Shown in pieces: positions 1 to 64,000 of a stretch of DNA of 64,000 nucleotides. This stretch comes from Sphingopyxis sp. FD7. Its GTDB lineage: Bacteria; Pseudomonadota; Alphaproteobacteria; Sphingomonadales; Sphingomonadaceae. A model generated the notes under the pieces. That model made no database searches. It was not told where the DNA came from and saw only the letters and a program-made list of their open reading frames with translations. The stretch spans positions 682,001-746,000 of the forward strand of contig NZ_AP017898.1 in assembly GCF_003609835.1 (NCBI RefSeq). The letters are read 5' to 3'. A program made the position numbers and the translations under genes. Each line of letters begins with the position of its first letter. The first letter of the stretch is position 1.

Positions 1-1
1 G

Positions 2-1141
2 TTTCTGCGCGCCGGCTCGATTGCGATCCTGACCGTCGCGCTCGTGTGGGTGGTCGGCGGGCAGGCGCTGCTCGGCCGGATCGACCCGGCGCTCACGGTT
101 CCGCTGCTCGCGCCGCCGATGTTGTTGCTCGCCTGGTGGCAGCGGCGCGATCCCGCGATCAGTCGGCGGCGCACCGTCCTGCTTGCACTGGGGCTGACCG
201 TCGCGGTGCAGGCGGCGCTCGCTCTCGCGCTGGCCGGATCGGCGGCGACGCTCCAATTGCTGCTGGTCGCGCTGGCGGGCGGCGCTGCGGCGCTCATCGC
301 CGATGCACTGGTCCGGTGGCGTCCGTCGCTTCGTGCGCTGCCTTGGCTTGCGGCGCTGCTGTTCGCCCTCGCCTGGTGGGGCGCCGGCCATACGCTGCTC
401 GCAGCGCTTTATCGGCCCGCGGCCGCGTCCGCCGATGCGCCCGCGGCGACGATGCTCACCGGCCTGCCGCTGCGTTGGCCGGGTGGCGAAAGTCTGGCGT
501 CGATGATCGCCGCGGGCGCGAATGACGATCCCGCGCTCGCGCGGATCGAGCGGCTGGGGCCGACGCTGCTCGTCGACAGCCTGGCCGACCATGTGCCGCC
601 GCCGGGCGGGGTGCTGCTGATCGCGCACCCGCGCGCGCTGGCGCCGCAGGAACTGGTTGCGATCGACGCCTTTGTGCGCGGCGGCGCGCGCGCGGTCATC
701 CTCGCCGATGCGCTATCGAGCTGGCCGCCGCGCCATCCGCTCGGCGATCCGCGCAACCCCCCGGTGACGAGCCTGCTCACGCCGCTGCTCGATCATTGGG
801 GCATCGCGCTGGGCGGCGCACCGGTTGGGGAAGGCTCGGTCGTTGCGGTCGACGTCCAACATGAGCGGCTCCGCCTGTCGAGCGCCGGGCGCTTTGACCG
901 GCTTCCTTCGGCTTGCCGGCGCTTTGCGGAGGGTCATGTCGCCCATTGCCGGATCGGCAAGGGCGAGGCTTGGCTGGTCGGCGACGCCGACCTCTTGCAT
1001 GCGTCGCTGTGGCTCCCGCTCGTCCCCGGCGCCGACCATCTGCGGCAAGCCGATACGATGGAATGGATTGCGGCGCGACTGTGGCCCGGCGCGGGGCGGG
1101 CGACGCTGCACCCGATCTGGATTCGTTCGCGCGCCGACTGA
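2..1141 (+). CDS. GldG-like ABC transporter auxiliary protein, 3' part
   Basis: The reading frame is open to the left edge, so the gene starts outside the window and 379 codons are visible. The visible part begins with several hydrophobic segments (about residues 1-140), including a pair of long Leu/Ala-rich helices. A soluble domain follows whose stretch VLLIAHPRALAPQELVAID resembles the periplasmic GldG/ABC_transp_aux domain that usually accompanies an ABC-2 type permease. An internal GTG at 44 is not a credible start, because coding continues upstream of it. The role is probably as an accessory part of a membrane ABC exporter of unknown substrate. It ends 277 bases before mraZ and is not part of that operon. 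The family call is moderate and the substrate is unknown. Confidence 0.6.
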   Translation, partial: FLRAGSIAILTVALVWVVGGQALLGRIDPALTVPLLAPPMLLLAWWQRRDPAISRRRTVLLALGLTVAVQAALALALAGSAATLQLLLVALAGGAAALIADALVRWRPSLRALPWLAALLFALAWWGAGHTLLAALYRPAAASADAPAATMLTGLPLRWPGGESLASMIAAGANDDPALARIERLGPTLLVDSLADHVPPPGGVLLIAHPRALAPQELVAIDAFVRGGARAVILADALSSWPPRHPLGDPRNPPVTSLLTPLLDHWGIALGGAPVGEGSVVAVDVQHERLRLSSAGRFDRLPSACRRFAEGHVAHCRIGKGEAWLVGDADLLHASLWLPLVPGADHLRQADTMEWIAARLWPGAGRATLHPIWIRSRAD

Positions 1142-1228
1142 GTCGCGCCTTTCCGCCCCAAATCGCCCCGATCGCACCCGGTCTCGCGGCGCATCTTTGC
1201 GTCGTGGGGCCGATATTTGCCCAGTTCG

Positions 1229-1295
1229 AGGGGCGTTTTGCGGCAGATAGGGGCTAGAATCCCTATTCTGCCCTAAAATACCCCTTTTCACCCCG
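1229..1295 (+). promoter_or_regulatory. Putative MraZ operator: four G-triplet repeats with 10-bp period
   Basis: On the plus strand CCC triplets start at 1261, 1271, 1281 and 1291, exactly 10 bp apart. Read on the minus strand they are GGGGT, GGGGT, AGGGC and AGGGA with 5-base spacers. MraZ of E. coli binds direct TGGGN repeats with 5-base spacers in front of its own operon. The spacing here fits that rule, but the repeats lie on the strand opposite to the gene. Two further AGGGG blocks start at 1229 and 1249 on the plus strand. I infer that this is the autoregulatory site of the dcw operon. Confidence 0.6.
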
Positions 1296-1320
1296 ATCTA
1301 TAGTTGATACTCAGATTGTC

Positions 1321-1373
1321 GGAGAGGGGCATTCTCCACTCGTGCCGACTCAGCCGGAATCCTGCGATTCCGG
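1321..1373 (+). promoter_or_regulatory. Hairpins in the mraZ leader
   Basis: GGAGA at 1321-1325 pairs with TCTCC at 1333-1337. CCGGAATC at 1354-1361 pairs perfectly with GATTCCGG at 1366-1373 around a 4-base loop. Both lie between the putative MraZ operator and the mraZ start codon, and no T-tract follows. They may structure the 5' untranslated RNA. I could not match this to a known riboswitch class. Confidence 0.4.
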
Positions 1374-1418
1374 GGACGGGAAAGTTATGCCCGGTGACGC
1401 AAGGCAGGGGGCAGAGCG

Positions 1419-1919
1419 ATGGCGATTGTGACGCCCGGCCAATATGCGGGCACCAATTTCGCCGCGATCGATGGCAAGGGACGCATCGCCGTGCCCTCGC
1501 AGTTCCGCAACAATGTGCCCCTCACTGCGGACGGCCAGCGCGTGCTCTGGGTCGGCTTCCATGAAAAGCTGCCGTGCCTCGTTGCCTATGGCCAGGATCA
1601 GTATGACCGGCTGAACGGCGAGATCGAGCGCGACCGCGAAACCGCGCGGCTGCGAAACCTCGATTTCGACGAGGACAGCGAGTTCAAGAAGCGCTTCAGC
1701 TATACCGAGCCTTATACGCTCGACGACAGCGGTCGTTTTCTGCCCAGCTTCATCCACCGCGACCGCGTCGGCGATGCCGGCGCGACGGCTTTTGTGGGGT
1801 CGGGCCGCCGCCTCGAAATCTGGTGGCTGCCGACGCTCGCCGAATGTGCCGAGGCCGATCCGGTGCTCCAGCGGCTTGCCGCTTCCTGGGAGCAGGCGAA
1901 AGGGAAGGGGCGCAAGTGA
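1419..1919 (+). CDS. mraZ: Transcriptional regulator and division protein MraZ
   Basis: First gene of the dcw cluster, 166 aa. MraZ is a ring-forming DNA-binding protein with two SpoVT/AbrB-like half-domains; in E. coli it represses its own operon. The N-terminal half contains the family hallmark of a conserved small domain ([15 protein letters not shown]), and the C-terminal half repeats it ([16 protein letters not shown]), with the paired D-x-x-GR motifs of the two AbrB folds. The start ATG follows a purine-rich GGCAGGGGGCAGAG stretch. The stop codon overlaps the GTG start of rsmH. The repeats upstream at 1261-1294 are its probable target. Identification is secure from sequence and position. 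Confidence 0.95.
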
Positions 1920-2905
1920 CCGACCTTCCCGCCGAACGTCCCCGCGATCCCCGCCACGATCCTGTCCTGCTTGAAGACGTCATCGCCGCACTCGCCATTG
2001 CCCCGGGCGAGCGCCATGTCGATGCGACCTTCGGCGCGGGCGGCTATACGCGCGCGATGCTCGCCGCGGGCGCCGAGGTCGTCGCCTGCGACCGCGATCC
2101 CGACGCGATCGCGGGCGGACAGGCGCTGGTCGAAGCGGCGGGCGGCAAGCTGACGCTGATCCATGGCCGGTTCGGGGAAATCGACCGGCTGCTCGCCGAA
2201 CGCGGGATCGACGCGGTCGACGGCATCACCTTCGACATCGGCGTGTCGTCGATGCAGCTCGACCAGGGCGAGCGCGGCTTTTCGTTCCAGAAGGACGGCC
2301 CGCTCGACATGCGCATGGCACAAGAGGGTGAAAGCGCCGCCGACTGGCTCAACCGCGCCGACGAGGAGGAGATTGCCAATGTCCTCTATCATTATGGCGA
2401 CGAACGCCAGTCGCGCCGCGTCGCGCGCGCGATCGTCGCCGCGCGTCCGCTGACCCGCACCGCCGAGCTTGCGGGCGCGATCCGCAAGGCGCTGCGCCAT
2501 CCGCCCGGTGCGCCGAAAGATCCGGCGACGAAAAGCTTTCAGGCGATCCGTATCCACATCAACCGCGAACTCGACGAGCTGGTCGCGGGTTTGGCCGCCG
2601 CGGAGCGTGTTCTGCGCCCCGGCGGCCGGCTCGCGGTGGTCAGCTTTCACAGCACCGAGGACCGGATCGTCAAGAATTTCCTGCGCGAGCGGAGCGGCGG
2701 CGACGCCGCGGGGTCGCGCCACCGGCCCGCGCCGACTGCGCCTGCGCGCGCCGCAACCTTTGAACCCCCGGCGCGCAAGGTGCGGCCGGGCAAGGCCGAG
2801 GAGGCGCGCAACCCGCGCGCGCGCTCGGCCACGCTGCGCAGCGCCGTGCGGACCGCGGCGCCCGCGTGGCCGGAGACTTCGATGAAGGAGGCAATGTCAT
2901 GTTGA
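1916..2905 (+). CDS. rsmH: 16S rRNA (cytosine(1402)-N4)-methyltransferase RsmH (MraW)
   Basis: SAM-dependent methyltransferase of 329 aa that modifies C1402 of 16S rRNA in the cytoplasm. The start is placed at GTG 1916, which overlaps the mraZ TGA, because the first conserved residues ([10 protein letters not shown]) follow about 12 residues later. The SAM site [14 protein letters not shown] lies near residue 45. Other family features are [18 protein letters not shown], the HH-type RIHINREL block and [13 protein letters not shown]. The C-terminal 60 residues are rich in Arg, Ala and Pro, and are a usual variable tail. The last codons of this gene carry the strong AAGGAGG ribosome binding site (2885-2891) used by ftsL. 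Identification is secure. Confidence 0.95.
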
Positions 2906-3495
2906 TGGCGGCCCGCAAGCTCCAGGGGATCGGGCTGGTCCTGCTCGTGCTCATCTTTGCGATGATGCTCTATCCGGTGTCGCTGAAGGTCGCGGCGACG
3001 CGAAGCGAACTCGCTCGCGTCGAGCGCGAGATCGACCGGGCGCGCGACAATATCCGCTACCTCGAATCCGAGCTGGCGGTGCGCGCGTCGATGCGCCAGC
3101 TCGAACAATGGAACGCCGAAGCCTTCGGCTATTCGGCGCCCGATGCCGGTCAATATCTGTCGAGCGAACGCCAGCTCGCCTCGCTCGATCGCCTGCCGCG
3201 CGCGCGCGGCGCCAATGAGGTCGCGCCGGTGCTGATGGCGATGGTCTCGCCCGTCGCGGCGCCCGCCGCGCCCAGGGCCAGCCCGGCGGCGAAGCCCGTC
3301 GTGGCGGCGGCCAAACCCGTCGTGCTGGCGCAGGCCGACAGCGCCGTACGCAGCGATACGCCGCCACGGATGGCGCCAACGCGTCGCCGCGAGCAGTTGA
3401 AGATGATCGAGGATCAGTTGCTCGCCGAATCGACGCTCGCCGACCTGAAGCGCGAAGCGGCGATTGAAGCGGCGGGAGGCAAGCCCGCCCGATGA
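2899..3495 (+). CDS. ftsL: Cell division protein FtsL
   Basis: Small bitopic inner membrane protein of 198 aa that forms a periplasmic complex with FtsB and FtsQ and activates FtsWI septal synthesis. One membrane helix ([17 protein letters not shown], about residues 13-30) is followed by a heptad-rich coiled coil ([21 protein letters not shown]). The C-terminus is an unusually long Ala/Pro-rich tail of roughly 100 residues. Start ATG 2899 is chosen because AAGGAGG at 2885-2891 is ideally placed; an upstream in-frame ATG at 2866 would lie deep in rsmH. The stop overlaps the start of ftsI. Identity rests on topology and operon position, since FtsL sequences diverge strongly. Confidence 0.88.
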
Positions 3496-5180
3496 ACACG
3501 CTGGTCGTCCGTCCGACCCGGGTGCGTACCGCTGGTGTGCGGCAGCAGATATTGCTGACCGCGCAGCAGCGTTTGATGATTCTGATGCTGCTGTTCGCAG
3601 CGGCTTTTATGCTTGTGTCGATGCGGCTTCTTTATTTCGCGCTCTTCGACACCTCGTCGGGTCAGCGCGCGACGGGCGCCTTCATTCCCGCTCGCGCCGA
3701 CATCGTCGATCGCAACGGCGTGCCGCTGGCGCGCACGATCGACGGTTATTCGATCCGCGTCGTACCGTCGAAACTGCTCAACGACCGCAATTATCTGGCA
3801 GGCGAGCTGCACCGGATTTTCCCCGACATGTCGCGCGCCGAGCTGCTCGCCAAGCTCACGGGGCCGCGCCCGACCTATATCCGACGCCGCGCGCTGCCCG
3901 ACCAGGTGGCGGCGGTCAATGCGATCGGTGACGTCGGGTTCGATTTCCCGCGCGAGAAGGAGCGGCTTTACCCGCAGCTCACCCTTGCCGCGCATGTGCT
4001 CGGCTTCACCGATGCCGACGGGCATGGCGTCACCGGCGTCGAGGGCGCATTCGACGCGCGGCTGATCGACAAGGCGACGCGCGGCGAGCCGCTGGCGCTG
4101 TCGATCGACGCACGTGTGCAGGGCGTGCTCGAAAGCGAACTCGGCGCGGCGGTCGCCAATCTGGAAGCGATCGGCGGCGCGGGCGTGATCCTCGACGTCC
4201 ACACGGGCGAAGTTGCCGCGATGACGTCGCTGCCGACCTATAACCCCAACAAGCTGACCGGCAGCGACCCGACGACGCGGCGTAATGCCGTCACCTATAA
4301 TCTTTACGAGCTGGGTTCTACCTTCAAGCCGCTCTCCATCGGCGCCGCGATCGACAATGGGACAGTGACCAGCATGGCGCGCCGTTATGATGCGTCGGCG
4401 CCGCTCCCGATCGCGGGGTTCCGCATTCGCGACAGCCATCCGGGGCGCTGGTACAATGTGCCCGAAACGCTCATCGAAAGCTCGAACATCGCGACCGCGC
4501 GCATTGCCGACGATCTCGGCCGCGAGCCGCTCGAGAAGCTGTTCCGCGACCTTCATTTTGACCAGCGTCCGGACATCGAGCTGAAAGAGCGCGCCTTCCC
4601 GCTATGGCCGAAAAACTGGGGCCGGGTGACGACGATGACGACCAGCTATGGCCATGGCATCGCGGTGACGCCGCTGCACCTCGCGAGCGCCTATGCCGCG
4701 CTCGTCAACGGCGGTCTTTATCGCCCGGCGACCCTGCTCAAGCTCGGCGACAAGGCGCCGCCGCAGGGGCGCCGCGTGTTCAAGGCCGCGACCAGCGCGC
4801 GGATGCGCCAGCTCCTTCGCCTGATCGTCTCCGACGGCACGGGCAAACAGGCCGACGCGCCGGGCTTCCGCGTCGGCGGCAAGACCGGATCGGCCGAAAA
4901 GCCGGGCGCCGGGGGCTATCGCCGCCACTCGCTCGTTTCGACCTTCGCGGCTGCCTTCCCGATGGACAATCCGCGCTATGTCGTGATCGTGATGATCGAC
5001 GAGCCGAAGGGCAACGCCTATAGTTCGGGACAGCGCACTGCGGGCTGGACCGCAGCGCCGGTGGTGCGCAGGGTCGTGACGCGCGCGGGACCGATGCTCG
5101 GCGTTTTCCCCGACCAGAGCCGCGACGTCGACGTGTCCGAGCTCACCCCCTTGCTGCGGAGAAACGAGGAGGCGCCCTGA
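3492..5180 (+). CDS. ftsI: Penicillin-binding protein 3, septal transpeptidase FtsI
   Basis: Peptidoglycan D,D-transpeptidase of 562 aa that crosslinks septal murein outside the inner membrane. An N-terminal membrane helix lies at about residues 25-50, followed by a PBP dimerisation domain with DRNGVPLAR. The transpeptidase domain has all three class B motifs: STFK with catalytic Ser276, SSN (ESSNIATA) near residue 333, and KTG at 464-466. Length is usual for alphaproteobacterial FtsI. It overlaps ftsL by four bases (ATGA) and murE by one base. It would work with FtsW, encoded 5 kb downstream. Identification is secure. Confidence 0.96.
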   Translation: MNTLVVRPTRVRTAGVRQQILLTAQQRLMILMLLFAAAFMLVSMRLLYFALFDTSSGQRATGAFIPARADIVDRNGVPLARTIDGYSIRVVPSKLLNDRNYLAGELHRIFPDMSRAELLAKLTGPRPTYIRRRALPDQVAAVNAIGDVGFDFPREKERLYPQLTLAAHVLGFTDADGHGVTGVEGAFDARLIDKATRGEPLALSIDARVQGVLESELGAAVANLEAIGGAGVILDVHTGEVAAMTSLPTYNPNKLTGSDPTTRRNAVTYNLYELGSTFKPLSIGAAIDNGTVTSMARRYDASAPLPIAGFRIRDSHPGRWYNVPETLIESSNIATARIADDLGREPLEKLFRDLHFDQRPDIELKERAFPLWPKNWGRVTTMTTSYGHGIAVTPLHLASAYAALVNGGLYRPATLLKLGDKAPPQGRRVFKAATSARMRQLLRLIVSDGTGKQADAPGFRVGGKTGSAEKPGAGGYRRHSLVSTFAAAFPMDNPRYVVIVMIDEPKGNAYSSGQRTAGWTAAPVVRRVVTRAGPMLGVFPDQSRDVDVSELTPLLRRNEEAP

Positions 5181-6619
5181 TGCGTCTCGCCGCGCTGCTG
5201 GACGATGCCGACCGGACGGGGACCGATCCCGTCGTGACCGGCGTGGCCATCGATCATCGCAAGGTGGCGCCGGGAACGATCTTCGGCGCCTTTGTCGGTG
5301 AACGGTTCAACGGCGAGGATTTCATTCCCGACGCGGTGGCGGCGGGCGCCGTTGCCGTGGTTGCGCGGCCCGAGGCGACGGTCGAGGGCGCGGTCCATGT
5401 CGCCGACGCCAACCCGCGCCGCGCCTTTGCGCATATCGCCGCGCGCTTCTTTCACCGCTTTCCCGCGACCTGCGTTGCGGTGACAGGCACCAACGGCAAG
5501 ACCTCGACGGTCGAAATGACGCGCCAATTGTGGCGCATGGCGGGTTTCAACGCCGCGTCGATCGGCACGCTCGGCATCACGACGTCGATCGACAGCGCTT
5601 CGACCGGCCTTACCACGCCCGACATCGTGACGTTCCTCAGCAACATGTCGGGGCTGGCGGCGGAAGGCGTCACCCATGCCGCGTTCGAGGCGTCGAGCCA
5701 CGGGCTCGACCAATATCGCACCGAAGGACTGCCGGTGAAAGCCGCCGCCTTCACCAACCTCAGCCACGATCATCTCGATTATCACGGGACGATGGAGGCC
5801 TATTTCGCCGCCAAGATGCGGCTGTTCCGCGAAGTCGTGCAACCGGGCGGCGCAGCGGTCGTCTGGGCCGACGATGCCCATTCGGCGGCGGTTGTCGAAG
5901 CGGCGCGCGCGCGCGATGTCCGTGTGCTGACGGTGGGGCAGGCGGGCGAGGCGCTGCGTCTCGTGTCGCGGACGCCGACGCAGCTTGGCCAGCTGCTCGT
6001 CATAGCGGCAGGCGACGACACGCATAAGGTTACGCTGCCGCTGATCGGCGCCTATCAGACGGCGAATGCGCTGGTGGCCGCCGGTCTCGTCATCGCGACC
6101 GGCGGCGACGTGTCGCTGACGCTTGCCAATCTCGCGCGGCTCCAGCCGGTGCGCGGGCGGCTCGAACGGGCGGCCATCGCACGGTCGGGCGCGCCCATCT
6201 ATGTCGATTATGCGCACACCCCCGATGCGATCGAGGCGGCGCTCGACGCGCTGCGCCCGCACGCGACCGGGCGGCTGATTCTCGTCTTCGGCGCCGGCGG
6301 CGACCGCGATCAGGCGAAGCGGCCCGAAATGGGACGGGTCGCCGCCGCCAAGGCCGACCTGCTCATCATCACCGACGACAATCCGCGCGGCGAAGACCCC
6401 GCCGCCATTCGCGACGCGATTGCCGCCGCGGCGCCCGGCGCGCGGGTGATCGGCGACCGCCGCGCCGCCATCGCCGCGGCGATCGCCGAAGCGCGCGCCG
6501 ACGACATCATCTGCATCGCGGGCAAGGGGCATGAACAGGGGCAGATTGTCGGGCGCGGCGACGACATGCGCGTCATTCCCTTCGACGATGTGGCGGTCGC
6601 GCGCGAGGAGGCGGCATGA
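5180..6619 (+). CDS. murE: UDP-MurNAc-L-Ala-D-Glu:meso-DAP ligase MurE
   Basis: Cytoplasmic Mur ligase of 479 aa that adds the third residue of the peptidoglycan stem peptide using ATP. The ATP loop GTNGKTS is at residues 103-109. The motif DDNPR at 399-403 is the established signature for meso-diaminopimelate rather than lysine specificity. The central stretch HDHLDYHGTMEAY contains the carbamoylated-lysine region of the family further downstream in AKMRLF. The ATG overlaps the ftsI TGA by one base (TGATG), suggesting translational coupling. The downstream end overlaps murF by four bases. Identification is secure. Confidence 0.96.
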   Translation: MRLAALLDDADRTGTDPVVTGVAIDHRKVAPGTIFGAFVGERFNGEDFIPDAVAAGAVAVVARPEATVEGAVHVADANPRRAFAHIAARFFHRFPATCVAVTGTNGKTSTVEMTRQLWRMAGFNAASIGTLGITTSIDSASTGLTTPDIVTFLSNMSGLAAEGVTHAAFEASSHGLDQYRTEGLPVKAAAFTNLSHDHLDYHGTMEAYFAAKMRLFREVVQPGGAAVVWADDAHSAAVVEAARARDVRVLTVGQAGEALRLVSRTPTQLGQLLVIAAGDDTHKVTLPLIGAYQTANALVAAGLVIATGGDVSLTLANLARLQPVRGRLERAAIARSGAPIYVDYAHTPDAIEAALDALRPHATGRLILVFGAGGDRDQAKRPEMGRVAAAKADLLIITDDNPRGEDPAAIRDAIAAAAPGARVIGDRRAAIAAAIAEARADDIICIAGKGHEQGQIVGRGDDMRVIPFDDVAVAREEAA

Positions 6620-7992
6620 CCCCGCTCTGGACCGCGCGCGCCATCGCCCAGGCCACGGGCGGCACCGCCAGCGCCGACTTCACCGTGAACGGCGTCGCCT
6701 TCGATTCGCGCGAGGTTACGAAGGGCGACCTCTTCATCGCGATGAAGGGCGAAACCGCCGACGGGCACAGCTTCATCGACAAGGCGATCGCCGCGGGCGC
6801 CGCCGGCATATTGTGCGAAACCGCGGTCAGCCATCCGCATGTCCGCGTCGCCGACAGCGCGGCCGCGCTGAACGCGCTCGGCGCCGCGTCGCGCGCGCGC
6901 AGCCACGGCCGCATCATCGGCGTCACGGGATCGGCGGGCAAGACCGGGACGAAGGAGGCGCTGTTCGCCGCGCTCGACCGCTTCCGCCCCGGCAAGGCGC
7001 ATCGGTCGGTCAAAAGCTATAACAATCATGTCGGCGTGCCCTTGAGCCTCGCGCGGATGCCGTCGACCGCCGATTTCGGCGTCTTTGAAATGGGCATGAA
7101 CCATGCGGGCGAACTCGCCGCGCTGACGCGCATGGTGCGCCCGCACGTCGCCATCGTGACCACCATCGCCCCCGCGCACCTCGAGTTTTTCGGCAGCGAG
7201 GAAGCGATCGCCGACGCGAAGGGGGAGATTTTCGAGGGGCTGGAGCCCGGCGGCACCGCGATCATCCCCTTTGACAGCCCGCATTATGAACGCCTTCGCG
7301 CCAAGGCCGGGCGGCACGCCGCGCATATCGTGAGCTTCGGGCTGAACGAAGGCGCCGACGTGCGCGCGGTCGACTGGCTGCCTGATGGACGGGGCGGCTC
7401 GCTCGTCACCGCGCAGGTGCAGGACGCGCTCCTTTGTTTTTCCATTGCGCAGGCCGGCGCGCATTGGGTCGCCAATTCGCTGGCGGTGCTGGCGGCGGTG
7501 AAGGCGGTCGGCGGCGACCTGCCCGCGGCGGGGCTGGCCTTTGCCGAGATGCCGGGCCTGGCCGGGCGCGGCGCGCGCCATCGGATCGCGGTGCCCGGCG
7601 GCCATATCCTGGTCATCGACGAAAGCTATAACGCCAACCCCGCTTCGATGGCGGCGACGATCGGTCAGCTGGCGAGCGAATCCGGCGACCGCAAGGTGGC
7701 GATTCTGGGCGCGATGAAGGAACTGGGCACGGGCGGCGAGGCCTATCATGCGGGCCTCGCGGCTCCGCTCGTCGCAGCGGGCGTGCAATTCGCCCTGCTT
7801 GTCGGCGAAGAGATGGCGTCGCTCGCCAAAGCGCTTGAGGGGCGCGTCGATTTCGCGCATGTGCCCGCGCATTCGGACGCCACGGCGCGGCTGGGCGGCC
7901 TCATCCGTCCCGGCGATGTCGTGCTCGTCAAGGGATCGAACAGCGTCGGCCTGTCGCATGTCGTGACCGCGCTGACCAACGGGGATTATTGA
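6616..7992 (+). CDS. murF: UDP-MurNAc-tripeptide:D-Ala-D-Ala ligase MurF
   Basis: Last cytoplasmic Mur ligase, 458 aa, adding D-Ala-D-Ala to UDP-MurNAc-tripeptide. The ATP-binding loop reads GSAGKTG at residues 105-111, the usual MurF variant of the Mur ligase P-loop. Further family features are [22 protein letters not shown] and [11 protein letters not shown]. It overlaps murE (ATGA) and mraY. The D-Ala-D-Ala it uses would come from Ddl, encoded in the same cluster. Identification is secure. Confidence 0.96.
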
Positions 7993-9062
7993 TGCTATAT
8001 TGGCTGGCGGAATGGCTTGGCTTTCCGGGGGCGCTCAACCTTATCCGCTATCTGAGCTTCCGCTCGGGCGCCGCGGTTGCGACCGCGATGATCCTGGGGC
8101 TGTGGATCGGGCCGCGCTTCATCCTGATGCTGCGGATGCGGCAGGGGAAGGGGCAGCCGATCCGCGACGACGGCCCGCAAAGCCATCTCGCCAAAAAGGG
8201 CACGCCGACGATGGGCGGGCTGATGATCCTCATTTCGCTGATGATCTCGGCGCTGCTGTGGATGGACCTTTCCAACCGTTTCGTCTGGGCGTGCCTGTTC
8301 GTGACCGCGGGCTTTGCAGTCGTCGGTTTCCTCGACGATTATGACAAGGTGACCAAGTCGAGCCATCGCGGCATTCCCGGACGGGTGCGGTTGCTGATCG
8401 AGTTTCTGATCGCCGGCGCCGCGGTGCTGCTGATCGTCTCGCGCACCGGCACCGACCTTTATCTGCCCTTTTTCAACGATGTCGTGGTTCCAATGGGGCC
8501 GCTCTATTATGTCTTTGCGATGGTGCTCATCGTCGGCTTCGGCAATGCGGTGAACCTGACCGACGGGCTCGACGGGCTGGCGACCTTTCCGGTCATCATC
8601 GCCAGCCTGACCTTCCTCGTCATCGTCTATCTGTCGGGTAACGCAAAGTTTGCAGCCTATCTCGGCATTCCGCACGTCCCCGGCGCGGGCGAGCTGGCGG
8701 TATTCGCCGCGGCGATCATCGGCGCCTGCCTGGCCTTCCTGTGGTTCAACGCGCCGCCCGCGGCGGTCTTCATGGGCGATACGGGCAGCCTCGCGCTCGG
8801 CGGCGCGCTCGCGACGATCGCGGTGACGGCGCAGCACGAGCTGGTGCTCGTCCTCGTCGGCGGGCTGTTCGTGGTCGAGGCGCTGTCGGTGATCATCCAG
8901 GTCTTCTGGTACAAGCGCACCGGCAAGCGCGTGTTTCGCATGGCGCCGATCCATCACCATTTCGAGCAGCTGGGCTGGCCCGAATCCACCGTCGTCATTC
9001 GCTTCTGGATCGTCTCGATCGTCCTGGCGCTTGCGGGACTCGCGACCTTGAAGCTGCGGTGA
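7992..9062 (+). CDS. mraY: Phospho-MurNAc-pentapeptide translocase MraY
   Basis: Polytopic inner membrane enzyme of 356 aa that transfers phospho-MurNAc-pentapeptide to undecaprenyl phosphate to make lipid I. About ten hydrophobic helices are visible. Signature stretches are [10 protein letters not shown], the Asp pair in [18 protein letters not shown] and [12 protein letters not shown], with the His-rich loop [12 protein letters not shown] that binds substrate. Start ATG 7992 overlaps the murF TGA (TGATG); a TTG three bases upstream is less likely. The end overlaps murD by four bases. Identification is secure. Confidence 0.96.
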
Positions 9063-10363
9063 TTACTTCGCGCGCCTTTGCCGGTCGCCGCTATGCGGTG
9101 CTGGGGCTGGCGCGCTCGGGTCTGGCGACCGTCGAGGCGCTCGTCGCCAGCGGCGCGGGCGTCACCGCGTGGGACGACCGCGAAGAAGCGCGCGACGCGG
9201 CGATGGCGCTGGGCGCCGACATCGGCGATCCGCTGGGCATCGACCTGATCGGCTTTGCCGGCGTCGTTGTCTCGCCCGGCGTGCCGCTCAACCGCCATCC
9301 GATCGCCGCGCACGCGCGCGACGCCCATGTCCCCGTCATCGGCGACATCGAGCTGTTCGCCGAAGCGCGGAGCGAACTGCCGCCGCACAAGGTCGTCGGC
9401 GTCACTGGCACCAACGGCAAGTCGACGGTCACCGCGCTGATCGCGCACATGCTCGAAAGCGCGGGGGTGCCCGCGCTGATGGGCGGCAATATCGGCCTGC
9501 CGATCCTGACGCGCGAGCCGCTGCCGGAAGGTGGGGTCTATGTGCTCGAACTGTCGAGCTATCAGATCGACCTGTCGCACAGCCTGGCGTGCGACGTCGC
9601 GGTACTGACCAACATCAGCCCCGACCATCTCGACCGCTATGACGGGTTCGAGGGCTATGCCGCGTCAAAGGCGCGCCTCTTCAGCCTTCAGCACCGCGAT
9701 CAGGTCGCGGTCATTGCGACCGACGACGATCCGTCGAAAATGATCGCCAGCCGGGTGAATCACCGTCTCCACCGCGTCTCGGCCAAGGACATCGACCCCG
9801 CCGATCAGGCGCGCTGGCCCGCGCTGCAAGGCCCGCACAATGCGCAGAACGCCGTCTGCGCGATCGCGGTGTGCCGCGTGGTGGGGCTGGACGACGAAGC
9901 GATCGAACGCGGCCTTGCGACCTTCCGGTCGTTGCCGCACCGCATGGAATTGGTCGGCGAAGCCCGTGGCGCCCGCTGGTATAATGACAGCAAGGCGACC
10001 AACGCGGCTTCCGCTGCACCGGCGCTGGCGGCGTTTCCGCCGGCGCCGGACCAGCGTTTGCACTGGATCGCAGGCGGGCAGGCAAAGGGTGATGGGCTCG
10101 CGGCGTGCCGACCGTGGTTCGGCCATGTCAAACGCGCCTATCTGATCGGCGAGGCGATGGAGCCGTTCGCCGCCGAGATTGGCGATGCGATTGCGGTCGA
10201 ACGATCGGGCGACCTGGCGAGGGCGGTGGAACAGGCGGCGGCGGCGGTGCAGCCCGGCGACGTCGTGCTGCTGTCGCCCGCCTGCGCGTCGTTCGACCAG
10301 TTCAGGGATTATGAGGCGCGCGGCGATGCGTTCCGCGCCGCGGTCGAGGCGCTGGGGGTATGA
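9059..10363 (+). CDS. murD: UDP-MurNAc-L-Ala:D-Glu ligase MurD
   Basis: Cytoplasmic Mur ligase of 434 aa that adds D-glutamate to UDP-MurNAc-L-Ala. The start is placed at GTG 9059, overlapping the mraY stop as GTGA, since the N-terminal Rossmann motif [10 protein letters not shown] follows at residue 12. The ATP loop GTNGKST starts at residue 117. [20 protein letters not shown] and WYNDSKATN are typical of MurD, and the C-terminal [12 protein letters not shown] closes the ligand site. It overlaps ftsW by four bases. Identification is secure. Confidence 0.95.
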
Positions 10364-11592
10364 GCGGGGGCGACAATATGGAGACGGCCGAACGTCCGGT
10401 AATCGCCGCCACGCGCAGCGCGAAACGCCGCGGCCCGCGCTTCAGCCGCGCCGACCGCACGCCGCTGGGCCTGTGGTTCTGGGAAATCGACCGCGTGTTG
10501 CTGCTGCTCGTGTCGATGCTGATCGCGATCGGGCTGGTCGCGGTTGCGGCGGCGTCGCCCGTCGCGGCGCAAAAGCTGTCGACAAGCAGCGCGTCGCTTG
10601 ACCCGCTCTATTATTTCTATCGCCAGCTGATGTGGGTGATCGTCGGCGTCCCGGTGATGCTGACGGTATCGATGCTGCCCAAACCACAGGCGCGGCGATT
10701 CGCCATTTATGGAACCATCTTGTTCATCGTCCTGCTCTTCCTCGTCCCGCTGGCGGGCACGTCGGTGAACGGGGCGCAGCGCTGGATCGGCAGCGGCGTG
10801 TTCCGGTTGCAGCCGTCGGAGTTCCTGAAACCCTTTTTCGCCGTGACGCTCGCGTGGATATTGTCGCTCCGCCTGCATGACCAGAGCCTGCCCGTCGTCC
10901 CGCTTGCCGCGGCGCTCACCGGCGTCATCGCGCTGCTCTTGATGGGGCAGCCCGACCTTGGCCAGACGGTGATCTTTGCCGCGACCTGGTTCGTGCTCGT
11001 GCTCGTCGCCGGGTTGTCGATGCGGATCATGGGGATGCTTGCGGGCGCGGGGGTCGTAGGGCTGATCCTCGCCTATTTCTTCTATCCGGTGGCGCAGCAG
11101 CGCATCAACATCTGGCTGTTCGCCGAAGGCGACAGTTTCCAGGTCGACAAGGCGCACGCGACGCTGACCGCCGGGGGACTCATCGGCACCGGCCCCGGCG
11201 CGGGCCTCGCCAAGTTCCAGCTGCCCGAAGCGCACACCGACTATATCTTCTCGGTGATCGGTGAAGAGTTCGGGATCATCGCCTGCATCGCGATCGCCAT
11301 CCTTTATCTCGCGATCATCGTCCGCGTGCTCGTCCGCCTGCTCGACGAGGAGGACAGTTTCCTGATCCTTGCTGTCGCGGGGCTGATCGCGCAGTTCGGT
11401 GGACAGGCGGTCATCAACATGGCGGTGAACACACAGATATTCCCGTCAAAGGGGATGACCCTGCCCTTCATCAGCTATGGCGGATCTTCCTTCATCGCCT
11501 TGTCGATCGGCATGGGTTTGCTCTTGTCGCTGACCCGGCGAAACCCCTATGCGGCGCGCGTGTCGATGACCCGCAACTGGAACAAGAAATGA
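10360..11592 (+). CDS. ftsW: Lipid II polymerase FtsW (SEDS family)
   Basis: SEDS-family peptidoglycan glycosyltransferase of 410 aa in the inner membrane, the partner of FtsI in septal synthesis. A basic cytoplasmic N-terminus of about 45 residues precedes roughly ten membrane helices. The family features GAQRWIG, LQPSEFLK and the C-terminal loop FPSKGMTLPFISYGGSS are all present, and the polymerase Asp lies in the loop near EGDSFQVDKAHATL. ATG 10360 overlaps the murD stop; ATG 10378 is a possible alternative start. It ends 10 bases before murG. Identification is secure. Confidence 0.95.
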   Translation: MSGGDNMETAERPVIAATRSAKRRGPRFSRADRTPLGLWFWEIDRVLLLLVSMLIAIGLVAVAAASPVAAQKLSTSSASLDPLYYFYRQLMWVIVGVPVMLTVSMLPKPQARRFAIYGTILFIVLLFLVPLAGTSVNGAQRWIGSGVFRLQPSEFLKPFFAVTLAWILSLRLHDQSLPVVPLAAALTGVIALLLMGQPDLGQTVIFAATWFVLVLVAGLSMRIMGMLAGAGVVGLILAYFFYPVAQQRINIWLFAEGDSFQVDKAHATLTAGGLIGTGPGAGLAKFQLPEAHTDYIFSVIGEEFGIIACIAIAILYLAIIVRVLVRLLDEEDSFLILAVAGLIAQFGGQAVINMAVNTQIFPSKGMTLPFISYGGSSFIALSIGMGLLLSLTRRNPYAARVSMTRNWNKK

Positions 11593-11602
11593 CGGCTTCC
11601 GC

Positions 11603-12781
11603 ATGACCGCAACGCGCCACTTCCTCCTCGCCGCCGGCGGCACCGGCGGACATATGCTTCCCGCCTATGCGCTGGCGGCCGAGCTGATCGCGCGCGGGCA
11701 CCGCGTTGCATTGGTCAGCGACGACCGCGGCCTCAGGATTCCCGGCGCCCCCGCCGAGATGGAAACCCACGTCCTGCCCGCCGGGCGCGCGTCGGGCGGG
11801 CCGCTCGGCTGGCTCAAGGGCGCGCTGGCGATCCGCAAGGGGCGGCGCATGGCAATCGAGCTGATCGACGCGTTCGACCCGGCGGTCGTCGTCGGCTTCG
11901 GCGGCTATCCCTCGCTGCCCAGCCTGCTCGCGGGAGGGGCGACGAAGCGGCCGCGCGTGCTCCACGAGCAGAATGCCGTGCTGGGCCGCGTCAACCGGCT
12001 GATGGCGCCGCGCGTCGATGCGGTGGCGGTCGCCTATCGCAATATCCAGCGCTATCCGGCGGGGCACGAAGCCAAGCTTCATATCATCGGCAATCCCGTG
12101 CGCGCCGAGATTGTCGCAATCCGCGAGGATGGTTTCCCGCCGCTCCCCGATGATGGTATTTTCCGCCTGCTCGTGGTCGGCGGGAGCCTGGGCGCGGCCG
12201 TGCTCGGCGAGGTCGTGCCGGCCGCGATCGCGATGCTGCCGCGCGCGCTGCTCGACCGCTTGCAGGTCGTCCAGCAGTGCCGCGAAGCCGATCTGGAGGC
12301 GGTGCGCGCCAAATATGCCGAGCTTGGCGTCGCCGCCGAATGCGCGCCCTATATCCGGGATTTCCCCGAGCGGCTGCGCTGGGCGCATATGGTGATCGCG
12401 CGCGCGGGTGCCTCGACCGTCGCGGAACTGGCCTGCGCGGGCCGCCCGGCGATCTTCGTGCCCTATCCGCAAGCGATGGACGATCATCAGACCTGGAATG
12501 TCGTCGACCTGGTCGAGGCGGGCGGGGCGATTTCGTTCCAGCAGCCCGATTTTACCCCCGCCGAGGTCGCCAAGCATCTTCAGCGCATGGCGCTGGAGCC
12601 CGGCGCGCTCGAAGAGGCGGCCGAACGCGCCGCGAGCTGCGGGCTTCCCGATGCGACGCGCGACCTGGCCGACCTCGTCGAATCCTTTGCCGCGCCGCCG
12701 ATGATGGACGTGATCCGGGTCGGCGCGACGGCGCCGCGCGCGGCATCGGGCGTTGCCGCGGCACGTCGGGAGGCAAAGTGA
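11603..12781 (+). CDS. murG: Lipid II synthase MurG
   Basis: Peripheral inner membrane GT-B glycosyltransferase of 392 aa that adds GlcNAc to lipid I to make lipid II. The N-terminal glycine-rich loop [16 protein letters not shown] matches the family signature. The second domain shows [16 protein letters not shown] and [24 protein letters not shown], with the UDP-GlcNAc site around DDHQTWN. The last 35 residues are a non-conserved Ala/Arg tail, making it slightly longer than E. coli MurG. Its stop overlaps the murC ATG by one base. Identification is secure. Confidence 0.96.
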
Positions 12782-14214
12782 TGCGCGGCGTTGCGACCGA
12801 CATCGGCATCATCCACTTCATCGGTATCGGCGGCATCGGCATGTCGGGGATCGCCGAGGTGATGCACAATCTGGGCTACCGCGTGCAGGGCAGCGACATC
12901 GCCGATGGCTATGTCGTCGAAGGGCTGCGCGCGCGTGGGATCAAGGTCGCGATCGGCCATGCGCCCGAAAATGTCGACGGCGTCGCGGTCGTCGTCACCT
13001 CGACCGCGGTGAAACGCGGCAACCCGGAGGTCGAGGCGGCGCTGGCGCAGCGCATTCCGATCGTCCGCCGCGCCGAAATGCTCGCCGAGCTGATGCGCCT
13101 CAAATCGACCGTCGCGATTGCAGGCACGCATGGCAAGACGACGACGACCAGCCTCGTCGCCGCGCTGCTCGACGCGGGCGGGATCGACCCGACCGTGATC
13201 AACGGCGGCATCATCAACAATTATGGCTCGAACGCGCGGCTCGGCGCGTCGGACTGGATGGTGGTCGAGGCCGACGAGAGCGACGGCAGCTTCCTGCGCC
13301 TCGACGGCACGATTGCTGTCGTCACCAACATCGACCCGGAACATCTCGACCATTATGGCAGTTTCGACGCGATCAAGGACGCTTTCGTCGAGTTCATCGA
13401 GAATGTGCCCTTCTATGGCGCGGCGATCCTCTGCCTCGACCATGGCGAGGTGCAGGCGATCATCCCGCGCATCCGCGACCGGCGGATCATCACCTATGGT
13501 TTTTCGGCCCAGGCGGACGTGCGCGGCACCAATGTGACGCCGGGCCCCGACGGCAATCGCTTCGACGTCGTCGTGCGCGATCGTGAAGGGAACAGCCGGA
13601 CGATCGCGGGCATCCATCTGCCGATGTCGGGTCGCCACAACGTCCAGAATGCGCTCGCCGCGATTGCGGTTGCGCTCCACATGGGTGTGTCGGACGACAA
13701 GATCGTCTCGGGATTTCAGGGCTTTGCTGGCGTCAAGCGCCGCTTCACCAGGGTCGGAGAGATTGCGGTCGAAGGCGGCGTCGTCACGGTGATCGACGAT
13801 TATGCCCATCACCCCGTCGAAATCCGCGCGGTGCTGTCGGCCGCGCGCGAGGGGGCGGGGGCCGGGCGCGTCGTCGCCGTCGTCCAGCCGCACCGATTTA
13901 CGCGCCTGCGCGATCATATGGACGATTTCCAGCAGGCGTTCAACGACGCCGACATGGTGCTGGCGTTGCCCGTCTATGCGGCGGGCGAGGCGCCGATCGA
14001 GGGCGTATCGTCGGACGCGCTGGTGCAGGGGCTGCGCGATCGCGGGCATCGGCACGCCCAGGTCATCGCCGACGCCGATGCGCTCGCGGCGACGATCGCC
14101 GAGGCGATCCGCGCGGGCCAGATCGGCGCGCGCGACAAGATCATCTGTCTAGGCGCGGGGGATGTCACCAAGATTGCGGCGGGATTGGCTGCGGCGGTTG
14201 GGGGGGGCGAATGA
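12781..14214 (+). CDS. murC: UDP-MurNAc:L-alanine ligase MurC
   Basis: First cytoplasmic Mur ligase, 477 aa, adding L-Ala to UDP-MurNAc. The N-terminal Rossmann motif [18 protein letters not shown] and the ATP loop GTHGKTTTT from residue 115 are diagnostic; His in the loop is typical of MurC. The stretch [16 protein letters not shown] carries the conserved DDYxHHP block. The ATG at 12781 overlaps the murG stop; in-frame codons further upstream belong to a shadow frame of murG. It is followed not by an overlap but by a 139-base spacer with a palindrome. Identification is secure. Confidence 0.96.
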
Positions 14215-14228
14215 ACCTCTCCATCACT

Positions 14229-14331
14229 CGTCATGCTGAACTTGTTTCAGCATCCATGGCCAGCCCTCTCGGTCAAAGCAGCGCGTGTTTCAAGGTCCGG
14301 CCATGGACCCTGAAACAAGTTCAGGGTGACG
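14229..14331. repeat. REP-like inverted repeat between murC and murB
   Basis: The left arm begins CGTCATGCTGAACTTGTTTC and the right arm ends GAAACAAGTTCAGGGTGACG. The arms pair imperfectly around a central CATGGCC...GGCCATG. The same family recurs at 55743-55861. It sits inside the otherwise gapless dcw operon, so it could form a large stem in the transcript. Confidence 0.8.
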
Positions 14332-14353
14332 AAGAAATTGGGGGGCGTTCTTG

Positions 14354-15301
14354 ATGAGCACCCTTATTGAAACCAGTCCGGGCGCCTTTGAGGTGAAGTT
14401 GCAAGCTGGGTCGTTCATGATACCGGAACCCGAAGGAAAGTTGACTGCAAATGCGCCGCTTGCGCCGCTTGTGTGGTTCAAATCCGGCGGTGCGGCCGAT
14501 CTGCTCTTTGAACCCGCATCGGCTGAAGCGCTCGCGTCCTTCCTTCGCAGCCTCCCCGATTGGGTTCCCGTGATGGCGCTAGGGCTCGGGTCGAACCTGA
14601 TCGTGCGCGACGGCGGCTTCCCCGGCGTCGTCGTCCGGCTCGGCAAGGCTTTCGCGAAGGTCGAAGCGATCGACGAAATCACGCTGCGCTGCGGCGGCGG
14701 CGCATCGGGCATTCTCGTGTCCTCGACCGCGCGCGACGCGGGCATCGCGGGGATGGAGTTTCTGCGCTCGATCCCCGGCACGGTCGGCGGTTTCGTGCGC
14801 ATGAACGGCGGCGCCTATGGCAGCGAGGTCAAGGACATATTGGTCGATTGTGACGTTGTGCTGCGCTCGGGCGAGCGCCACACGCTCGCGCTCGCCGACC
14901 TTGGCTACACCTATCGCCACAGCGAATTGCCCGACGGCGCGGTGGTGATCGGCGCGACCTTTCGCGGTCGCCCCGGCGATCCCGCCGCCATCCAGGCCGA
15001 AATGGACCGCATCTCGGCGAGCCGCGAGGCGTCGCAGCCTTTGCGCTCGAAAACCGGCGGCTCGACCTTCAAGAATCCCGATGGGCACAAGGCATGGCAG
15101 CTGGTCGACGCGGCCGGGTGCCGCGGCCTCGCGGTCGGCGGCGCGCAGGTCAGCGAAAAGCACACCAATTTCCTGATCAACACCGGCGAGGCGACGAGCG
15201 CCGACATCGAGGCACTCGGCGAAGAAGTCCGCCGCCGGGTGAAGGACAAGAGCGGCGTGGAATTGCAATGGGAGATTCAGCGCGTGGGGGTGATGAAGTG
15301 A
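14354..15301 (+). CDS. murB: UDP-N-acetylenolpyruvoylglucosamine reductase MurB
   Basis: FAD- and NADPH-dependent cytoplasmic reductase of 315 aa that completes UDP-MurNAc. FAD-binding features are FKSGGAADLLFEP, LGLGSNLIVRDGG and FLRSIPGTVGGFVRMNGGAYGSEV. The C-terminal part has the catalytic-region motif KTGGSTFKNP and AGCRGLAVGGAQVSEKHTNFLIN. ATG 14354 is preferred over TTG 14351. The first 30 residues look divergent from the family. The end overlaps the ddl GTG by four bases. Identification is secure. Confidence 0.95.
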   Translation: MSTLIETSPGAFEVKLQAGSFMIPEPEGKLTANAPLAPLVWFKSGGAADLLFEPASAEALASFLRSLPDWVPVMALGLGSNLIVRDGGFPGVVVRLGKAFAKVEAIDEITLRCGGGASGILVSSTARDAGIAGMEFLRSIPGTVGGFVRMNGGAYGSEVKDILVDCDVVLRSGERHTLALADLGYTYRHSELPDGAVVIGATFRGRPGDPAAIQAEMDRISASREASQPLRSKTGGSTFKNPDGHKAWQLVDAAGCRGLAVGGAQVSEKHTNFLINTGEATSADIEALGEEVRRRVKDKSGVELQWEIQRVGVMK

Positions 15302-16224
15302 GTCGGGGACCCTGGCATGTCGCCGTCCTGATGGGCGGCTGGTCGGCCGAGCGCGAAGTGTCGCTGATGAGCGGTAAGGGCGTTGCCGACGCGCTCGAAA
15401 GCCGTGGGCACAAGGTCACGCGCGTCGACATGGACCGCGACGTCGCGCTGCGCCTGGCGGAGGCCAAGCCCGATGTCGTGTTCAACGCGCTCCACGGCGT
15501 TCCCGGCGAAGACGGGACGGTGCAGGGGATGCTCGACCTGATGGGCCTGAAATATACGCACAGCGGGCTCGTCACCTCGGTGATCGCGATCGACAAGGAA
15601 TTGACGAAACAGGCGCTGGTGCCGCATGGAATCCCCATGCCGACGGGAACGATGGTCGACAGCGAAAGCCTGTTCACAGTCGATCCCTTGCCGCGCCCCT
15701 ATGTCCTTAAGCCCGTCAATGAAGGCTCGTCGGTCGGCGTCGCGATCGTCAAGGACGACAGCAATTACGGCAATCCCATTTCGCGCGATGCGGTCGGCCC
15801 CTGGCGGGAGTTCGACCGCCTGCTCGCCGAGCCTTTCATCAAGGGGCGCGAGCTGACCGTCGCGGTGCTTGGCGACACGGCGCTCGCGGTTACCGAGCTT
15901 CGCGTGAAGTCGGGTTTCTACGACTATGACGCCAAATACACCGATGGGCTGACCGAGCATGTCTGCCCCGCCGAAGTGCCCGCCGAGATTGCCGAGCGAA
16001 TGAAGGAACTGGCGCTTCGGGCGCACCGCCTGCTCGGCTGCAAGGGCGCGTCGCGCTCGGATTTCCGTTGGGACGACGAACATGGTCTTGCGGGCATCTT
16101 CCTGCTCGAAGTCAATACCCAGCCGGGAATGACGCCGCTCAGCCTGGTGCCCGAACAGGGACGCGCGGTGGGCATGGACTATGCCGAACTGGTCGAACGC
16201 ATCGTGGAGGAAGCGCTGGCATGA
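15298..16224 (+). CDS. ddl: D-alanine-D-alanine ligase
   Basis: ATP-grasp ligase of 308 aa that makes the D-Ala-D-Ala dipeptide used by MurF. GTG 15298 overlaps the murB stop as GTGA. The N-terminal loop VLMGGWSAEREVSLMSG is the family hallmark (GG-S-ERE-S). The ATP-grasp core shows YVLKPVNEGSSVGV, and the C-terminus has SRSDFRWD and EVNTQPGMTPLSLVPEQ, with the metal-binding Asp, Glu and Asn. Length matches DdlB. Identification is secure. Confidence 0.95.
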   Translation: MSRGPWHVAVLMGGWSAEREVSLMSGKGVADALESRGHKVTRVDMDRDVALRLAEAKPDVVFNALHGVPGEDGTVQGMLDLMGLKYTHSGLVTSVIAIDKELTKQALVPHGIPMPTGTMVDSESLFTVDPLPRPYVLKPVNEGSSVGVAIVKDDSNYGNPISRDAVGPWREFDRLLAEPFIKGRELTVAVLGDTALAVTELRVKSGFYDYDAKYTDGLTEHVCPAEVPAEIAERMKELALRAHRLLGCKGASRSDFRWDDEHGLAGIFLLEVNTQPGMTPLSLVPEQGRAVGMDYAELVERIVEEALA

Positions 16225-16234
16225 GGGGGCGGTG

Positions 16235-17173
16235 GTGAGCAGCACGAAGATCAGGCGCGCCAAGGCGCCGCCGCGGCGGCCCGCGCGCGCGCCGAAGAAA
16301 CGGCGCAAGATCCAGCAATCGCGCCTCAACGCGATCATCAACGCGCTGCCGATCAGTCCGCAGCGGTTGCAAAAGATTGCCAACTGGACGGTGGGCGTCA
16401 GCCTGTTCGCGGTTGCGGGCCTCGCCGCGCACGCAACGGGCGTCACGGCGAAAATCCATGAAGAATATGCACAGGCGGTCGGCCGCGCGGGCTTTCAGGT
16501 CAAGAAGGTCGAGGTGGTCGGCGCCGACCGGATCGACCGGCTGAAAGTCTATGACATCGCGCTCGCGCAGAAGGATCGCTCGATGGCGGCGGTCGACCTC
16601 GAAGATGTGCGCCGCGACCTGATGCAATATGGCTGGATCAAGGACGCGCGCGTGTCGCGCCGCCTGCCCGACACGCTGGTCGTCGACATCGTCGAGCGCA
16701 CCCCGGCGGCGATCTGGCAGCACAATAATCGCCTGTCGCTGATCGACGAAAAGGGTGTCGTGCTCGAACCCGTCACCGTCGCGACGATGCCCGACCTGCC
16801 GCTGGTGATCGGGCCCAGGGCGAACCAGCGCTCGCAGGATCTTGCCCGCCTGCTGGCCGAGGCGAGCAGCCTCAAGGAATTGCTCGCCGGCGCAACCTGG
16901 GTCGGCAACCGCCGCTGGGATCTGCGCTTCCGCAGCGGCGAGACGCTGTCGCTGCCCGAAGGCGAAGAGGCGGCGAAAGCGGCGCTCGCCAAATTCGCGC
17001 ATATGGACGGCGCCAACCGCCTGCTCGGCCGCGGCATATTGCGCTTCGACATGCGCGATCCCGCGCGTTTCGTGCTGCGCCTGCCGCACGAAGGGCAGGT
17101 CGCGCCCGCGAAGCTCGACGACGCGCGCGCGGCGGTCGATGCCGTTGCGGAAGCGGCGGCGGAGAAGGGATAA
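16235..17173 (+). CDS. ftsQ: Cell division protein FtsQ
   Basis: Bitopic division protein of about 312 aa that bridges FtsBL and the cytoplasmic ring. A very basic N-terminus (Lys/Arg/Pro-rich, about 35 residues) precedes one membrane helix (GVSLFAVAGLAAHATG). Next comes a POTRA domain (VKKVEVVGADRI to DTLVVDIVERTPAAIW) and the beta domain, ending in a charged tail. Two adjacent GTG codons (16232, 16235) could start the gene; 16235 is better spaced from GAGGGGG at 16223. It follows ddl and is 3 bases from ftsA. Identification is confident from domain order and position. Confidence 0.92.
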   Translation: MSSTKIRRAKAPPRRPARAPKKRRKIQQSRLNAIINALPISPQRLQKIANWTVGVSLFAVAGLAAHATGVTAKIHEEYAQAVGRAGFQVKKVEVVGADRIDRLKVYDIALAQKDRSMAAVDLEDVRRDLMQYGWIKDARVSRRLPDTLVVDIVERTPAAIWQHNNRLSLIDEKGVVLEPVTVATMPDLPLVIGPRANQRSQDLARLLAEASSLKELLAGATWVGNRRWDLRFRSGETLSLPEGEEAAKAALAKFAHMDGANRLLGRGILRFDMRDPARFVLRLPHEGQVAPAKLDDARAAVDAVAEAAAEKG

Positions 17174-17176
17174 GCC

Positions 17177-18433
17177 ATGGCGCCGCCGCGCATCGAAAAG
17201 CTCATCACGGCGCTCGATGTCGGGTCGTGGAAGGTCTGCGCGCTGATCGCGGGGCAGACCGCCGACGGGCAGTTGCACGTGCTCGGCACCGGCCAGCGCG
17301 AAAGCCGCGGTGTCCAGCGCGGCTATGTCGCCGACATGGAACAGACCGAACATGTCGTGCGCGAGGCGATCGAACAGGCCGAACGCATCGCCGGGCTCAA
17401 TATCGACGATGTGTGGGTCAGCTTCTCGGCGGGAAGCCTGCTGAGCGACGTCGCGCCGATCGAAAGCGAGCTTGGCGGCCACCGGATCGAACAGGAGGAT
17501 ATCGACGACCTGCTCGCCGCCGGGCGGGCGGGGATCGACCCCGAAGGGCGGATGATCCTGCACGCTCAGCCGGCGCTGTACACACTTGACGGACTGACCG
17601 GGGTGAAGAACCCGATCGGGCTGCACGCCGACCGCCTCGGCGTCGACATTCACATCATCATGGCCGACGGCGCCCCGGTGCGGAACCTCGAGGCCGCGGT
17701 GCGGCAGGCGCATCTCGACGTCAACGCCGTGGTCGCCTCCCCGATCGCGGCGGGGCTTGCCTGCCTGTCGGACGAGGAGCGCGACCTGGGCGTCGCGCTG
17801 GTCGAGATGGGCGCGGCGGTGACGACGGTGTCGCTCTATGCCGGCGGGATGCTCGTCGAAATGGCGTCGCTGCCTTTCGGCGCGAGCGACATCACCGACG
17901 ACATCGCCTCGGCCTTTGGCATAAGGCGCAGCCAGGCGCAGCGGCTCCAGAGTTTCTACGGCTCGGCCTCGGCCAGTCCGCGCGACAATAATGACGTGAT
18001 CGAACTCGAACCCGGCGCGCCTGCGGGCGGCGATTCCCCGCGCATCACGCGCGCGCAGCTCGTGTCGGTGATCCGCCAGCGGCTCGACGCGATGATGGGC
18101 GAGATCGGGCGGACGCTCAAAGACCTGCATTTCGTCGGGCCGATCGGGCGCCAGGTCGTGCTTGTCGGCGGCGGCGCGGACCTGAAAGGCATCGCCGACT
18201 ATACGCAAAGCGCACTCGGCCGCGCCGCGCGCGTCGGGCGACCGCGCGGCTTGCACGGCCTGCCCGATGCGCACAGCGGCCCCGCTTTCGCGACGCTTGC
18301 GGGTCTGGTTCTCTATGCCGCGTCGGACCCGGTCGACCTGCGCGACCTGCCGATGATGGCGCAGGATGTGTACAAGCCGGCGGGCACGTCGATCCTGCAT
18401 CGGTTGATGGCTGCGCTGAAAAGCAGTTTTTGA
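17177..18433 (+). CDS. ftsA: Cell division protein FtsA
   Basis: Actin-like cytoplasmic ATPase of 418 aa that tethers FtsZ to the membrane. The phosphate-1 motif ALDVGSWKVCALI lies near residue 12. The family inserts a 1C domain (YVADMEQTEHVVREAIEQAER), and the ATP site continues with VGGGADLKGI near residue 332. The last ten residues (ILHRLMAALKSSF) form the amphipathic membrane-targeting helix. It is separated from ftsZ by 152 bases, the longest gap in the cluster. Identification is secure. Confidence 0.95.
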   Translation: MAPPRIEKLITALDVGSWKVCALIAGQTADGQLHVLGTGQRESRGVQRGYVADMEQTEHVVREAIEQAERIAGLNIDDVWVSFSAGSLLSDVAPIESELGGHRIEQEDIDDLLAAGRAGIDPEGRMILHAQPALYTLDGLTGVKNPIGLHADRLGVDIHIIMADGAPVRNLEAAVRQAHLDVNAVVASPIAAGLACLSDEERDLGVALVEMGAAVTTVSLYAGGMLVEMASLPFGASDITDDIASAFGIRRSQAQRLQSFYGSASASPRDNNDVIELEPGAPAGGDSPRITRAQLVSVIRQRLDAMMGEIGRTLKDLHFVGPIGRQVVLVGGGADLKGIADYTQSALGRAARVGRPRGLHGLPDAHSGPAFATLAGLVLYAASDPVDLRDLPMMAQDVYKPAGTSILHRLMAALKSSF

Positions 18434-18585
18434 ATGACGCGCGACGAAAAGGTTAATTTTTTGGGTGATTCCGGCGTCACAATAGTGCAATGCGGTGACA
18501 GGAATCCGGGCGGATGGACTGCCGCCCGGCCGGGTCGCAAGGTTGGGGAAGCGGCAGCTGTCCGCCGCTGCAGGGAGACTTTTTG
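18434..18585 (+). promoter_or_regulatory. ftsA-ftsZ spacer with hairpins, likely holding an ftsZ promoter
   Basis: GGGCGG pairs with CCGCCC around 18509-18530, and GCGGCAG pairs with a GCCGCTGC block around 18550-18572. An AT-rich stretch GGTTAATTTTTTGGG lies near 18450. A ribosome binding site CAGGGAGA precedes the ftsZ ATG. The length of this break in a gapless operon suggests a separate ftsZ promoter, but no clear -35/-10 pair or CtrA box could be defined. Confidence 0.4.
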
Positions 18586-20034
18586 ATGAGCATCAACATT
18601 GGCCCGCCGCAGGTCGACGAGCTCAAGCCGCGGATCGCAGTGATCGGCGTCGGCGGTGCGGGCGGCAATGCCATCGCCAATATGATCGCGGCGCGCGTCG
18701 AGGGTGTCGATTTCATCGTCGCCAACACCGACGCGCAGGCGCTGAACGCCTCGCCCGCCGAACGGCGCATTCAGCTGGGGACGCAGATCACGCAGGGGCT
18801 GGGCGCGGGTTCGCGGCCCGAAGTCGGGCGCGCCGCGGCCGAAGAAAGCATCGCGCAGGTCGAAGAGGCGCTGAACGGCGCGCATATGTGCTTCGTCGCG
18901 GCCGGCATGGGTGGCGGCACCGGCACCGGCGCGGCGCCCGTGATCGCCAAGGCGGCGCGCGATCGCGGCATCCTGACCGTCGGCGTCGTAACCAAGCCCT
19001 TCATGTTTGAAGGCGCGCGGCGGATGCGCTCGGCCGATGCCGGGATCGCCGAGCTTCAGGATCATGTCGATACGTTGATCGTCATTCCGAACCAGAATCT
19101 CTTCCTGGTCGCCAACCCGAACACGACCTTCAAGGAAGCCTTCACCATGGCGGATGAAGTGCTGCAACAGGGCGTGCGCGGCATCACCGACCTGATGGTC
19201 ATGCCCGGCCTCATCAACCTCGATTTTGCCGACGTACGCAGCGTGATGCGCGAAATGGGCAAGGCGATGATGGGCACGGGCGAAGCCGAAGGCGATGGCC
19301 GCGCATTGGAAGCGGCGCAGAAGGCCATCGCCAATCCGCTGCTCGACGGCGTGTCGATGGCGGGTGCGAAGGGTGTCATTATCTCGATCACCGGCGGCGA
19401 GGACATGCGCCTGATGGAAGTCGACGAGGCTGCGAACCATATTCGCGAGCTGGTCGATCCCGACGCGAACATCATCTGGGGCAGCGCCTTCAACGACAGC
19501 CTCGACGGCAAGATCCGCGTGTCGGTCGTCGCGACCGGCATCGACGGGACGGGTGAGGCAGCCCAGTCGGCGCCTGCGACGCGCAGCTTCTCCTTCGCGC
19601 CGGCGCGCACGGTGGTCCCCGCGCCGGTGGCCGAGGAAGTGGTTGAACCCGCGGTGGAGGAAGAGCCGGTCGCCGATGAAGCACCGGTTGCACAGGACAA
19701 CGACCCCGCGCCGGGTTTCTCGCTGGGCGATCCGGTGGAGCCCGCGGTGGCGGCAGCCGCCGAGGAGGAGCCGATGGAGCTGTCACAGGTCGCCGCGACC
19801 TATGACGACACCGCCGACGAACTCGTGCTCGACGCGCCTGCGGCCCCGGCGAACAGCCACGATGCGGTGCCCGTCGGGGCGCCGGTCGAACCGTCCGCGC
19901 GCCCGGTCGGCGGCGGAACGCTGTTCGAGCGCATGTCGCGCCTGTCGCGCGGCGCAAGCACGCCGGACGCCGATGAGGGCAAGGGCGATTCGGTCGACAT
20001 TCCGCGCTTCCTGGGGCGGCAGAACAACCAGTAA
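18586..20034 (+). CDS. ftsZ: Cell division GTPase FtsZ
   Basis: Tubulin-like GTPase of 482 aa that polymerises into the division ring. The GTP loop GGGTGTG is at residues 109-115, preceded by [11 protein letters not shown]. The core ends near residue 320. A long acidic, Ala/Pro/Glu-rich linker of about 140 residues follows, then a C-terminal conserved peptide ([10 protein letters not shown]) that binds FtsA and other partners. ATG 18586 is chosen over an upstream in-frame ATG at 18514, since the conserved N-terminus starts here and a ribosome binding site precedes it. Identification is secure. Confidence 0.97.
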
Positions 20035-20093
20035 CAGGGCTTTCGGACGGCCGACCGCCAGGCTTGGCAGGCCGGAAACGGGATGATTTGCCC

Positions 20094-21716
20094 ATGCGGC
20101 AAGCAAGATTGACGGCGAAGCCGGCGCGCACACGGCGGGGTGTGGGTGTGCTGGGCGCGCTGTTGCTGGGGACGGTTGGCCTCCCCGCGGCGCAGGCGAT
20201 GCAGGCGGCGGCGCCCGACGCGGCGACGCGCGCGGCGATGGAAAAACGAACCGCGGCGCGCACGCTCCTGTCCTCGTCGCTGGCGCGGCTGGCCTCGAAC
20301 AGCAATGACGCCGCGGCGCTGCTCGACGCGGGGCGCGCGTCGATTGCGCTCGAGGATTATCGTGCGGCGCTGGGGTTTTTGCTGCGCGCCGAACAGGCCA
20401 GTCCGCGCGACGGCGCGGTGAAGGCAGCGCTCGGATCGGCGATGGTGCATTCCGAAAATCCGACGCGCGCGCTCGACTATTTCGGCGAAGCGCAGCTTCT
20501 GGGCGCGCCCGAACGGCTGTTCCTTGCCGACCGCGGCCTCGCGCGCGACCTGCTGGGGCAACAGGATGCAGCGCAGCGCGATTATCAGCTCGCGCTGTCG
20601 ATCGCGCCCGACGCCGAGCTGACGCGGCGCTATGCCCTCTCGCTCGGCATCAGCGGCGATCCCGATCGCGCTGTTCAGTTGCTCACGCCGCAATTGCGCG
20701 CGCAGGATCGCGGCGCGTGGCGGCTTCGCGCGATGATCCTGGCGATGAACGGCCGTGACAAGGAAGCGGGCGACATTGTCAACGCAACGATGCCCGCGCC
20801 GATGGCGGCGAATATCCTGCCCTATCTGACGCAGATGGACCGGCTCAACCCTGCGCAAAAGGCCGCCGCCGCGCATTTCGGCCGCTTCCCGAACGGTAGG
20901 CCCGGCGCGGCGCAGCGGCCGGTGCAGGTCGCCGCCGCGCCGCCACGGCCCGCGCCGACGCCCGTTGCGCGCCGGGACGCGGTGACTCCCGCGCCCGCGC
21001 CCGCGGCTGCGACTCCCGCTCCGAAGCCGACGCCACCGCCCGCCGTGGTGCCGCCCGCCCGCCCGCGCGTCGAAACGCCCGCGCCAGTGCCTTCACCGCC
21101 CGCGCAGCCGCCAGCCTCCGCGGTCAAAGCGCCGGCGGGTCCGGGCTTTTCGATCGCCGACCTCAGGCCATCGGCGCCGCCCGCTGCGGCTCCGGCAGCC
21201 GCGCCGCCTCCTGCCGCGCCGCCGCTCGCCTCGCTCGCCGACATCGCCGGGTCGATCGAGATACCGCCCGAGGAACTCGCGCGCCCCGACGATGCAATCG
21301 GCGCCGACACACTCGCAAAGCTGCTCGAAGACAAGCGCAAGGCCGAAGCCGCCGAAGCGGCGAAGCGCGAGAAGGATGAAGCCGCAGCCAGGGCAAAGGC
21401 CGAGGCCGATGCCAGGGCGAAGGAAGAAGCCGCGAAGAAAAAGGCGCATCCCGCGCGTATCTGGGTCCAGATCGCGACCGGCGCCAATCCGAAGGCGCTC
21501 GCCTTCGACTATAACCGCTTTGCCAGGCGCAACGCGGCGCTGTTCAAGGGCAAGGCGGGGGCGATCGCCGAATGGGGCCAGACGCGGCGCCTGCTCGTCG
21601 GCCCGTTCGCGAACCGCAAGGCGGCGCAGGACTGGCTCGGCGATTACAAGAAGGCCGAAGGCGACGGCTTTCTGTTCAACAGCGAGGCCGGCGAGATCGT
21701 CGAGCCGCTCAGGTGA
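20094..21716 (+). CDS. TPR and SPOR domain envelope protein
   Basis: Predicted exported protein of 540 aa. An N-terminal signal peptide ends in LPAAQA (cleavage near residue 35). Residues about 50-250 look like tetratricopeptide repeats (SIALEDYRAALGFLLRAEQ, AKAALGSAMVH type helices). A Pro/Ala-rich linker and a charged Lys/Glu/Ala coiled stretch follow. The last 80 residues form a SPOR domain (IWVQIATGANPKALAFDYNRF to RRLLVGPFANRKAAQDWL). SPOR domains bind denuded septal murein, which fits its position just after ftsZ. ATG 20094 is preferred to TTG 20064 because it gives a normal signal peptide. The end overlaps the next gene by four bases. Confidence 0.8.
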   Translation: MRQARLTAKPARTRRGVGVLGALLLGTVGLPAAQAMQAAAPDAATRAAMEKRTAARTLLSSSLARLASNSNDAAALLDAGRASIALEDYRAALGFLLRAEQASPRDGAVKAALGSAMVHSENPTRALDYFGEAQLLGAPERLFLADRGLARDLLGQQDAAQRDYQLALSIAPDAELTRRYALSLGISGDPDRAVQLLTPQLRAQDRGAWRLRAMILAMNGRDKEAGDIVNATMPAPMAANILPYLTQMDRLNPAQKAAAAHFGRFPNGRPGAAQRPVQVAAAPPRPAPTPVARRDAVTPAPAPAAATPAPKPTPPPAVVPPARPRVETPAPVPSPPAQPPASAVKAPAGPGFSIADLRPSAPPAAAPAAAPPPAAPPLASLADIAGSIEIPPEELARPDDAIGADTLAKLLEDKRKAEAAEAAKREKDEAAARAKAEADARAKEEAAKKKAHPARIWVQIATGANPKALAFDYNRFARRNAALFKGKAGAIAEWGQTRRLLVGPFANRKAAQDWLGDYKKAEGDGFLFNSEAGEIVEPLR

Positions 21717-22885
21717 GTGTCGCCCGCTGCGCCAGCGATCCGGCGCGAAGCCGCGGGCGCCGCCATGCCGAATCGGGGCGCGTGGTGCGCGGGCCGCGCG
21801 ATGCCTTTCAGCGCGACCGCGACCGCATCATCCATTCGATCGCCTTCCGCCGCCTGCGCCACAAGACGCAGGTGTTCATCGCCCCCGACGGCGATCATTA
21901 TCGCGTCCGGCTGACCCACAGTATCGAGGTCGCGCAGATCGGCCGCGGCATCGCCCGCGCGCTCGGGCTCAACGAGGATCTGACCGAGGCACTGTGCCTG
22001 GCGCACGACATCGGCCACCCGCCTTTCGGCCATGCCGGCGAGGATGCGCTGAAAGCCGCGATGGCCGCGCACGGGGGCTTCGATCACAACGGCCACACGC
22101 TGCGCACGCTGGCGTGCCTCGAATGCCCCTATCCGTTGTTCGACGGGCTCAACCTGTCATGGGAGACGCTCGAGGGGCTGGCGAAGCACAATGGCCCGGT
22201 GACGCGCCCCGGCTGGGCGCTTGCCGAGATCGACGCTGATTTCGGTCTCGACCTTGCCAGCCACGCCAGCCTCGAGGCACAGGTCGCGGCGGTCGCCGAC
22301 GACATCGCCTATGACAATCACGACATCGACGATGGCCTGCGCGCGGGGCTGCTCGATCTCGACCAGCTGATGGAACAGCCTTTCGTCGCCGCCAATTTCC
22401 GCGCGGTCGAAGCGCGCTTTCCGGGTGCGCCGCGCGAACGGCTGCTCCGCGAACTGGTGCGCGACCAGATCGGCGTGATGGTCAACGACGTGATCGCCGC
22501 GACGACGGCTCATGTCGCCGAGGCGGGGGTCGCCAGCGCCGACGAGGTGCGCGCCGCGGGCCGCACGCTCGGCGGCTTTTCGCCCGAACTTGCCGCGGCC
22601 GAGCGCGAGCTCAAGCGCTTCATGTACCAGAATCTCTATCATCATCCCGAACAGCTCGCGGCGGCCGAGGCGGCGAACAAGGTGGTCGGCGAGCTGTTTG
22701 CGGCCTATGCCGCCGACCCGCACCTGATGGGCACGGACTGGTCGGCGCGCCTGCCCGGCGAAGAATGCGCGACACACCGGCACATCGGCGACTATATTGC
22801 CGGGATGACCGACCGCTTTGCCATCGACCGTTACGCCGAAATCTTTGGCCGCGACGCTGTCCCCGCCGCGCTCGCCCATGCCTGA
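21713..22885 (+). CDS. dGTPase-like HD-domain triphosphohydrolase
   Basis: HD-superfamily protein of 390 aa resembling deoxyguanosinetriphosphate triphosphohydrolase-like proteins (dgt type 2). These hydrolyse dNTPs to deoxynucleosides and tripolyphosphate. Metal ligands are visible: His69 in RLTHSIEVAQIGR, His98-Asp99 in AHDIGHPPFGHAGE, and a later Asp in VADDIAYDNHDIDDG. GTG 21713 overlaps the preceding stop as GTGA. The stop lies inside the start of the next gene, so the two are probably co-translated. The family is secure; the exact substrate is inferred. Confidence 0.88.
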   Translation: MSVARCASDPARSRGRRHAESGRVVRGPRDAFQRDRDRIIHSIAFRRLRHKTQVFIAPDGDHYRVRLTHSIEVAQIGRGIARALGLNEDLTEALCLAHDIGHPPFGHAGEDALKAAMAAHGGFDHNGHTLRTLACLECPYPLFDGLNLSWETLEGLAKHNGPVTRPGWALAEIDADFGLDLASHASLEAQVAAVADDIAYDNHDIDDGLRAGLLDLDQLMEQPFVAANFRAVEARFPGAPRERLLRELVRDQIGVMVNDVIAATTAHVAEAGVASADEVRAAGRTLGGFSPELAAAERELKRFMYQNLYHHPEQLAAAEAANKVVGELFAAYAADPHLMGTDWSARLPGEECATHRHIGDYIAGMTDRFAIDRYAEIFGRDAVPAALAHA

Positions 22886-23525
22886 CGCGCTGATCGTCGG
22901 CGCGACCGGGATGGTCGGACGCGCGGTGATCGAACGCTTTGGCGCGGCGCCGCTGACCGTCCTTGCGCGGCGTGCGGTTGAGGGGCTGGCGGCGCATCAC
23001 AAGCAGGTGGTTGCGCCATCCGAACGCTGGACCGAAATCATCGCCGCCGAAAGGCCCGCCGTCCTGATCTCCTGCCTTGGCACGACGATCCGCGAGGCGG
23101 GATCGCAGGCCGCCTTTCGCGCGGTCGATCACGACCTGGTGCTCGCCGCCGCCGAAGGGGCGAGGGCGGGCGGGGCGCGGCAGATGATCGCGGTCAGTTC
23201 GGTCGGCGCGTCGGCGAACAGCGGCAATTTCTATCTGCGCACCAAGGGCGAGACCGAACGCGATCTGATCGCGCTTGGCTTTGACCGGCTCGACCTCCTC
23301 CGCCCCGGCCTGCTTCGCGGCGCCCGGCCCGGACCGCCGCGGCTGGGCGAGGGTCTCGCGACGATGGCCGCGCCGCTTACCGATGCGCTGCTCCACGGGA
23401 GCTTGCGCCGTTACCGTTCGATTTCGGCAACCGACGTCGCTGCGGCGATCGCGCGACTTGCCGCGCAGGACGGTTCGGGCGTGCATATCCACGAAAACGA
23501 CGCGATCCGCGCGCTCGCTGATTGA
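22878..23525 (+). CDS. NAD(P)-binding oxidoreductase, HTATIP2/YwnB type
   Basis: Short Rossmann-fold protein of 215 aa. The N-terminal dinucleotide loop reads ALIVGATGMVGRAVIERF. IAVSSVGASANSGNFYLRTKGETER resembles the atypical SDR group of HTATIP2/NAD(P)H-binding proteins. It starts inside the last codons of the dGTPase-like gene (8-base overlap). Its substrate is unknown. It ends just before the glycine riboswitch and belongs to the preceding operon rather than to gcv. Confidence 0.75.
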   Translation: MPDALIVGATGMVGRAVIERFGAAPLTVLARRAVEGLAAHHKQVVAPSERWTEIIAAERPAVLISCLGTTIREAGSQAAFRAVDHDLVLAAAEGARAGGARQMIAVSSVGASANSGNFYLRTKGETERDLIALGFDRLDLLRPGLLRGARPGPPRLGEGLATMAAPLTDALLHGSLRRYRSISATDVAAAIARLAAQDGSGVHIHENDAIRALAD

Positions 23526-23588
23526 CTCCGCAAGGGGGCATCGCCAAGGCTCGGGCGTCCGTCGGGTCTCGCAAGAGATTCGACCGGC

Positions 23589-23801
23589 CGCGCGGGAGAG
23601 CGTGGGGGCAGGGCAACCGGCGCCTCACCACCGAAGGAGCAACCGCCCCGGAAACTCTCAGGTCAGCAGGACCGCGCAGGCTGGAACGGACACTCTGGAA
23701 AGCGTTCCGGCTGTTTCGGCCGGAGCCACCGAAGGGGTAACTCCATGTCCGCCTCCAATGCGGGGCATGGAGGAAAACTCTCAGGTTCCCGTGACAGAGG
23801 G
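23589..23801 (+). ncRNA. Tandem glycine riboswitch upstream of gcvT
   Basis: Two aptamers lie in tandem. Aptamer 1 (about 23589-23677) contains CGGGAGAGCG, CACCGAAGGAGCAA and AAACTCTCAGGTCAGCAGGAC. Aptamer 2 (about 23688-23801) contains ACTCTGGAAAGCG, CACCGAAGGGGTAACTCC and AAAACTCTCAGGTTCCCG ending GACAGAGGGG. The CCGAAGG and AACTCTCAGG blocks are the known glycine aptamer core. Glycine binding normally turns on the glycine cleavage operon that follows 60 bases later. Confidence 0.95.
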
Positions 23802-23860
23802 GGCATGGCGACCGCGCGGCACCGGGCCGCGCCGCGCCGTGTCAACGACGGGAGTGCGAC

Positions 23861-24985
23861 ATGCACCAAGACGACGAGATTCCCATCGAAACGGCGACGC
23901 TGCCGCTCGACGCCTGGCACCGCGCGAAGGGCGGCCGGATGGTCGCGTTCGCGGGCTACTGGATGCCGATCCAATATGAAGGCATCATGGCCGAGCATCT
24001 CTGGACGCGCGAACATGCCGGCCTGTTCGACGTCAGCCATATGGGCCAGCTCGCGCTGAGCGGCGAAGGCGCCGCCGCGGCGCTCGAAACGCTCGTTCCC
24101 GGCGACATATCGGCGCTGAAACCGGAGCGGATGCGTTACTCGCTGTTGCTGAACGACGACGGCGGCATTCTCGACGATCTGATGATCACCAATGAGGGCG
24201 ACCAGCTTGGCGTCGTCGTCAACGGCGCGGTCAAGTGGGACGATATCGCGCATCTGCGCGAATATCTGCCCGACCATATCACGCTCAACCACAGGGACGA
24301 CCACGGCCTGCTTGCCTTGCAGGGGCCAAAGGCGGTGACGGCGCTTTCACGCCTTGTGCCCGAAGCGGCCGGACTCGTCTTCATGCAGGCAATCTCCGGG
24401 ACGTGGAACGGTCATGCGATCGGCCTCAGCCGGTCGGGCTATACCGGCGAGGACGGATTCGAGATTTCGCTGCCCAGCGCGGCGCTGGAAAGCTTCGCCG
24501 ACGCGCTGTGCGCGATGGCGGAGGTGAAGCCGATCGGTCTCGGCGCGCGCGACTCGCTGCGGCTGGAGGCGGGGTTGCCGCTCTACGGCCACGATCTCGA
24601 CGAAACCACCGATCCGGTCGAGGGCGACCTGGCCTTTGCGATCAGCAAGCGCCGCCGCGAGGAAGGCGGTTTCCCCGGCGCGGCGCGCATCCTTGGCCAT
24701 CTGGCCGACGGATCTCCACGCAAACGCGTCGGCCTCACCGTCGATGGAAAAATGCCGGTGCGCGAAGGCGCCAAATTGTTCGACGGCAACACCGAAATCG
24801 GCGTCGTGACGTCGGGCGGTTTCGCCCCCAGCGTCGGCGCGCCGATCGCGATGGGCTATGTCCCGACGGGACTGGCCGAGCCGGGCACCGCGGTCACCGC
24901 CGAGGTGCGCGGCAAGCGCGTCGCCTGCACCGTCACCGCCATGCCATTCATTCCGCACCGCTATGTGCGCAAACAGGGAGCCTGA
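23861..24985 (+). CDS. gcvT: Glycine cleavage system T protein (aminomethyltransferase)
   Basis: Folate-dependent aminomethyltransferase of 374 aa. It releases ammonia from the aminomethyl-lipoyl intermediate and forms 5,10-methylene-THF. Family features include REHAGLFDVSHMGQL, GYTGEDGFEI, LGARDSLRLEAGLPLYGHDLD, and the C-terminal EVRGKRVACTVTAMPFIPHRY. Length matches GcvT. It is first in the gcv operon behind the riboswitch and three bases from gcvH. Identification is secure. Confidence 0.95.
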   Translation: MHQDDEIPIETATLPLDAWHRAKGGRMVAFAGYWMPIQYEGIMAEHLWTREHAGLFDVSHMGQLALSGEGAAAALETLVPGDISALKPERMRYSLLLNDDGGILDDLMITNEGDQLGVVVNGAVKWDDIAHLREYLPDHITLNHRDDHGLLALQGPKAVTALSRLVPEAAGLVFMQAISGTWNGHAIGLSRSGYTGEDGFEISLPSAALESFADALCAMAEVKPIGLGARDSLRLEAGLPLYGHDLDETTDPVEGDLAFAISKRRREEGGFPGAARILGHLADGSPRKRVGLTVDGKMPVREGAKLFDGNTEIGVVTSGGFAPSVGAPIAMGYVPTGLAEPGTAVTAEVRGKRVACTVTAMPFIPHRYVRKQGA

Positions 24986-24988
24986 CCG

Positions 24989-25360
24989 ATGCCGCGTTAT
25001 TATACCGAAGAACATGAGTGGATCGACGTCGACGGCGACGTTGCGACGGTCGGCATCACCGACTTCGCGCAGGGCCAGCTGGGCGACATCGTCTTTGTCG
25101 AGGTTCCCGACACCGGCGCCGAACTCAGCCAGGGCGGCGACGCCGCGGTGGTCGAATCGGTGAAGGCGGCGAGCGACGTCTATGCCCCCGTCGACGGCAT
25201 AGTGACCGAAGGCAATGCGCAGCTCGAGGAAGATCCCGCGCTCGTCAATTCGGACCCCGAAGGCGAAGGCTGGTTTTTTCGCATGACGCTCGCCGACAAG
25301 AGCCAGCTCGACGGCCTGATGGACGCAAAGGCCTATAAGGCTTTCTGCGACGCGCTGTAA
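24989..25360 (+). CDS. gcvH: Glycine cleavage system H protein
   Basis: Lipoyl carrier of 123 aa that shuttles the aminomethyl group between P, T and L proteins. The lipoylated lysine is Lys59 in [15 protein letters not shown]. The N-terminus ([14 protein letters not shown]) and the stretch [16 protein letters not shown] are typical. It is followed by a perfect GC palindrome and then by a glycosyltransferase that separates it from gcvPA. Identification is secure. Confidence 0.96.
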
Positions 25361-25367
25361 CCGACCG

Positions 25368-25389
25368 CCCCTCCCGCGCGCGGGAGGGG
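25368..25389 (+). repeat. Perfect 22-bp GC palindrome between gcvH and the glycosyltransferase gene
   Basis: CCCCTCCCGCG is followed directly by CGCGGGAGGGG. The right arm and the following GGAAGGGG are also the only purine-rich ribosome binding site for the gene at 25399. The structure could therefore mask that site or stabilise the gcvTH message. No T-tract follows, so it is not a classical terminator. Confidence 0.6.
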
Positions 25390-25398
25390 GAAGGGGAC

Positions 25399-26223
25399 AT
25401 GATGACCGCAACCGATCCCGCGCTGGCGAATTGCCGCCTGATGGTGGCGACCCCCATCTATGAGGGCGCGCAGGGCACCTATGTCCGCGCCGCGCTCGAC
25501 CTCGCGCTGCGCGCGCAGGCGATGGGGATCCCGGTGCGGTTCGAGTTCATCCTCTATCAGCCGTCGATCACGCGCGCGCGCAACCTGCTGACCGCCATGT
25601 TCCTCGGCAGCGACTGCACGCACCTGCTGTTCGTCGACGCCGACATGGATTTTTCGGCGGACGACGTGTTTTCGATGGTGCGCGCGATGGATGCACGCGC
25701 CGAAGTCGGGGTGCTCGGCGCGGCCTATCCGCGGCGCATGATCAACTGGCGCAACGTCGCGCGCGCGGCAGAGCTTGGGATTGCCAAGGATAATCCCGCG
25801 GAGCTTGCGCGCTTTGCGGGCGAGTTCGCGCTGCATTTCCTCGATCCTGCGCAGAGCTTCAGGATGACCGACCTCGTCGAGCTATCGCGGCTCGGCACGG
25901 CGATGATGATGATCCGGCGCGGGGTGCTCGAAACGATGCGCTCGCGATTCCCCGATCTGGTGTTCCGGCCCGATCCTGCCGAACAGCAGGCGCATGGCGT
26001 CGGCGACGTCGCGCCCGCATTTTTCTTTCCCTTCATCGACCCCGAAAGTCGGGCGTTGCTGTCGGACGATTATTCCTTTTGCCATCGCGTCCGCGACGCC
26101 GGCTTCCGCATCTGGCTCGCCCCGTGGGTGCGCACGACCCATGCGGGGCCGATGGTCTTTGCCGGCGCGCTTGCCGACACGGCGCAGCTTTATTCCGTCC
26201 ATCCAGCCCCTTCTGTGGAGTAG
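25399..26223 (+). CDS. GT-A type glycosyltransferase-like protein inside the gcv operon
   Basis: Predicted cytoplasmic protein of 274 aa with a GT-A nucleotide-sugar fold. It shows ATPIYEGAQGTYVRAA, the ITRARN block near residue 58 and a DxD-type metal site in LLFVDADMDF (Asp80, Asp82). A later acidic segment, LLSDDYSFCHRVRDAG, is typical of the acceptor domain of family 2-like transferases. There is no membrane helix. It lies between gcvH and gcvPA with the same direction and short spacing (38 and 3 bases), so it is probably made with the glycine cleavage enzymes. Donor and acceptor are unknown. ATG 25402 is an alternative start. Confidence 0.7.
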   Translation: MMTATDPALANCRLMVATPIYEGAQGTYVRAALDLALRAQAMGIPVRFEFILYQPSITRARNLLTAMFLGSDCTHLLFVDADMDFSADDVFSMVRAMDARAEVGVLGAAYPRRMINWRNVARAAELGIAKDNPAELARFAGEFALHFLDPAQSFRMTDLVELSRLGTAMMMIRRGVLETMRSRFPDLVFRPDPAEQQAHGVGDVAPAFFFPFIDPESRALLSDDYSFCHRVRDAGFRIWLAPWVRTTHAGPMVFAGALADTAQLYSVHPAPSVE

Positions 26224-26226
26224 TTC

Positions 26227-27585
26227 ATGCGTTATCTCCCGCTCACCCCCGATGACCGCGCGGCGATGCTCGGCGTCATCGGCGCGTCGTCGATCGACGA
26301 GCTGTTCGCCGATGTCCCCGTCGAGGCGCGGCTCGACGGGCCGATCGCCGGCTTGCCGATGCGCGCGAGCGAGCTTGCGGTCGAACGCCATATGGGCGCG
26401 CTCGCGCGCCGCAACCGTGCCGCGGGCGATGGGCCCTTCTTCCTTGGCGCGGGCGCCTATCGCCACCATGTGCCCGCCAGCGTCGATCATCTGATCCAGC
26501 GCGGCGAGTTTTTGACCGCCTATACCCCCTATCAGCCCGAAATCGCGCAGGGCACGCTCCAGATGCTCTTCGAGTTCCAGAGCCAGGTCGCGCGGCTGTT
26601 CGGCGCCGACGTCGCCAATGCGTCGATGTACGATGGCTCGACCGCCTGCTGGGAAGCGATCGTGATGGCGCGCCGCATCACCAGGCGCAGCAAGGCTTTG
26701 CTTTCGACCGGCCTGCACCCCCATTATCGCAGCGTCGCGCGCACGATGGCGAAATATACGCGCGACATGCTCGTCGACGGCGACCCGGCGCTGGAGGCGG
26801 GGACCGACTGGGTGGCGCTCGCCGGGGCGGTCGACGAGGAGACGAGTTGCGTCGTTGTCCAATATCCCGACATCCTCGGCCGCATCGACGACATGACGAC
26901 GCTTGCCGAAGCATGCCAGGCCGCGGGCGCGCTGCTGATCGCGGTCGTCACCGAACCCGTCGCGCTTGGCCTCATCAAGTCGCCGGGCGAGATGGGCGCC
27001 GACATCGTGGTGGGCGAAGGGCAATCGCTCGGCGTCGGCCTGCAATTCGGCGGGCCCTATGTCGGCCTCTTCGCGTGCAAGAGCAAATATGTCCGCCAGA
27101 TGCCGGGGCGCCTGTGCGGCGAAACGGTCGATGCCAATGGCAAGCGGGGTTTCGTGCTGACGCTTTCGACGCGCGAACAGCATATCCGGCGCGAGAAAGC
27201 GACGAGCAATATCTGCACCAATTCCGGGCTTTGTGCTCTGGCTTTCAGCATCCATATGACCTTGCTCGGCGAAGCCGGGCTGCGCCATCTCGCGGCGATC
27301 AACCATGGCCGCGCGAAGGGCGCTGCCGCCGAGCTGGCCAAGGTTCCCGGCGTGTCGGTGCTGAACGACAGCTTCTTCAACGAGTTCACGCTGCTGCTGC
27401 CCGTCGCGGCGCGGCCCGTGGTCCACAAACTCGCGGAAATGGACATCCTCGGCGGCGTGTCGCTCGGCCGCCTCTATCCCGACAATGATGGCCTGGCGAA
27501 CGGGCTGGTGGTCGCGGTGACAGAAACCGTGACCGAGGAAGATATTGCCGCCTTTGCCGCGGCGCTGAAGGAGGTGCTGGCATGA
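26227..27585 (+). CDS. gcvPA: Glycine dehydrogenase (decarboxylating) subunit 1
   Basis: N-terminal half of the split P protein, 452 aa, forming with GcvPB the PLP enzyme that decarboxylates glycine and loads GcvH. Signature stretches are [51 protein letters not shown] and the C-terminal [10 protein letters not shown]. It begins 3 bases after the glycosyltransferase gene and overlaps gcvPB by four bases. The split form is common in alphaproteobacteria. Identification is secure. Confidence 0.95.
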
Positions 27586-29135
27586 CCGCGCTCAACCCCG
27601 CCGGCTGGCGCCCCGAAATGACCGCCGCGGTCGGCGCCGACGACAATGTCACTTTCACCGGCAACCGCGCGCTGATGCTCGAGGAACCGCTGATCTTCGA
27701 GATTGGTTCGACCGAAACCACCGGCGTCGATTTCGATGAGCAGGCACCAGCGGCCGACCTTGGTTCGCTGATGCGCAGCGATCCCATCGGCCTGCCGGGG
27801 CTCAGCGAGTCCGAAACGGTGCGCCATTACACGCGCCTGTCGCGCCAGAATTACGCGATCGACCTCGGCCTCTTCCCGCTCGGCAGCTGCACGATGAAGC
27901 ACAACCCGCGCCTCAATGAAAAGGTCGCGCGCATGCCGGGCTTCGCCGACGTCCACCCGCTGCAACCGCAGGAAACGGTGCAGGGCGCGCTCGCCGTCAT
28001 CAACGAGCTCGCCTTCTGGCTGATCGACCTGACCGGCATGTATGGCGTCGCCATGTCGCCCAAGGCCGGCGCGCATGGCGAGCTGTGCGGCATATTGTGC
28101 ATCAAGGCGGCGCTCGAAGCGCGCGGCGAGGATCGGCGTGTGTTGCTCGTCCCCGAAAGCGCGCACGGCACCAACCCCGCGACCGCCGCCTTTGCGGGCT
28201 TCACCGTCGAGGATATTCCGGCGACCAAGGAAGGCCGCGTCGACCTGGAGGCGCTGAAGGCGCGGCTCGGCCCCGACGTCGCGGGGGTGATGATCACCAA
28301 CCCCAACACCTGCGGCCTGTTCGAGCGCGACATGAAGGCGATTTCGGACGCGGTCCACGCCGCGGGCGGCTATGTCTATTGCGACGGCGCCAATTTCAAC
28401 GCGATCGTCGGCCGCGTGCGCCCCGGCGACCTGGGCATCGACGCGATGCACATCAATTTGCACAAGACCTTTTCGACCCCGCACGGCGGCGGCGGGCCGG
28501 GTTCGGGCCCGGTCGTGCTGTCGGAGGCGCTCGCGCCCTATGGTCCGCTGCCTTTCGTCGCGCGCTATGCCGACGGCACCTACAAGCTGATCGAGGAGGA
28601 AAATGCCGCCGAGGAGCATCCCGCGACCTTCGGCCGCATGACGGCATTCCATGGTCAGATGGGTATGTTCACCCGCGCGCTCGCCTATATTTTGAGCCAC
28701 GGCGCCGACGGGCTGAAGCAGGTCGCCGAGGATGCGGTGCTCAACGCCAATTATGTGCTGCGCAGCCTGGAGGATGTGCTCGACGCGCCATTTGCGGCGT
28801 CGGGTCCGTGCATGCACGAGGCGCTGTTCAGCGACAAGGGGCTGGCCGAGGGCTTTTCGACGCTCGACATCGCCAAGGGGCTGATCGACGAAGGTTATCA
28901 TCCGATGACGGTCTATTTCCCGCTCGTCGTCCATGGCGCGATGCTGATCGAGCCGACCGAGACGGAAAGCAAGGCGGCGCTCGACCAATTCATCGGCGCG
29001 CTGCGCAGCATCGCGATGCGCGCGAAGAACGGCGATCCGGCGCTCAAGTCGGCGCCGCATTTCGCCCCGCGCGCGCGGCTCGACGAAACGGCGGCGGCGC
29101 GGAAGCCGGTGCTGGCGTGGGAAGGCGATCTGTAA
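27582..29135 (+). CDS. gcvPB: Glycine dehydrogenase (decarboxylating) subunit 2
   Basis: C-terminal half of the split P protein, 517 aa. The PLP-binding Lys295 lies in [20 protein letters not shown]. Other features are [27 protein letters not shown] and [18 protein letters not shown]. It overlaps gcvPA by four bases (ATGA) and is the last gene of the riboswitch-controlled operon. A short half-palindrome follows at 29140. Identification is secure. Confidence 0.96.
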
Positions 29136-29139
29136 TCCG

Positions 29140-29168
29140 CCGTCATCCCTGCGAAGGCCGGACTGACG
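29140..29168. repeat. Single REP-like half element after gcvPB
   Basis: CGTCATCCCTGCGAAGGCCGGACTGACGG is one arm of the CGTCAT...GCGAAGGCCGG family seen in fuller form at 39416 and 50708. It marks the end of the gcv operon. Confidence 0.55.
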
Positions 29169-29186
29169 GATAAAGGGGAGGGTAGA

Positions 29187-29636
29187 ATGAGCTGGGACAG
29201 CCTGTTTCTGCTGGCGAATTATTGGGCCATCGCGGCGTGGATTGCGCTCGCCTTCCTGCCGCGCGGGCCGAAGACGCTCGCGCTCATCCTCTATCTCGGC
29301 GTGGCGCTGCTCTGCCTCACCTACACCGTGCTGATCGTCGGCTTCCTCACCGGCGGCATCGACCCCGGCGGGCCGGGCGGCGGCGACTTCACGACGCTGA
29401 AGGGCGTGATGGCGCTGTTCGACAGCCCCGGCGGCGCGACGCTCGGCTGGATCCATTATCTTGCCTTCGACCTGTTCACCGGCATGTGGATCGCGCGCGA
29501 CGCCGATCAAAAGGGATTCAGCCGCATCGCGCAATTCCCCTTTTTGCTGCTGACCTTGCTCGTCGGGCCGGTTGGACTGTTCGCATGGCTGATCGTCCGC
29601 GAACGCCGCGCGCGGGCACAGGCAAAGGCGAAGTGA
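29187..29636 (+). CDS. ABA4-like integral membrane protein
   Basis: Small membrane protein of 149 aa with four predicted helices (about residues 8-25, 30-55, 90-105, 118-140). The arrangement resembles the ABA4-like (DUF4281) family: [20 protein letters not shown], then [20 protein letters not shown]. Plant ABA4 is needed for neoxanthin formation. Bacterial members occur in carotenoid-producing groups, but their reaction is not established to my knowledge. It overlaps the next gene by four bases. The family call is fairly confident; the function is inference. Confidence 0.75.
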
Positions 29637-30268
29637 CGCCGCAGCCGTGGATGCCGGGTGACGGCGGCGCGGCGGACAAGCGCCACGCGCCGGCGACCTT
29701 GCGCAACCGCGACGCGATAACCGCGGTGCTCGCCGACTGGCTGCCCGCGTCGGGCACGGTGCTGGAGGTCGCCAGCGGGTCGGGCGAACATGCGGTTCAT
29801 TTCGCCGCCGCCTTTCCGCACCTCGACTGGCAGCCGAGCGACCCCGACCCCGCCGGGCTGACCTCGATCGCCGCCTGGCGCGCCGAGGCGGGGCTCGCCA
29901 ACCTCGCGCCGCCGCTCGCGCTCGATGCGGCGGCGCCCGACTGGCCGACGGGCCACGCCGACGCGATCCTCTGCATCAACATGGTGCATATCAGCCCGTG
30001 GAACGCGACGCTCGGCCTGTTCGCGGGCGCGGCGCGGCTGCTTGCACCCGGCGCGCCGCTGATCCTTTACGGCGCCTTTGTCGAGCCGGGCGTGCCGACC
30101 GCGGCGAGCAACCTCGACTTTGACGCCAATCTGCGCGCGCGCGATCCGGCGTGGGGGCTGCGCGACACCGATGCGGTCAAGGCGGCCGCCGCCGCCGCCG
30201 GACTGGCTTTCGCCGAACGCCGCGCGATGCCCGCGAATAATCTGATGCTGCTGTTCCGCCGCACCTGA
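29633..30268 (+). CDS. DUF938 SAM-dependent methyltransferase-like protein
   Basis: Class I methyltransferase-fold protein of 211 aa, related to DUF938/METTL26. The N-terminal [16 protein letters not shown] and motif [23 protein letters not shown] are typical, followed by [20 protein letters not shown] and [17 protein letters not shown] 29633 is chosen because it overlaps the ABA4-like stop as GTGA, and the conserved N-terminus starts a few codons later. Substrate unknown. Confidence 0.82.
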
Positions 30269-30370
30269 CGGACCTGACAGGGTAGGGGATCGACGCTTTA
30301 CCTTGCGGGCGGAACCGTTAGCCTTCTCACCAACTGCGCGCAAAAGACGCGATTCGAGGAGAGAGAGGCG

Positions 30371-31930
30371 ATGGGCCGGGACGTTTCGGACCTGTTCACA
30401 TTCGACGAGTTCCTGACCCATTGGGCCGCCGAGCGCCCCGAGCGCGTCGCGATGCGCGAAGAGGATCGTGTCTACAGCTATGCCCAGCTCGACGACCTGA
30501 CCGCGCGCGCCGCGTCCGCGCTGATCGCGGCGGGGCTGAAAAAGGGCGACCGCATCGCGTGGATCGGCAAGAACAGCGACCTTTATTTTACCCTCTTCTA
30601 TGGTGCCGCGCGCGCGGGCATCGTGATGGCGCCGATCGGCTGGCGCCTGTCGCCCGCCGAGTGGGCGTTCATCGTCAACGATACGCAGGCGAAGATGGTC
30701 TTCGCCGGGCCGGGTTTCGACGGGCTTGCCGATCAGCTCGCCGACAAGCTCCGGAACGATCCGAAGATTGTCGGTGCGGCGGATGCCTGGGCGATGATTG
30801 AGGGCGCCGAGCGTGCGCCCTTCGAGCCCTCTGCGGTCGACGACGCCGTGCTCCAGCTTTATACGTCGGGCACCACGGGCAACCCCAAGGGCGCGGTGCT
30901 TTCCAACCGCAACCTGTTCGCGCTGCGCAAACATTCGAGCACGCTCGACATGCCCTATACCAAATGGGACGATGACGAGGCGGTGCTGGTGGCGATGCCC
31001 TGCGCGCATATCGGCGGCACCGGGCTCGGCATCATGGCGCTCGCGGCGGGGCTTCCGGGGATCGTCCTTGCCGAGTTCAACCCCGACGGCGTGTTCGACG
31101 CGGTCGAGCAATATGGCGTGACGCGATTCTTCATGGTGCCCGCGGCGCTCCAGATGCTGCTGATGCATCCGCGCTGCGCCAGCGTCGATTTCAGCCGCCT
31201 CAAATATATTCTCTATGGCGCCGCGCCGATCCCGCTCGAACTGCTGCGCCAGTGCATCCAGATGTTCGGCGCGCAGTTCATCCAGGCCTATGGCATGACC
31301 GAAACCACCGGCACCATCTCGATGCTGCCGCCCGAGGACCATGATCCGGCGGGCAACAAAAGGATGCGCTCGGCGGGCAAGGCGCTGCCCGGCGTCGAGA
31401 TCCGCATCGTCGACGCCGACGGCAATCCCGTGCCGACGGGCGAAGTGGGTGAGGTCGTCACCCGCTCGTCGAACAATATGCTGGGCTATTGGAACCTGCC
31501 CGACGCCACCGCGCGGACGCTGACCGATGACGGCTGGATCCGCACCGGCGACGCCGGTTATCTCGACGAGGACGGCTATCTGTATATCCACGACCGGATG
31601 AAGGACATGATCATCACCGGCGGCGAAAATGTCTATCCGGCCGAGGTCGAAAGCGCGATCTTCGGCCACCCCGCGGTGCAGGAGGTCGCGGTCATCGGCA
31701 TTCCCGACGCGAAATGGGGCGAGACGGTAAAGGCGGTTGTCGTCGCCAAGCCAGGCGCCAGCATCGACGAAGCCGACATCATCGCCTGGGCGCGCGAGCG
31801 CATCGCGCCCTTCAAATGCCCGCGCAGCGTCGATGTGATCGACGCGTTGCCGCGCAACGCCAGCGGCAAGATTTTGCGCAAGGATCTGCGCGCGCCCTAT
31901 TGGGAAGGCTATGAGCGGATGGTGAATTGA
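30371..31930 (+). CDS. Fatty acyl-CoA synthetase (AMP-forming)
   Basis: ANL-superfamily ligase of 519 aa that activates a carboxylic acid with ATP and CoA. The ATP loop YTSGTTGNPKG is at residues 164-174, YGMTETTGTISML is motif II and the hinge region has TGDAGYLDEDGYLYIHDRMKD. The catalytic C-terminal lysine lies in NASGKILRKDL. It has a good ribosome binding site (GAGGAGAGAGAGG). It is closely similar in layout to the ligase at 49123, including the ending RAPYWEG, but carries no TTAG-N4-CTAA operator. Chain-length preference cannot be read. Confidence 0.9.
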   Translation: MGRDVSDLFTFDEFLTHWAAERPERVAMREEDRVYSYAQLDDLTARAASALIAAGLKKGDRIAWIGKNSDLYFTLFYGAARAGIVMAPIGWRLSPAEWAFIVNDTQAKMVFAGPGFDGLADQLADKLRNDPKIVGAADAWAMIEGAERAPFEPSAVDDAVLQLYTSGTTGNPKGAVLSNRNLFALRKHSSTLDMPYTKWDDDEAVLVAMPCAHIGGTGLGIMALAAGLPGIVLAEFNPDGVFDAVEQYGVTRFFMVPAALQMLLMHPRCASVDFSRLKYILYGAAPIPLELLRQCIQMFGAQFIQAYGMTETTGTISMLPPEDHDPAGNKRMRSAGKALPGVEIRIVDADGNPVPTGEVGEVVTRSSNNMLGYWNLPDATARTLTDDGWIRTGDAGYLDEDGYLYIHDRMKDMIITGGENVYPAEVESAIFGHPAVQEVAVIGIPDAKWGETVKAVVVAKPGASIDEADIIAWARERIAPFKCPRSVDVIDALPRNASGKILRKDLRAPYWEGYERMVN

Positions 31931-31969
31931 GGGGTGGCAGAGGGGGCGGTTTTTGACCGATCGTTGCCG

Positions 31970-32053
31970 TACCCCGGCGAAAGCCGGGGTCCAGAGCGGG
32001 ATGAGCCAACGCCCGCTCCTGGGCGCCCTGGACCCCGGCTTTTGCCGGGGTAC
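31970..32053. repeat. REP/BIME-like paired hairpins
   Basis: GTACCCCGGCGAAAGCCGGG at the left is mirrored by a right arm with GCTTTTGCCGGGGTAC. Each arm is itself a hairpin (CCCCGGC with GCCGGGG). It lies between convergent genes and probably ends transcription from both sides. Confidence 0.8.
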
Positions 32054-32255
32054 AACAATATGGCGAACGTCCCCTCCCCACCCCAAAGCGGCCGAACCAT
32101 ACCAGTCGTGCCCGACGCGCCGCTTCGTGAGAATATGAAAGCCAGCCCTGCGGTCGCCGCATAACATCGGCCCGACATACGGCCTTTCACGCGACCCATA
32201 CCCCCGAAGGGCCGGTGCGTTTTCCTCGTTGGCATTGCCATGCGCGGGGGGCACG

Positions 32256-32287
32256 AAGGGCTTCATCCGCAAGGGTGGAGCCCTTTT
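32256..32287 (+). terminator. Possible terminator hairpin
   Basis: AAGGGCT at 32256-32262 pairs with AGCCCTT at 32279-32285, followed by TT. The loop is long (16 bases) and the T-tract short, so this is a weak candidate. Confidence 0.3.
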
Positions 32288-32289
32288 CG

Positions 32290-32910
32290 TCAGGTGGCCG
32301 CCTGACGCGCGCGTGCGCGTCGGAACCCATCGCGCGCCATGCAGCGCCCAAGCCATGCTTTGGTCGCCCCGCCCAGCACATCGTCGGCGCCCAGCGTCGT
32401 CGCAAGAAAGGCGGCATAGCCGATCGCAATGTCGGCGATGGTGAAGCGCCCCGCGACGAGCCATTCGCGCCCGTCGGCGAGCGCCGCCTCGATGCTTTTG
32501 GCGCGCCCGCCGAAAAACGCCTTATAGTCCTCGACGGCCTGGGCCAGTCGCCGCTCCTCGGGTTCGACGCGCGTGTAGCGGATCATGATCGCGAGCGGGA
32601 AGGTCAGCGTCGCGTCGCTGCGGTGCAGCCAGTTGCGATAATCCCAGTAATCGGCTTCGTCGCGGCGCACCTCGAGCGGCGTCCCCTCGGCGATGCGTTC
32701 GCAGATCGCCGCCGATTCGGTCATCAGCCGACCATCTTCCACCCAGCCGGGCACGGTCATCAACGGGTTCACCGCGCGATAATCGGGCTCGAACGCGCGT
32801 GGCGGAAACCGCAGCAGCTTGAGGTCGACGTCGATCGCCGCCTCTTCGACCGCCCACAGGCAGCGCAGCGAGCGGGCATCGGGGCAGTGATACAATGTGG
32901 GTGGCGTCAT
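32290..32910 (-). CDS. Glutathione S-transferase family protein
   Basis: 206-aa protein with a thioredoxin-like N-terminal domain (TLYHCPDARSLRCLWAVEEA, then NPLMTVPGWVEDGRLMTESAAICERIAE, with the glutathione-binding ES pair). A helical C-terminal domain follows (AGRFTIADIAIGYAAFLA). Ser or Cys near residue 11-13 could be catalytic. The start at 32910 overlaps the stop of the upstream transporter gene by four bases, so the two form a minus-strand operon. Substrate unknown. Confidence 0.85.
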   Translation of the reverse strand: MTPPTLYHCPDARSLRCLWAVEEAAIDVDLKLLRFPPRAFEPDYRAVNPLMTVPGWVEDGRLMTESAAICERIAEGTPLEVRRDEADYWDYRNWLHRSDATLTFPLAIMIRYTRVEPEERRLAQAVEDYKAFFGGRAKSIEAALADGREWLVAGRFTIADIAIGYAAFLATTLGADDVLGGATKAWLGRCMARDGFRRARARQAAT

Positions 32911-33866
32911 GCGGCAACCTCCTTCGGACGCTCGATATGGCGGCGATGCTCGCGCCAGGCGATGAACAGCCCCGATGCGACGATCAGCGGCGCACCGATC
33001 CAGGTCGTGTCGGCGGGTAGCGTGCCGAAGAACCACCAGCCCGCGGCGATCGACCAGAGCAGGCTGGAATAGTCCATCGGGATCACAACCGACACGGGAG
33101 CAAGGCGCAGCGCGCCGGTCAGCGCCATCTGCACGACTGCGCCGAGGAAGCCGAGTCCGATCAGCAGCAGCCATTCGCGCGCGTCGTGCGGCGTAATGAC
33201 AAAGGGCAGCGCGAGGCCGAGCGGGATCATCGACAGCAGGCTGAACCAGAAAACGATCGTCGCGGCATTTTCGGTGCGGCCGAGGTCGCGCACGGCGATG
33301 GTTATGAGCGCGGTCATGATCGCGCCGCCGACCGCGACGAGGGTGCCGAGGCCATGGTCACCGCCGAAGCCGCCTGCGAAACTCGCGAGGGGGTCGAGCA
33401 CGAGCAGTACGCCGACAAAGCCGACGATCACCGCCCCCCATCTTTGCCATCCGGTCGCCTCGCCGAGCAGCAGCGCAGCGAAGATGACGGCAAAGATCGG
33501 CACCGACAGGCTGATCGTCGTCGCCTCGGCCATCGGCAGCAGGATCATTCCGCCGAAATTGCACGCCATGCCCGTCAGCCCCATGATCATGCGCCGCATG
33601 TGCGCGCCGATCCGCCGCGTCCTGAGCGACGCGAGCCCGTTCGTCGCCATCACCCAGGCGAGCAGGAAGGGCAGAACAAGCGCCTGCCGCCAGAACAGGC
33701 TTTCGACGATATGCACGCCCGCGGCATCGACATATTTGACGAGCACGAACATCAGCGAAAGGCTGACCATCGCGAGCAGCCGCAGCGCGATTCCCCCAAG
33801 ATAATGTTGCGGCTGGTCAGCGGGCTGGGCAAGGGAAGGGGCGGCGGTCATGGGGCCCAAGCGCAT
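32907..33866 (-). CDS. DMT-superfamily (EamA) transporter
   Basis: Inner membrane protein of 319 aa with about ten helices in two EamA repeats (MVSLSLMFVLVKYVDAAG at the start of the first). Such proteins export metabolites or drugs; the substrate cannot be read. A second in-frame Met five codons later (33851) is an alternative start. It forms a two-gene operon with the GST gene. Confidence 0.82.
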   Translation of the reverse strand: MRLGPMTAAPSLAQPADQPQHYLGGIALRLLAMVSLSLMFVLVKYVDAAGVHIVESLFWRQALVLPFLLAWVMATNGLASLRTRRIGAHMRRMIMGLTGMACNFGGMILLPMAEATTISLSVPIFAVIFAALLLGEATGWQRWGAVIVGFVGVLLVLDPLASFAGGFGGDHGLGTLVAVGGAIMTALITIAVRDLGRTENAATIVFWFSLLSMIPLGLALPFVITPHDAREWLLLIGLGFLGAVVQMALTGALRLAPVSVVIPMDYSSLLWSIAAGWWFFGTLPADTTWIGAPLIVASGLFIAWREHRRHIERPKEVAA

Positions 33867-33955
33867 ATCAGCCCCGCCCGCGCGCGCAAGCCGTCATGCC
33901 CGCGTCATCCCCCTTGCCCCGCTTCGCCAATCGGGCTAGGGGCGCACTCCGGCCT

Positions 33956-34031
33956 AGGGGTATAGCTCAGTTGGTAGAGCATCGGTCTCCAAAACCGAGG
34001 GTCGCGGGTTCGAGTCCTGCTGCCCCTGCCA
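33956..34031 (+). tRNA. tRNA-Trp (anticodon CCA)
   Basis: Acceptor stem AGGGGTA pairs with TGCCCCT. The D-arm is TAGCTCAGTTGGTAGAGC and the anticodon arm has loop CTCCAAA between TCGGT and ACCGA. The T-arm is GCGGGTTCGAGTCCTGC, and the 3' CCA is encoded at 34029-34031. The gene stands alone; no integrase or duplicated tail is seen nearby. Confidence 0.97.
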
Positions 34032-34249
34032 GGTCAATCGGCAAAGCTTCGGGCAAAGGTCGGCCGCCGCGCATCGGCACGGCCGCGCGCGCCGGTGATC
34101 GCTCAATCGAATAAGGCCCATATTCGTGCGCGGTAGCGCTCCGGTCCCGTGCCGGGCTTCTTTCGGCATCCTTCGCGTTTTGCAGATTGGGTGCTTCCTT
34201 CACGCCGCGAGACCGCCTAACCAGACGCTCGGCAACGACAGCGAGCGGC

Positions 34250-35143
34250 ATGACAATCTCTCCAGCCACCCCCACATCGCCGGGTCGCGTCGACCTGCTC
34301 GCGCTCGGTGCCCTGTTCATCGGGCTGGTGTCGGTGACCGGCGGCGCGGCGCTCGCCAAGAGCCTTTTCCCGCTCGTCGGTCCCGCGGGCGCGACCGCGC
34401 TGCGGCTGATCTTCGGTGCGCTCCTCCTGTCGATCGTGCTGCGGCCGTGGCGGCTCGATCTTCGCGGTGGCTGGCGGTCGGTCCTCGTCTATGGCGCCGT
34501 TCTCGGACTGATGAACCTCAGCTTCTATCATGCGCTGGCCTATATCCCGCTGGGCATCGCGATCGCGATCGAGTTCATCGGGCCTTTGGGGGTGGCGGTG
34601 TTCACCTCGCGCCGACGCCGGGATCTCCTGTGGATTGCGATCGCGGTGGCGGGGCTGCTGCTTCTGCTGCCATTGCGCGCAGGCGTCGCCGCGCTCGACT
34701 GGCGCGGCGTCGCGCTCGCGCTGGTCGCGGGCGTCTGCTGGGCGGCCTATATCCTGCTCGGCAAGCGCGCGGGCGTGGAGCATGGCCCCGCCGCCGCCGC
34801 GGCCGGCACGGTCGTCGCGGCGGTGCTGGCTGCGCCAGTCGGGATCGTCGCGGCGGGGACGGCGCTGCTCCAGCCGGAGATTCTGGCGCTTGGCCTCGCG
34901 GTCGGGCTGGTATCGAGCGCCATTCCCTATGGCTTTGAAATGGTCGCGCTGCGCCGTTTGCAACCCAGCAGCTTCGGCACGCTGCTCAGCGCCGAGCCCG
35001 CGGTCGGGGCGTTGATCGGTGTGCTGATGCTGGGTGAGATCCTGTCGGCCGCACAATGGCTGGCGATCGGGCTGATCATGGTGTCGTCGATCGGCGCGGC
35101 GACGGGGGCGAAGGACGATGCCGTTGCTGAACCCGCGCCCTGA
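34250..35143 (+). CDS. EamA-family exporter, RhtA-like
   Basis: Inner membrane protein of 297 aa with ten predicted helices in two EamA repeats. It resembles the threonine/homoserine exporter RhtA in [22 protein letters not shown] and in LSSAEPA-type segment [23 protein letters not shown] 34250 is chosen; an upstream in-frame start at 34187 would add a non-conserved basic leader. It is unrelated in direction to the transporter at 32907. Substrate assignment is tentative. Confidence 0.8.
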
Positions 35144-35188
35144 CGGCAAGGCGGCGGCTTGACGGGCCTTGCCTGAGCTTCGTTCATT

Positions 35189-35215
35189 CTATATAATTAG
35201 AATACTAAGTAATAG
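35189..35215 (+). promoter_or_regulatory. TTAG-N4-CTAA operator, site A
   Basis: TTAGAATACTAA at 35197-35208 lies in a strikingly AT-rich islet (TATATAATTAGAATACTAAG) in an otherwise GC-rich region. It is about 100 bases upstream of the kinase gene at 35312. It matches sites B-E of the proposed MarR regulon. Confidence 0.65.
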
Positions 35216-35311
35216 GATCGACCTGTCGAAAGCGACAGGCTCGGCCCGTCGGGGATTGCAAATGCCGGGATTATCCGAATGGTTTGACCGCATGGGTTGC
35301 GGGATGCAGGC

Positions 35312-36664
35312 ATGAGCGACTTTGCGGAGCGGCTGGCGGCAGCAATGTGGCGATTTGCGGGGAAGGGTGAAGTTTCCGCGCTTTCGCGCCTGTCGGGCGG
35401 CGCCAATATGGAAAGCTGGGCCTTTGAGTGGGTCGCTGGCGGCCGCACCGCGCCCTATGTCCTGCGGCGCGCGCCGTCGGCGGCCTATATGGCCGACCGT
35501 CCCTTTGGCCATGCGGACGAGGCGGCGCTGGTCATCGCCGCGCGCGCGGGCGGGGTGAAAGCTCCCGAGGTGGTCGGCGTGCTGGGCGACGCCGACGGTC
35601 TGGGTTCCGGCTATGTCATGCGCCGCGTGCTGGCGGAGGTGGCGCCCGCGACGATCCTTGCCGACCCGCCGCCGTCGTTGCTCGCCGATCTGGGGCGCGA
35701 ACTGGCGCATATCCACGCCATTCCGCTCGACACGATCCCAGCGGCGATCCCGCACATGGACACTGGCGAGGCGCTCGCGGCGCTCCGGGCGCGCTTCCTG
35801 GACCATGGCGGCGACCGGCCGGTGATCGCGCTGGCGATCAAATGGTGCGAGGAGCATCTGCCCGCGCCCGCCGATCCGGTGCTTGTCCACGGCGATTATC
35901 GCATGGGCAATATCATGGTCGATGCGGACGGACTTGCCGCGGTGCTCGACTGGGAGCTGGCGCATCGCGGCGATGCGCACGAGGATCTGGCGTTCGGCTG
36001 CATGAGCGTGTGGCGGTTCGGCCAGCTCGACCGGCCCGCCTTCGGACTTGGCAGCCTCGACGATTTTTTCGCGGCCTATGAAGCCGCGGGCGGCCGCCCC
36101 GTCGACCGCGAGCGCTTCCGTTTCTGGCTGGTCTATCGCACGCTCTGGTGGGCGCTGGGCTGCCTTCAGATGGGTGAGGCGTGGCGCAGCGGCGCCGACC
36201 GGACGGTCGAGCGCGTCGTCGTCGGGCGACGCACCGCCGAACAGGAACTCGACCTCGTGCGACTGCTGGAGATGGAGGCGCCCGAAGCCGAGCGCGCCCG
36301 CCCGCTTCCGCCATCGCCGCCCGCCGCGCCCGCCCCGACGGGCGAGCCGACGAACCGCGAGATGGTGCAGGCGGTGCGCGACTGGATCGAAGGCGCGATC
36401 AAGCCGCACGCCGCGGGCCATGCCAAGTTCGAGGCGGTGGTGGCAATGAACGCGCTCGGCATCGTGCTGCGCGACCTCGACGCCGGAACGCGCGCCGAGG
36501 ACAAGGCGCTGGCGGATGAGCTGCTGTCGGGCGCCGCGACGCTCGCGCGGCCCGTCTTGCTTGCAAATCTGCGCCGCGCGGTGCTCGACAAATGCGCGGT
36601 CGACAGCCCGAAATATGCCGCGCTCGCGGCGGCGCGCGCCGAATGGGGCGCTGATAAAGAATAA
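35312..36664 (+). CDS. APH-family phosphotransferase with C-terminal DUF6285-like domain
   Basis: Kinase-fold protein of 450 aa of the ACAD10/11 and LvaA type. The catalytic loop HGDYRMGNIMVD (Asp and Asn of the HGDxxxxN motif, near residue 195) and the metal motif VLDWELAHRGDAHEDLA are intact. After a Pro/Ala linker near residue 345, the last 100 residues form a helical domain (VQAVRDWIEGAIKPHAAGHAKFEAVV) that I believe corresponds to DUF6285. ATG 35312 is used. An acyl-CoA dehydrogenase gene follows 12 bases later. In levulinate catabolism such kinases phosphorylate 4-hydroxyacyl-CoA; that role here is inference. Confidence 0.82.
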   Translation: MSDFAERLAAAMWRFAGKGEVSALSRLSGGANMESWAFEWVAGGRTAPYVLRRAPSAAYMADRPFGHADEAALVIAARAGGVKAPEVVGVLGDADGLGSGYVMRRVLAEVAPATILADPPPSLLADLGRELAHIHAIPLDTIPAAIPHMDTGEALAALRARFLDHGGDRPVIALAIKWCEEHLPAPADPVLVHGDYRMGNIMVDADGLAAVLDWELAHRGDAHEDLAFGCMSVWRFGQLDRPAFGLGSLDDFFAAYEAAGGRPVDRERFRFWLVYRTLWWALGCLQMGEAWRSGADRTVERVVVGRRTAEQELDLVRLLEMEAPEAERARPLPPSPPAAPAPTGEPTNREMVQAVRDWIEGAIKPHAAGHAKFEAVVAMNALGIVLRDLDAGTRAEDKALADELLSGAATLARPVLLANLRRAVLDKCAVDSPKYAALAAARAEWGADKE

Positions 36665-36676
36665 GGGAGAGAGACG

Positions 36677-37972
36677 ATGGATTTTGCGGTTCCGGCCGAT
36701 TTGCAGGCCTATCTGGACGAACTCGACGCGTTCATCGATGCCGAGATCAGGCCGCTCGAGCAAGCCGACGACAATATCCGCTTTTTCGACCATCGCCGCG
36801 AACATGCGCGCACCGACTGGGACAATCAGGGCCTGCCGCGGCCCGAATGGGAGGCGCTGCTGAAAGAGGCGACGCGCCGCGCCGATGCCGCGGGGCATTG
36901 GCGCTTTTCGGCGCCGAAGAAATATGGCGGCAGGGACGGATCGAATCTCTGGATGGCGGTGATCCGCGAACATTTCGCCGCCAAGGGGCTGGGGCTGCAC
37001 AACGACTTGCAGAACGAGCACAGCATCGTCGGCAATTTCCCCTTTGTCGAAATGTTCGAGCAGTTTGCGACGAGCGAGGAGCAGAAGGCCGAGTTCATCC
37101 TCGGCGGCTTCGAGGGCAAGCGCCGCACTGCCTTTGGCCTGACCGAACCCGACCATGGCAGCGACGCGACGCATATGGAAACGCGCGCGGTGCGCGAAGC
37201 CCGTGACGGCGTCGACGGCTGGCGCATCAACGGGGCGAAGATGTGGACGACGGGGATGCACGTCGCGACGCATTGCGCGACCTTTTGCCGGACGAGCGGC
37301 GCGGACGGCGATGCACGGGGGATCACCTGCCTGCTCGTTCCCAATCCGTCGCCGGGGCTCAGAATCGAGGAATATCTCTGGACCTTCAACATGCCGACCG
37401 ACCATCCGCGCGTCAGCTTCACCGATGTGTGGGTGCCCGACAGCGCGCGGCTGGGGCCGGAAGGCGGCGGCCTGTCGATCGCGCAGAGCTTCGTTCACCA
37501 GAACCGCATCCGTCAGGCGGCGAGCTCGCTGGGCGCCGCGGTCTATTGTATCGAGGAGAGCGTTCGATACGCGCGGACACGCAAGCCTTTCGGCGAAGCG
37601 CTCGCCCGAAATCAGGCGATCCAGTTCCCGCTCGTCGAGCTGGCGACGCAGGCCGAAATGCTGCGCCTGCTGATCCGCAAGACCGCCTGGGACATGGACA
37701 ACACCCCGCACAAGGAGATCGAGCGCACGCTGTCGGACAAGGTCAGCATGTGCAATTACTGGGCGAACCGCCTCGTCTGCGAAGCCGCCGACCGCGCGAT
37801 GCAGGTCCATGGCGGCATCGGATATTCGCGGCACAAGCCCTTCGAGCATATCTATCGCCACCACCGCCGCTATCGCATCACCGAAGGGGCCGAGGAGATT
37901 CAGATGCGCAAGGTCGCGGCCTATCTCTTCGGCTATCTCGGCCCGCGGCGCGAGACGCTCGGGCGGATCTGA
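36677..37972 (+). CDS. Acyl-CoA dehydrogenase, ACAD10/11-like
   Basis: FAD flavoprotein of 431 aa. FAD/substrate loops are [20 protein letters not shown] and [11 protein letters not shown]. The C-terminal block is [28 protein letters not shown], with the expected catalytic Glu region in [16 protein letters not shown] good GGGAGAGAG ribosome binding site precedes the ATG. The kinase-dehydrogenase pair has the same content as the fused human ACAD10/11 proteins and as lvaA with lvaC. The leuC gene starts 8 bases after its stop, so all three are likely one transcript. Confidence 0.92.
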
Positions 37973-37980
37973 CGCGCGCC

Positions 37981-39399
37981 ATGGCCTTGCCCCGCACGCT
38001 GTACGACAAGATATGGGATGCGCATGCCGTCGCCGAGGATGATGGCGAGACGTTGCTCTATATCGACCTCCACCTGCTGCACGAGGTCACTTCGCCGCAG
38101 GCCTTTGCGGGATTGGATGCGGCCGGGCGCGCGGTGCGGCGCCCCGAACGCGCGCTCGCGCTGTCCGATCATAATGTGCCGACCGTGGGCCAGGCGCTCG
38201 GCCCGGCGGGCGTCGCCGACGCCGAAGCGCGCGCGCAACTGGAGGCGCTGGTCGCCAATACGCGGCGCTTCGGCATCGAAAATGTCCCGATGGGCGATCC
38301 GCGCGGCGGCATCGTTCATGTCGTCGGCCCGGAACAGGGACGATCGCAGCCGGGGATGACGATCGTTTGCGGCGACAGCCACACCTCGACCCACGGCGCC
38401 TTCGGCGCGCTCGCTTTCGGTATCGGGACGTCGGAGGTCGAGCATGTGCTCGCGACGCAGACGATCCGTCAGCGCCGCGCGCGCAACATGCGCGTGACCG
38501 TCGAGGGCGCGCTGGCGCCGCACGTTCAGGCCAAGGATCTGGCGCTTCACCTGCTCGGAACGATCGGCGTCGATGGAGCGGGCGGGCATGTCATCGAATA
38601 TGCGGGCGCGGCGGTGCGCGCGCTGTCGATGGAGGGGCGCATGACGCTGTGCAATCTCAGCATCGAAATGGGCGCGCGCGCCGGCCTGATCGCGCCCGAC
38701 GCCACGACGTTCGCCTATCTGAAGGGCCGCCCGGCGGCACCCGATGGCGCGGCATGGGACGCGGCGGTCGCGCGCTGGCAGGCGCTCGCGAGCGACAAGG
38801 ACGCCATGTTCGATCGCGAAATGCGGATCGACGCGCGCGACGTCCGGCCAATGGTGAGCTGGGGCACCAATCCGTCGCAGGTCGTGCCGATCGACGGGCG
38901 CGTCCCCGACCCGGCGGCGCTCGGCAGCGCCGACGCCCGCGCGGCGGCGGCGCGCGCGCTGACCTATATGGACCTAGAACCGGGAAGCCCCATCGCCGGA
39001 CAGCGGCTCGACCGGGTGTTTATCGGCAGCTGCACGAACAGCCGGATCGAGGATCTGCGCGCTGCTGCGGCGGTGGTGCGCGGCCGCCGCGTCGCGCCGC
39101 ACGTTCACGCGATGGTCGTCCCCGGATCGGGGCTGGTCAAGCGGCAGGCGGAGGCCGAGGGCATCGCCGCCACATTGCGCGACGCGGGGTTCGACTGGCG
39201 CGAACCCGGCTGTTCGATGTGCGTCGGCATGAATGCCGACCGGCTTGCGCCCGGCGAACGTTGCGCCGCGACGTCGAACCGCAATTTTGAAAATAGGCAG
39301 GGGCGCGGCGGGCGGACGCACCTGATGAGCCCGGCGCTGGCCGCGGCCAGCGCCATCGCGGGCGCCATCGCCTCGCCCGATATGCTGGCGGGGCCATGA
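37981..39399 (+). CDS. leuC: 3-isopropylmalate dehydratase large subunit (LeuC)
   Basis: Aconitase-family large subunit of 472 aa. Iron-sulfur ligands are visible in [12 protein letters not shown] and in the CSMC pair of [43 protein letters not shown] motifs and [18 protein letters not shown] follow the proteobacterial LeuC pattern closely. It sits behind an acyl-CoA dehydrogenase rather than with leuA or leuB. Its small subunit lies convergently 96 bases away on the other strand. It may be a second copy with a catabolic role or the relocated biosynthetic gene; the window cannot decide. Confidence 0.9.
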
Positions 39400-39415
39400 C
39401 CGGTTTCTCTTATAT

Positions 39416-39493
39416 CGTCATTCCGGCGAAGGCCGGAATCTCGTCCTTGCTTTTTTACGCACCGGCGAGATTCCGGCCTTCGCCGGAATGACG
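39416..39493. repeat. REP-like inverted repeat between leuC and leuD
   Basis: CGTCATTCCGGCGAAGGCCG on the left is mirrored by CGGCCTTCGCCGGAATGACG on the right, around a spacer with CTTGCTTTTTTACG. It lies between convergent genes and should act as a two-way terminator. Confidence 0.85.
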
Positions 39494-39495
39494 AT

Positions 39496-40101
39496 TCACA
39501 TGGGATCGATGGCGCGCCGATGCTCCGCCTCGAAGCGCGCGATGGCGTCGGCGTGGCGCATCGTGCGCTCGATGTCGTCGAGGCCTTCCATCAATATGCG
39601 CCGGTCGCCCGCGTCGACGGCAAAGCCGATCGACTGGCCGGAAGCGAGGCGGATCTGCCGGGCTTCGAGATCGACCTCGACCGGCGCATAATCGGTGGCT
39701 TCAACCTCGTGGCGCAACGCGGCGCATATTGGGTCGGGCAGGCGGATCAGCAGCAGCCCGCTCTTGCGCGCATTGCCCGCGAAAATATCGCCGAAACTCG
39801 GCGCGATGACGCAGCGGATGCCGAAGTCGACCAGCGCCCACACCGCATGTTCGCGCGACGAGCCGCATCCGAAATTGCGGTCTGCGATCAATATCTGCGC
39901 ATCGCGGCAGGGCGGGCGATTGAGGATGAAGTCTGCGCGCTCCTGGCCGTTCGCGTCATAGCGCAGCTCGCGGAACAGATGCCGACCCAGCCCCGTCCGC
40001 GTCAGCGCCTTCATGTAAAGCGCGGGAATGATCATGTCGGTGTCGATATTGGCGATCGGCAATGGCGCCGCCACCGCCTTCACCCGAACAAATGTCTGCA
40101 C
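39496..40101 (-). CDS. leuD: 3-isopropylmalate dehydratase small subunit (LeuD)
   Basis: Swivel-domain subunit of 201 aa that closes the active site of LeuC. ANIDTDMIIPALYMK, FGCGSSREHAVWALVDFGIRCVIAPSF and the ending with FEAEHRRAIDP are typical of the long proteobacterial LeuD. The start is GTG 40101, preceded by GGAGG on the minus strand; no ATG lies before the conserved core. Operator site B (40118-40131) is only 17 bases upstream of this start. It is convergent with leuC, an unusual layout because leuCD are usually one operon. Confidence 0.88.
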   Translation of the reverse strand: MQTFVRVKAVAAPLPIANIDTDMIIPALYMKALTRTGLGRHLFRELRYDANGQERADFILNRPPCRDAQILIADRNFGCGSSREHAVWALVDFGIRCVIAPSFGDIFAGNARKSGLLLIRLPDPICAALRHEVEATDYAPVEVDLEARQIRLASGQSIGFAVDAGDRRILMEGLDDIERTMRHADAIARFEAEHRRAIDPM

Positions 40102-40117
40102 CTCGCCTCCACTATAT

Positions 40118-40131
40118 CTTAGATTACTAAG
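40118..40131. promoter_or_regulatory. TTAG-N4-CTAA operator, site B
   Basis: CTTAGATTACTAAG is a near-perfect palindrome in the divergent region between leuD (minus) and the MarR gene at 40276 (plus). It is close enough to the leuD start to block its transcription or translation start region. Confidence 0.65.
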
Positions 40132-40275
40132 TAAGTGGATCGGCGGCGCTTGTCCAACCTTATCGCGCGCCAGGCGGCGACGAAGGGAGTTGCCGCGCGA
40201 ATCGCCGCGCCCTAAGAATTGGAAATCGAGCGGAAGGGCGCCCGGCGTCCGGGTCCGCGGCAGGGGAGCAGGAAG

Positions 40276-40782
40276 TTGGCGAAGAGCAAACAGGCGTACC
40301 GGCATCCGGCCGAATATTATACCGATCCCGAAAACAGCATCGGCTATCTCGCGCGCGTCGTCTTTCGTTCCTTTTCGCGGCTGCTGGAGCGGCGCACGCT
40401 GACGCACGATGTTTCGGCCGGTCAGTGGCGTTTCCTGCGCCAGTTGTGGCGCGAGGACGGGATTACCCAGCGCGAGCTGAGCGAGCGGGTGGGAATGCGC
40501 GAACCGACCACGGTGGTTGCGCTCAAGGGGCTGGAAAAGGCGGGACTGATTACCCGCAAGAAGACCGCCGAGGACCGGCGCAAGACCTTCATCTATCTGA
40601 CCCCGCACGCCAGGAAGCTCGAACTCATCCTCGCGCCGATGAATGCCGAAATCCACGAGATCGCGACCAAGGGCATGACCGATGCGGAGGTCGAAATGCT
40701 CCAGGCGCTGATGCGCCGCGTGATCGACAATCTGGCCGAGGAAACGCGCAAGCTGGCGGTGCTGTCCGAAATCAAGGCCTGA
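40276..40782 (+). CDS. MarR-family transcriptional regulator
   Basis: Winged helix-turn-helix protein of about 168 aa. The recognition region is ITQRELSERVGMREPTTVVALKGLEKAGLI, followed by the wing RKKTAEDRRKTFIYLT with the conserved DRR. N- and C-terminal helices would form the dimer. The start is uncertain: TTG 40276 follows AGGGGAGCAGGAAG and is preferred over TTG 40219. Operators lie on both sides of the gene (site B upstream, site E downstream), so it is the best candidate for the regulator of the TTAG-N4-CTAA sites. MarR proteins of such clusters often sense an acyl-CoA; that is inference. Confidence 0.85.
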   Translation: MAKSKQAYRHPAEYYTDPENSIGYLARVVFRSFSRLLERRTLTHDVSAGQWRFLRQLWREDGITQRELSERVGMREPTTVVALKGLEKAGLITRKKTAEDRRKTFIYLTPHARKLELILAPMNAEIHEIATKGMTDAEVEMLQALMRRVIDNLAEETRKLAVLSEIKA

Positions 40783-40814
40783 GCATCCGCCCCTTGCCCT
40801 CGCGACGGGAAACA

Positions 40815-40830
40815 GGTTAGTAATCTAACC
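40815..40830. promoter_or_regulatory. TTAG-N4-CTAA operator, site E
   Basis: GGTTAGTAATCTAACC is a perfect 16-bp palindrome, the best of the five sites. It is 24 bases upstream of the FMN reductase gene and just upstream of its ribosome binding site GGGAGGGGGAGG. Confidence 0.7.
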
Positions 40831-40853
40831 ATCTTGTCGCGGGAGGGGGAGGA

Positions 40854-41432
40854 ATGATGGTCAGTATCGCCGTTGTCGCCGGAAGCACGCGCGAAGGCTC
40901 CTATAATCGCGCGCTCGCCGAACTGGCCGCCGCCAGCCTCGAGGCGCAGGGTGCGGGGGTGACGCGCGTGGACCTTGGCGCCTTCGACCTGCCGCTCTAT
41001 TCGGCGGCGACCGAGGCAACCGCCTTTCCCCCCGACGCCGCGCGATTGAAGGCGCTGTTCGTCCAGCAGGACGGCCTGTTGTTCGTGTCGCCCGAATATA
41101 ATGGCTCGCTGCCGCCGCTGCTCAAAAATGCGATCGACTGGGCGTCGCGGCCGACGGGCGACGAGGGGCTGGTCGCGCTGACCGCCTATCGCGGCAAGGC
41201 GGCGGCGATCATGGCGGCGTCGATCAGCCCCTTTGGCGGGCTGCGCGGGTTGATGCACCTGCGCCAGATCCTGTCGACGGTGCAGATGATCGTGATCCCC
41301 GAACAGGTGGTGGTGCCGAACGCACACGCCGCCTTCGCCGAGGACGGCAGCCTGAAAGACGCGCTTCCCGCGTCGCTCGTTGAGCAAACCGCGGCGCGGC
41401 TGATTGCGGTCGCCAAAGCGCTGTCGGCTTAG
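40854..41432 (+). CDS. NAD(P)H-dependent FMN reductase
   Basis: Flavodoxin-like protein of 192 aa of the NADPH-dependent FMN reductase family. The FMN phosphate loop is VVAGSTREGSYNRALAELAA at the N-terminus. LLFVSPEYNGSLPPLLKNAIDWASRP is the second flavin-binding segment and is very typical. It has a strong ribosome binding site and the perfect operator site E. It could reduce flavin for an oxygenase or quinone; the partner is not visible in the window. ATG 40857 is an equal alternative start. Confidence 0.9.
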   Translation: MMVSIAVVAGSTREGSYNRALAELAAASLEAQGAGVTRVDLGAFDLPLYSAATEATAFPPDAARLKALFVQQDGLLFVSPEYNGSLPPLLKNAIDWASRPTGDEGLVALTAYRGKAAAIMAASISPFGGLRGLMHLRQILSTVQMIVIPEQVVVPNAHAAFAEDGSLKDALPASLVEQTAARLIAVAKALSA

Positions 41433-41476
41433 AGCGTAATCTTCATCAAATCGTCAGGCGGCGATTGCTCACCCGA

Positions 41477-41917
41477 TCAGCGCTTGGAGGCGCGCTCGAT
41501 ATTGTCGCCCCAGTCGGCTTCGAGCGCGTCGAACAGCGCGCCGAACCGGTCCTGACCGATTCGCGCCGCGATCTGCGCGGTCAGCGAATCCATCGCGCGC
41601 TGCGCATCCTTACGCATCCGGGCGCCGGTTTCGGTGAGCGAAACGATCATGTGCCGTCGGTCTTCGGGGTCGACGTCGAGCCGGACGATGCCGAGCTTCA
41701 CCATCTGGTTGATCGTGCTGTGGATCGCCTGCCGCGACACGCCGAGGTTGCGGGCGATGTCCGACGGGCGAACGATGCCGCTGACGATATTGGTCATCAC
41801 CATGGACTGCGGCCGGCTGACGTCGGGCCAGCCGAGGTCGTGGAGCCGCGCCTGCAACCCCTCGTCGAGCCAGCAGAAACGCTGAAACAGTGCGATGATC
41901 AACTGGTTGGTGCGCAT
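41477..41917 (-). CDS. MarR-family transcriptional regulator (second)
   Basis: Winged helix protein of 146 aa. It shows PSDIARNLGVSRQAIHSTINQMVKLGI as helix-turn-helix and RLDVDPEDRRHMIVSLTETG as the wing. The start is placed at ATG 41917 since the preceding frame has no homology; no clear ribosome binding site precedes it. It is divergent from the acyl-CoA ligase at 42064 with operator site C between them, so it may control that operon and itself. It is not closely similar to the MarR protein at 40276. Confidence 0.85.
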   Translation of the reverse strand: MRTNQLIIALFQRFCWLDEGLQARLHDLGWPDVSRPQSMVMTNIVSGIVRPSDIARNLGVSRQAIHSTINQMVKLGIVRLDVDPEDRRHMIVSLTETGARMRKDAQRAMDSLTAQIAARIGQDRFGALFDALEADWGDNIERASKR

Positions 41918-42011
41918 AGGATGGAAAGGACGATCCCGCCGCCGACGGCGTGTCGGCGCGCACACGCTAGTGGAGCGGACGGCACGAGGCAAGACAGGCC
42001 AGGCATTGCCA

Positions 42012-42042
42012 ATATAAAATACTTAGTATACTATCTATCTAG
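42012..42042. promoter_or_regulatory. TTAG-N4-CTAt operator, site C, with promoter-like AT islet
   Basis: CTTAGTATACTATCTATC starts at 42022, preceded by AATATAAAATA. It lies between the divergent MarR gene (41477) and acyl-CoA ligase (42064). The core CTTAGTAT-N-CTATCTA is shared with site D. The AT-rich block could include -10 elements. Confidence 0.65.
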
Positions 42043-42063
42043 CGAATGACGGAGAGGAACCGC

Positions 42064-43698
42064 ATGGATGGCTTGATGCAGAATGTGCCGCTCACGGTCG
42101 ACCGGATCATCGACCATGCGGCGGCGTGGCATGGCGCGCGCGAAATCGTCTCGCGCGATGCCGAGGGTCGCGTCAGCCGATCGACCTACGCCGATATCCA
42201 TGCCGATGCGAAGTGCGTGTCGAACGCATTGGCTGCGGAGGGTGTCAAGCCGGGCGACCGTGTCGCGACGATGGCGTGGAACGGCGCGCGGCACCTCGCC
42301 GCCTGGTATGGCGCGGCGGGGATGGGGGCGGTGCTGCATACGCTCAATCCGCGGCTGTTCCTCGAACAGATTGCCTATATCGCGAACCATGCGGGCGACC
42401 GGCTGCTGCTCGCCGACCCGGCGACCGCTGACCTCGTCGAGCAAATGCTGCCGCAGGTGCCGTCGATCGAGAAAGTGATCTTCTTCTGCGACGCCGCATC
42501 ATTGCCGCAGACGAGCTTTGCCGCGACCGCTTTCGACGACTGGATCGCGGGGCAGCCGGCCGAATATGCCTGGGGCGGGTTCGACGAAAATGCCGCGTGC
42601 GGCCTCTGCTACACCAGCGGGACGACGGGCAATCCCAAGGGCGTGCTCTATTCGCACCGCTCCAACTATATTCACGCGCTGATGACCTTGCAGCGCGACG
42701 CGCTCGCGCTGTCGGCGCGCGACACCGTGCTGCTCGTCGTGCCGATGTATCACGCGAATGCGTGGGGGGTGGTCTATTCGGCGCCCGCGGTGGGCGCCAA
42801 ACTTGTCCTGCCCGGCCAGCGGATGGATGGCGAATCCATCTATCATCTGATCGAGGAAGAGGGCGTCACTTACTCGGCGGCGGTGCCGACCGTGTGGCAG
42901 ATGTTGCTGCAATATATGCAGGAAAAGGGCAAAGGCTTCACGACATTGGAGCGCGTGACGATCGGCGGATCGGCGTGCCCCGAATCGATCATCCGCACCT
43001 TCCGCGACGATTATGGCGTCGACGTCATCCAGGGCTGGGGCATGACCGAAACCTCGCCGCTCGGCACCGTGTCGGTGCCCAATGCGTCGGTCGCGGCCAA
43101 ATCGGACGCCGAGCAGATGGCGTACAAGCTGAAGCAAGGGCGGCTGCTTTGCGGGCTGGAGATGAAGCTGGTCGATGACGCGGGCAATCGTGTGCCGCAC
43201 GACGGCAGGACGCCGGGGCGGCTGATGGTGAAAGGACCGACGATCGCCGCCGCCTATTATGGCGGCGAGGGCGACGACGTGCTCGACGCCGAGGGATTTT
43301 TCGACACCGGCGACGTCAGCACGATCGACGGCGAAGGCTATATGCAGATCACCGACCGCGCGAAGGATGTCGTGAAATCGGGCGGCGAGTGGATCAGTTC
43401 GATCGAGATCGAGAATATCGCGATGGGGCATGACGCGGTCGTCAACGCCGCGGTCGTCGGCGTCGCGCATCCCAAATGGGACGAGCGGCCGATCCTGCTG
43501 TGCCAGCTCAAACCCGGCGCGAGCGCCTCGGCGGACGATCTTCGCGCCTATCTGGACGGCCGGATCGCCAAATGGTGGATGCCCGACGATGTGCTGTTCG
43601 TCGACGACATCCCGCTGGGGCCGACGGGCAAGATCGACAAGAAGGCGATCCGCTCGGGGCTGGAGGGCTATACGCTGCCTTTCGAGGTCAGTCGCTGA
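42064..43698 (+). CDS. Acyl-CoA synthetase, medium/long-chain type
   Basis: AMP-forming ligase of 544 aa. The ATP loop YTSGTTGNPKG is near residue 185. Motif II is GWGMTETSPLGTVS, and the hinge is TGDVSTIDGEGYMQITDRAKDVVKSGGEWISS. The catalytic lysine lies in GPTGKIDKKAIR. The GGEWISS and MYHANAWG features resemble medium-chain and dicarboxylic acyl-CoA synthetases. ATG 42064 is chosen because GGAGAGGA at 42051 is well spaced for it; ATG 42046 lies before that site. It opens the operon-like run up to 48.1 kb behind operator site C. Confidence 0.9.
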   Translation: MDGLMQNVPLTVDRIIDHAAAWHGAREIVSRDAEGRVSRSTYADIHADAKCVSNALAAEGVKPGDRVATMAWNGARHLAAWYGAAGMGAVLHTLNPRLFLEQIAYIANHAGDRLLLADPATADLVEQMLPQVPSIEKVIFFCDAASLPQTSFAATAFDDWIAGQPAEYAWGGFDENAACGLCYTSGTTGNPKGVLYSHRSNYIHALMTLQRDALALSARDTVLLVVPMYHANAWGVVYSAPAVGAKLVLPGQRMDGESIYHLIEEEGVTYSAAVPTVWQMLLQYMQEKGKGFTTLERVTIGGSACPESIIRTFRDDYGVDVIQGWGMTETSPLGTVSVPNASVAAKSDAEQMAYKLKQGRLLCGLEMKLVDDAGNRVPHDGRTPGRLMVKGPTIAAAYYGGEGDDVLDAEGFFDTGDVSTIDGEGYMQITDRAKDVVKSGGEWISSIEIENIAMGHDAVVNAAVVGVAHPKWDERPILLCQLKPGASASADDLRAYLDGRIAKWWMPDDVLFVDDIPLGPTGKIDKKAIRSGLEGYTLPFEVSR

Positions 43699-43713
43699 GA
43701 TGTCCCCGGCTTT

Positions 43714-43789
43714 CGTCATCCCGGACTTGATCCGGGATCCATTCAACCGGCGCCGAGAAAATGGATCCCGGATCAAGTCCGGGATGACG
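43714..43789. repeat. REP-like inverted repeat
   Basis: CGTCATCCCGGACTTGATCC on the left is mirrored by GGATCAAGTCCGGGATGACG on the right. It lies between the acyl-CoA ligase and the alpha/beta hydrolase and may lower read-through. Confidence 0.85.
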
Positions 43790-43815
43790 ATGGTAATATA
43801 CAATAAGGAGAGACG

Positions 43816-44949
43816 ATGATGGTGGACCCGAACGGGATCGAGGGACTGGACGCAGAGTTCATCGGGCGGGTGTCGCCGACCGCGCCGCGTATCCAGGCGG
43901 GCGGGCATCCGTGCCAGGGCATCTACTGGACCGAGGCGGGCAAGCGGCCGAAGGTCGCGATCATCGCGACGCACTACAATGTCGATTTCTCCGAACATTA
44001 TATCGCGCCCTGGTTCGCGCGGCAGGGCTTCGGTTTCCTCGGCTGGAACACGCGCTATCGCGGTTTCGAGGACCAGTTCCTGCTCGAACATGCGGTGCTC
44101 GACATCGGCGTCGGCATGAAATGGCTGAAGGAGGAAGCGGGGGTCGAGGCGATCGTCATCCTCGGCAATTCGGGCGGCGGATCGCTGATGGGCGCCTATC
44201 AGGCCGAAGCGATCGCGCCGACGCTGACCGACCGGCTGCCAGCCGCGGGGCAGGACGCGCTGGCTGAGCTTATCAAGGGCGACCTCTATATCAGCTTCAA
44301 CGCGCATCAGGGGCGCCCCGAAGTGCTGACCGACTGGATGGACGCGTCGGTGATCGACGAGAATGATCCGACGCTGACCGATCCCGAACTCGACCCGTTC
44401 AATCCCGACAATGGCCCGCCCTATTCGGACGCCTTCATTACGAAATATCGCGCCGCGCAGCGCGCGCGCAACCAGCGGATCACCGACTGGGCGAAGGCCG
44501 AACTGGCGCGGCTCAATGCCGCCGGCATTCCCGATCGCATCTTTCCGATGTTCCGCTGCTGGGGCGATCTTCGCTGCGTCGATCCCGCGATCGACCCGTC
44601 GGACCGCAAGCCCAACTGGTGCTATCGCGGCGACCCGGCGCTCGCGAACCGCACGCCCAGCATCGGGCGCGCCAATACGCTGAAGACCTGGCTCAACATG
44701 TGGAGCCTCGAAACCTCGCCCTGCCAGGGCCAGCCGCACCTTGCGAAGCACGACACCCCTGCGCTGGTGGTGCAGGGCACCGCCGACACCGGCGTCTTCC
44801 CGAGCGATGCGCGCAAAATCTTCGATTTCCTCGGCAGCAGCGACAAACGGCTCGAACTGATCCCCGGCGCGCATTATTTCGAGGATTCGGTCGAGGAGCG
44901 GCGGGGCGCCGCCGACTTGGTCGGTGCTTGGATCCGGGAGAAGCTGTGA
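43816..44949 (+). CDS. Alpha/beta hydrolase family protein
   Basis: 377-aa protein with an alpha/beta hydrolase fold. The nucleophile elbow is VILGNSGGGSLMG with Ser intact. The region around HYNVDFSEHYIAPWFARQGFGF suits the oxyanion side, and IPGAHYFED provides the catalytic His. There is a large insertion of about 130 residues between strands 6 and 7. No signal peptide is seen. In an acyl-CoA context it may be a thioesterase or lactonase; the substrate is unknown. ATG 43819 is an alternative start. Confidence 0.78.
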   Translation: MMVDPNGIEGLDAEFIGRVSPTAPRIQAGGHPCQGIYWTEAGKRPKVAIIATHYNVDFSEHYIAPWFARQGFGFLGWNTRYRGFEDQFLLEHAVLDIGVGMKWLKEEAGVEAIVILGNSGGGSLMGAYQAEAIAPTLTDRLPAAGQDALAELIKGDLYISFNAHQGRPEVLTDWMDASVIDENDPTLTDPELDPFNPDNGPPYSDAFITKYRAAQRARNQRITDWAKAELARLNAAGIPDRIFPMFRCWGDLRCVDPAIDPSDRKPNWCYRGDPALANRTPSIGRANTLKTWLNMWSLETSPCQGQPHLAKHDTPALVVQGTADTGVFPSDARKIFDFLGSSDKRLELIPGAHYFEDSVEERRGAADLVGAWIREKL

Positions 44950-44950
44950 C

Positions 44951-45928
44951 GTGACGGCGGACGCCGATATCATCGACGAGCTGCGCGCCGCCGGGCTGGT
45001 GCGCGAGGGCGATGTGGCGCTCGAGCCACTCACCGGCGGCGTGTCGTGCGACGTGTGGAAGGTGGAAGCGCCGATCGGCCCGATCGTCGTCAAACGCCCG
45101 CTCGAACAATTGCGCGTCGCCGCTGAATGGCACGCGCCGGTCGAGCGCGGGCAGAGCGAGGTGCGCTGGCTCAAACGCGCGCGCAGCGTCGATCCGGCGA
45201 TCGCCCCCGAAGTGCTCGCCGAGCTGCCGGGCTATGGCTTTGCGATGCGGTTCCTGCCGGGCGCGCCGGTGTGGAAGGACGAACTCATCGCGGGGCGCGT
45301 CGATACCGGCTTTGCGACAGCGGTGGGGCGCAGCCTCGCCGCCGTGCATTCGGCCACCGCGAACAGCTCCGCCGACAAGGATGCCTTCGCAACCGACGCG
45401 ATGTTTCGTGCGCTGCGGATCGATCCCTTCCTGCTGTATGTGGCGCAGAAGGACGCCGAAACGGCATCCGTGCTTTACGCGCTCGCCGACGATCTGGCCG
45501 CGCGCAAGCTCGCGCTTGTCCACGGCGACGTGAGCCCCAAGAATATTCTCGTGGGCAAGGACGGTCCCGTCTTTCTCGACGCCGAATGCGCCGTCTATGG
45601 CGATCCGGCGTTCGACCTTGCCTTCTGCACCACCCATCTGCTCTTGAAAACCGTGTGGCTGGACGACGCCCGCCTAACCGAAGCCGCGACTGCGCTCGTC
45701 GCGGCCTATCGGGCGGGCATCGACTGGGAGGAGGCAGGCGGGCTGCTGCCTCGCGCCGGGAAACTCACCGCCGCGCTGCTCCTCGCGCGCGTCGAGGGCA
45801 AGTCGCCCGCACCCTATCTCACCGACCCCGACCACAGGCGCATCGTGCGCGACCAGGCGCGCGCGCTGCTGCTCACCCCGCTGCCCATCGACGCGCTTGT
45901 CGCGCAGTGGAAAAGGACATCAATATGA
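44951..45928 (+). CDS. APH-family kinase (second)
   Basis: Small-molecule kinase fold of 325 aa. The catalytic loop LVHGDVSPKNILVG (HGDxxxxN) and the metal motif FLDAECAVYGDPAFDLA are intact, so the enzyme should be active. GTG 44951 starts one base after the hydrolase stop. Its stop overlaps the ATG of the enolase-like gene (ATGA), which suggests coupled translation of the two. It lacks the C-terminal domain of the kinase at 35312. The substrate is unknown; a phosphorylated hydroxy acid for the next enzyme is a reasonable guess. Confidence 0.82.
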   Translation: MTADADIIDELRAAGLVREGDVALEPLTGGVSCDVWKVEAPIGPIVVKRPLEQLRVAAEWHAPVERGQSEVRWLKRARSVDPAIAPEVLAELPGYGFAMRFLPGAPVWKDELIAGRVDTGFATAVGRSLAAVHSATANSSADKDAFATDAMFRALRIDPFLLYVAQKDAETASVLYALADDLAARKLALVHGDVSPKNILVGKDGPVFLDAECAVYGDPAFDLAFCTTHLLLKTVWLDDARLTEAATALVAAYRAGIDWEEAGGLLPRAGKLTAALLLARVEGKSPAPYLTDPDHRRIVRDQARALLLTPLPIDALVAQWKRTSI

Positions 45929-47223
45929 CGTCGCGTATCGCCTCCGTGACCGGCCGCCAGCTCTGGGATTCGCGCGGGCGTCCGACGGTCGAGGCCGAAG
46001 TCACGCTCGAATCGGGTGCGACCGGGCGCGCCATCGCCCCGGCGGGCGCCTCGCGCGGCGCGCATGAGGCGATCGACCTGCGCGACGGTGGCGACGCCTT
46101 CGGCGGCTTTGGCGTGAACCGCGCGGTCGCGGGTATCGGCGCCGAGATTGCGGGTGCGATCACCGGCCTGGACGCGCGCGATCAGGCAGCGATCGACAAG
46201 GTCTTGTGCGACCTCGACGGCACGCCGAACAAGGCGCGGCTGGGCGCGAACGCGGTCGTGGCGGTGTCGATGGCGGTGCTTCACGCCGCGGCAGCGGATG
46301 CGCGCGCGCCGCTGTGGCGCTATCTCGCCGACGGACGCAAGGTTCGCATCCCGCTCCCCGAAATCCAGATTTTCGGCGGCGGCGCGCACGCCGGGCGGCG
46401 CACCGATGTGCAGGATTTCATGGTGATGTGCCCAAAGGCGGGCAGCTTCCGCCGCGCGCTCGAAATTACGGGCGATGTCTATCGCGCCGCCGGCAGACTG
46501 ATGGAAGCCAAAGGCCCGCTGTCGGGCGTCGCCGACGAGGGGGGCTGGTGGCCCAATTTTGCGTCGAACGAGGATGCGCTGGGCACGCTGACCAGGGCCA
46601 TCGAAGCGAGCGGCCACCGCGCGGGTGAGGAGGTGTTCATTTCGCTCGACATCGCCGCGAACGAACTCGGCGATGCGGGCGGCTACACGCTCGCGCTCGA
46701 CGACGGGAAGCTTTCGGGCGAGGACATGGCGGCGCGCATAGTCGAATGGGCCGGACGCTATCCGATCCTGTCGATCGAAGACCCCGCGGGGCAGGACGAC
46801 TGGACGACGATGGCGGCGGTCACCGCGGCGATCGGCGAGCGGGTGCAGATCATCGGCGACGACGTGCTCGTCACCAATGCCGATCGTGTGGAACGCGCGG
46901 CCGAAGCGGCGGTGTGCAATGCCGCGCTCATCAAGGTGAACCAGGTCGGCACGGTGACCGAAGCGAAGGCCGCGCTCGACGCCGCGGTGGCGCGCGGCTG
47001 GGGTGCGATCGTCTCGGCGCGTTCGGGCGAGAGCGAGGACGTCACCATCGCGCATCTCGCGACCGGCTGGGACGCCGGGCAGTTGAAAGTCGGCAGCTTC
47101 ACGCGATCCGAACGCATGGCGAAATGGAACGAAATGCTGCGGATCGAGGAAGCGATGGGCGCCGACGCCGAGTTTGCAGGCTTTTCGGCTTTCGCCGGGT
47201 CGATCGGCCGGGTCGCGGCATGA
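45925..47223 (+). CDS. Enolase paralogue with altered active site
   Basis: 432-aa protein colinear with enolase: GRQLWDSRGRPTVEAEV at the start, VADEGGWWPNFASNEDAL in the middle, and LIKVNQVGTVTEA and LRIEEAMGADAEF late. Kept residues by alignment from memory with E. coli enolase are His155, Glu205, Asp242, Glu285, Asp312, Lys337 and Lys388. Changed are Glu to Asp at 164 (VQDF) and the His of the SHRSGE motif to Ala at 365 (SARSGE), and the flexible loop reads AGASRGAHEA. Metal and proton-abstracting lysine sites therefore persist while phosphate and leaving-group contacts differ. It is unlikely to be the glycolytic enzyme. Confidence 0.85.
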   Translation: MTSRIASVTGRQLWDSRGRPTVEAEVTLESGATGRAIAPAGASRGAHEAIDLRDGGDAFGGFGVNRAVAGIGAEIAGAITGLDARDQAAIDKVLCDLDGTPNKARLGANAVVAVSMAVLHAAAADARAPLWRYLADGRKVRIPLPEIQIFGGGAHAGRRTDVQDFMVMCPKAGSFRRALEITGDVYRAAGRLMEAKGPLSGVADEGGWWPNFASNEDALGTLTRAIEASGHRAGEEVFISLDIAANELGDAGGYTLALDDGKLSGEDMAARIVEWAGRYPILSIEDPAGQDDWTTMAAVTAAIGERVQIIGDDVLVTNADRVERAAEAAVCNAALIKVNQVGTVTEAKAALDAAVARGWGAIVSARSGESEDVTIAHLATGWDAGQLKVGSFTRSERMAKWNEMLRIEEAMGADAEFAGFSAFAGSIGRVAA

Positions 47224-48140
47224 TCGTCCTGCACGCGCGCCCCAGCCCCGGTTTTCGTGAGGCGGTCGATACGATCTTCGGCCCCGGTACCGTCGTTCAC
47301 GTCGACGAGGCGGCGCCGCTCGACGATGTTGCGAGCGACATCACCGCGTTGCTCCACGTCCTTACGCCCGTTACACCGGAGTTCATTGCCTCGGCGCCCA
47401 AGCTCAAACTGATCCAGAAGCTCGGCGTCGGGGTCAACACCATCGCGCTCGATGCGGCGCGTGGGGCTGGCGTTGCGGTGTGCAACATGCCCGGCACCAA
47501 CAGCCAGGCGGTCGCCGAAATGGCGCTGTCGCTGATGATGGCGGTGCTGCGCCGTATCTGTTTCTTCGATGCGCGAACGCGCGCCGGGGAGGGGTGGACC
47601 GCCGACCCGTCCGAGCTCGACGCCGTGGGCGAAATCTCCGGGCGCACCGTCGGCCTCGTCGGCTTCGGCCATTCGGCGCAGCGGCTCGCGCCGGTGCTGG
47701 CGGCGCTAGGGGCGAAGGTCGTCTATACCGCGCGCAGTCCGCGCGACGTGCCGTATGATTTTCTGCCGCTCGATCGCCTGCTCGCCGATAGCGACATCGT
47801 CTCGCTACACGTCCCGCTGACTGACGAGACGCGCGCCAGCGTCGATCCCTTTGCAATGAAACGCGGCGCAGTGCTGGTGAACACTGCGCGCGGCGAACTC
47901 GTCGACGAAAACCGATTGGTCGAGGCGCTGACCTCCGGCCATTTGCGCGGTGCGGGCCTCGACGTCTTTGCCGAGGAGCCGCTGCCGCGCGGCAATCCGC
48001 TGCTCGGCCTGCCGAACGCGGTGCTCGCGCCGCATATCGCCTGGCTGACCCCCGAAACGCTCGTGCGCAGCCTGACGGTGGCGCATGAAAATTGCCGTCG
48101 GCTTGCGGCGGGTGAACCTCTGCTGCACCGAGTCACATGA
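47220..48140 (+). CDS. D-isomer specific 2-hydroxyacid dehydrogenase
   Basis: NAD(P)-dependent dehydrogenase of 306 aa. The dinucleotide loop is VGLVGFGHSAQRLAPVL, an unusual GxGxxxx variant with His-Ser. The catalytic triad is visible as Arg in NTARGELVDE, Glu in DVFAEEPLP and His in LAPHIAWLTPE. The ATG overlaps the enolase-like stop (ATGA). The gene would act on a 2-oxo or 2-hydroxy acid made or used by the enolase-like enzyme; the true substrate is unknown. Confidence 0.9.
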   Translation: MIVLHARPSPGFREAVDTIFGPGTVVHVDEAAPLDDVASDITALLHVLTPVTPEFIASAPKLKLIQKLGVGVNTIALDAARGAGVAVCNMPGTNSQAVAEMALSLMMAVLRRICFFDARTRAGEGWTADPSELDAVGEISGRTVGLVGFGHSAQRLAPVLAALGAKVVYTARSPRDVPYDFLPLDRLLADSDIVSLHVPLTDETRASVDPFAMKRGAVLVNTARGELVDENRLVEALTSGHLRGAGLDVFAEEPLPRGNPLLGLPNAVLAPHIAWLTPETLVRSLTVAHENCRRLAAGEPLLHRVT

Positions 48141-48149
48141 TTTCTCCTC

Positions 48150-48225
48150 CGTCGTTGCGCGCGGAGCAAAGCAATCCAGGGCGGTTTACGCACCTCTGGA
48201 TTGGTTGGCTTCGCTCGCAATGACG
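48150..48225. repeat. REP-like inverted repeat
   Basis: CGTCGTTGCGCGCGGAGCAA with AGCAATCCAG on the left is mirrored by CTGGATTGG and TTCGCTCGCAATGACG on the right. It follows the dehydrogenase gene and marks the end of that operon. Confidence 0.75.
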
Positions 48226-48244
48226 AAGTTTAAGGATTGAATGA

Positions 48245-48937
48245 ATGTCCCTCCCCATCGTCCTCATCACCGGCCAGCTGCTCACCGATGCCGTCTGGCA
48301 ACCCTTGCTCGATGCGTGGCCCGACCGCGACGTCATCGTCGCCGACAATCGGCGCGACGACACGATAGCGGGCTTCGCACAGCGCCTGCTCGACACGGCG
48401 CCGCCGAGATTCATACTGGTCGCGCACGCCATGGGCGGCTTCGTCGCGTTCGAGGTGATGCGCCGCGCGCCCGAACGCGTCGCGAAGCTCGCGCTCATTT
48501 CGACGCTCGCCTCGGCCGACGGGCCCGCGCAGACCGCGCGGCGGCAGGGCTATATCGATCTGGTGCAAAGCGGCCGGTTCGATCAGGTCGTCGAGGAGCG
48601 CATCCCCATGCTCTTTCCCGAAGCAAAGCGCGGCGACGAACGCCTGCTCGCCATCGCGCGGGAAATGGCGGCCGACACCGGCGCCGACACCTTCCTTGCG
48701 CAGCAGCGCGCGATCATGGCGCGCATCGACAGCCGCCCGCGCCTGCATGAGATCGCGGTGCCGACCCTGCTGATCCGGGGCGAGCAGGACGGCATCACCA
48801 GCCGCGCGCATCACGAGGAGATGCTGGAGGCGATACCGGGAGCGCGGCTGGAGGTGATCGCGGGGACCGGACATCTGCCGACTATCGAGGCACCCGAGGT
48901 GGTGGTGCCGTTGCTGACCGATTTCATCGGCGCATAA
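48245..48937 (+). CDS. Alpha/beta hydrolase-like protein lacking the nucleophile Ser
   Basis: 230-aa protein with an alpha/beta hydrolase fold. The usual GHSMGG elbow reads VAHAMGGFVAF, so the nucleophile position (residue 62) is Ala (codon GCC). The acid (LIRGEQDGIT) and the catalytic His (IAGTGHLPTIEAPE) are retained. It follows a palindrome and precedes the third acyl-CoA ligase. It may be a non-hydrolytic binding protein or use another mechanism, as in some lyases of this fold. Confidence 0.8.
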   Translation: MSLPIVLITGQLLTDAVWQPLLDAWPDRDVIVADNRRDDTIAGFAQRLLDTAPPRFILVAHAMGGFVAFEVMRRAPERVAKLALISTLASADGPAQTARRQGYIDLVQSGRFDQVVEERIPMLFPEAKRGDERLLAIAREMAADTGADTFLAQQRAIMARIDSRPRLHEIAVPTLLIRGEQDGITSRAHHEEMLEAIPGARLEVIAGTGHLPTIEAPEVVVPLLTDFIGA

Positions 48938-49075
48938 CAGTCGTCATTGCTTCGGCGCTGCGCTCATCGCACGATCAGCCCGCCGGGCGGGGTAGCTTCC
49001 GACGATTGTTGTCGGCAATATGGGGCGATCGAACAAGGCCGGTCCCCCTGCATTTTCTGGCCGGCCGGATATTTG

Positions 49076-49092
49076 CTTAGTATTCTATCTAA
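49076..49092. promoter_or_regulatory. TTAG-N4-CTAt operator, site D
   Basis: CTTAGTATTCTATCTAA lies 30 bases upstream of the acyl-CoA ligase at 49123. It shares CTTAGTAT-N-CTATCTA with site C. Confidence 0.65.
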
Positions 49093-49122
49093 TTCAGCCC
49101 GAGAAGGGCGCGGGAGAGCGAG

Positions 49123-50688
49123 ATGATCGACCTGGAGGCCATCCGGACGCTGGCGGATATTCCGGCGGCGCAGGCGCGCGCGCGCGGGCAGGCGACGGCG
49201 GTGAAGTTCGGAACACGCGAGACAAGCTTCGCCGCGCTCGATGCGGCGTCGAACCGCGTCGCCCATTCGCTGATCGCGGCGGGCATCGCGCCCGGCGACC
49301 GCGTGTCGGCGCTCACCAAGAACCACGACAGCTGGTATCCGCTTTTCTTCGGCACCGCGCGCGCCCGCGCCTGCTTCGCGCCGATCAATTGCCGCCTCGC
49401 GCCCGCGGAGATTGCCTTCATCCTGGGTGATGCCGGGCCGAAGCTGCTTTTCGTCGGCGAGGATTTCTTCGACTGCGCGCTCGCGGCCGTGGCCGATCTG
49501 GCGGCGCCGCCCCGCCTGATCGCGCTTTATGGCGAACATCCGGCGTTTGAACCCTTCGATAGGTGGCTCGGCGACGCATCCGATGCGCCGCCAGCCGATC
49601 CGCCGCAGCTCGCCGACGATGTGCTTCAGCTCTATACCAGTGGCACCACCGGACTGCCGAAGGGCGTCGTGCTGACCAACGCCAATTATCGCACCTTCCT
49701 GGAAGCGGCGACGCGCGTGGACGGTTTTGCTTATGGCGAGGATGAAACGGTGATGATCGTCATGCCGCTCTTCCATGTCGCGGGCACCAACGTCAGCTTC
49801 TCGGGGCTGGCGCAGGGCGGACGGCTCGTGCTCGTCAGGGATTTCACCGCCGCCGAGGCAGTGCGGATGCTGCGCGAGGAGGATGTCGCGCACGCCTTCC
49901 TTGCCCCCGCGATGATCCAGATGATGCTGCTCGATCCATCAGCGGGTGTGGGCGGCTATCCGCAGCTCAAGTCGATCGCTTACGGCGCCTCGCCGATCGC
50001 CGAAGATGTGCTGCGCCGCGCGCGGGCGACCTTCGGCTGCGATTTCGTGCAATTTTACGGGATGACCGAGTCGGCAGGCGGCGGCTCCTATCTTTCGCCC
50101 GCCGCGCACGACCTGCCCGGCAAGCTCACCTCTTGCGGCCAGCCGTGGCCGGGGGTCGAAATGGCGATCCTCGATGGCGAGGGGAAGGAGCTTGGCGACG
50201 GCGAGATCGGCGAGATCGCGATCCGCGGCGGCATCGTGATGAAGGGCTATTGGAACCGCGCGAGCGCGACCGAGGAGACGCTGGCAGGCGGCTGGCTCCA
50301 CACCGGCGATGTTGGTTACCGCGACGCCGACGGCTTTTATTACGTCCACGACCGGATCAAGGACATGATCGTGTCGGGCGGCGAAAATGTCTATCCGGCC
50401 GAGGTCGAAAGCGCGATCATGGGCTGTCCGGGCGTTGCCGATGTCGCGGTGATCGGCGTCCCCGACGACAAATGGGGCGAGGGGGTGAAGGCGCTGGTCG
50501 TTCCCGCCGCGGGCACGGCGCCCGACCCCGCTGCGATCATCGCCTGGGCGCGCGAGCGCATCGCGGCGTACAAGGTGCCCAAAAGCATCGAGTTCATCGA
50601 CGCGCTGCCGCGCAATCCGTCGGGCAAGGTGCTCCGCCGCGAACTGCGCGCGCCTTATTGGGAAGGCCGCGACCGCGCGGTGGGGTGA
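49123..50688 (+). CDS. Acyl-CoA synthetase (AMP-forming, third)
   Basis: ANL-superfamily ligase of 521 aa. The ATP loop is YTSGTTGLPKG, motif II FYGMTESAGGGSYLS, the hinge TGDVGYRDADGFYYVHDRIKDMI, and the catalytic lysine lies in NPSGKVLRRELRAPYWEG. It is similar along its length to the ligase at 30371. A CGGGAGAG ribosome binding site precedes the ATG, and operator site D lies just upstream. It is a single-gene unit ended by a short palindrome at 50708. Confidence 0.9.
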   Translation: MIDLEAIRTLADIPAAQARARGQATAVKFGTRETSFAALDAASNRVAHSLIAAGIAPGDRVSALTKNHDSWYPLFFGTARARACFAPINCRLAPAEIAFILGDAGPKLLFVGEDFFDCALAAVADLAAPPRLIALYGEHPAFEPFDRWLGDASDAPPADPPQLADDVLQLYTSGTTGLPKGVVLTNANYRTFLEAATRVDGFAYGEDETVMIVMPLFHVAGTNVSFSGLAQGGRLVLVRDFTAAEAVRMLREEDVAHAFLAPAMIQMMLLDPSAGVGGYPQLKSIAYGASPIAEDVLRRARATFGCDFVQFYGMTESAGGGSYLSPAAHDLPGKLTSCGQPWPGVEMAILDGEGKELGDGEIGEIAIRGGIVMKGYWNRASATEETLAGGWLHTGDVGYRDADGFYYVHDRIKDMIVSGGENVYPAEVESAIMGCPGVADVAVIGVPDDKWGEGVKALVVPAAGTAPDPAAIIAWARERIAAYKVPKSIEFIDALPRNPSGKVLRRELRAPYWEGRDRAVG

Positions 50689-50707
50689 CCTTCTGGTATC
50701 GCTTATC

Positions 50708-50735
50708 CGTCATCCCGGCCTTCGCCGGAATGACG
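50708..50735. terminator. Short palindrome between ligase and lptD (convergent)
   Basis: CGTCATCCCGGCCTTCGCCGG then AATGACG forms one compact hairpin with a TTCG loop. It belongs to the REP-like family at 39416 and lies between convergent genes. Confidence 0.6.
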
Positions 50736-50756
50736 ATAATGCGGGAAGATGAAACC

Positions 50757-53060
50757 TCAGAACCCCAGATTGCGGAACGCCACGCGGAATGAAAAGCTGT
50801 TCCCACGCCGCGCGTCGCCCGTGTCGGCATAATCGCGGCGCCAGGTCAGCGCGATCGACAGGCATTCGTCGTCATAGGCGATACCGAGCCGGTGACGGAT
50901 CGGCTCGAAACCGTCGGCCTGCGCCAGCGGGTCGTCGTTGCGACTGGTGAGGTCGACGATCGCCGATCCGAAGATCGACCAGTTGCGCGCCACCGCGACG
51001 CGCCCGCCCGCGCGCACTTCCTCGCGGTCCTGCAAATCCTCGCCGAGCAGCAAGATGTCGCGATTGAGCCGTGAATAGCCGATCACGGCATAGGTCGACC
51101 GGTTGCCGATCGTTGCGTCGAACTCGTTGCGGCGCACCGCCAGATTGTCCTTGTCGAGCCGGAAACGGTGCGTGAGGCGCAGGAAGTCCCTGTAGGCGAT
51201 CGTCGTGCGCCCGACGATGTCCGACGTGCGGTCGGTCAACCCCGTGCCGTCGGGAAACAGGCTGGGCTTGTCGGTCAGGCGGTAGCTTTGCCCGACGATG
51301 CTGTTGATGCTGAACCCCGGCCGACTGTAATTCCACTCGACGCCATAGGTGACGCGCGCGCCATCCTCGAACCGGTCGTGGCCGTTGAAGCGGTTGATCG
51401 CGAAGATATTGCTGTCCTCAAGGTCAAAGGCGCGCGAATCCTCGTTCGGAATATCCATATTCTTGATCGGCGGCGTCGCCACGATCTGGATGCGCGGGGT
51501 CAGCGTCTGCGTCCCCCCTGCGAACTCGCCGATAAAGGGCCAGCGCATATCGGCGGCTACCGCCGCAATGCCGCGCGCCTGCCATCCCGACTTGCCGCGA
51601 TAGCCGGGGATCGCGGTCAACGGATTTTCGTCGCTGTGATAGACATCGCCGCGCACCAGCGCGGTCAAGGTCACTTCCTGCCCCAGCGGGGTCAGTCCGC
51701 GCAGATTCCACTGCGCCCCGGCAAAGGCCCGCTGCGTATCCTGCCCGGCGGTGCGCCCGATCGCGAGCGTGTTCAGCTGTAGCTCGAACTGCCCGCCAAA
51801 AATCGGATCGTCGAGCCGCTGGCGATAGTCGATGATCGGCAGCGCGACCGGCTGTTGCCCCTGCACATCGTTGACGCGCAGTGTCTGCGTTGCCCAACCC
51901 GCAATCGACAGATAGGAATTGCCGCCGATGCGTTCGAGCTCGAAGGTCGAGCGCAGCCGGTCGTCGCGGCTGATGTCATAGCGGCGCATGAAAGTGCGGT
52001 CGGTGGCGATGCGCCCCGAATAGCTGAGGCTCCAGCGCGGGTCGAACTGGAACCGGCCGACACTTTCCAGATAGCCGCGAAAACGTTTCTGCCTGTCGGG
52101 GTCTTCGCCGACCAGCGGGACGAGCGAGCCATAGGTCGCATAGCCGTTGACGCGAAACGAGCCGATGTCGGTGAGCGCGCGAAACTCGCCCTCCAGCATC
52201 GGCGCCGCATCGGTGTAGAGGTGCGGCGTGATCGTCACGTCGCGGTCGGGCGCGAGGCGGATATAATAGGGCACCGCAATCTCGAACCCGTTGCTGCGGT
52301 CGAGGCGGATTTCGGGGACCAGGATGCCGCTCCCCGCCTCGCGGTTCGCGGGATGGCTGAGCCCCGGCAGCGGGATCAGCGGCAGGCCGAAAATCTCGAC
52401 GCGCGCGCCCTTGTATCGGATCTTGTTCTTTTCGCGATCATATATCACGCGCACGGCGCGGATCTGCCAGCTCGGATTCTTGGGGCACCCCGCCTCATCC
52501 TCGACGGGACATGGCGTATAGGCGGCGTTCTCCAGCTCGATATTGCCGTTGTCGAAGCGCGTGCCCTTCACCGCGGCAAGCCGTGCGCCATTGTCGAGCA
52601 CGACGAGCAGGTTCTCGACCACGCCGTCGCGCAGGCTGTCCGTCAGCTCGATCCGTTCGCCATAGGCGGTGTCGCCTTCGGGGTTGCGGATCATCACATT
52701 GCCCTCGGCAACCACCTGGCCCGTCGTGCGGTTCCACGTCACCCTGTCCGCGCGCATCTCGATTGCGTCGCGGTTCATCAGGACATTGCCCTCGGCGACG
52801 ACGACATCGGCCTCGCCGTCGTAATTCAGGTTATCGGCGGCAAAGCCGATCTGCTGCTCGCCCGCCGTTTCGGGCGCGTCGGCGGGGGCGGGCGGAAGGT
52901 CCGGGGTTTGCAGGTCGGGCTCGGCCGCAATGTCCGGCGCAGCGGTCCGATTCGGGGCGCCCTGGGCGAGCACGGGGCTCGCCGCCAGCGCCAGTCCGCT
53001 TGCCGTCGCCAGCCAGAACGGCCGGGCAAGCGCCGCCCGATGGAACAAAGTCCAGCTCAT
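50757..53060 (-). CDS. lptD: LPS-assembly protein LptD
   Basis: Outer membrane beta-barrel of 767 aa that inserts lipopolysaccharide or related lipids into the outer leaflet. A signal peptide ends near SPVLAQG (residue 33). An OstA/LptA-like periplasmic domain follows (ADNLNYDGEADVVVAEGNVLMNRDAIEM, VVAEGNVMIRNPEGD). The barrel ends with aromatic FRVAFRNLGF, a normal outer membrane assembly signal. Cys residues are present only in CPVEDEAGCP, so disulfide wiring differs from E. coli. It is divergent from pepA. The family is secure. Confidence 0.93.
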   Translation of the reverse strand: MSWTLFHRAALARPFWLATASGLALAASPVLAQGAPNRTAAPDIAAEPDLQTPDLPPAPADAPETAGEQQIGFAADNLNYDGEADVVVAEGNVLMNRDAIEMRADRVTWNRTTGQVVAEGNVMIRNPEGDTAYGERIELTDSLRDGVVENLLVVLDNGARLAAVKGTRFDNGNIELENAAYTPCPVEDEAGCPKNPSWQIRAVRVIYDREKNKIRYKGARVEIFGLPLIPLPGLSHPANREAGSGILVPEIRLDRSNGFEIAVPYYIRLAPDRDVTITPHLYTDAAPMLEGEFRALTDIGSFRVNGYATYGSLVPLVGEDPDRQKRFRGYLESVGRFQFDPRWSLSYSGRIATDRTFMRRYDISRDDRLRSTFELERIGGNSYLSIAGWATQTLRVNDVQGQQPVALPIIDYRQRLDDPIFGGQFELQLNTLAIGRTAGQDTQRAFAGAQWNLRGLTPLGQEVTLTALVRGDVYHSDENPLTAIPGYRGKSGWQARGIAAVAADMRWPFIGEFAGGTQTLTPRIQIVATPPIKNMDIPNEDSRAFDLEDSNIFAINRFNGHDRFEDGARVTYGVEWNYSRPGFSINSIVGQSYRLTDKPSLFPDGTGLTDRTSDIVGRTTIAYRDFLRLTHRFRLDKDNLAVRRNEFDATIGNRSTYAVIGYSRLNRDILLLGEDLQDREEVRAGGRVAVARNWSIFGSAIVDLTSRNDDPLAQADGFEPIRHRLGIAYDDECLSIALTWRRDYADTGDARRGNSFSFRVAFRNLGF

Positions 53061-53192
53061 TTAATCCCTTTGTCCCGAACCCACTATCGACGTTTCCCGG
53101 CTTGGACCGGCCGCTTTGTTTTTGCAACTCGCAGGCGAAACCCCTATCGGTCCGGCACGTTCCAATCAATCATCGCATAAGAAAGTTAAGGC

Positions 53193-54638
53193 ATGGACAT
53201 TCAGTTTGTCGCGCAAATCGACGCGTCTGCCGACGTCGTCGCTTTCCCCGTCCGCAAGGGCGAGGCGGGGGCGCTCGGCGCGCTCCTCGGCGCCGCCGCG
53301 GCGCAGGCGCGTTTCGACGGGTCGGCAGGCAGCATCGCCGAAACCGCGGCGCTCGACGGTGAGCAGGCAAAGCGCCTGCTGCTCGTCGGTATCGGCGAGG
53401 GCAGCGAGCATGACCTCGAACGCGGCGGCGCGGCGCTCACCGCAAAGCTTCAGACGAGCGGCGCGACGCAGGTTCATGTCGATTTCGCGGGCACGGGGCC
53501 GAGCGACGCCGACGATGTTCTCGCCTTTGCGATGGGCGCGCGGCTCAGGAACTGGCGGCTCGACACCTATCGCACCCGCCTTGCCGACAAGGCGAAGCCG
53601 ACGCTGAAAACGGTGACGATCGCATCGCCGCACGGCGACCTGTCGGCGCGCTGGGCGGCGAATGAAGCCATTGCCGAGGGTGTCGCCTTCACCCAGACGC
53701 TCGTCGCCGAGCCGCCGAACATCCTCTATCCTGAAAGCTTCGTCGAACGCTGCCAGCATCTCGCCGACCTTGGCGTCGAACTGGAGGTGCTCGACGAACG
53801 CCAGATGAAAGCGCTCGGCATGGGCGCGCTGCTCGGCGTCGCGCAAGGCTCGACGCGCCCGCCGCGACTGCTCGCGATGCGCTGGAACGGGGGCAATGCG
53901 GGCGACGCGCCGGTCGTCTTCATCGGCAAGGGCGTCACCTTCGACACCGGCGGCATCAGCCTGAAACCCGGCCCCGGCATGGACATGATGAAATGGGACA
54001 TGGGCGGCGCGGGCGCCGTCGCGGGTGCGATGAAGGCGATCGCGGGGCGCAGGGCGAAAGCGAATGTCGTCGGCGTCGTCGGCCTGGTCGAAAATATGCC
54101 CGACGGCAATGCGATGCGCCCCGGCGACATCGTCACCACCATGTCGGGGCAGACGGTCGAGGTGCTCAACACCGACGCGGAGGGCCGCCTCGTCCTCTGC
54201 GACGCGATCAGCTGGGCGCAAAAGGCCTATGATCCCAAGGTGATCGTTGACCTCGCGACCCTGACCGGCGCGATGGTCATTTCGCTCGGCCACGAATATG
54301 CGGGCCTGTTCGCGAACGACGAGACGCTCGCCGCCGACCTTATCGCCGCGGGCGAGGCGTCGAACAACAAGCTGTGGCGCTTCCCGCTGTCGCCCGCCTA
54401 CGACAAGCTGATCGACAGCCCGATCGCCGACATGAAGAACATCGGTCCGCGCGAGGGCGGATCGATAACCGCGGCGCAGTTCCTGAAACGCTTTGTCGAC
54501 GAAGGCGTCGCCTGGGCGCATCTCGACATCGCGGGCATGGCCTGGGCCGACAAGGACGGCCCCGTCTATGCCAAGGGCGCGACCGGCTATGGCGTGCGCC
54601 TGCTCGACCGCTATATCGCGGCGAAGCACGAGGGGTGA
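53193..54638 (+). CDS. pepA: Leucyl aminopeptidase (M17)
   Basis: Cytoplasmic metallo-aminopeptidase of 481 aa. The M17 signature NTDAEGRLVL is present, and the two-metal site includes the Lys and Asp of FIGKGVTFDTGGISLKPG. GLVENMPDGNAMRPGDIV and AHLDIAGMAW are further family marks. It is divergent from lptD with a 132-base promoter region between them, and is followed by a palindrome and holC, an order common in proteobacteria. Identification is secure. Confidence 0.95.
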   Translation: MDIQFVAQIDASADVVAFPVRKGEAGALGALLGAAAAQARFDGSAGSIAETAALDGEQAKRLLLVGIGEGSEHDLERGGAALTAKLQTSGATQVHVDFAGTGPSDADDVLAFAMGARLRNWRLDTYRTRLADKAKPTLKTVTIASPHGDLSARWAANEAIAEGVAFTQTLVAEPPNILYPESFVERCQHLADLGVELEVLDERQMKALGMGALLGVAQGSTRPPRLLAMRWNGGNAGDAPVVFIGKGVTFDTGGISLKPGPGMDMMKWDMGGAGAVAGAMKAIAGRRAKANVVGVVGLVENMPDGNAMRPGDIVTTMSGQTVEVLNTDAEGRLVLCDAISWAQKAYDPKVIVDLATLTGAMVISLGHEYAGLFANDETLAADLIAAGEASNNKLWRFPLSPAYDKLIDSPIADMKNIGPREGGSITAAQFLKRFVDEGVAWAHLDIAGMAWADKDGPVYAKGATGYGVRLLDRYIAAKHEG

Positions 54639-54650
54639 TGCTCTGATGCC

Positions 54651-54758
54651 CGTCATTGCGAGGAGCGAAGCGACGCGGCAATCCCCAGCTATCAGCCTTG
54701 CGCAAGGCTGCGGGCCGGAGATTGCTTCCCCCGGATCAAGTCCGGGGTCGCAATGACG
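54651..54758. repeat. REP-like inverted repeat between pepA and holC
   Basis: CGTCATTGCGAGGAGCGAAG with GGCAATCCCC on the left is mirrored by GGAGATTGCTTCCCCC and GTCGCAATGACG on the right, with an inner CTTGCGCAAGG. It resembles the element at 48150. Confidence 0.8.
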
Positions 54759-54772
54759 ATGGTGGGATAATC

Positions 54773-55222
54773 ATGCCCCGCGTCGACTTCTACCGCCTGA
54801 CCCGCGATCCCGTCGAACGGGTGCTCCCCGCGCTCGCGGCGCGCGTCCTCGGCAATGGCCAGCGCCTGCTGGTGGTCGCCGCCACCGCGATGCAGCGGCA
54901 GGATATCGACGCTGCGCTGTGGACGGCAAATCCAGCGAGTTTCCTGCCGCACGGCCATGCGGGATCACCGGACGAAGCCATCGAGCCGATTTTGCTCGCC
55001 GGCACGCTCGACGCGTCGCCGCCCAATGGCGCAACCCACCTTGCGCTGGCCGACGGCGAATGGCGCGACGCGGCGCTGGCGTTCGATCGCATTTTCTTCC
55101 TCTTCGACAACAGCCGTATCGACGATGCGCGCGCGACCTGGCGGGTGCTCGCGGCGCGTGAGGATGTCGATAACCGCTTCTGGAAACAGGACGAAGGCGG
55201 CCGCTGGTCCGAAGGGCCCTGA
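54773..55222 (+). CDS. holC: DNA polymerase III chi subunit HolC
   Basis: 149-aa protein matching the chi subunit, which links the clamp loader to single-strand DNA-binding protein. VDFYRLTRDPVERVLPALAARVL, LWTANPASFLPHG and ALAFDRIFFLFD are typical. ATG 54773 is chosen because the upstream part of the frame lies in the palindrome. The position after pepA supports the call. Confidence 0.9.
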   Translation: MPRVDFYRLTRDPVERVLPALAARVLGNGQRLLVVAATAMQRQDIDAALWTANPASFLPHGHAGSPDEAIEPILLAGTLDASPPNGATHLALADGEWRDAALAFDRIFFLFDNSRIDDARATWRVLAAREDVDNRFWKQDEGGRWSEGP

Positions 55223-55308
55223 CCGTCGGCCGTTCGGTCCTTGCGGGACAGCCAAAGCGCGGCTAGAGGCGCGCGCATCGCAAACCATAACATCGCAGGA
55301 GCTTTCCC

Positions 55309-55731
55309 ATGGCGGTCACCCGCACTTTCTCGATCATCAAGCCCGACGCGACGCGCCGCAACCTGACCGGCGCCGTCACCAAGATGCTGGAAGACGCGGG
55401 CCTTCGCGTTGTCGCGTCGAAGCGTATCCACATGACCCGCGAACAGGCCGAGGGCTTTTACGCCGTTCACAAGGAACGCCCCTTCTTCGGCGAACTGGTC
55501 AGCTTCATGATTTCCGGTCCGGTCGTCGTCCAGGTGCTCGAGGGAGAAGACGCCGTGAAGCGCAACCGCGACGTGATGGGCGCGACCAACCCCGCCGACG
55601 CCGCCGAAGGCACGATCCGCAAGACCTTTGCGGAGAGCATTGAGGCCAATTCGGTCCACGGTTCGGACAGCGACGAAAATGCCGCGATCGAAATTGCCTA
55701 TTTCTTCAAGCCCGAAGAGATTGTGGGCTGA
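55309..55731 (+). CDS. ndk: Nucleoside diphosphate kinase
   Basis: 140-aa enzyme that transfers phosphate from ATP to other NDPs through a phosphohistidine. The active-site His117 lies in [28 protein letters not shown] and [17 protein letters not shown] are standard. It has an AGGAG ribosome binding site. A palindrome and a terminator follow. Identification is secure. Confidence 0.97.
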
Positions 55732-55742
55732 CCCTCTATTCC

Positions 55743-55861
55743 GCGTCATGCTGGCTGCGGCGATGGCCTCGCTGTTTCGGCATCCATGGCCCGGCCGCGC
55801 GTTAGGCGCTGCGTCTGACGATGGCACCGGCCATGGGCCCTGAAACAAGTTCAGGGTGACG
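55743..55861. repeat. REP-like inverted repeat after ndk
   Basis: CGTCATGCTGGCTGCGG and CATCCATGGCC on the left face GGCCATGGGCCC and GAAACAAGTTCAGGGTGACG on the right. The right arm is identical over its last 20 bases to that at 14312-14331. Confidence 0.8.
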
Positions 55862-55891
55862 GCATTCGGAAAACTGTGGAGTTGACGAAAA

Positions 55892-55921
55892 GGCCGCCGG
55901 GGCGATCCGGCGGTCTTTTTT
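55892..55921 (+). terminator. Rho-independent terminator after ndk
   Basis: GGCCGCCGG pairs with CCGGCGGTC around GGCGAT and is followed by TTTTTT. It directly abuts the end of the convergent purN. Confidence 0.85.
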
Positions 55922-55922
55922 G

Positions 55923-56870
55923 TCAGAAATCCTCCGCCACCGCCATCAGCCCCGCCAGTTTCTTCGGCGCGACCGCCAGCCAGCTCTTGCGCAGCCATTC
56001 GGCGATCGCGTCCCAGTCGGTGTCGCGGAGGTCGAGGCGGATGCCGATCCAGCCGTCGCCGAAATAGGCGGGGCGGTAATAGCGGTCGCCGTCCATTTCG
56101 ATCAGCGCCGCCTGCTCGTCGCCGCCGCTGATCTTGACCAGCAACGCGATCTTGCCGTCGCCATGATGGTCTTCGGTAAAATAGGCGAACTTCTTGCCCT
56201 TGACGATCCCGAAGCAGGGCATCCCATGCGACGTCACCTCGTCGCTTTCGGGCAGCGCCAGCGCCAGCTCGCGCACGCGGGCGCGCAGATAATCGGGCGA
56301 GCGTTCGCGCGTGACAAAGGTGGCGAGCGCCGCAGGATAGAGCTGATGCTCGGCAAAGCGCACGCGCGCCGCCAATGTTTCGGGCGTGTCGCCGGGCACG
56401 ATCGCAACTGGGGTTTGCGCGAGCACCGGGCCGTCGTCGAGCGCGGGGGTCACGACATGCACGCTGCATCCGCCGAACGCATCGCCCGCGTCGATGGCTT
56501 GCTGGTGGGTATTGAGGCCCTTGTATTTCGGCAGCAGGCTGGGGTGGATGTTGAGCATCCGCCCCGTCCAGCGGGCAACGAAAGCGTCCGACAATATGCG
56601 CATATAGCCCGCGAGCGCGACATATTCGGCGCCAACGGCGCGCAATTGTTCATCGACCAGCGCGTCGAAGGCGTCGCGCGTCAGCCCCTTGTGCGAATGC
56701 GCCCAGGTCGCAATCCCCTCGGCCTCAGCGATTTTCAGCCCCGGTGCGCCTGGGTCGTTGCTCGCGACGAGCACCAGTTCATAGGGACAGGTTTCGGCTT
56801 TCGCGGCGTAAAGCAGCGCCGCCATATTGGTTCCGGCGCCGGAGATGAGGACGGCGACCTTGGCTTTCAT
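55923..56870 (-). CDS. purN: Phosphoribosylglycinamide formyltransferase fused to a YjbR/MmcQ-like domain
   Basis: 315-aa protein, about 120 longer than E. coli PurN. Residues 1-190 form the formyltransferase of purine synthesis: LISGAGTNMAALL, the catalytic Asn107 and His109 in LNIHPSLLPKYKG, and Asp145 in VTPALDDGPVL. Residues about 193-315 (RVRELALALPESDEVTSHGMPCFGIVKGKKFAYF to WLAVAPKKLAGL) look like a YjbR/MmcQ domain of the CyaY-like fold. No stop or frameshift separates the parts. It is downstream of purM on the same strand with a palindrome between them. The fusion's purpose is unknown. Confidence 0.9.
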   Translation of the reverse strand: MKAKVAVLISGAGTNMAALLYAAKAETCPYELVLVASNDPGAPGLKIAEAEGIATWAHSHKGLTRDAFDALVDEQLRAVGAEYVALAGYMRILSDAFVARWTGRMLNIHPSLLPKYKGLNTHQQAIDAGDAFGGCSVHVVTPALDDGPVLAQTPVAIVPGDTPETLAARVRFAEHQLYPAALATFVTRERSPDYLRARVRELALALPESDEVTSHGMPCFGIVKGKKFAYFTEDHHGDGKIALLVKISGGDEQAALIEMDGDRYYRPAYFGDGWIGIRLDLRDTDWDAIAEWLRKSWLAVAPKKLAGLMAVAEDF

Positions 56871-56875
56871 GCCGA

Positions 56876-57016
56876 TCCTCCCCGGAACGGAGAGGGGGAC
56901 CAGCGAAGCTGGTGGAGGGGTACAGGCTGGACCGGCTGATCTCGAAAGGCCGCACAGATCTGCGCGTGCCCCTCCACCATCCTGCGGATGGTCCCCCTCC
57001 CCGTGCCGGGGAGGAA
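56876..57016. repeat. Inverted repeat between purM and purN
   Basis: CCTCCCCGGAACGGAGAGGG and GACCAGCGAAGCTGGTGGAG on the left are mirrored by CTCCACCATCCTGCGGATGG and CCCCTCCCCGTGCCGGGGAG on the right. The element is of another family than the CGTCAT repeats and sits inside a likely operon. Confidence 0.75.
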
Positions 57017-57017
57017 C

Positions 57018-58124
57018 CTACGCATTATGCGTCGCGCTCCACGCCGCGCGCGCGCTCCAGGTTTCGGCGCTGCCGCTGACGGTACAGCCCTTGGTCCCCT
57101 CGGCGATATGACCCACCCGGAACACCGTTTCGCCTGCTTCGGTCAGCGCCCTTGTAACCGCGTCAACATCGGCCTCGGCGACGACAACCGCCATGCCGAT
57201 GCCGCAGTTGAACGTCCGCGCCATTTCTTCGGGCTCGATATTTCCTTGTGCCTGCAGGAACGCCATCAGCCGCGGCTGCTCCCACGCGTCGGCGTCGACA
57301 TGCGCATGAAGGGTTTGCGGCAGCACGCGCGGGATATTCTCGAGTAATCCGCCGCCGGTGATATGCGCGAGCGCGTGAATCCTGCCCGTCTTCACGAGCG
57401 GGAGCAGGCTCTTCACATAGATGCGCGTCGGCGCCATCAGCGCGTCGATCAGCAAGACAGTCTGGTCGAACAGCGCCGGACGGTCGAGCTTCCAGCCCTT
57501 GTCCGCAGCGAGCCGCCGCACGAGCGAAAAGCCGTTCGAGTGGACACCCGACGAGGCGAGGCCAAGGATGATGTCGCCCGCCGCAACCTTGTCGGCGGTA
57601 AGCACCTGGTCGCGCTCGACCGCGCCGACGCAAAAGCCCGCAAGGTCATAGTCGCCGTCCGAATACATGCCCGGCATTTCCGCGGTCTCGCCGCCGATCA
57701 GCGCGCATCCCGCCTGCTTGCACCCATGGGCGATGCTTGCGACCACGGCGGTCGCTTGTGTCTTGTCGAGCTTGCCCGTCGCGTAATAATCGAGGAAAAA
57801 CAGCGGCTCGGCGCCTTGGACGATCAGGTCGTTGGCGCACATCGCGACCAGGTCGATGCCGACGCCATCGTGGCGGCCCGATTCGATCGCGAGCTTCAGC
57901 TTGGTGCCTACACCATCGTTCGCCGCCACCAGCAGCGGGTCGTTGAATCCCGCGGCCTTCAGGTCGAAGAAGCCGCCAAAGCCGCCGAGGTCGGCATCGG
58001 CGCCCGGCCGCCGCGTGGCACGGGCCAGCGGGGCGATGGCACGGACCAGCGCATTGCCGGTCTCGATCGACACGCCGGCACCGGCATAGGTGTAGGCGGC
58101 GGGTTTGTTCTGCTTGGAATCCAT
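57018..58124 (-). CDS. purM: Phosphoribosylformylglycinamidine cyclo-ligase PurM
   Basis: AIR synthetase of 368 aa in purine biosynthesis. [15 protein letters not shown], the metal/ATP loop [45 protein letters not shown] and [11 protein letters not shown] are canonical. The start ATG at 58124 matches the conserved N-terminus; the open frame upstream is antisense to the next gene. It is divergent from the gene at 58210 and upstream of purN. Identification is secure. Confidence 0.95.
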
Positions 58125-58209
58125 GGCCCGCGCGACTAACGCTTCCGGCCGACAAATGCCATGATTTCCTTGTCGGGGCCCGCGCTTTTGGGCAGAGCAT
58201 AGAGAAGAT

Positions 58210-59484
58210 ATGATTTCGGCCGCTTTCCCCCGCTTCGCACCGCGCCTTTCCTTGGGCATTCTGCAAGGCCGCGACTGGCGCTGGGCTGCGCTTGTCGGGC
58301 TTTTCCTTGCGATCCTGCTCGCCGGAATCGTCGACGGGCAGATCACGCGCGGCAATCGCGGCATCACGCCGATCAATTCGAGCGGCGATTTCCTTGCGAG
58401 CGGCATCCGCGTCGACGTCACCGGCGACAATGCCGACGACGCGCGGACAAAGGGCTGGCGCGAGGCGCAGCGGCGGGGCTGGGCCCAGCTCTATCGCCGC
58501 CTCAACGGCACCGACGGCCCGGCGCTCAGCGATTCGGTGCTCGACGGCATCGTCACCGCGATCATCGTCGAGGACGAACAGATCGGCCCGCGCCGCTATG
58601 TAGCCCGGCTCGGCGTCCAGTTCGACCGCGTGCGCGCGGGGCAGATTCTGGGCGTCAGCGGGCGCACGCTGCGCTCGCCGCCGCTGCTCGTCATCCCTGT
58701 CTATTCGGTCGACGGCATCCAGCAGGTGTTCGAGCAGCGCAGCGCCTGGCAACGCGCCTGGGCCGAATATAACACGGGGCAAAGCGCGATCGACTATGTC
58801 CGCACCGCGGGGACGGGCGCCGACACTCTGCTGCTCAATCCGGGGCAGATCGGCCGCCGCGGCCGCGTGTGGTGGCGCGTGATCCTCGATCAATATGGCG
58901 CCGCCGACGTGCTGATCCCCATTGCGCGCGTCGAATATGCCTGGCCCGGCGGCCCGATCCGCGGCCACTTCACCGCGCGCTTCGGTCCCGACAACAAATA
59001 TATAGCCAGCTTCACCATGACCGGACCCAGCCCCGCCGCGCTGCCCGACATGATGGAAAAGGCGGTCGCGCGGATGGATCGCATCTATACCGAGGCGCTG
59101 GAATCGGGCGTGCTGCGCACCGACACCTATCTCGTCCTCGAAAAGACGATCGAGCGCGAGGATCTGCCGGAAGAGACGAGCGCGGACGACGCGGACGCGC
59201 TGCCCGCCGAAACCGACGGCAGCGTGCCCGCAACGCCGCCCGCCGGGGTGCAGAGCTTCACCGTCCAATATAGCTCGCCCGATGTCGAATCGGTCACCGC
59301 GACCGAGCGTGCGGTCGCCGCCGCGGCGGGGGTCCAGTCGGCATCGACGACCAGCCTCGCGCTCGGCGGGACGTCGGTGATGCGCGTCACCTTCCGCGGC
59401 GACCTGGCGGCGCTGCGCGCGGCGCTGGCGGCGCGCGGCTTCACCGTGCAGGAAGGCGGCGGCCAGCTCCGGATCAGCCGCTGA
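58210..59484 (+). CDS. DUF2066-like membrane-anchored protein with extra C-terminal domain
   Basis: 424-aa protein with one N-terminal membrane helix ([16 protein letters not shown]). A following domain resembles DUF2066 ([31 protein letters not shown], then [17 protein letters not shown]). Its location between purM and hdaA supports DUF2066. After an acidic Asp/Ala/Pro linker near residue 320, the last 80 residues form a beta-alpha-beta-like unit ([39 protein letters not shown]). No metal Cys are present in it. Function unknown. Confidence 0.65.
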
Positions 59485-60149
59485 TGGCCGCGCGCGTGCC
59501 CTCCGGCCAGATCGCGCTGCCGCTCGACTGGAGCGCGGGCGGCGCGAACGACGGCCCGCTCGTCATCGGCACCAGCAACGCCGATGCGGTGCGTTATCTG
59601 CGCCACGTTGCAACCTGGCCCGTGCGCACCGCCGTGCTCACCGGGCCGCGCGGTTCGGGCCGCAGCCTGATGGGGCGGCTGTTCGCGCGCGACACCGGCG
59701 GTCGCGTGATCGACGGCCAGGCCAGCGTCAGCGAGGAAGAGCTGTTCCACGCCTGGAACGCCGCGCAGGCGAGCGGGTCGCCGCTGCTGATCATCGCCGA
59801 CGCGCCGCCCGCCGAATGGAATGTCGCGCTGCCCGACCTCCGTTCGCGCCTTGCCGCGGTGCCGGTTCTCGTCATCGGCGAGCCCGACGACTGCCTCGCG
59901 CGCGACCTGATCGAAGCGCTCTTCGCACAGCGCGGCGTCGCGCTTGCGCCAGGCGTCGCCTCCTATATCGTGCCGCGGATGGAGCGCAGCTATGCCACGA
60001 TCCACCGCGTCGTCGCGGCGCTCGACGCCGCGTCGCTCGAACAGGGGCGGCGGCTTGGCGTCCGTCTCGCGCGTGAAACATTGCTGTCACAAGGGCTGAT
60101 CGACCCCGATCTCCTGGAGCGGGATTCGCGCTCCGCAAAGGCAGGATGA
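59484..60149 (+). CDS. hdaA: DnaA-regulatory inactivator, HdaA
   Basis: 221-aa AAA+ protein related to DnaA that promotes DnaA-ATP hydrolysis at the replication clamp. The N-terminal QIALPLDW fits the clamp-binding motif of Hda (QLxLPL). The Walker A-like loop is LTGPRGSGRSLMGRLF, followed by LLIIADAPP as Walker B and the sensor region in domain III. The ATG overlaps the upstream stop (TGATG). ppk follows 6 bases later, as in other alphaproteobacteria. Confidence 0.88.
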   Translation: MAARVPSGQIALPLDWSAGGANDGPLVIGTSNADAVRYLRHVATWPVRTAVLTGPRGSGRSLMGRLFARDTGGRVIDGQASVSEEELFHAWNAAQASGSPLLIIADAPPAEWNVALPDLRSRLAAVPVLVIGEPDDCLARDLIEALFAQRGVALAPGVASYIVPRMERSYATIHRVVAALDAASLEQGRRLGVRLARETLLSQGLIDPDLLERDSRSAKAG

Positions 60150-60155
60150 CAACCA

Positions 60156-62330
60156 ATGTCGATGACCGGCCAGCCGCTCCGCGCCGACAACGATCCCGTG
60201 GCCGCCGCGCCGCCACCCTGTTTCGGCCCCGAACGCTTTTTCAATCGTGAACTGTCGTGGCTCGCCTTCAACCGGCGGGTGATGGAGGAGGCGCGCAATC
60301 CCGCGCATCCGCTGCTCGAACGCCTGCGTTTCCTGTCGATTTCGGGCAGCAACCTCGACGAGTTTTTCATGGTCCGCGTCGCGGGGCTGAAGGGGCAGCA
60401 GTTGCAGGGGATCGACGATCCCTCCGCCGACGGCCGCTCGCCGGGGCAGCAACTCGCCGAGATCGAGGCCGAGGTGAACCGCCTCGTCGACCAGCAGCAG
60501 AGCGAGTGGCAATTGCTCAATCGCCAGCTCGCCGAACAGGGGATCGTCGTCCACGGCGCGGGATCGGACAAGGAGGCGCTGCGCGCCAGTCTGCGCCAGT
60601 ATTTCATCGACCAGATTTTCCCGATTCTGACGCCGCAGGTGCTCGATCCGGCGCACCCCTTTCCTTTCATTCCCAATCGCGGCCTCGGTGTGATTTTCGA
60701 CCTTCAGCGCCGCGCCAGCGGCGACACCGTTCTCGAACTGGTGATGATCCCCGCGTCGCTGCCGCGCTTTGTCCCGGTGCCTGGCGAGGCGAGCGGTTTC
60801 GTTCCGATCGAATATCTGATCGAACTGTTCGGCGACCTCTTGTTTCCCGGCTTCACGATCCGCTCATTGGGCGTGTTCCGCATCATCCGCGACAGCGACA
60901 TCGAACTGGAGGAAGAGGCGGAGGATCTCGTCCGCCTGTTCCGCACCGCGATCCGCCGCCGCCGCCGCGGCCGCGTGATCCTGATGGAGCTGGAAGCCGA
61001 CATGCCGGCGGAGATTGCCGCGGTGCTGGGCGCCGACATTCAGGGGCATGAGGCGATCGTCGCCAAGATCGGCGGCTTCATCGGCCTGGCTGCGCTTTCC
61101 GCGCTCGTCGACGTCGACCGCCCCGACCTCAAGTTCCCCGCCTATTCGCCCCGCTTTCCCGAGCGCATCCGCGAGCACGGCGGCGACTGTTTTGCGGCGA
61201 TCCGGTCGAAGGACATCGTCGTGCATCACCCCTATGAAAGTTTCGACGTCGTCCTGTCCTTCCTGCGACAGGCCGCCGCCGACCCCGACGTGGTCGCGAT
61301 CAAGCAGACGCTCTATCGCGCCGGTCACCAGTCGCCGGTGATCCGCGCGCTGATCGAGGCGGCCGAGGCGGGCAAGTCGGTGACCGCGGTGGTCGAACTC
61401 AAGGCGCGCTTCGACGAGGAACAGAATCTCCTGTGGGCGAACCAGCTCGAACGCGCCGGGGTGCAGGTCGTCTACGGCTTCATCGAGTGGAAGACGCACG
61501 CCAAGATTTCGATGGTCGTGCGCCGCGAGGGGCAGGGGTATCGCACCTATTGCCACTTCGGCACCGGAAATTACCATCCCGTGACCGCGCGCATCTACAC
61601 CGATTTGAGCTTCTTCACCGCCGACCCGCGCGCGGGGCGCGACGCGGCGCAACTCTTCAACTACATCACCGGTTATGTCGAGCCCGAAAGGCTCGAGCTC
61701 ATCACCATGTCGCCGCTCAACATGCGCCAGCAGCTCAGTGAGTTGATCGACGCCGAGATCGTCGCGGCAAAGGCGGGGCGACCGTCGGGCGTGTGGGCCA
61801 AGATGAACAGCATCGTCGACCCCGACATTATCGACAAGCTCTATGAGGCGAGCGCGGCGGGCGTGCCGATCGAACTGATCGTGCGCGGCATCTGTTGCCT
61901 GCGCCCCGGCGTTCCCGGCTTGTCCGACAATATCCGCGTCAAGTCGGTCGTCGGGCGTTTCCTCGAACACAGCCGCGTCTGGGCCTTCGCCAATGGCGCA
62001 GCGTTGCCGAGCCGCGCGGCGCGGCTTTACATCTCCAGCGCCGACTGGATGCCGCGCAATTTCGACCGCCGCGTCGAATATATGATCCCGATCGAAAATC
62101 CGACCGTCCACGACCAGATTCTCGACCAGGTGCTCGTCGCCAATCTGATCGACAATGAACAAAGCTGGATATTGCAGGCGGACGGCACATCGGTGCGGCT
62201 GGCGCGGGGCGACAAGCCCTTTAACCTGCATCATTATTTTATGAACAACCCGTCGCTGTCGGGCCGCGGCACCGCGCTGCATCAGCGTCAGGACGTGCCG
62301 ACGCTCGCTTACGACCTTCGCAAAGATTGA
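60156..62330 (+). CDS. ppk: Polyphosphate kinase 1
   Basis: 724-aa enzyme that makes polyphosphate from ATP. The N-terminal NRELSWLAFNRRVMEEA, the core KQTLYRAGHQSPVI, and the phosphohistidine region CHFGTGNYHPVTARIYTDLS are diagnostic. The C-terminal part has IVRGICCLRPGVPGLSDNIRVKSVVGRFLEHSR and SSADWMPRNFDRRVE. It overlaps the ppx start. With ppx it sets polyphosphate levels. Identification is secure. Confidence 0.96.
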   Translation: MSMTGQPLRADNDPVAAAPPPCFGPERFFNRELSWLAFNRRVMEEARNPAHPLLERLRFLSISGSNLDEFFMVRVAGLKGQQLQGIDDPSADGRSPGQQLAEIEAEVNRLVDQQQSEWQLLNRQLAEQGIVVHGAGSDKEALRASLRQYFIDQIFPILTPQVLDPAHPFPFIPNRGLGVIFDLQRRASGDTVLELVMIPASLPRFVPVPGEASGFVPIEYLIELFGDLLFPGFTIRSLGVFRIIRDSDIELEEEAEDLVRLFRTAIRRRRRGRVILMELEADMPAEIAAVLGADIQGHEAIVAKIGGFIGLAALSALVDVDRPDLKFPAYSPRFPERIREHGGDCFAAIRSKDIVVHHPYESFDVVLSFLRQAAADPDVVAIKQTLYRAGHQSPVIRALIEAAEAGKSVTAVVELKARFDEEQNLLWANQLERAGVQVVYGFIEWKTHAKISMVVRREGQGYRTYCHFGTGNYHPVTARIYTDLSFFTADPRAGRDAAQLFNYITGYVEPERLELITMSPLNMRQQLSELIDAEIVAAKAGRPSGVWAKMNSIVDPDIIDKLYEASAAGVPIELIVRGICCLRPGVPGLSDNIRVKSVVGRFLEHSRVWAFANGAALPSRAARLYISSADWMPRNFDRRVEYMIPIENPTVHDQILDQVLVANLIDNEQSWILQADGTSVRLARGDKPFNLHHYFMNNPSLSGRGTALHQRQDVPTLAYDLRKD

Positions 62331-63826
62331 GACGAAACGGCTTGGCCCTGCTCCGCACCTCGAAACCGGCGGTCCATCGTTCGGCGGTCATCGACATCGG
62401 ATCCAACTCGGTCCGCCTCGTCGTTTATGAAGGGCCGGCGCGCGCCCCCGCAGTGATTTTCAACGAAAAGGTTGCCGCGGGGCTCGGCCGGGGCCTCGCG
62501 ACCGACGGCCGCATCGCGGCGGCCGATGCGGAACGCGGCCTCACCGCGCTGCGCCGCTACGCGCTGCTCGCGCGGCATATGGAGGTGAAGGATCTGGTCT
62601 GCGTCGCCACGGCCGCGGTGCGCGATGCCGAAAATGGCCCCGATTTCATCGCCGCCGCCGCGGAAGCGGGGCTCAAGATCCGCCTGCTGTCGGGCGAGGA
62701 AGAAGCCGAAGCGGCGGGTTATGGCGTGCTGTCGGCGATCCCCGAAGCGCATGGCATCGCGGTCGACCTTGGCGGCGGCAGCCTCGAACTCGCCGAAGTT
62801 GCGCATGGCGAGGTCGGGCGCCGCGCTTCCTTTCCGCTCGGCGTGCTGCGCCTGCCCGCGCTGCGCCGCGACGGGCAGCAGGCGTTTGAGCGCGCGGTGC
62901 GCAAGATGCTGCGCGCCGCGGGCTGGCCGGGGGGGATGGCCGGACTGCCGCTCTATCTCGTCGGCGGATCGTGGCGAGCGCTGTCGCGCCTCGACCTCGA
63001 ACTCACCAATGATCCGCTCGCGGTGCTCGACCAGCACAGCTTTCCGCGCACCGCGCTCCGCCGCCTGGTGCGCGCGACGCGGCGGCTGAGTTTCGAGGAA
63101 TTGCGCGCGATCCCCGGCATGGCGTCGAACCGCGCGGCGACGCTTCCCGACGCCGCCGCGCTGCTCGCGGCGCTCGCCAACATCATCGACGTGCCCGCAA
63201 TGACCGTCTCCTCGTCGGGGCTGCGCGAGGGGCTGCTTTATCAGGCGCTCGACCCTGATACGCGCGCGCAGGATCCGCTGATCGTCGCCGCTGAGTTCGA
63301 GGGGCGGCGCCTCGCGCGCTTTGCGCCGCACGGGCGCGCGATCACCGAATGGATCGCGCCGCTCTTTGTCGGCGAGGCGCCCGCCGACAGTCGCGTTCGC
63401 CTCGCCGCCAGCCTGCTCAGCGACGTCGCCTGGTCGGCCAATCCCGATTTCCGCGCCGAACGCGGGATGGAGATCGGGCTGCACGGCAACTGGCGCGGCA
63501 TCGACATTCCGGGGCGCATCCTGCTGGCGCGCGCACTCCACGCGGGCTTTGGCGGCGCCGACGGCGATTTTCCCGCGATGGGCACGCTGGTTGGCGCCGA
63601 TCGGCTCGCGCGGGCGCGGCAATGGGGGCTGGCGATCCGGCTCGCGCAACGACTGACCGGCGGGATCGAGGCGCCGCTGAAGGCGAGCCGCATCGCGCTC
63701 GACGACGGGCGGCTCATCCTCGGCCTGCAAAAAGGCTGGCACCACCTCGCGGGCGAATCGGTCGACCGCCGCCTGCGCTCGCTCGCGCAGGCGATGGGCG
63801 CCAAACCCGAACTGGTGCTGCTTTAG
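62327..63826 (+). CDS. ppx: Exopolyphosphatase / Ppx-GppA family phosphatase
   Basis: Actin-fold phosphatase of 499 aa that degrades polyphosphate or pppGpp. The phosphate-1 loop is AVIDIGSNSVRLVVYEG. The catalytic Glu is expected in ATAAVRDAENGPDFI, and phosphate-2 is AVDLGGGSLELAEV. A C-terminal extension of about 190 residues continues past the core. The start is uncertain: TTG 62327 overlaps the ppk stop as TTGA, and TTG 62342 is an alternative closer to the conserved start. There is no ATG. Confidence 0.9.
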   Translation: MRRNGLALLRTSKPAVHRSAVIDIGSNSVRLVVYEGPARAPAVIFNEKVAAGLGRGLATDGRIAAADAERGLTALRRYALLARHMEVKDLVCVATAAVRDAENGPDFIAAAAEAGLKIRLLSGEEEAEAAGYGVLSAIPEAHGIAVDLGGGSLELAEVAHGEVGRRASFPLGVLRLPALRRDGQQAFERAVRKMLRAAGWPGGMAGLPLYLVGGSWRALSRLDLELTNDPLAVLDQHSFPRTALRRLVRATRRLSFEELRAIPGMASNRAATLPDAAALLAALANIIDVPAMTVSSSGLREGLLYQALDPDTRAQDPLIVAAEFEGRRLARFAPHGRAITEWIAPLFVGEAPADSRVRLAASLLSDVAWSANPDFRAERGMEIGLHGNWRGIDIPGRILLARALHAGFGGADGDFPAMGTLVGADRLARARQWGLAIRLAQRLTGGIEAPLKASRIALDDGRLILGLQKGWHHLAGESVDRRLRSLAQAMGAKPELVLL

Positions 63827-63835
63827 GAGAGCTCA

Positions 63836-63923
63836 GTCACCCCCGCGAAGGCGGGGGCCGCTGGCGGTTCATGCTTTCGGTGCCTGGCAAGGTCGCTCGC
63901 GGCCCCCCGCCTGCGCGGGGGCG
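63836..63923. repeat. REP-like inverted repeat after ppx
   Basis: GTCACCCCCGCGAAGGCGGG followed by GGCCGC on the left is mirrored by GCGGCCCCCCGCCTGCGCGG then GGGCG on the right. It lies between ppx and a convergent gene and should terminate both. Confidence 0.75.
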
Positions 63924-63943
63924 ATGTTTATTCCATCACCGGC

Positions 63944-64000
63944 TTATGTTTCGGCAGCCACCGCCGCGTCGATCTCGCTCATCACCAGCTTGCCGTTCTT
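63944..64000 (-). CDS. 3' end of a gene on the minus strand, unidentified
   Basis: The minus strand reads KNGKLVMSEIDAAVAAET and then TAA at 63944-63946. Only 18 codons are visible, so the protein cannot be named. It is convergent with ppx across a palindrome, which fits a real gene end. Confidence 0.35.
   Translation of the reverse strand, partial: KNGKLVMSEIDAAVAAET

Follow-up and report, generated by a model that had tools for sequence, protein, structure and literature searches.

Conserved TTAG-N4-CTA(A/T) palindromes as likely MarR1 operators of an acid/acyl-CoA catabolic gene set in Sphingopyxis

The stretch of 64,000 nucleotides of the Sphingopyxis sp. FD7 genome analyzed here (hereafter the window) contains a cluster of putative acid/acyl-CoA catabolism genes, in which short palindromes of the form TTAG-N4-CTA(A/T) precede several genes and two MarR-type regulators are encoded. 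This arrangement raises the question of whether the palindromes constitute the operators of a single regulon and, if so, which of the two regulators would bind them.

Distribution of the palindromes and extent of the predicted operator

The original prediction described five such sites, none elsewhere in the window, and two MarR genes among them. All five sequences and both genes are indeed present (Table 1), and the pattern TTAGNNNNCTAW yields eight strand matches in the 64 kb, corresponding to the same five sites, while 100 shuffles of the window averaged 0.14 matches and never exceeded two. The genome-wide abundance that would have spoken against the original prediction is not seen, the motif being rare, with 13 strand matches representing nine distinct sites in 3.94 Mb. 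Seven of these are located upstream of genes, namely the five of the window and two at a locus 1.06 Mb distant, and the other two fall inside long reading frames (C1:1541515 and C2:181086, with frame lengths of 615 and 421 aa). With the start codons chosen in this analysis, the sites of the window precede the kinase, leuD, FMN reductase, ligase 2 and ligase 3 genes by 103, 17, 25, 29 and 34 bp, respectively. A one-mismatch relative, TTAGCCTTCTCA, is found at 30318, 41 bp before ligase 1. As leuD is convergent with leuC, the two genes are served by separate sites; a second leuC copy (C1:2936368) is 62% identical to that of the cluster. A structured RNA element was considered and set aside, there being no Rfam match at gathering thresholds between 34 and 51 kb.

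Table 1 Predicted operators, genes and promoter-like sequences of the cluster (positions within the window)
Feature	Position	Strand	Remarks
Promoter-like TTGCCT-17-TATAAT	35169..35197	+	-10 ends at first base of S1
Predicted operator S1 TTAGAATACTAA	35197..35208	.	Before kinase/acyl-CoA dehydrogenase/leuC operon; pattern match
aph1, APH-type phosphotransferase	35312..36664	+	PF01636 + DUF6285
Acyl-CoA dehydrogenase	36677..37972	+	
leuC paralog (3-isopropylmalate dehydratase large subunit)	37981..39399	+	
leuD paralog	39496..40101	-	GTG start; convergent with leuC
Predicted operator S2 TTAGATTACTAA	40119..40130	.	Between divergent leuD and marR1; pattern match
MarR1, likely cognate regulator	40276..40782	+	PF01047
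Predicted operator S3 TTAGTAATCTAA	40817..40828	.	Before FMN-reductase-like gene; poor fit to extended operator
NADPH-dependent FMN-reductase-like protein	40854..41432	+	Every score under family cut-off
MarR2, second MarR-type regulator	41477..41917	-	PF12802
Promoter-like TTGCCA-17-TACTAT	42006..42034	+	-10 is right part of S4
Predicted operator S4 TTAGTATACTAT	42023..42034	.	Before ligase operon, in MarR2/ligase 2 gap; pattern match
Acyl-CoA ligase 2 (PRK06018 subfamily)	42064..43698	+	Divergent from MarR2
Alpha/beta-hydrolase-like protein	43816..44949	+	
aph2, APH-type kinase	44951..45928	+	
Enolase paralog	45925..47223	+	45% identical to other enolase found in genome
D-2-hydroxyacid dehydrogenase	47220..48140	+	
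Alpha/beta hydrolase	48245..48937	+	
Predicted operator S5 TTAGTATTCTAT	49077..49088	.	Before ligase 3; pattern match
Acyl-CoA ligase 3	49123..50688	+	

Because S1 and S4 overlap or abut promoter-like sequences, the sites likely act in repression. The scan of the region returned eight promoter-like matches versus a shuffle mean of 1.6, none of them overlapping S2, S3 or S5, and TTGC occupies the corresponding place of the promoter-like sequence in 33 of the 37 S4 sites of relatives. At S1 and S2 the two-fold symmetry spans approximately 20 bp, in keeping with binding by a dimer, and the fuller operator may be described as about TWACTTAG-N4-CTAAGTWA, to which one of the seven sites (S3) fits poorly. 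The extended palindrome ACTTAGNATNCTAAGT retrieves, with up to two mismatches, five sites genome-wide, all within the proposed regulon, and, at exactly three mismatches, five more with S5 among them; S3 is missed even at three mismatches, and in this weak-site scan (up to three mismatches) the reversed control gave 48 strand hits versus 20 for the extended palindrome. One of the other four sites retrieved at three mismatches is located at C1:898698.

Conservation of the sites and a second locus

In the corresponding loci of relatives, a site is found in front of the orthologous genes: in 8/8 loci for S1 (those in which the region before aph1 could be used), 38/39 for S2 (between leuD and MarR1), 46/49 for S3 (between MarR1 and the FMN reductase), 37/41 for S4 (between MarR2 and the ligase) and 16/19 for S5 (before ligase 3), the loci and genomes compared being kin and the counts hence not independent. 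The 38 S2 matches comprise 14 different 12-mers whose variation is confined to the spacer, and six control patterns applied to the S1 to S5 slots produced one match in total, at S1. Across the clusters of relatives, 202 sites are located outside and none inside matched coding stretches, while the reversed pattern is found seven times outside and five times inside. This conservation, together with the genus-wide link to MarR1 described below, strongly supports the proposal of one MarR regulon covering the kinase/dehydrogenase/leuC operon, leuD, the FMN reductase, the ligase operon and the third ligase.

Of the two distant sites (C1:1781905 and C1:1783776, 1.9 kb apart), one precedes genes for an HMG-CoA-lyase-like protein and a CaiB-type CoA transferase, and the other genes for a DUF3237 protein and a TonB receptor; they count as upstream only under homology-supported starts, since the lyase and DUF3237 genes, if read as their longest mechanical frames, would cover them. 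Among relatives, a site is found at the lyase in 9/10, at the CoA transferase in 11/13 and at DUF3237 in 6/6 cases. The distant locus adjoins the cluster in two of the three relatives examined, so that one regulon appears to be split between two loci in the present genome, with its seven gene-upstream sites divided between loci that lie together in some relatives. The available evidence thus supports a regulon larger than that originally described, extended by the HMG-CoA-lyase-like gene, the CaiB-type CoA transferase and DUF3237, and perhaps by the TonB receptor as well.

The idea that the second locus has a nearby MarR of its own was rejected, the nearest of 27 genomic PF12802 (MarR_2) hits being approximately 0.21 Mb away, at 1,995,754. 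A single acadA match in locus L109 was discarded as an artefact of sequence slicing. In one relative (G202), extra palindromes inspected at four places lie beside mixed genes, one of them preceding a TonB-receptor-like gene.

Probable assignment of the sites to MarR1

The original prediction left open which of the two MarR proteins is the cognate regulator, and the comparative evidence points to MarR1. This protein carries a winged-helix MarR domain (PF01047, E 7.1e-15, 55.1 bits versus a cut-off of 24.6) and has a pseudopalindromic site beside its own gene (S2, kept in 38/39 loci), while its scores fall below the curated cut-offs of HpaR (54.7 versus 121.2 bits), SlyA (46 versus 120) and Saro_0803 (40.1 versus 200). 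Among 64 loci encoding MarR1 at 60% identity or more, 57 have a site within 1 kb. The compared DNA of the other seven (L082, L103, L111, L112, L118, L119 and L125) contains no site; three of these loci have only aph2 beside MarR1, one has only acad, and three have no operon genes at 50% coverage except remote ligases. Within the genus, Sphingopyxis genomes with MarR1 (n = 62) have a median of 20 strand hits and those without it (n = 18) a median of five (p ~2e-9), the p values of this comparison ignoring kinship among the 80 genomes. The control pattern shows no difference (p 0.12), and a cleaner set of 58 genomes with and 12 without MarR1 follows the same trend (p ~2e-7). Exceptions are G199 and G247, which carry MarR1 yet have few strand hits (5 and 6), and G245, a genome with 8% contamination and no MarR1 ortholog, which has 19. 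Sites are also retained in seven loci whose DNA contains no MarR2 ortholog (L098, L102, L109, L110, L123, L124 and L127), and for two of these, in G200 (L098) and G074 (L123), a whole-genome search found none either; because sites persist in loci without MarR2, they follow MarR1 rather than MarR2. The seven palindromes form one conserved set, and we consider it probable that they are MarR1 operators, through which a MarR1 dimer would repress one acid/acyl-CoA catabolic pathway.

The best-surviving alternative, to which we assign a rather low probability, is that MarR1 and MarR2 share the palindrome, perhaps with different ligands, so that the MarR2/ligase promoter at least would respond to two inputs. 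Consistent with sharing, S4 is situated between the divergent MarR2 and ligase 2 genes, a gap in which no second strongly conserved palindrome is seen; MarR2 orthologs are confined to genomes with MarR1 (60/60 in the genus), and a distant MarR2-like gene (38%) of locus L136 stands beside TTAGAATACTAT. However, sites remain where the MarR2 ortholog is missing from the compared DNA, among them those preceding ligase 2 in loci L109 and L110, all seven loci with MarR2-like genes (37-48%) in genomes without a MarR1 hit (L056-L062, from five genomes) are devoid of a site within 1.5 kb, and MarR1 and MarR2 align over 43 residues only, at 21% identity. Locus L110 does have a 42% MarR2-like gene, 8 kb away.

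It is unlikely that the sites belong to an unrelated regulator and are conserved with the cluster by coincidence, or are mere AT-rich promoter cores: S4 does overlap a promoter-like -10, but the 20-bp symmetry at S1 and S2 is that expected for a dimer, S2, S3 and S5 are free of promoter-like overlap, and the motif is tied to the presence of MarR1 across the genus. Regulation by MarR2 alone is less probable still: S4 adjoins its gene, but sites are kept in G200 and G074, in G150 the MarR2 ortholog (64%) lacks a site within 1.5 kb, whereas two accompany MarR1, and G248, with a 47% MarR2-like protein and no MarR1 match, has one strand hit genome-wide. Chance, finally, has a negligible probability in view of the shuffle mean of only 0.14, the conservation in relatives and the genus-wide MarR1 link.

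Proposed mechanism and relation to known MarR systems

If MarR1 is the regulator, its dimer would cover approximately 20 bp, over or just past the -10 element, and would block transcription of leuD, the FMN-reductase gene, the ligases and the kinase operon by RNA polymerase; MarR1 would also repress its own gene from the site between leuD and marR1. Its release would come from an intermediate of the pathway, perhaps a CoA thioester produced by one of the ligases, so that the whole set opens together; gene content, with sites before CoA ligases 2 and 3, suggests such a CoA-thioester-responsive MarR. MarR2 may tune the ligase operon only, or sense a second signal.

A further, tentative reading, which we regard as possible but on balance doubtful, is that MarR1 controls, as master switch, an undescribed catabolic pathway of sphingomonads whose core-enzyme paralogs (the enolase with an APH-type kinase, LeuC/LeuD, the HMG-CoA-lyase-like enzyme and the 2-hydroxyacid dehydrogenase) would process a phosphorylated, CoA-bound hydroxy acid and whose promoters would be marked by TTAG-N4-CTAA. 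If so, these sites would allow the pathway to be read from any genome, even from split loci.

Apart from this reading, the present findings connect a regulator, its likely operator and a pathway gene set across dozens of sphingomonads. The operator can serve to gather missing pathway genes, as it has already done for the lyase, the CoA transferase, DUF3237 and perhaps the TonB receptor, 1 Mb away, and the genes so gathered narrow the pathway chemistry; given its inducer, MarR1 could become a biosensor.

No paper titled on this regulon was found in the open-access literature searched. The operator of HucR from Deinococcus contains TTAG-N4-CTA, and this core type may thus already be known in the MarR family. 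Unlike the present seven-site set, HucR has a single urate-responsive site (PMC5487221). The best match of MarR2 among solved chains is 5cyv (E 6e-6), which is CouR (PMC5487221), and that of MarR1 is PA3341 (2fbh); a further CouR entry (6c28) matches MarR1 only at E 5e-4. As with CouR and FerC, local repressors of hydroxycinnamate degradation whose inducers are CoA thioesters (PMC5487221), a local MarR is predicted here to govern catabolic genes, but no hydroxycinnamate genes were recognized here. Saro_0803 of Novosphingobium is likewise a MarR-type regulator from a sphingomonad, and its AT-rich site of 22 bp lies close to the -10 box, whereas its repeat, GCAATA-N6-TATTGC, differs (PMC10046596) and MarR1 scores below its family cut-off. 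SCO3205, a MarR-family protein of Streptomyces coelicolor for which binding data and a crystal structure exist, recognizes a 12-bp pseudopalindromic core, TTnAAnnnTCAA, and two sites upstream of its own gene serve that gene and a divergent one (PMC3737563). The present system resembles it in its 12-bp palindromic core, a shared divergent site, additional genomic sites found via the core and an expected footprint of approximately 22 bp, and differs in its core letters and in its seven predicted sites over seemingly one pathway (PMC3737563). That the system is a local MarR catabolic regulon of a known sort is well supported, and its mode of regulation would be ordinary.

Occurrence of the palindrome in the window and genome

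All five TTAG-N4-CTA(A/T) palindromes of the original prediction (S1 to S5) were recovered at their positions, and its claim that there are no others in the window was borne out, the eight strand matches found there representing these five sites only (shuffles: mean 0.14). Nine distinct sites are present in the 3.94 Mb genome (two contigs, C1 and C2). Besides the five cluster sites these comprise two at a second locus on C1 and two located inside long open frames. The second-locus sites lie upstream of genes given homology-supported start codons, while taking the longest possible frame mechanically would extend the lyase and DUF3237 genes across them. A motif frequent throughout the genome, which would speak against a dedicated regulon, was not encountered: it must be considered rare because the reversed pattern occurs 101 times and only 13 strand matches were seen against ≈41 predicted by a plain composition estimate. 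The binomial probability of five of nine sites falling within 13.9 kb of 3.94 Mb is 7e-11, yet this interval was picked after the sites were known, and conservation therefore constitutes better evidence.

Genomic features associated with the predicted operators (window coordinates unless indicated otherwise)
Feature	Position	Context
Site near ligase 1	30318-30329	TTAGCCTTCTCA, differing from the palindrome at one position, 41 bp upstream of ligase 1 (30371), which has no exact palindrome upstream
S1	35197	precedes APH-type kinase, acyl-CoA dehydrogenase (acad) and leuC paralog
leuC and leuD paralogs	37981-40101	convergent, not co-directional, with separate sites; arrangement common to many relatives
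S2	40119	between the divergently oriented genes of MarR1 and the leuD paralog (the latter on the minus strand and convergent with leuC)
S3	40817	precedes FMN-reductase-like gene
S4	42023	between MarR2 gene (minus) and, in order, ligase 2, alpha/beta-hydrolase-like protein, kinase, enolase paralog, 2-hydroxyacid dehydrogenase, hydrolase
Enolase paralog region	44951-47223	sequence-divergent enolase paralog, sharing 45% identity with the other enolase, adjoins APH-type kinase and 2-hydroxyacid dehydrogenase
S5	49077	precedes ligase 3
Second-locus site	C1:1781905	between HMG-CoA-lyase-like gene and CaiB-type CoA transferase
Second-locus site	C1:1783776	between DUF3237 and TonB receptor
Tandem palindromes	L137 10405-10428	TTAGCTGGCTAA, TTAGCCGACTAA beside a 33%-identical MarR (actinobacterium)
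Site in G202	L163 1966	TTAGATTTCTAA upstream of a TonB-receptor-like gene

The ligase 1 sequence, which in locus L064 is replaced by TTAGCTTTCTCA (likewise one mismatch) and in L099 has no palindrome counterpart upstream of ligase 1, may be a further site that is weak or has decayed. Second genomic copies exist of leuC (62% identical) and enolase (45%), and the enolase paralog with its neighbouring kinase and dehydrogenase genes suggests a phosphorylated hydroxy-acid intermediate.

Conservation at orthologous positions

Searching the GTDB contigs once with a six-ortholog MarR1 alignment yielded 76 loci, 64 of which encode a MarR1 of at least 60% identity (that of Sphingopyxis sp. LK2115 being 99% identical to MarR1 of FD7). 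Among loci with matched flanking genes, the site is kept at S1 in 8/8, S2 in 38/39, S3 in 46/49, S4 in 37/41 and S5 in 16/19, and it precedes leuC in 21 of the 30 loci where leuC is not directly behind acad. Six control patterns gave one match in total at the orthologous slots, at S1. Of the sites within the cluster spans, 202 are outside matched coding stretches (118 kb, “outside” also covering genes unmatched in the comparison) and none is inside them (552 kb), as against 7 and 5 for the reversed control. The half-sites are demanded by the search pattern, so that the free observation is the presence of a site while its spacer varies, as at S2, where 14 different 12-mers occur.

Counted over all loci with matched gene starts (FD7 included), a site lies upstream of the lyase in 9/10, the CoA transferase in 11/13, DUF3237 in 6/6 and a glyoxalase in 3/11 loci; none precedes MFS (0/4), SnoaL (0/4), CMD (0/3) or acadB (0/3) genes with matched starts. 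The MarR_2 match closest to the second locus is ≈0.21 Mb off. In two relatives (L140, L141) the lyase, CoA transferase and DUF3237 genes with their sites adjoin ligase 3 of the MarR1 cluster, in a third (L142) they are far from it as in FD7, and several Sphingomonas loci carry CoA transferase and lyase within the cluster, with one site each. The TonB receptor beside the second of these sites is only 27-29% identical in L140, L141 and L142; the TonB-receptor-like gene of G202 is a possible further regulon member.

Nine loci (L087, L090-L094, L096, L098, L099) contain a second, ATAG-N4-CTAA-type palindrome with a G+C-richer spacer ≈35-65 bp upstream of marR1, possibly an extra autoregulatory site. 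Genomes G201, G202 and G206 share other TTAG-N4-CTAA palindromes with G+C-rich spacers away from the cluster (TTAGGGTCCTAA, TTAGGTCCCTAA); these are absent from FD7's nine sites and may belong to another regulator.

Association with MarR1 and MarR2

Among 80 genomes of the genus (FD7 included; palindromic sites count double), the 62 with MarR1 (at least 77% identity) have a median of 20 strand matches and the 18 without a median of 5 (p ~2e-9; control pattern p 0.12; kinship ignored), the difference persisting in the cleaner genomes alone (58 vs 12, p ~2e-7, kinship ignored). Exceptions are G199 and G247, with MarR1 yet 5 and 6 matches, and G245 (8% contamination), without a MarR1 ortholog yet with 19.

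MarR1 accompanies MarR2 in 60/60 genomes with a MarR2 ortholog, while G200 and G247 possess MarR1 without MarR2. The DNA of 15 of the 64 MarR1 loci lacks a MarR2 ortholog, eight of these with sites and seven without; L076, one of the eight, was left out as a MarR2-free case because it matches G214, where MarR2 lies ≈12 kb from MarR1, just beyond the locus DNA. L098 (G200) and L123 (G074) have sites, yet at the search thresholds neither genome contains a MarR2 ortholog anywhere. Where a genome gave no MarR1 match, its MarR2-like genes had no site, in 7/7 loci (L056-L062, five genomes); a counter-case is the 38% MarR2-like gene of L136, which adjoins one. Of seven loci with distant MarR1-like genes (37-39%), three have a site nearby, representing two distinct sites (L048; L050 and L052 overlapping).

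Predicted mode of control and known MarR systems

A promoter scan (8 matches vs a shuffle mean of 1.6) returned TTGCCT-17-TATAAT, whose final base coincides with the first of S1, and TTGCCA-17-TACTAT, whose final base is also that of S4. The final base is T in 36/37 matches at S4 and 16/16 at S5, and A at the other slots; for S4 this would follow from promoter overlap, TTGC being found at the corresponding place in 33/37 sites of relatives. Given this overlap and four start codons located 17-34 bp downstream of their sites, MarR1 is likely to act by repression through covering the promoter.

Flanks at S1 and S2 prolong the symmetry to about TWACTTAG-N4-CTAAGTWA. With up to two mismatches this extended palindrome retrieves five sites from the FD7 genome, every one in the regulon, S5 matching only at three mismatches and S3 not being recovered.

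No publication on the motif or regulon was found in searches of an open-access library, and MarR1 is under the cut-off of each NCBIfam model matched. We class this as a predicted new local MarR regulon, such regulons being already known as a type. The length of the extended palindrome is close to the ≈22 bp footprints expected for MarR proteins (PMC3737563). A CoA thioester is a plausible inducer by analogy, because the MarR regulators CouR and FerC respond to such compounds (PMC5487221).
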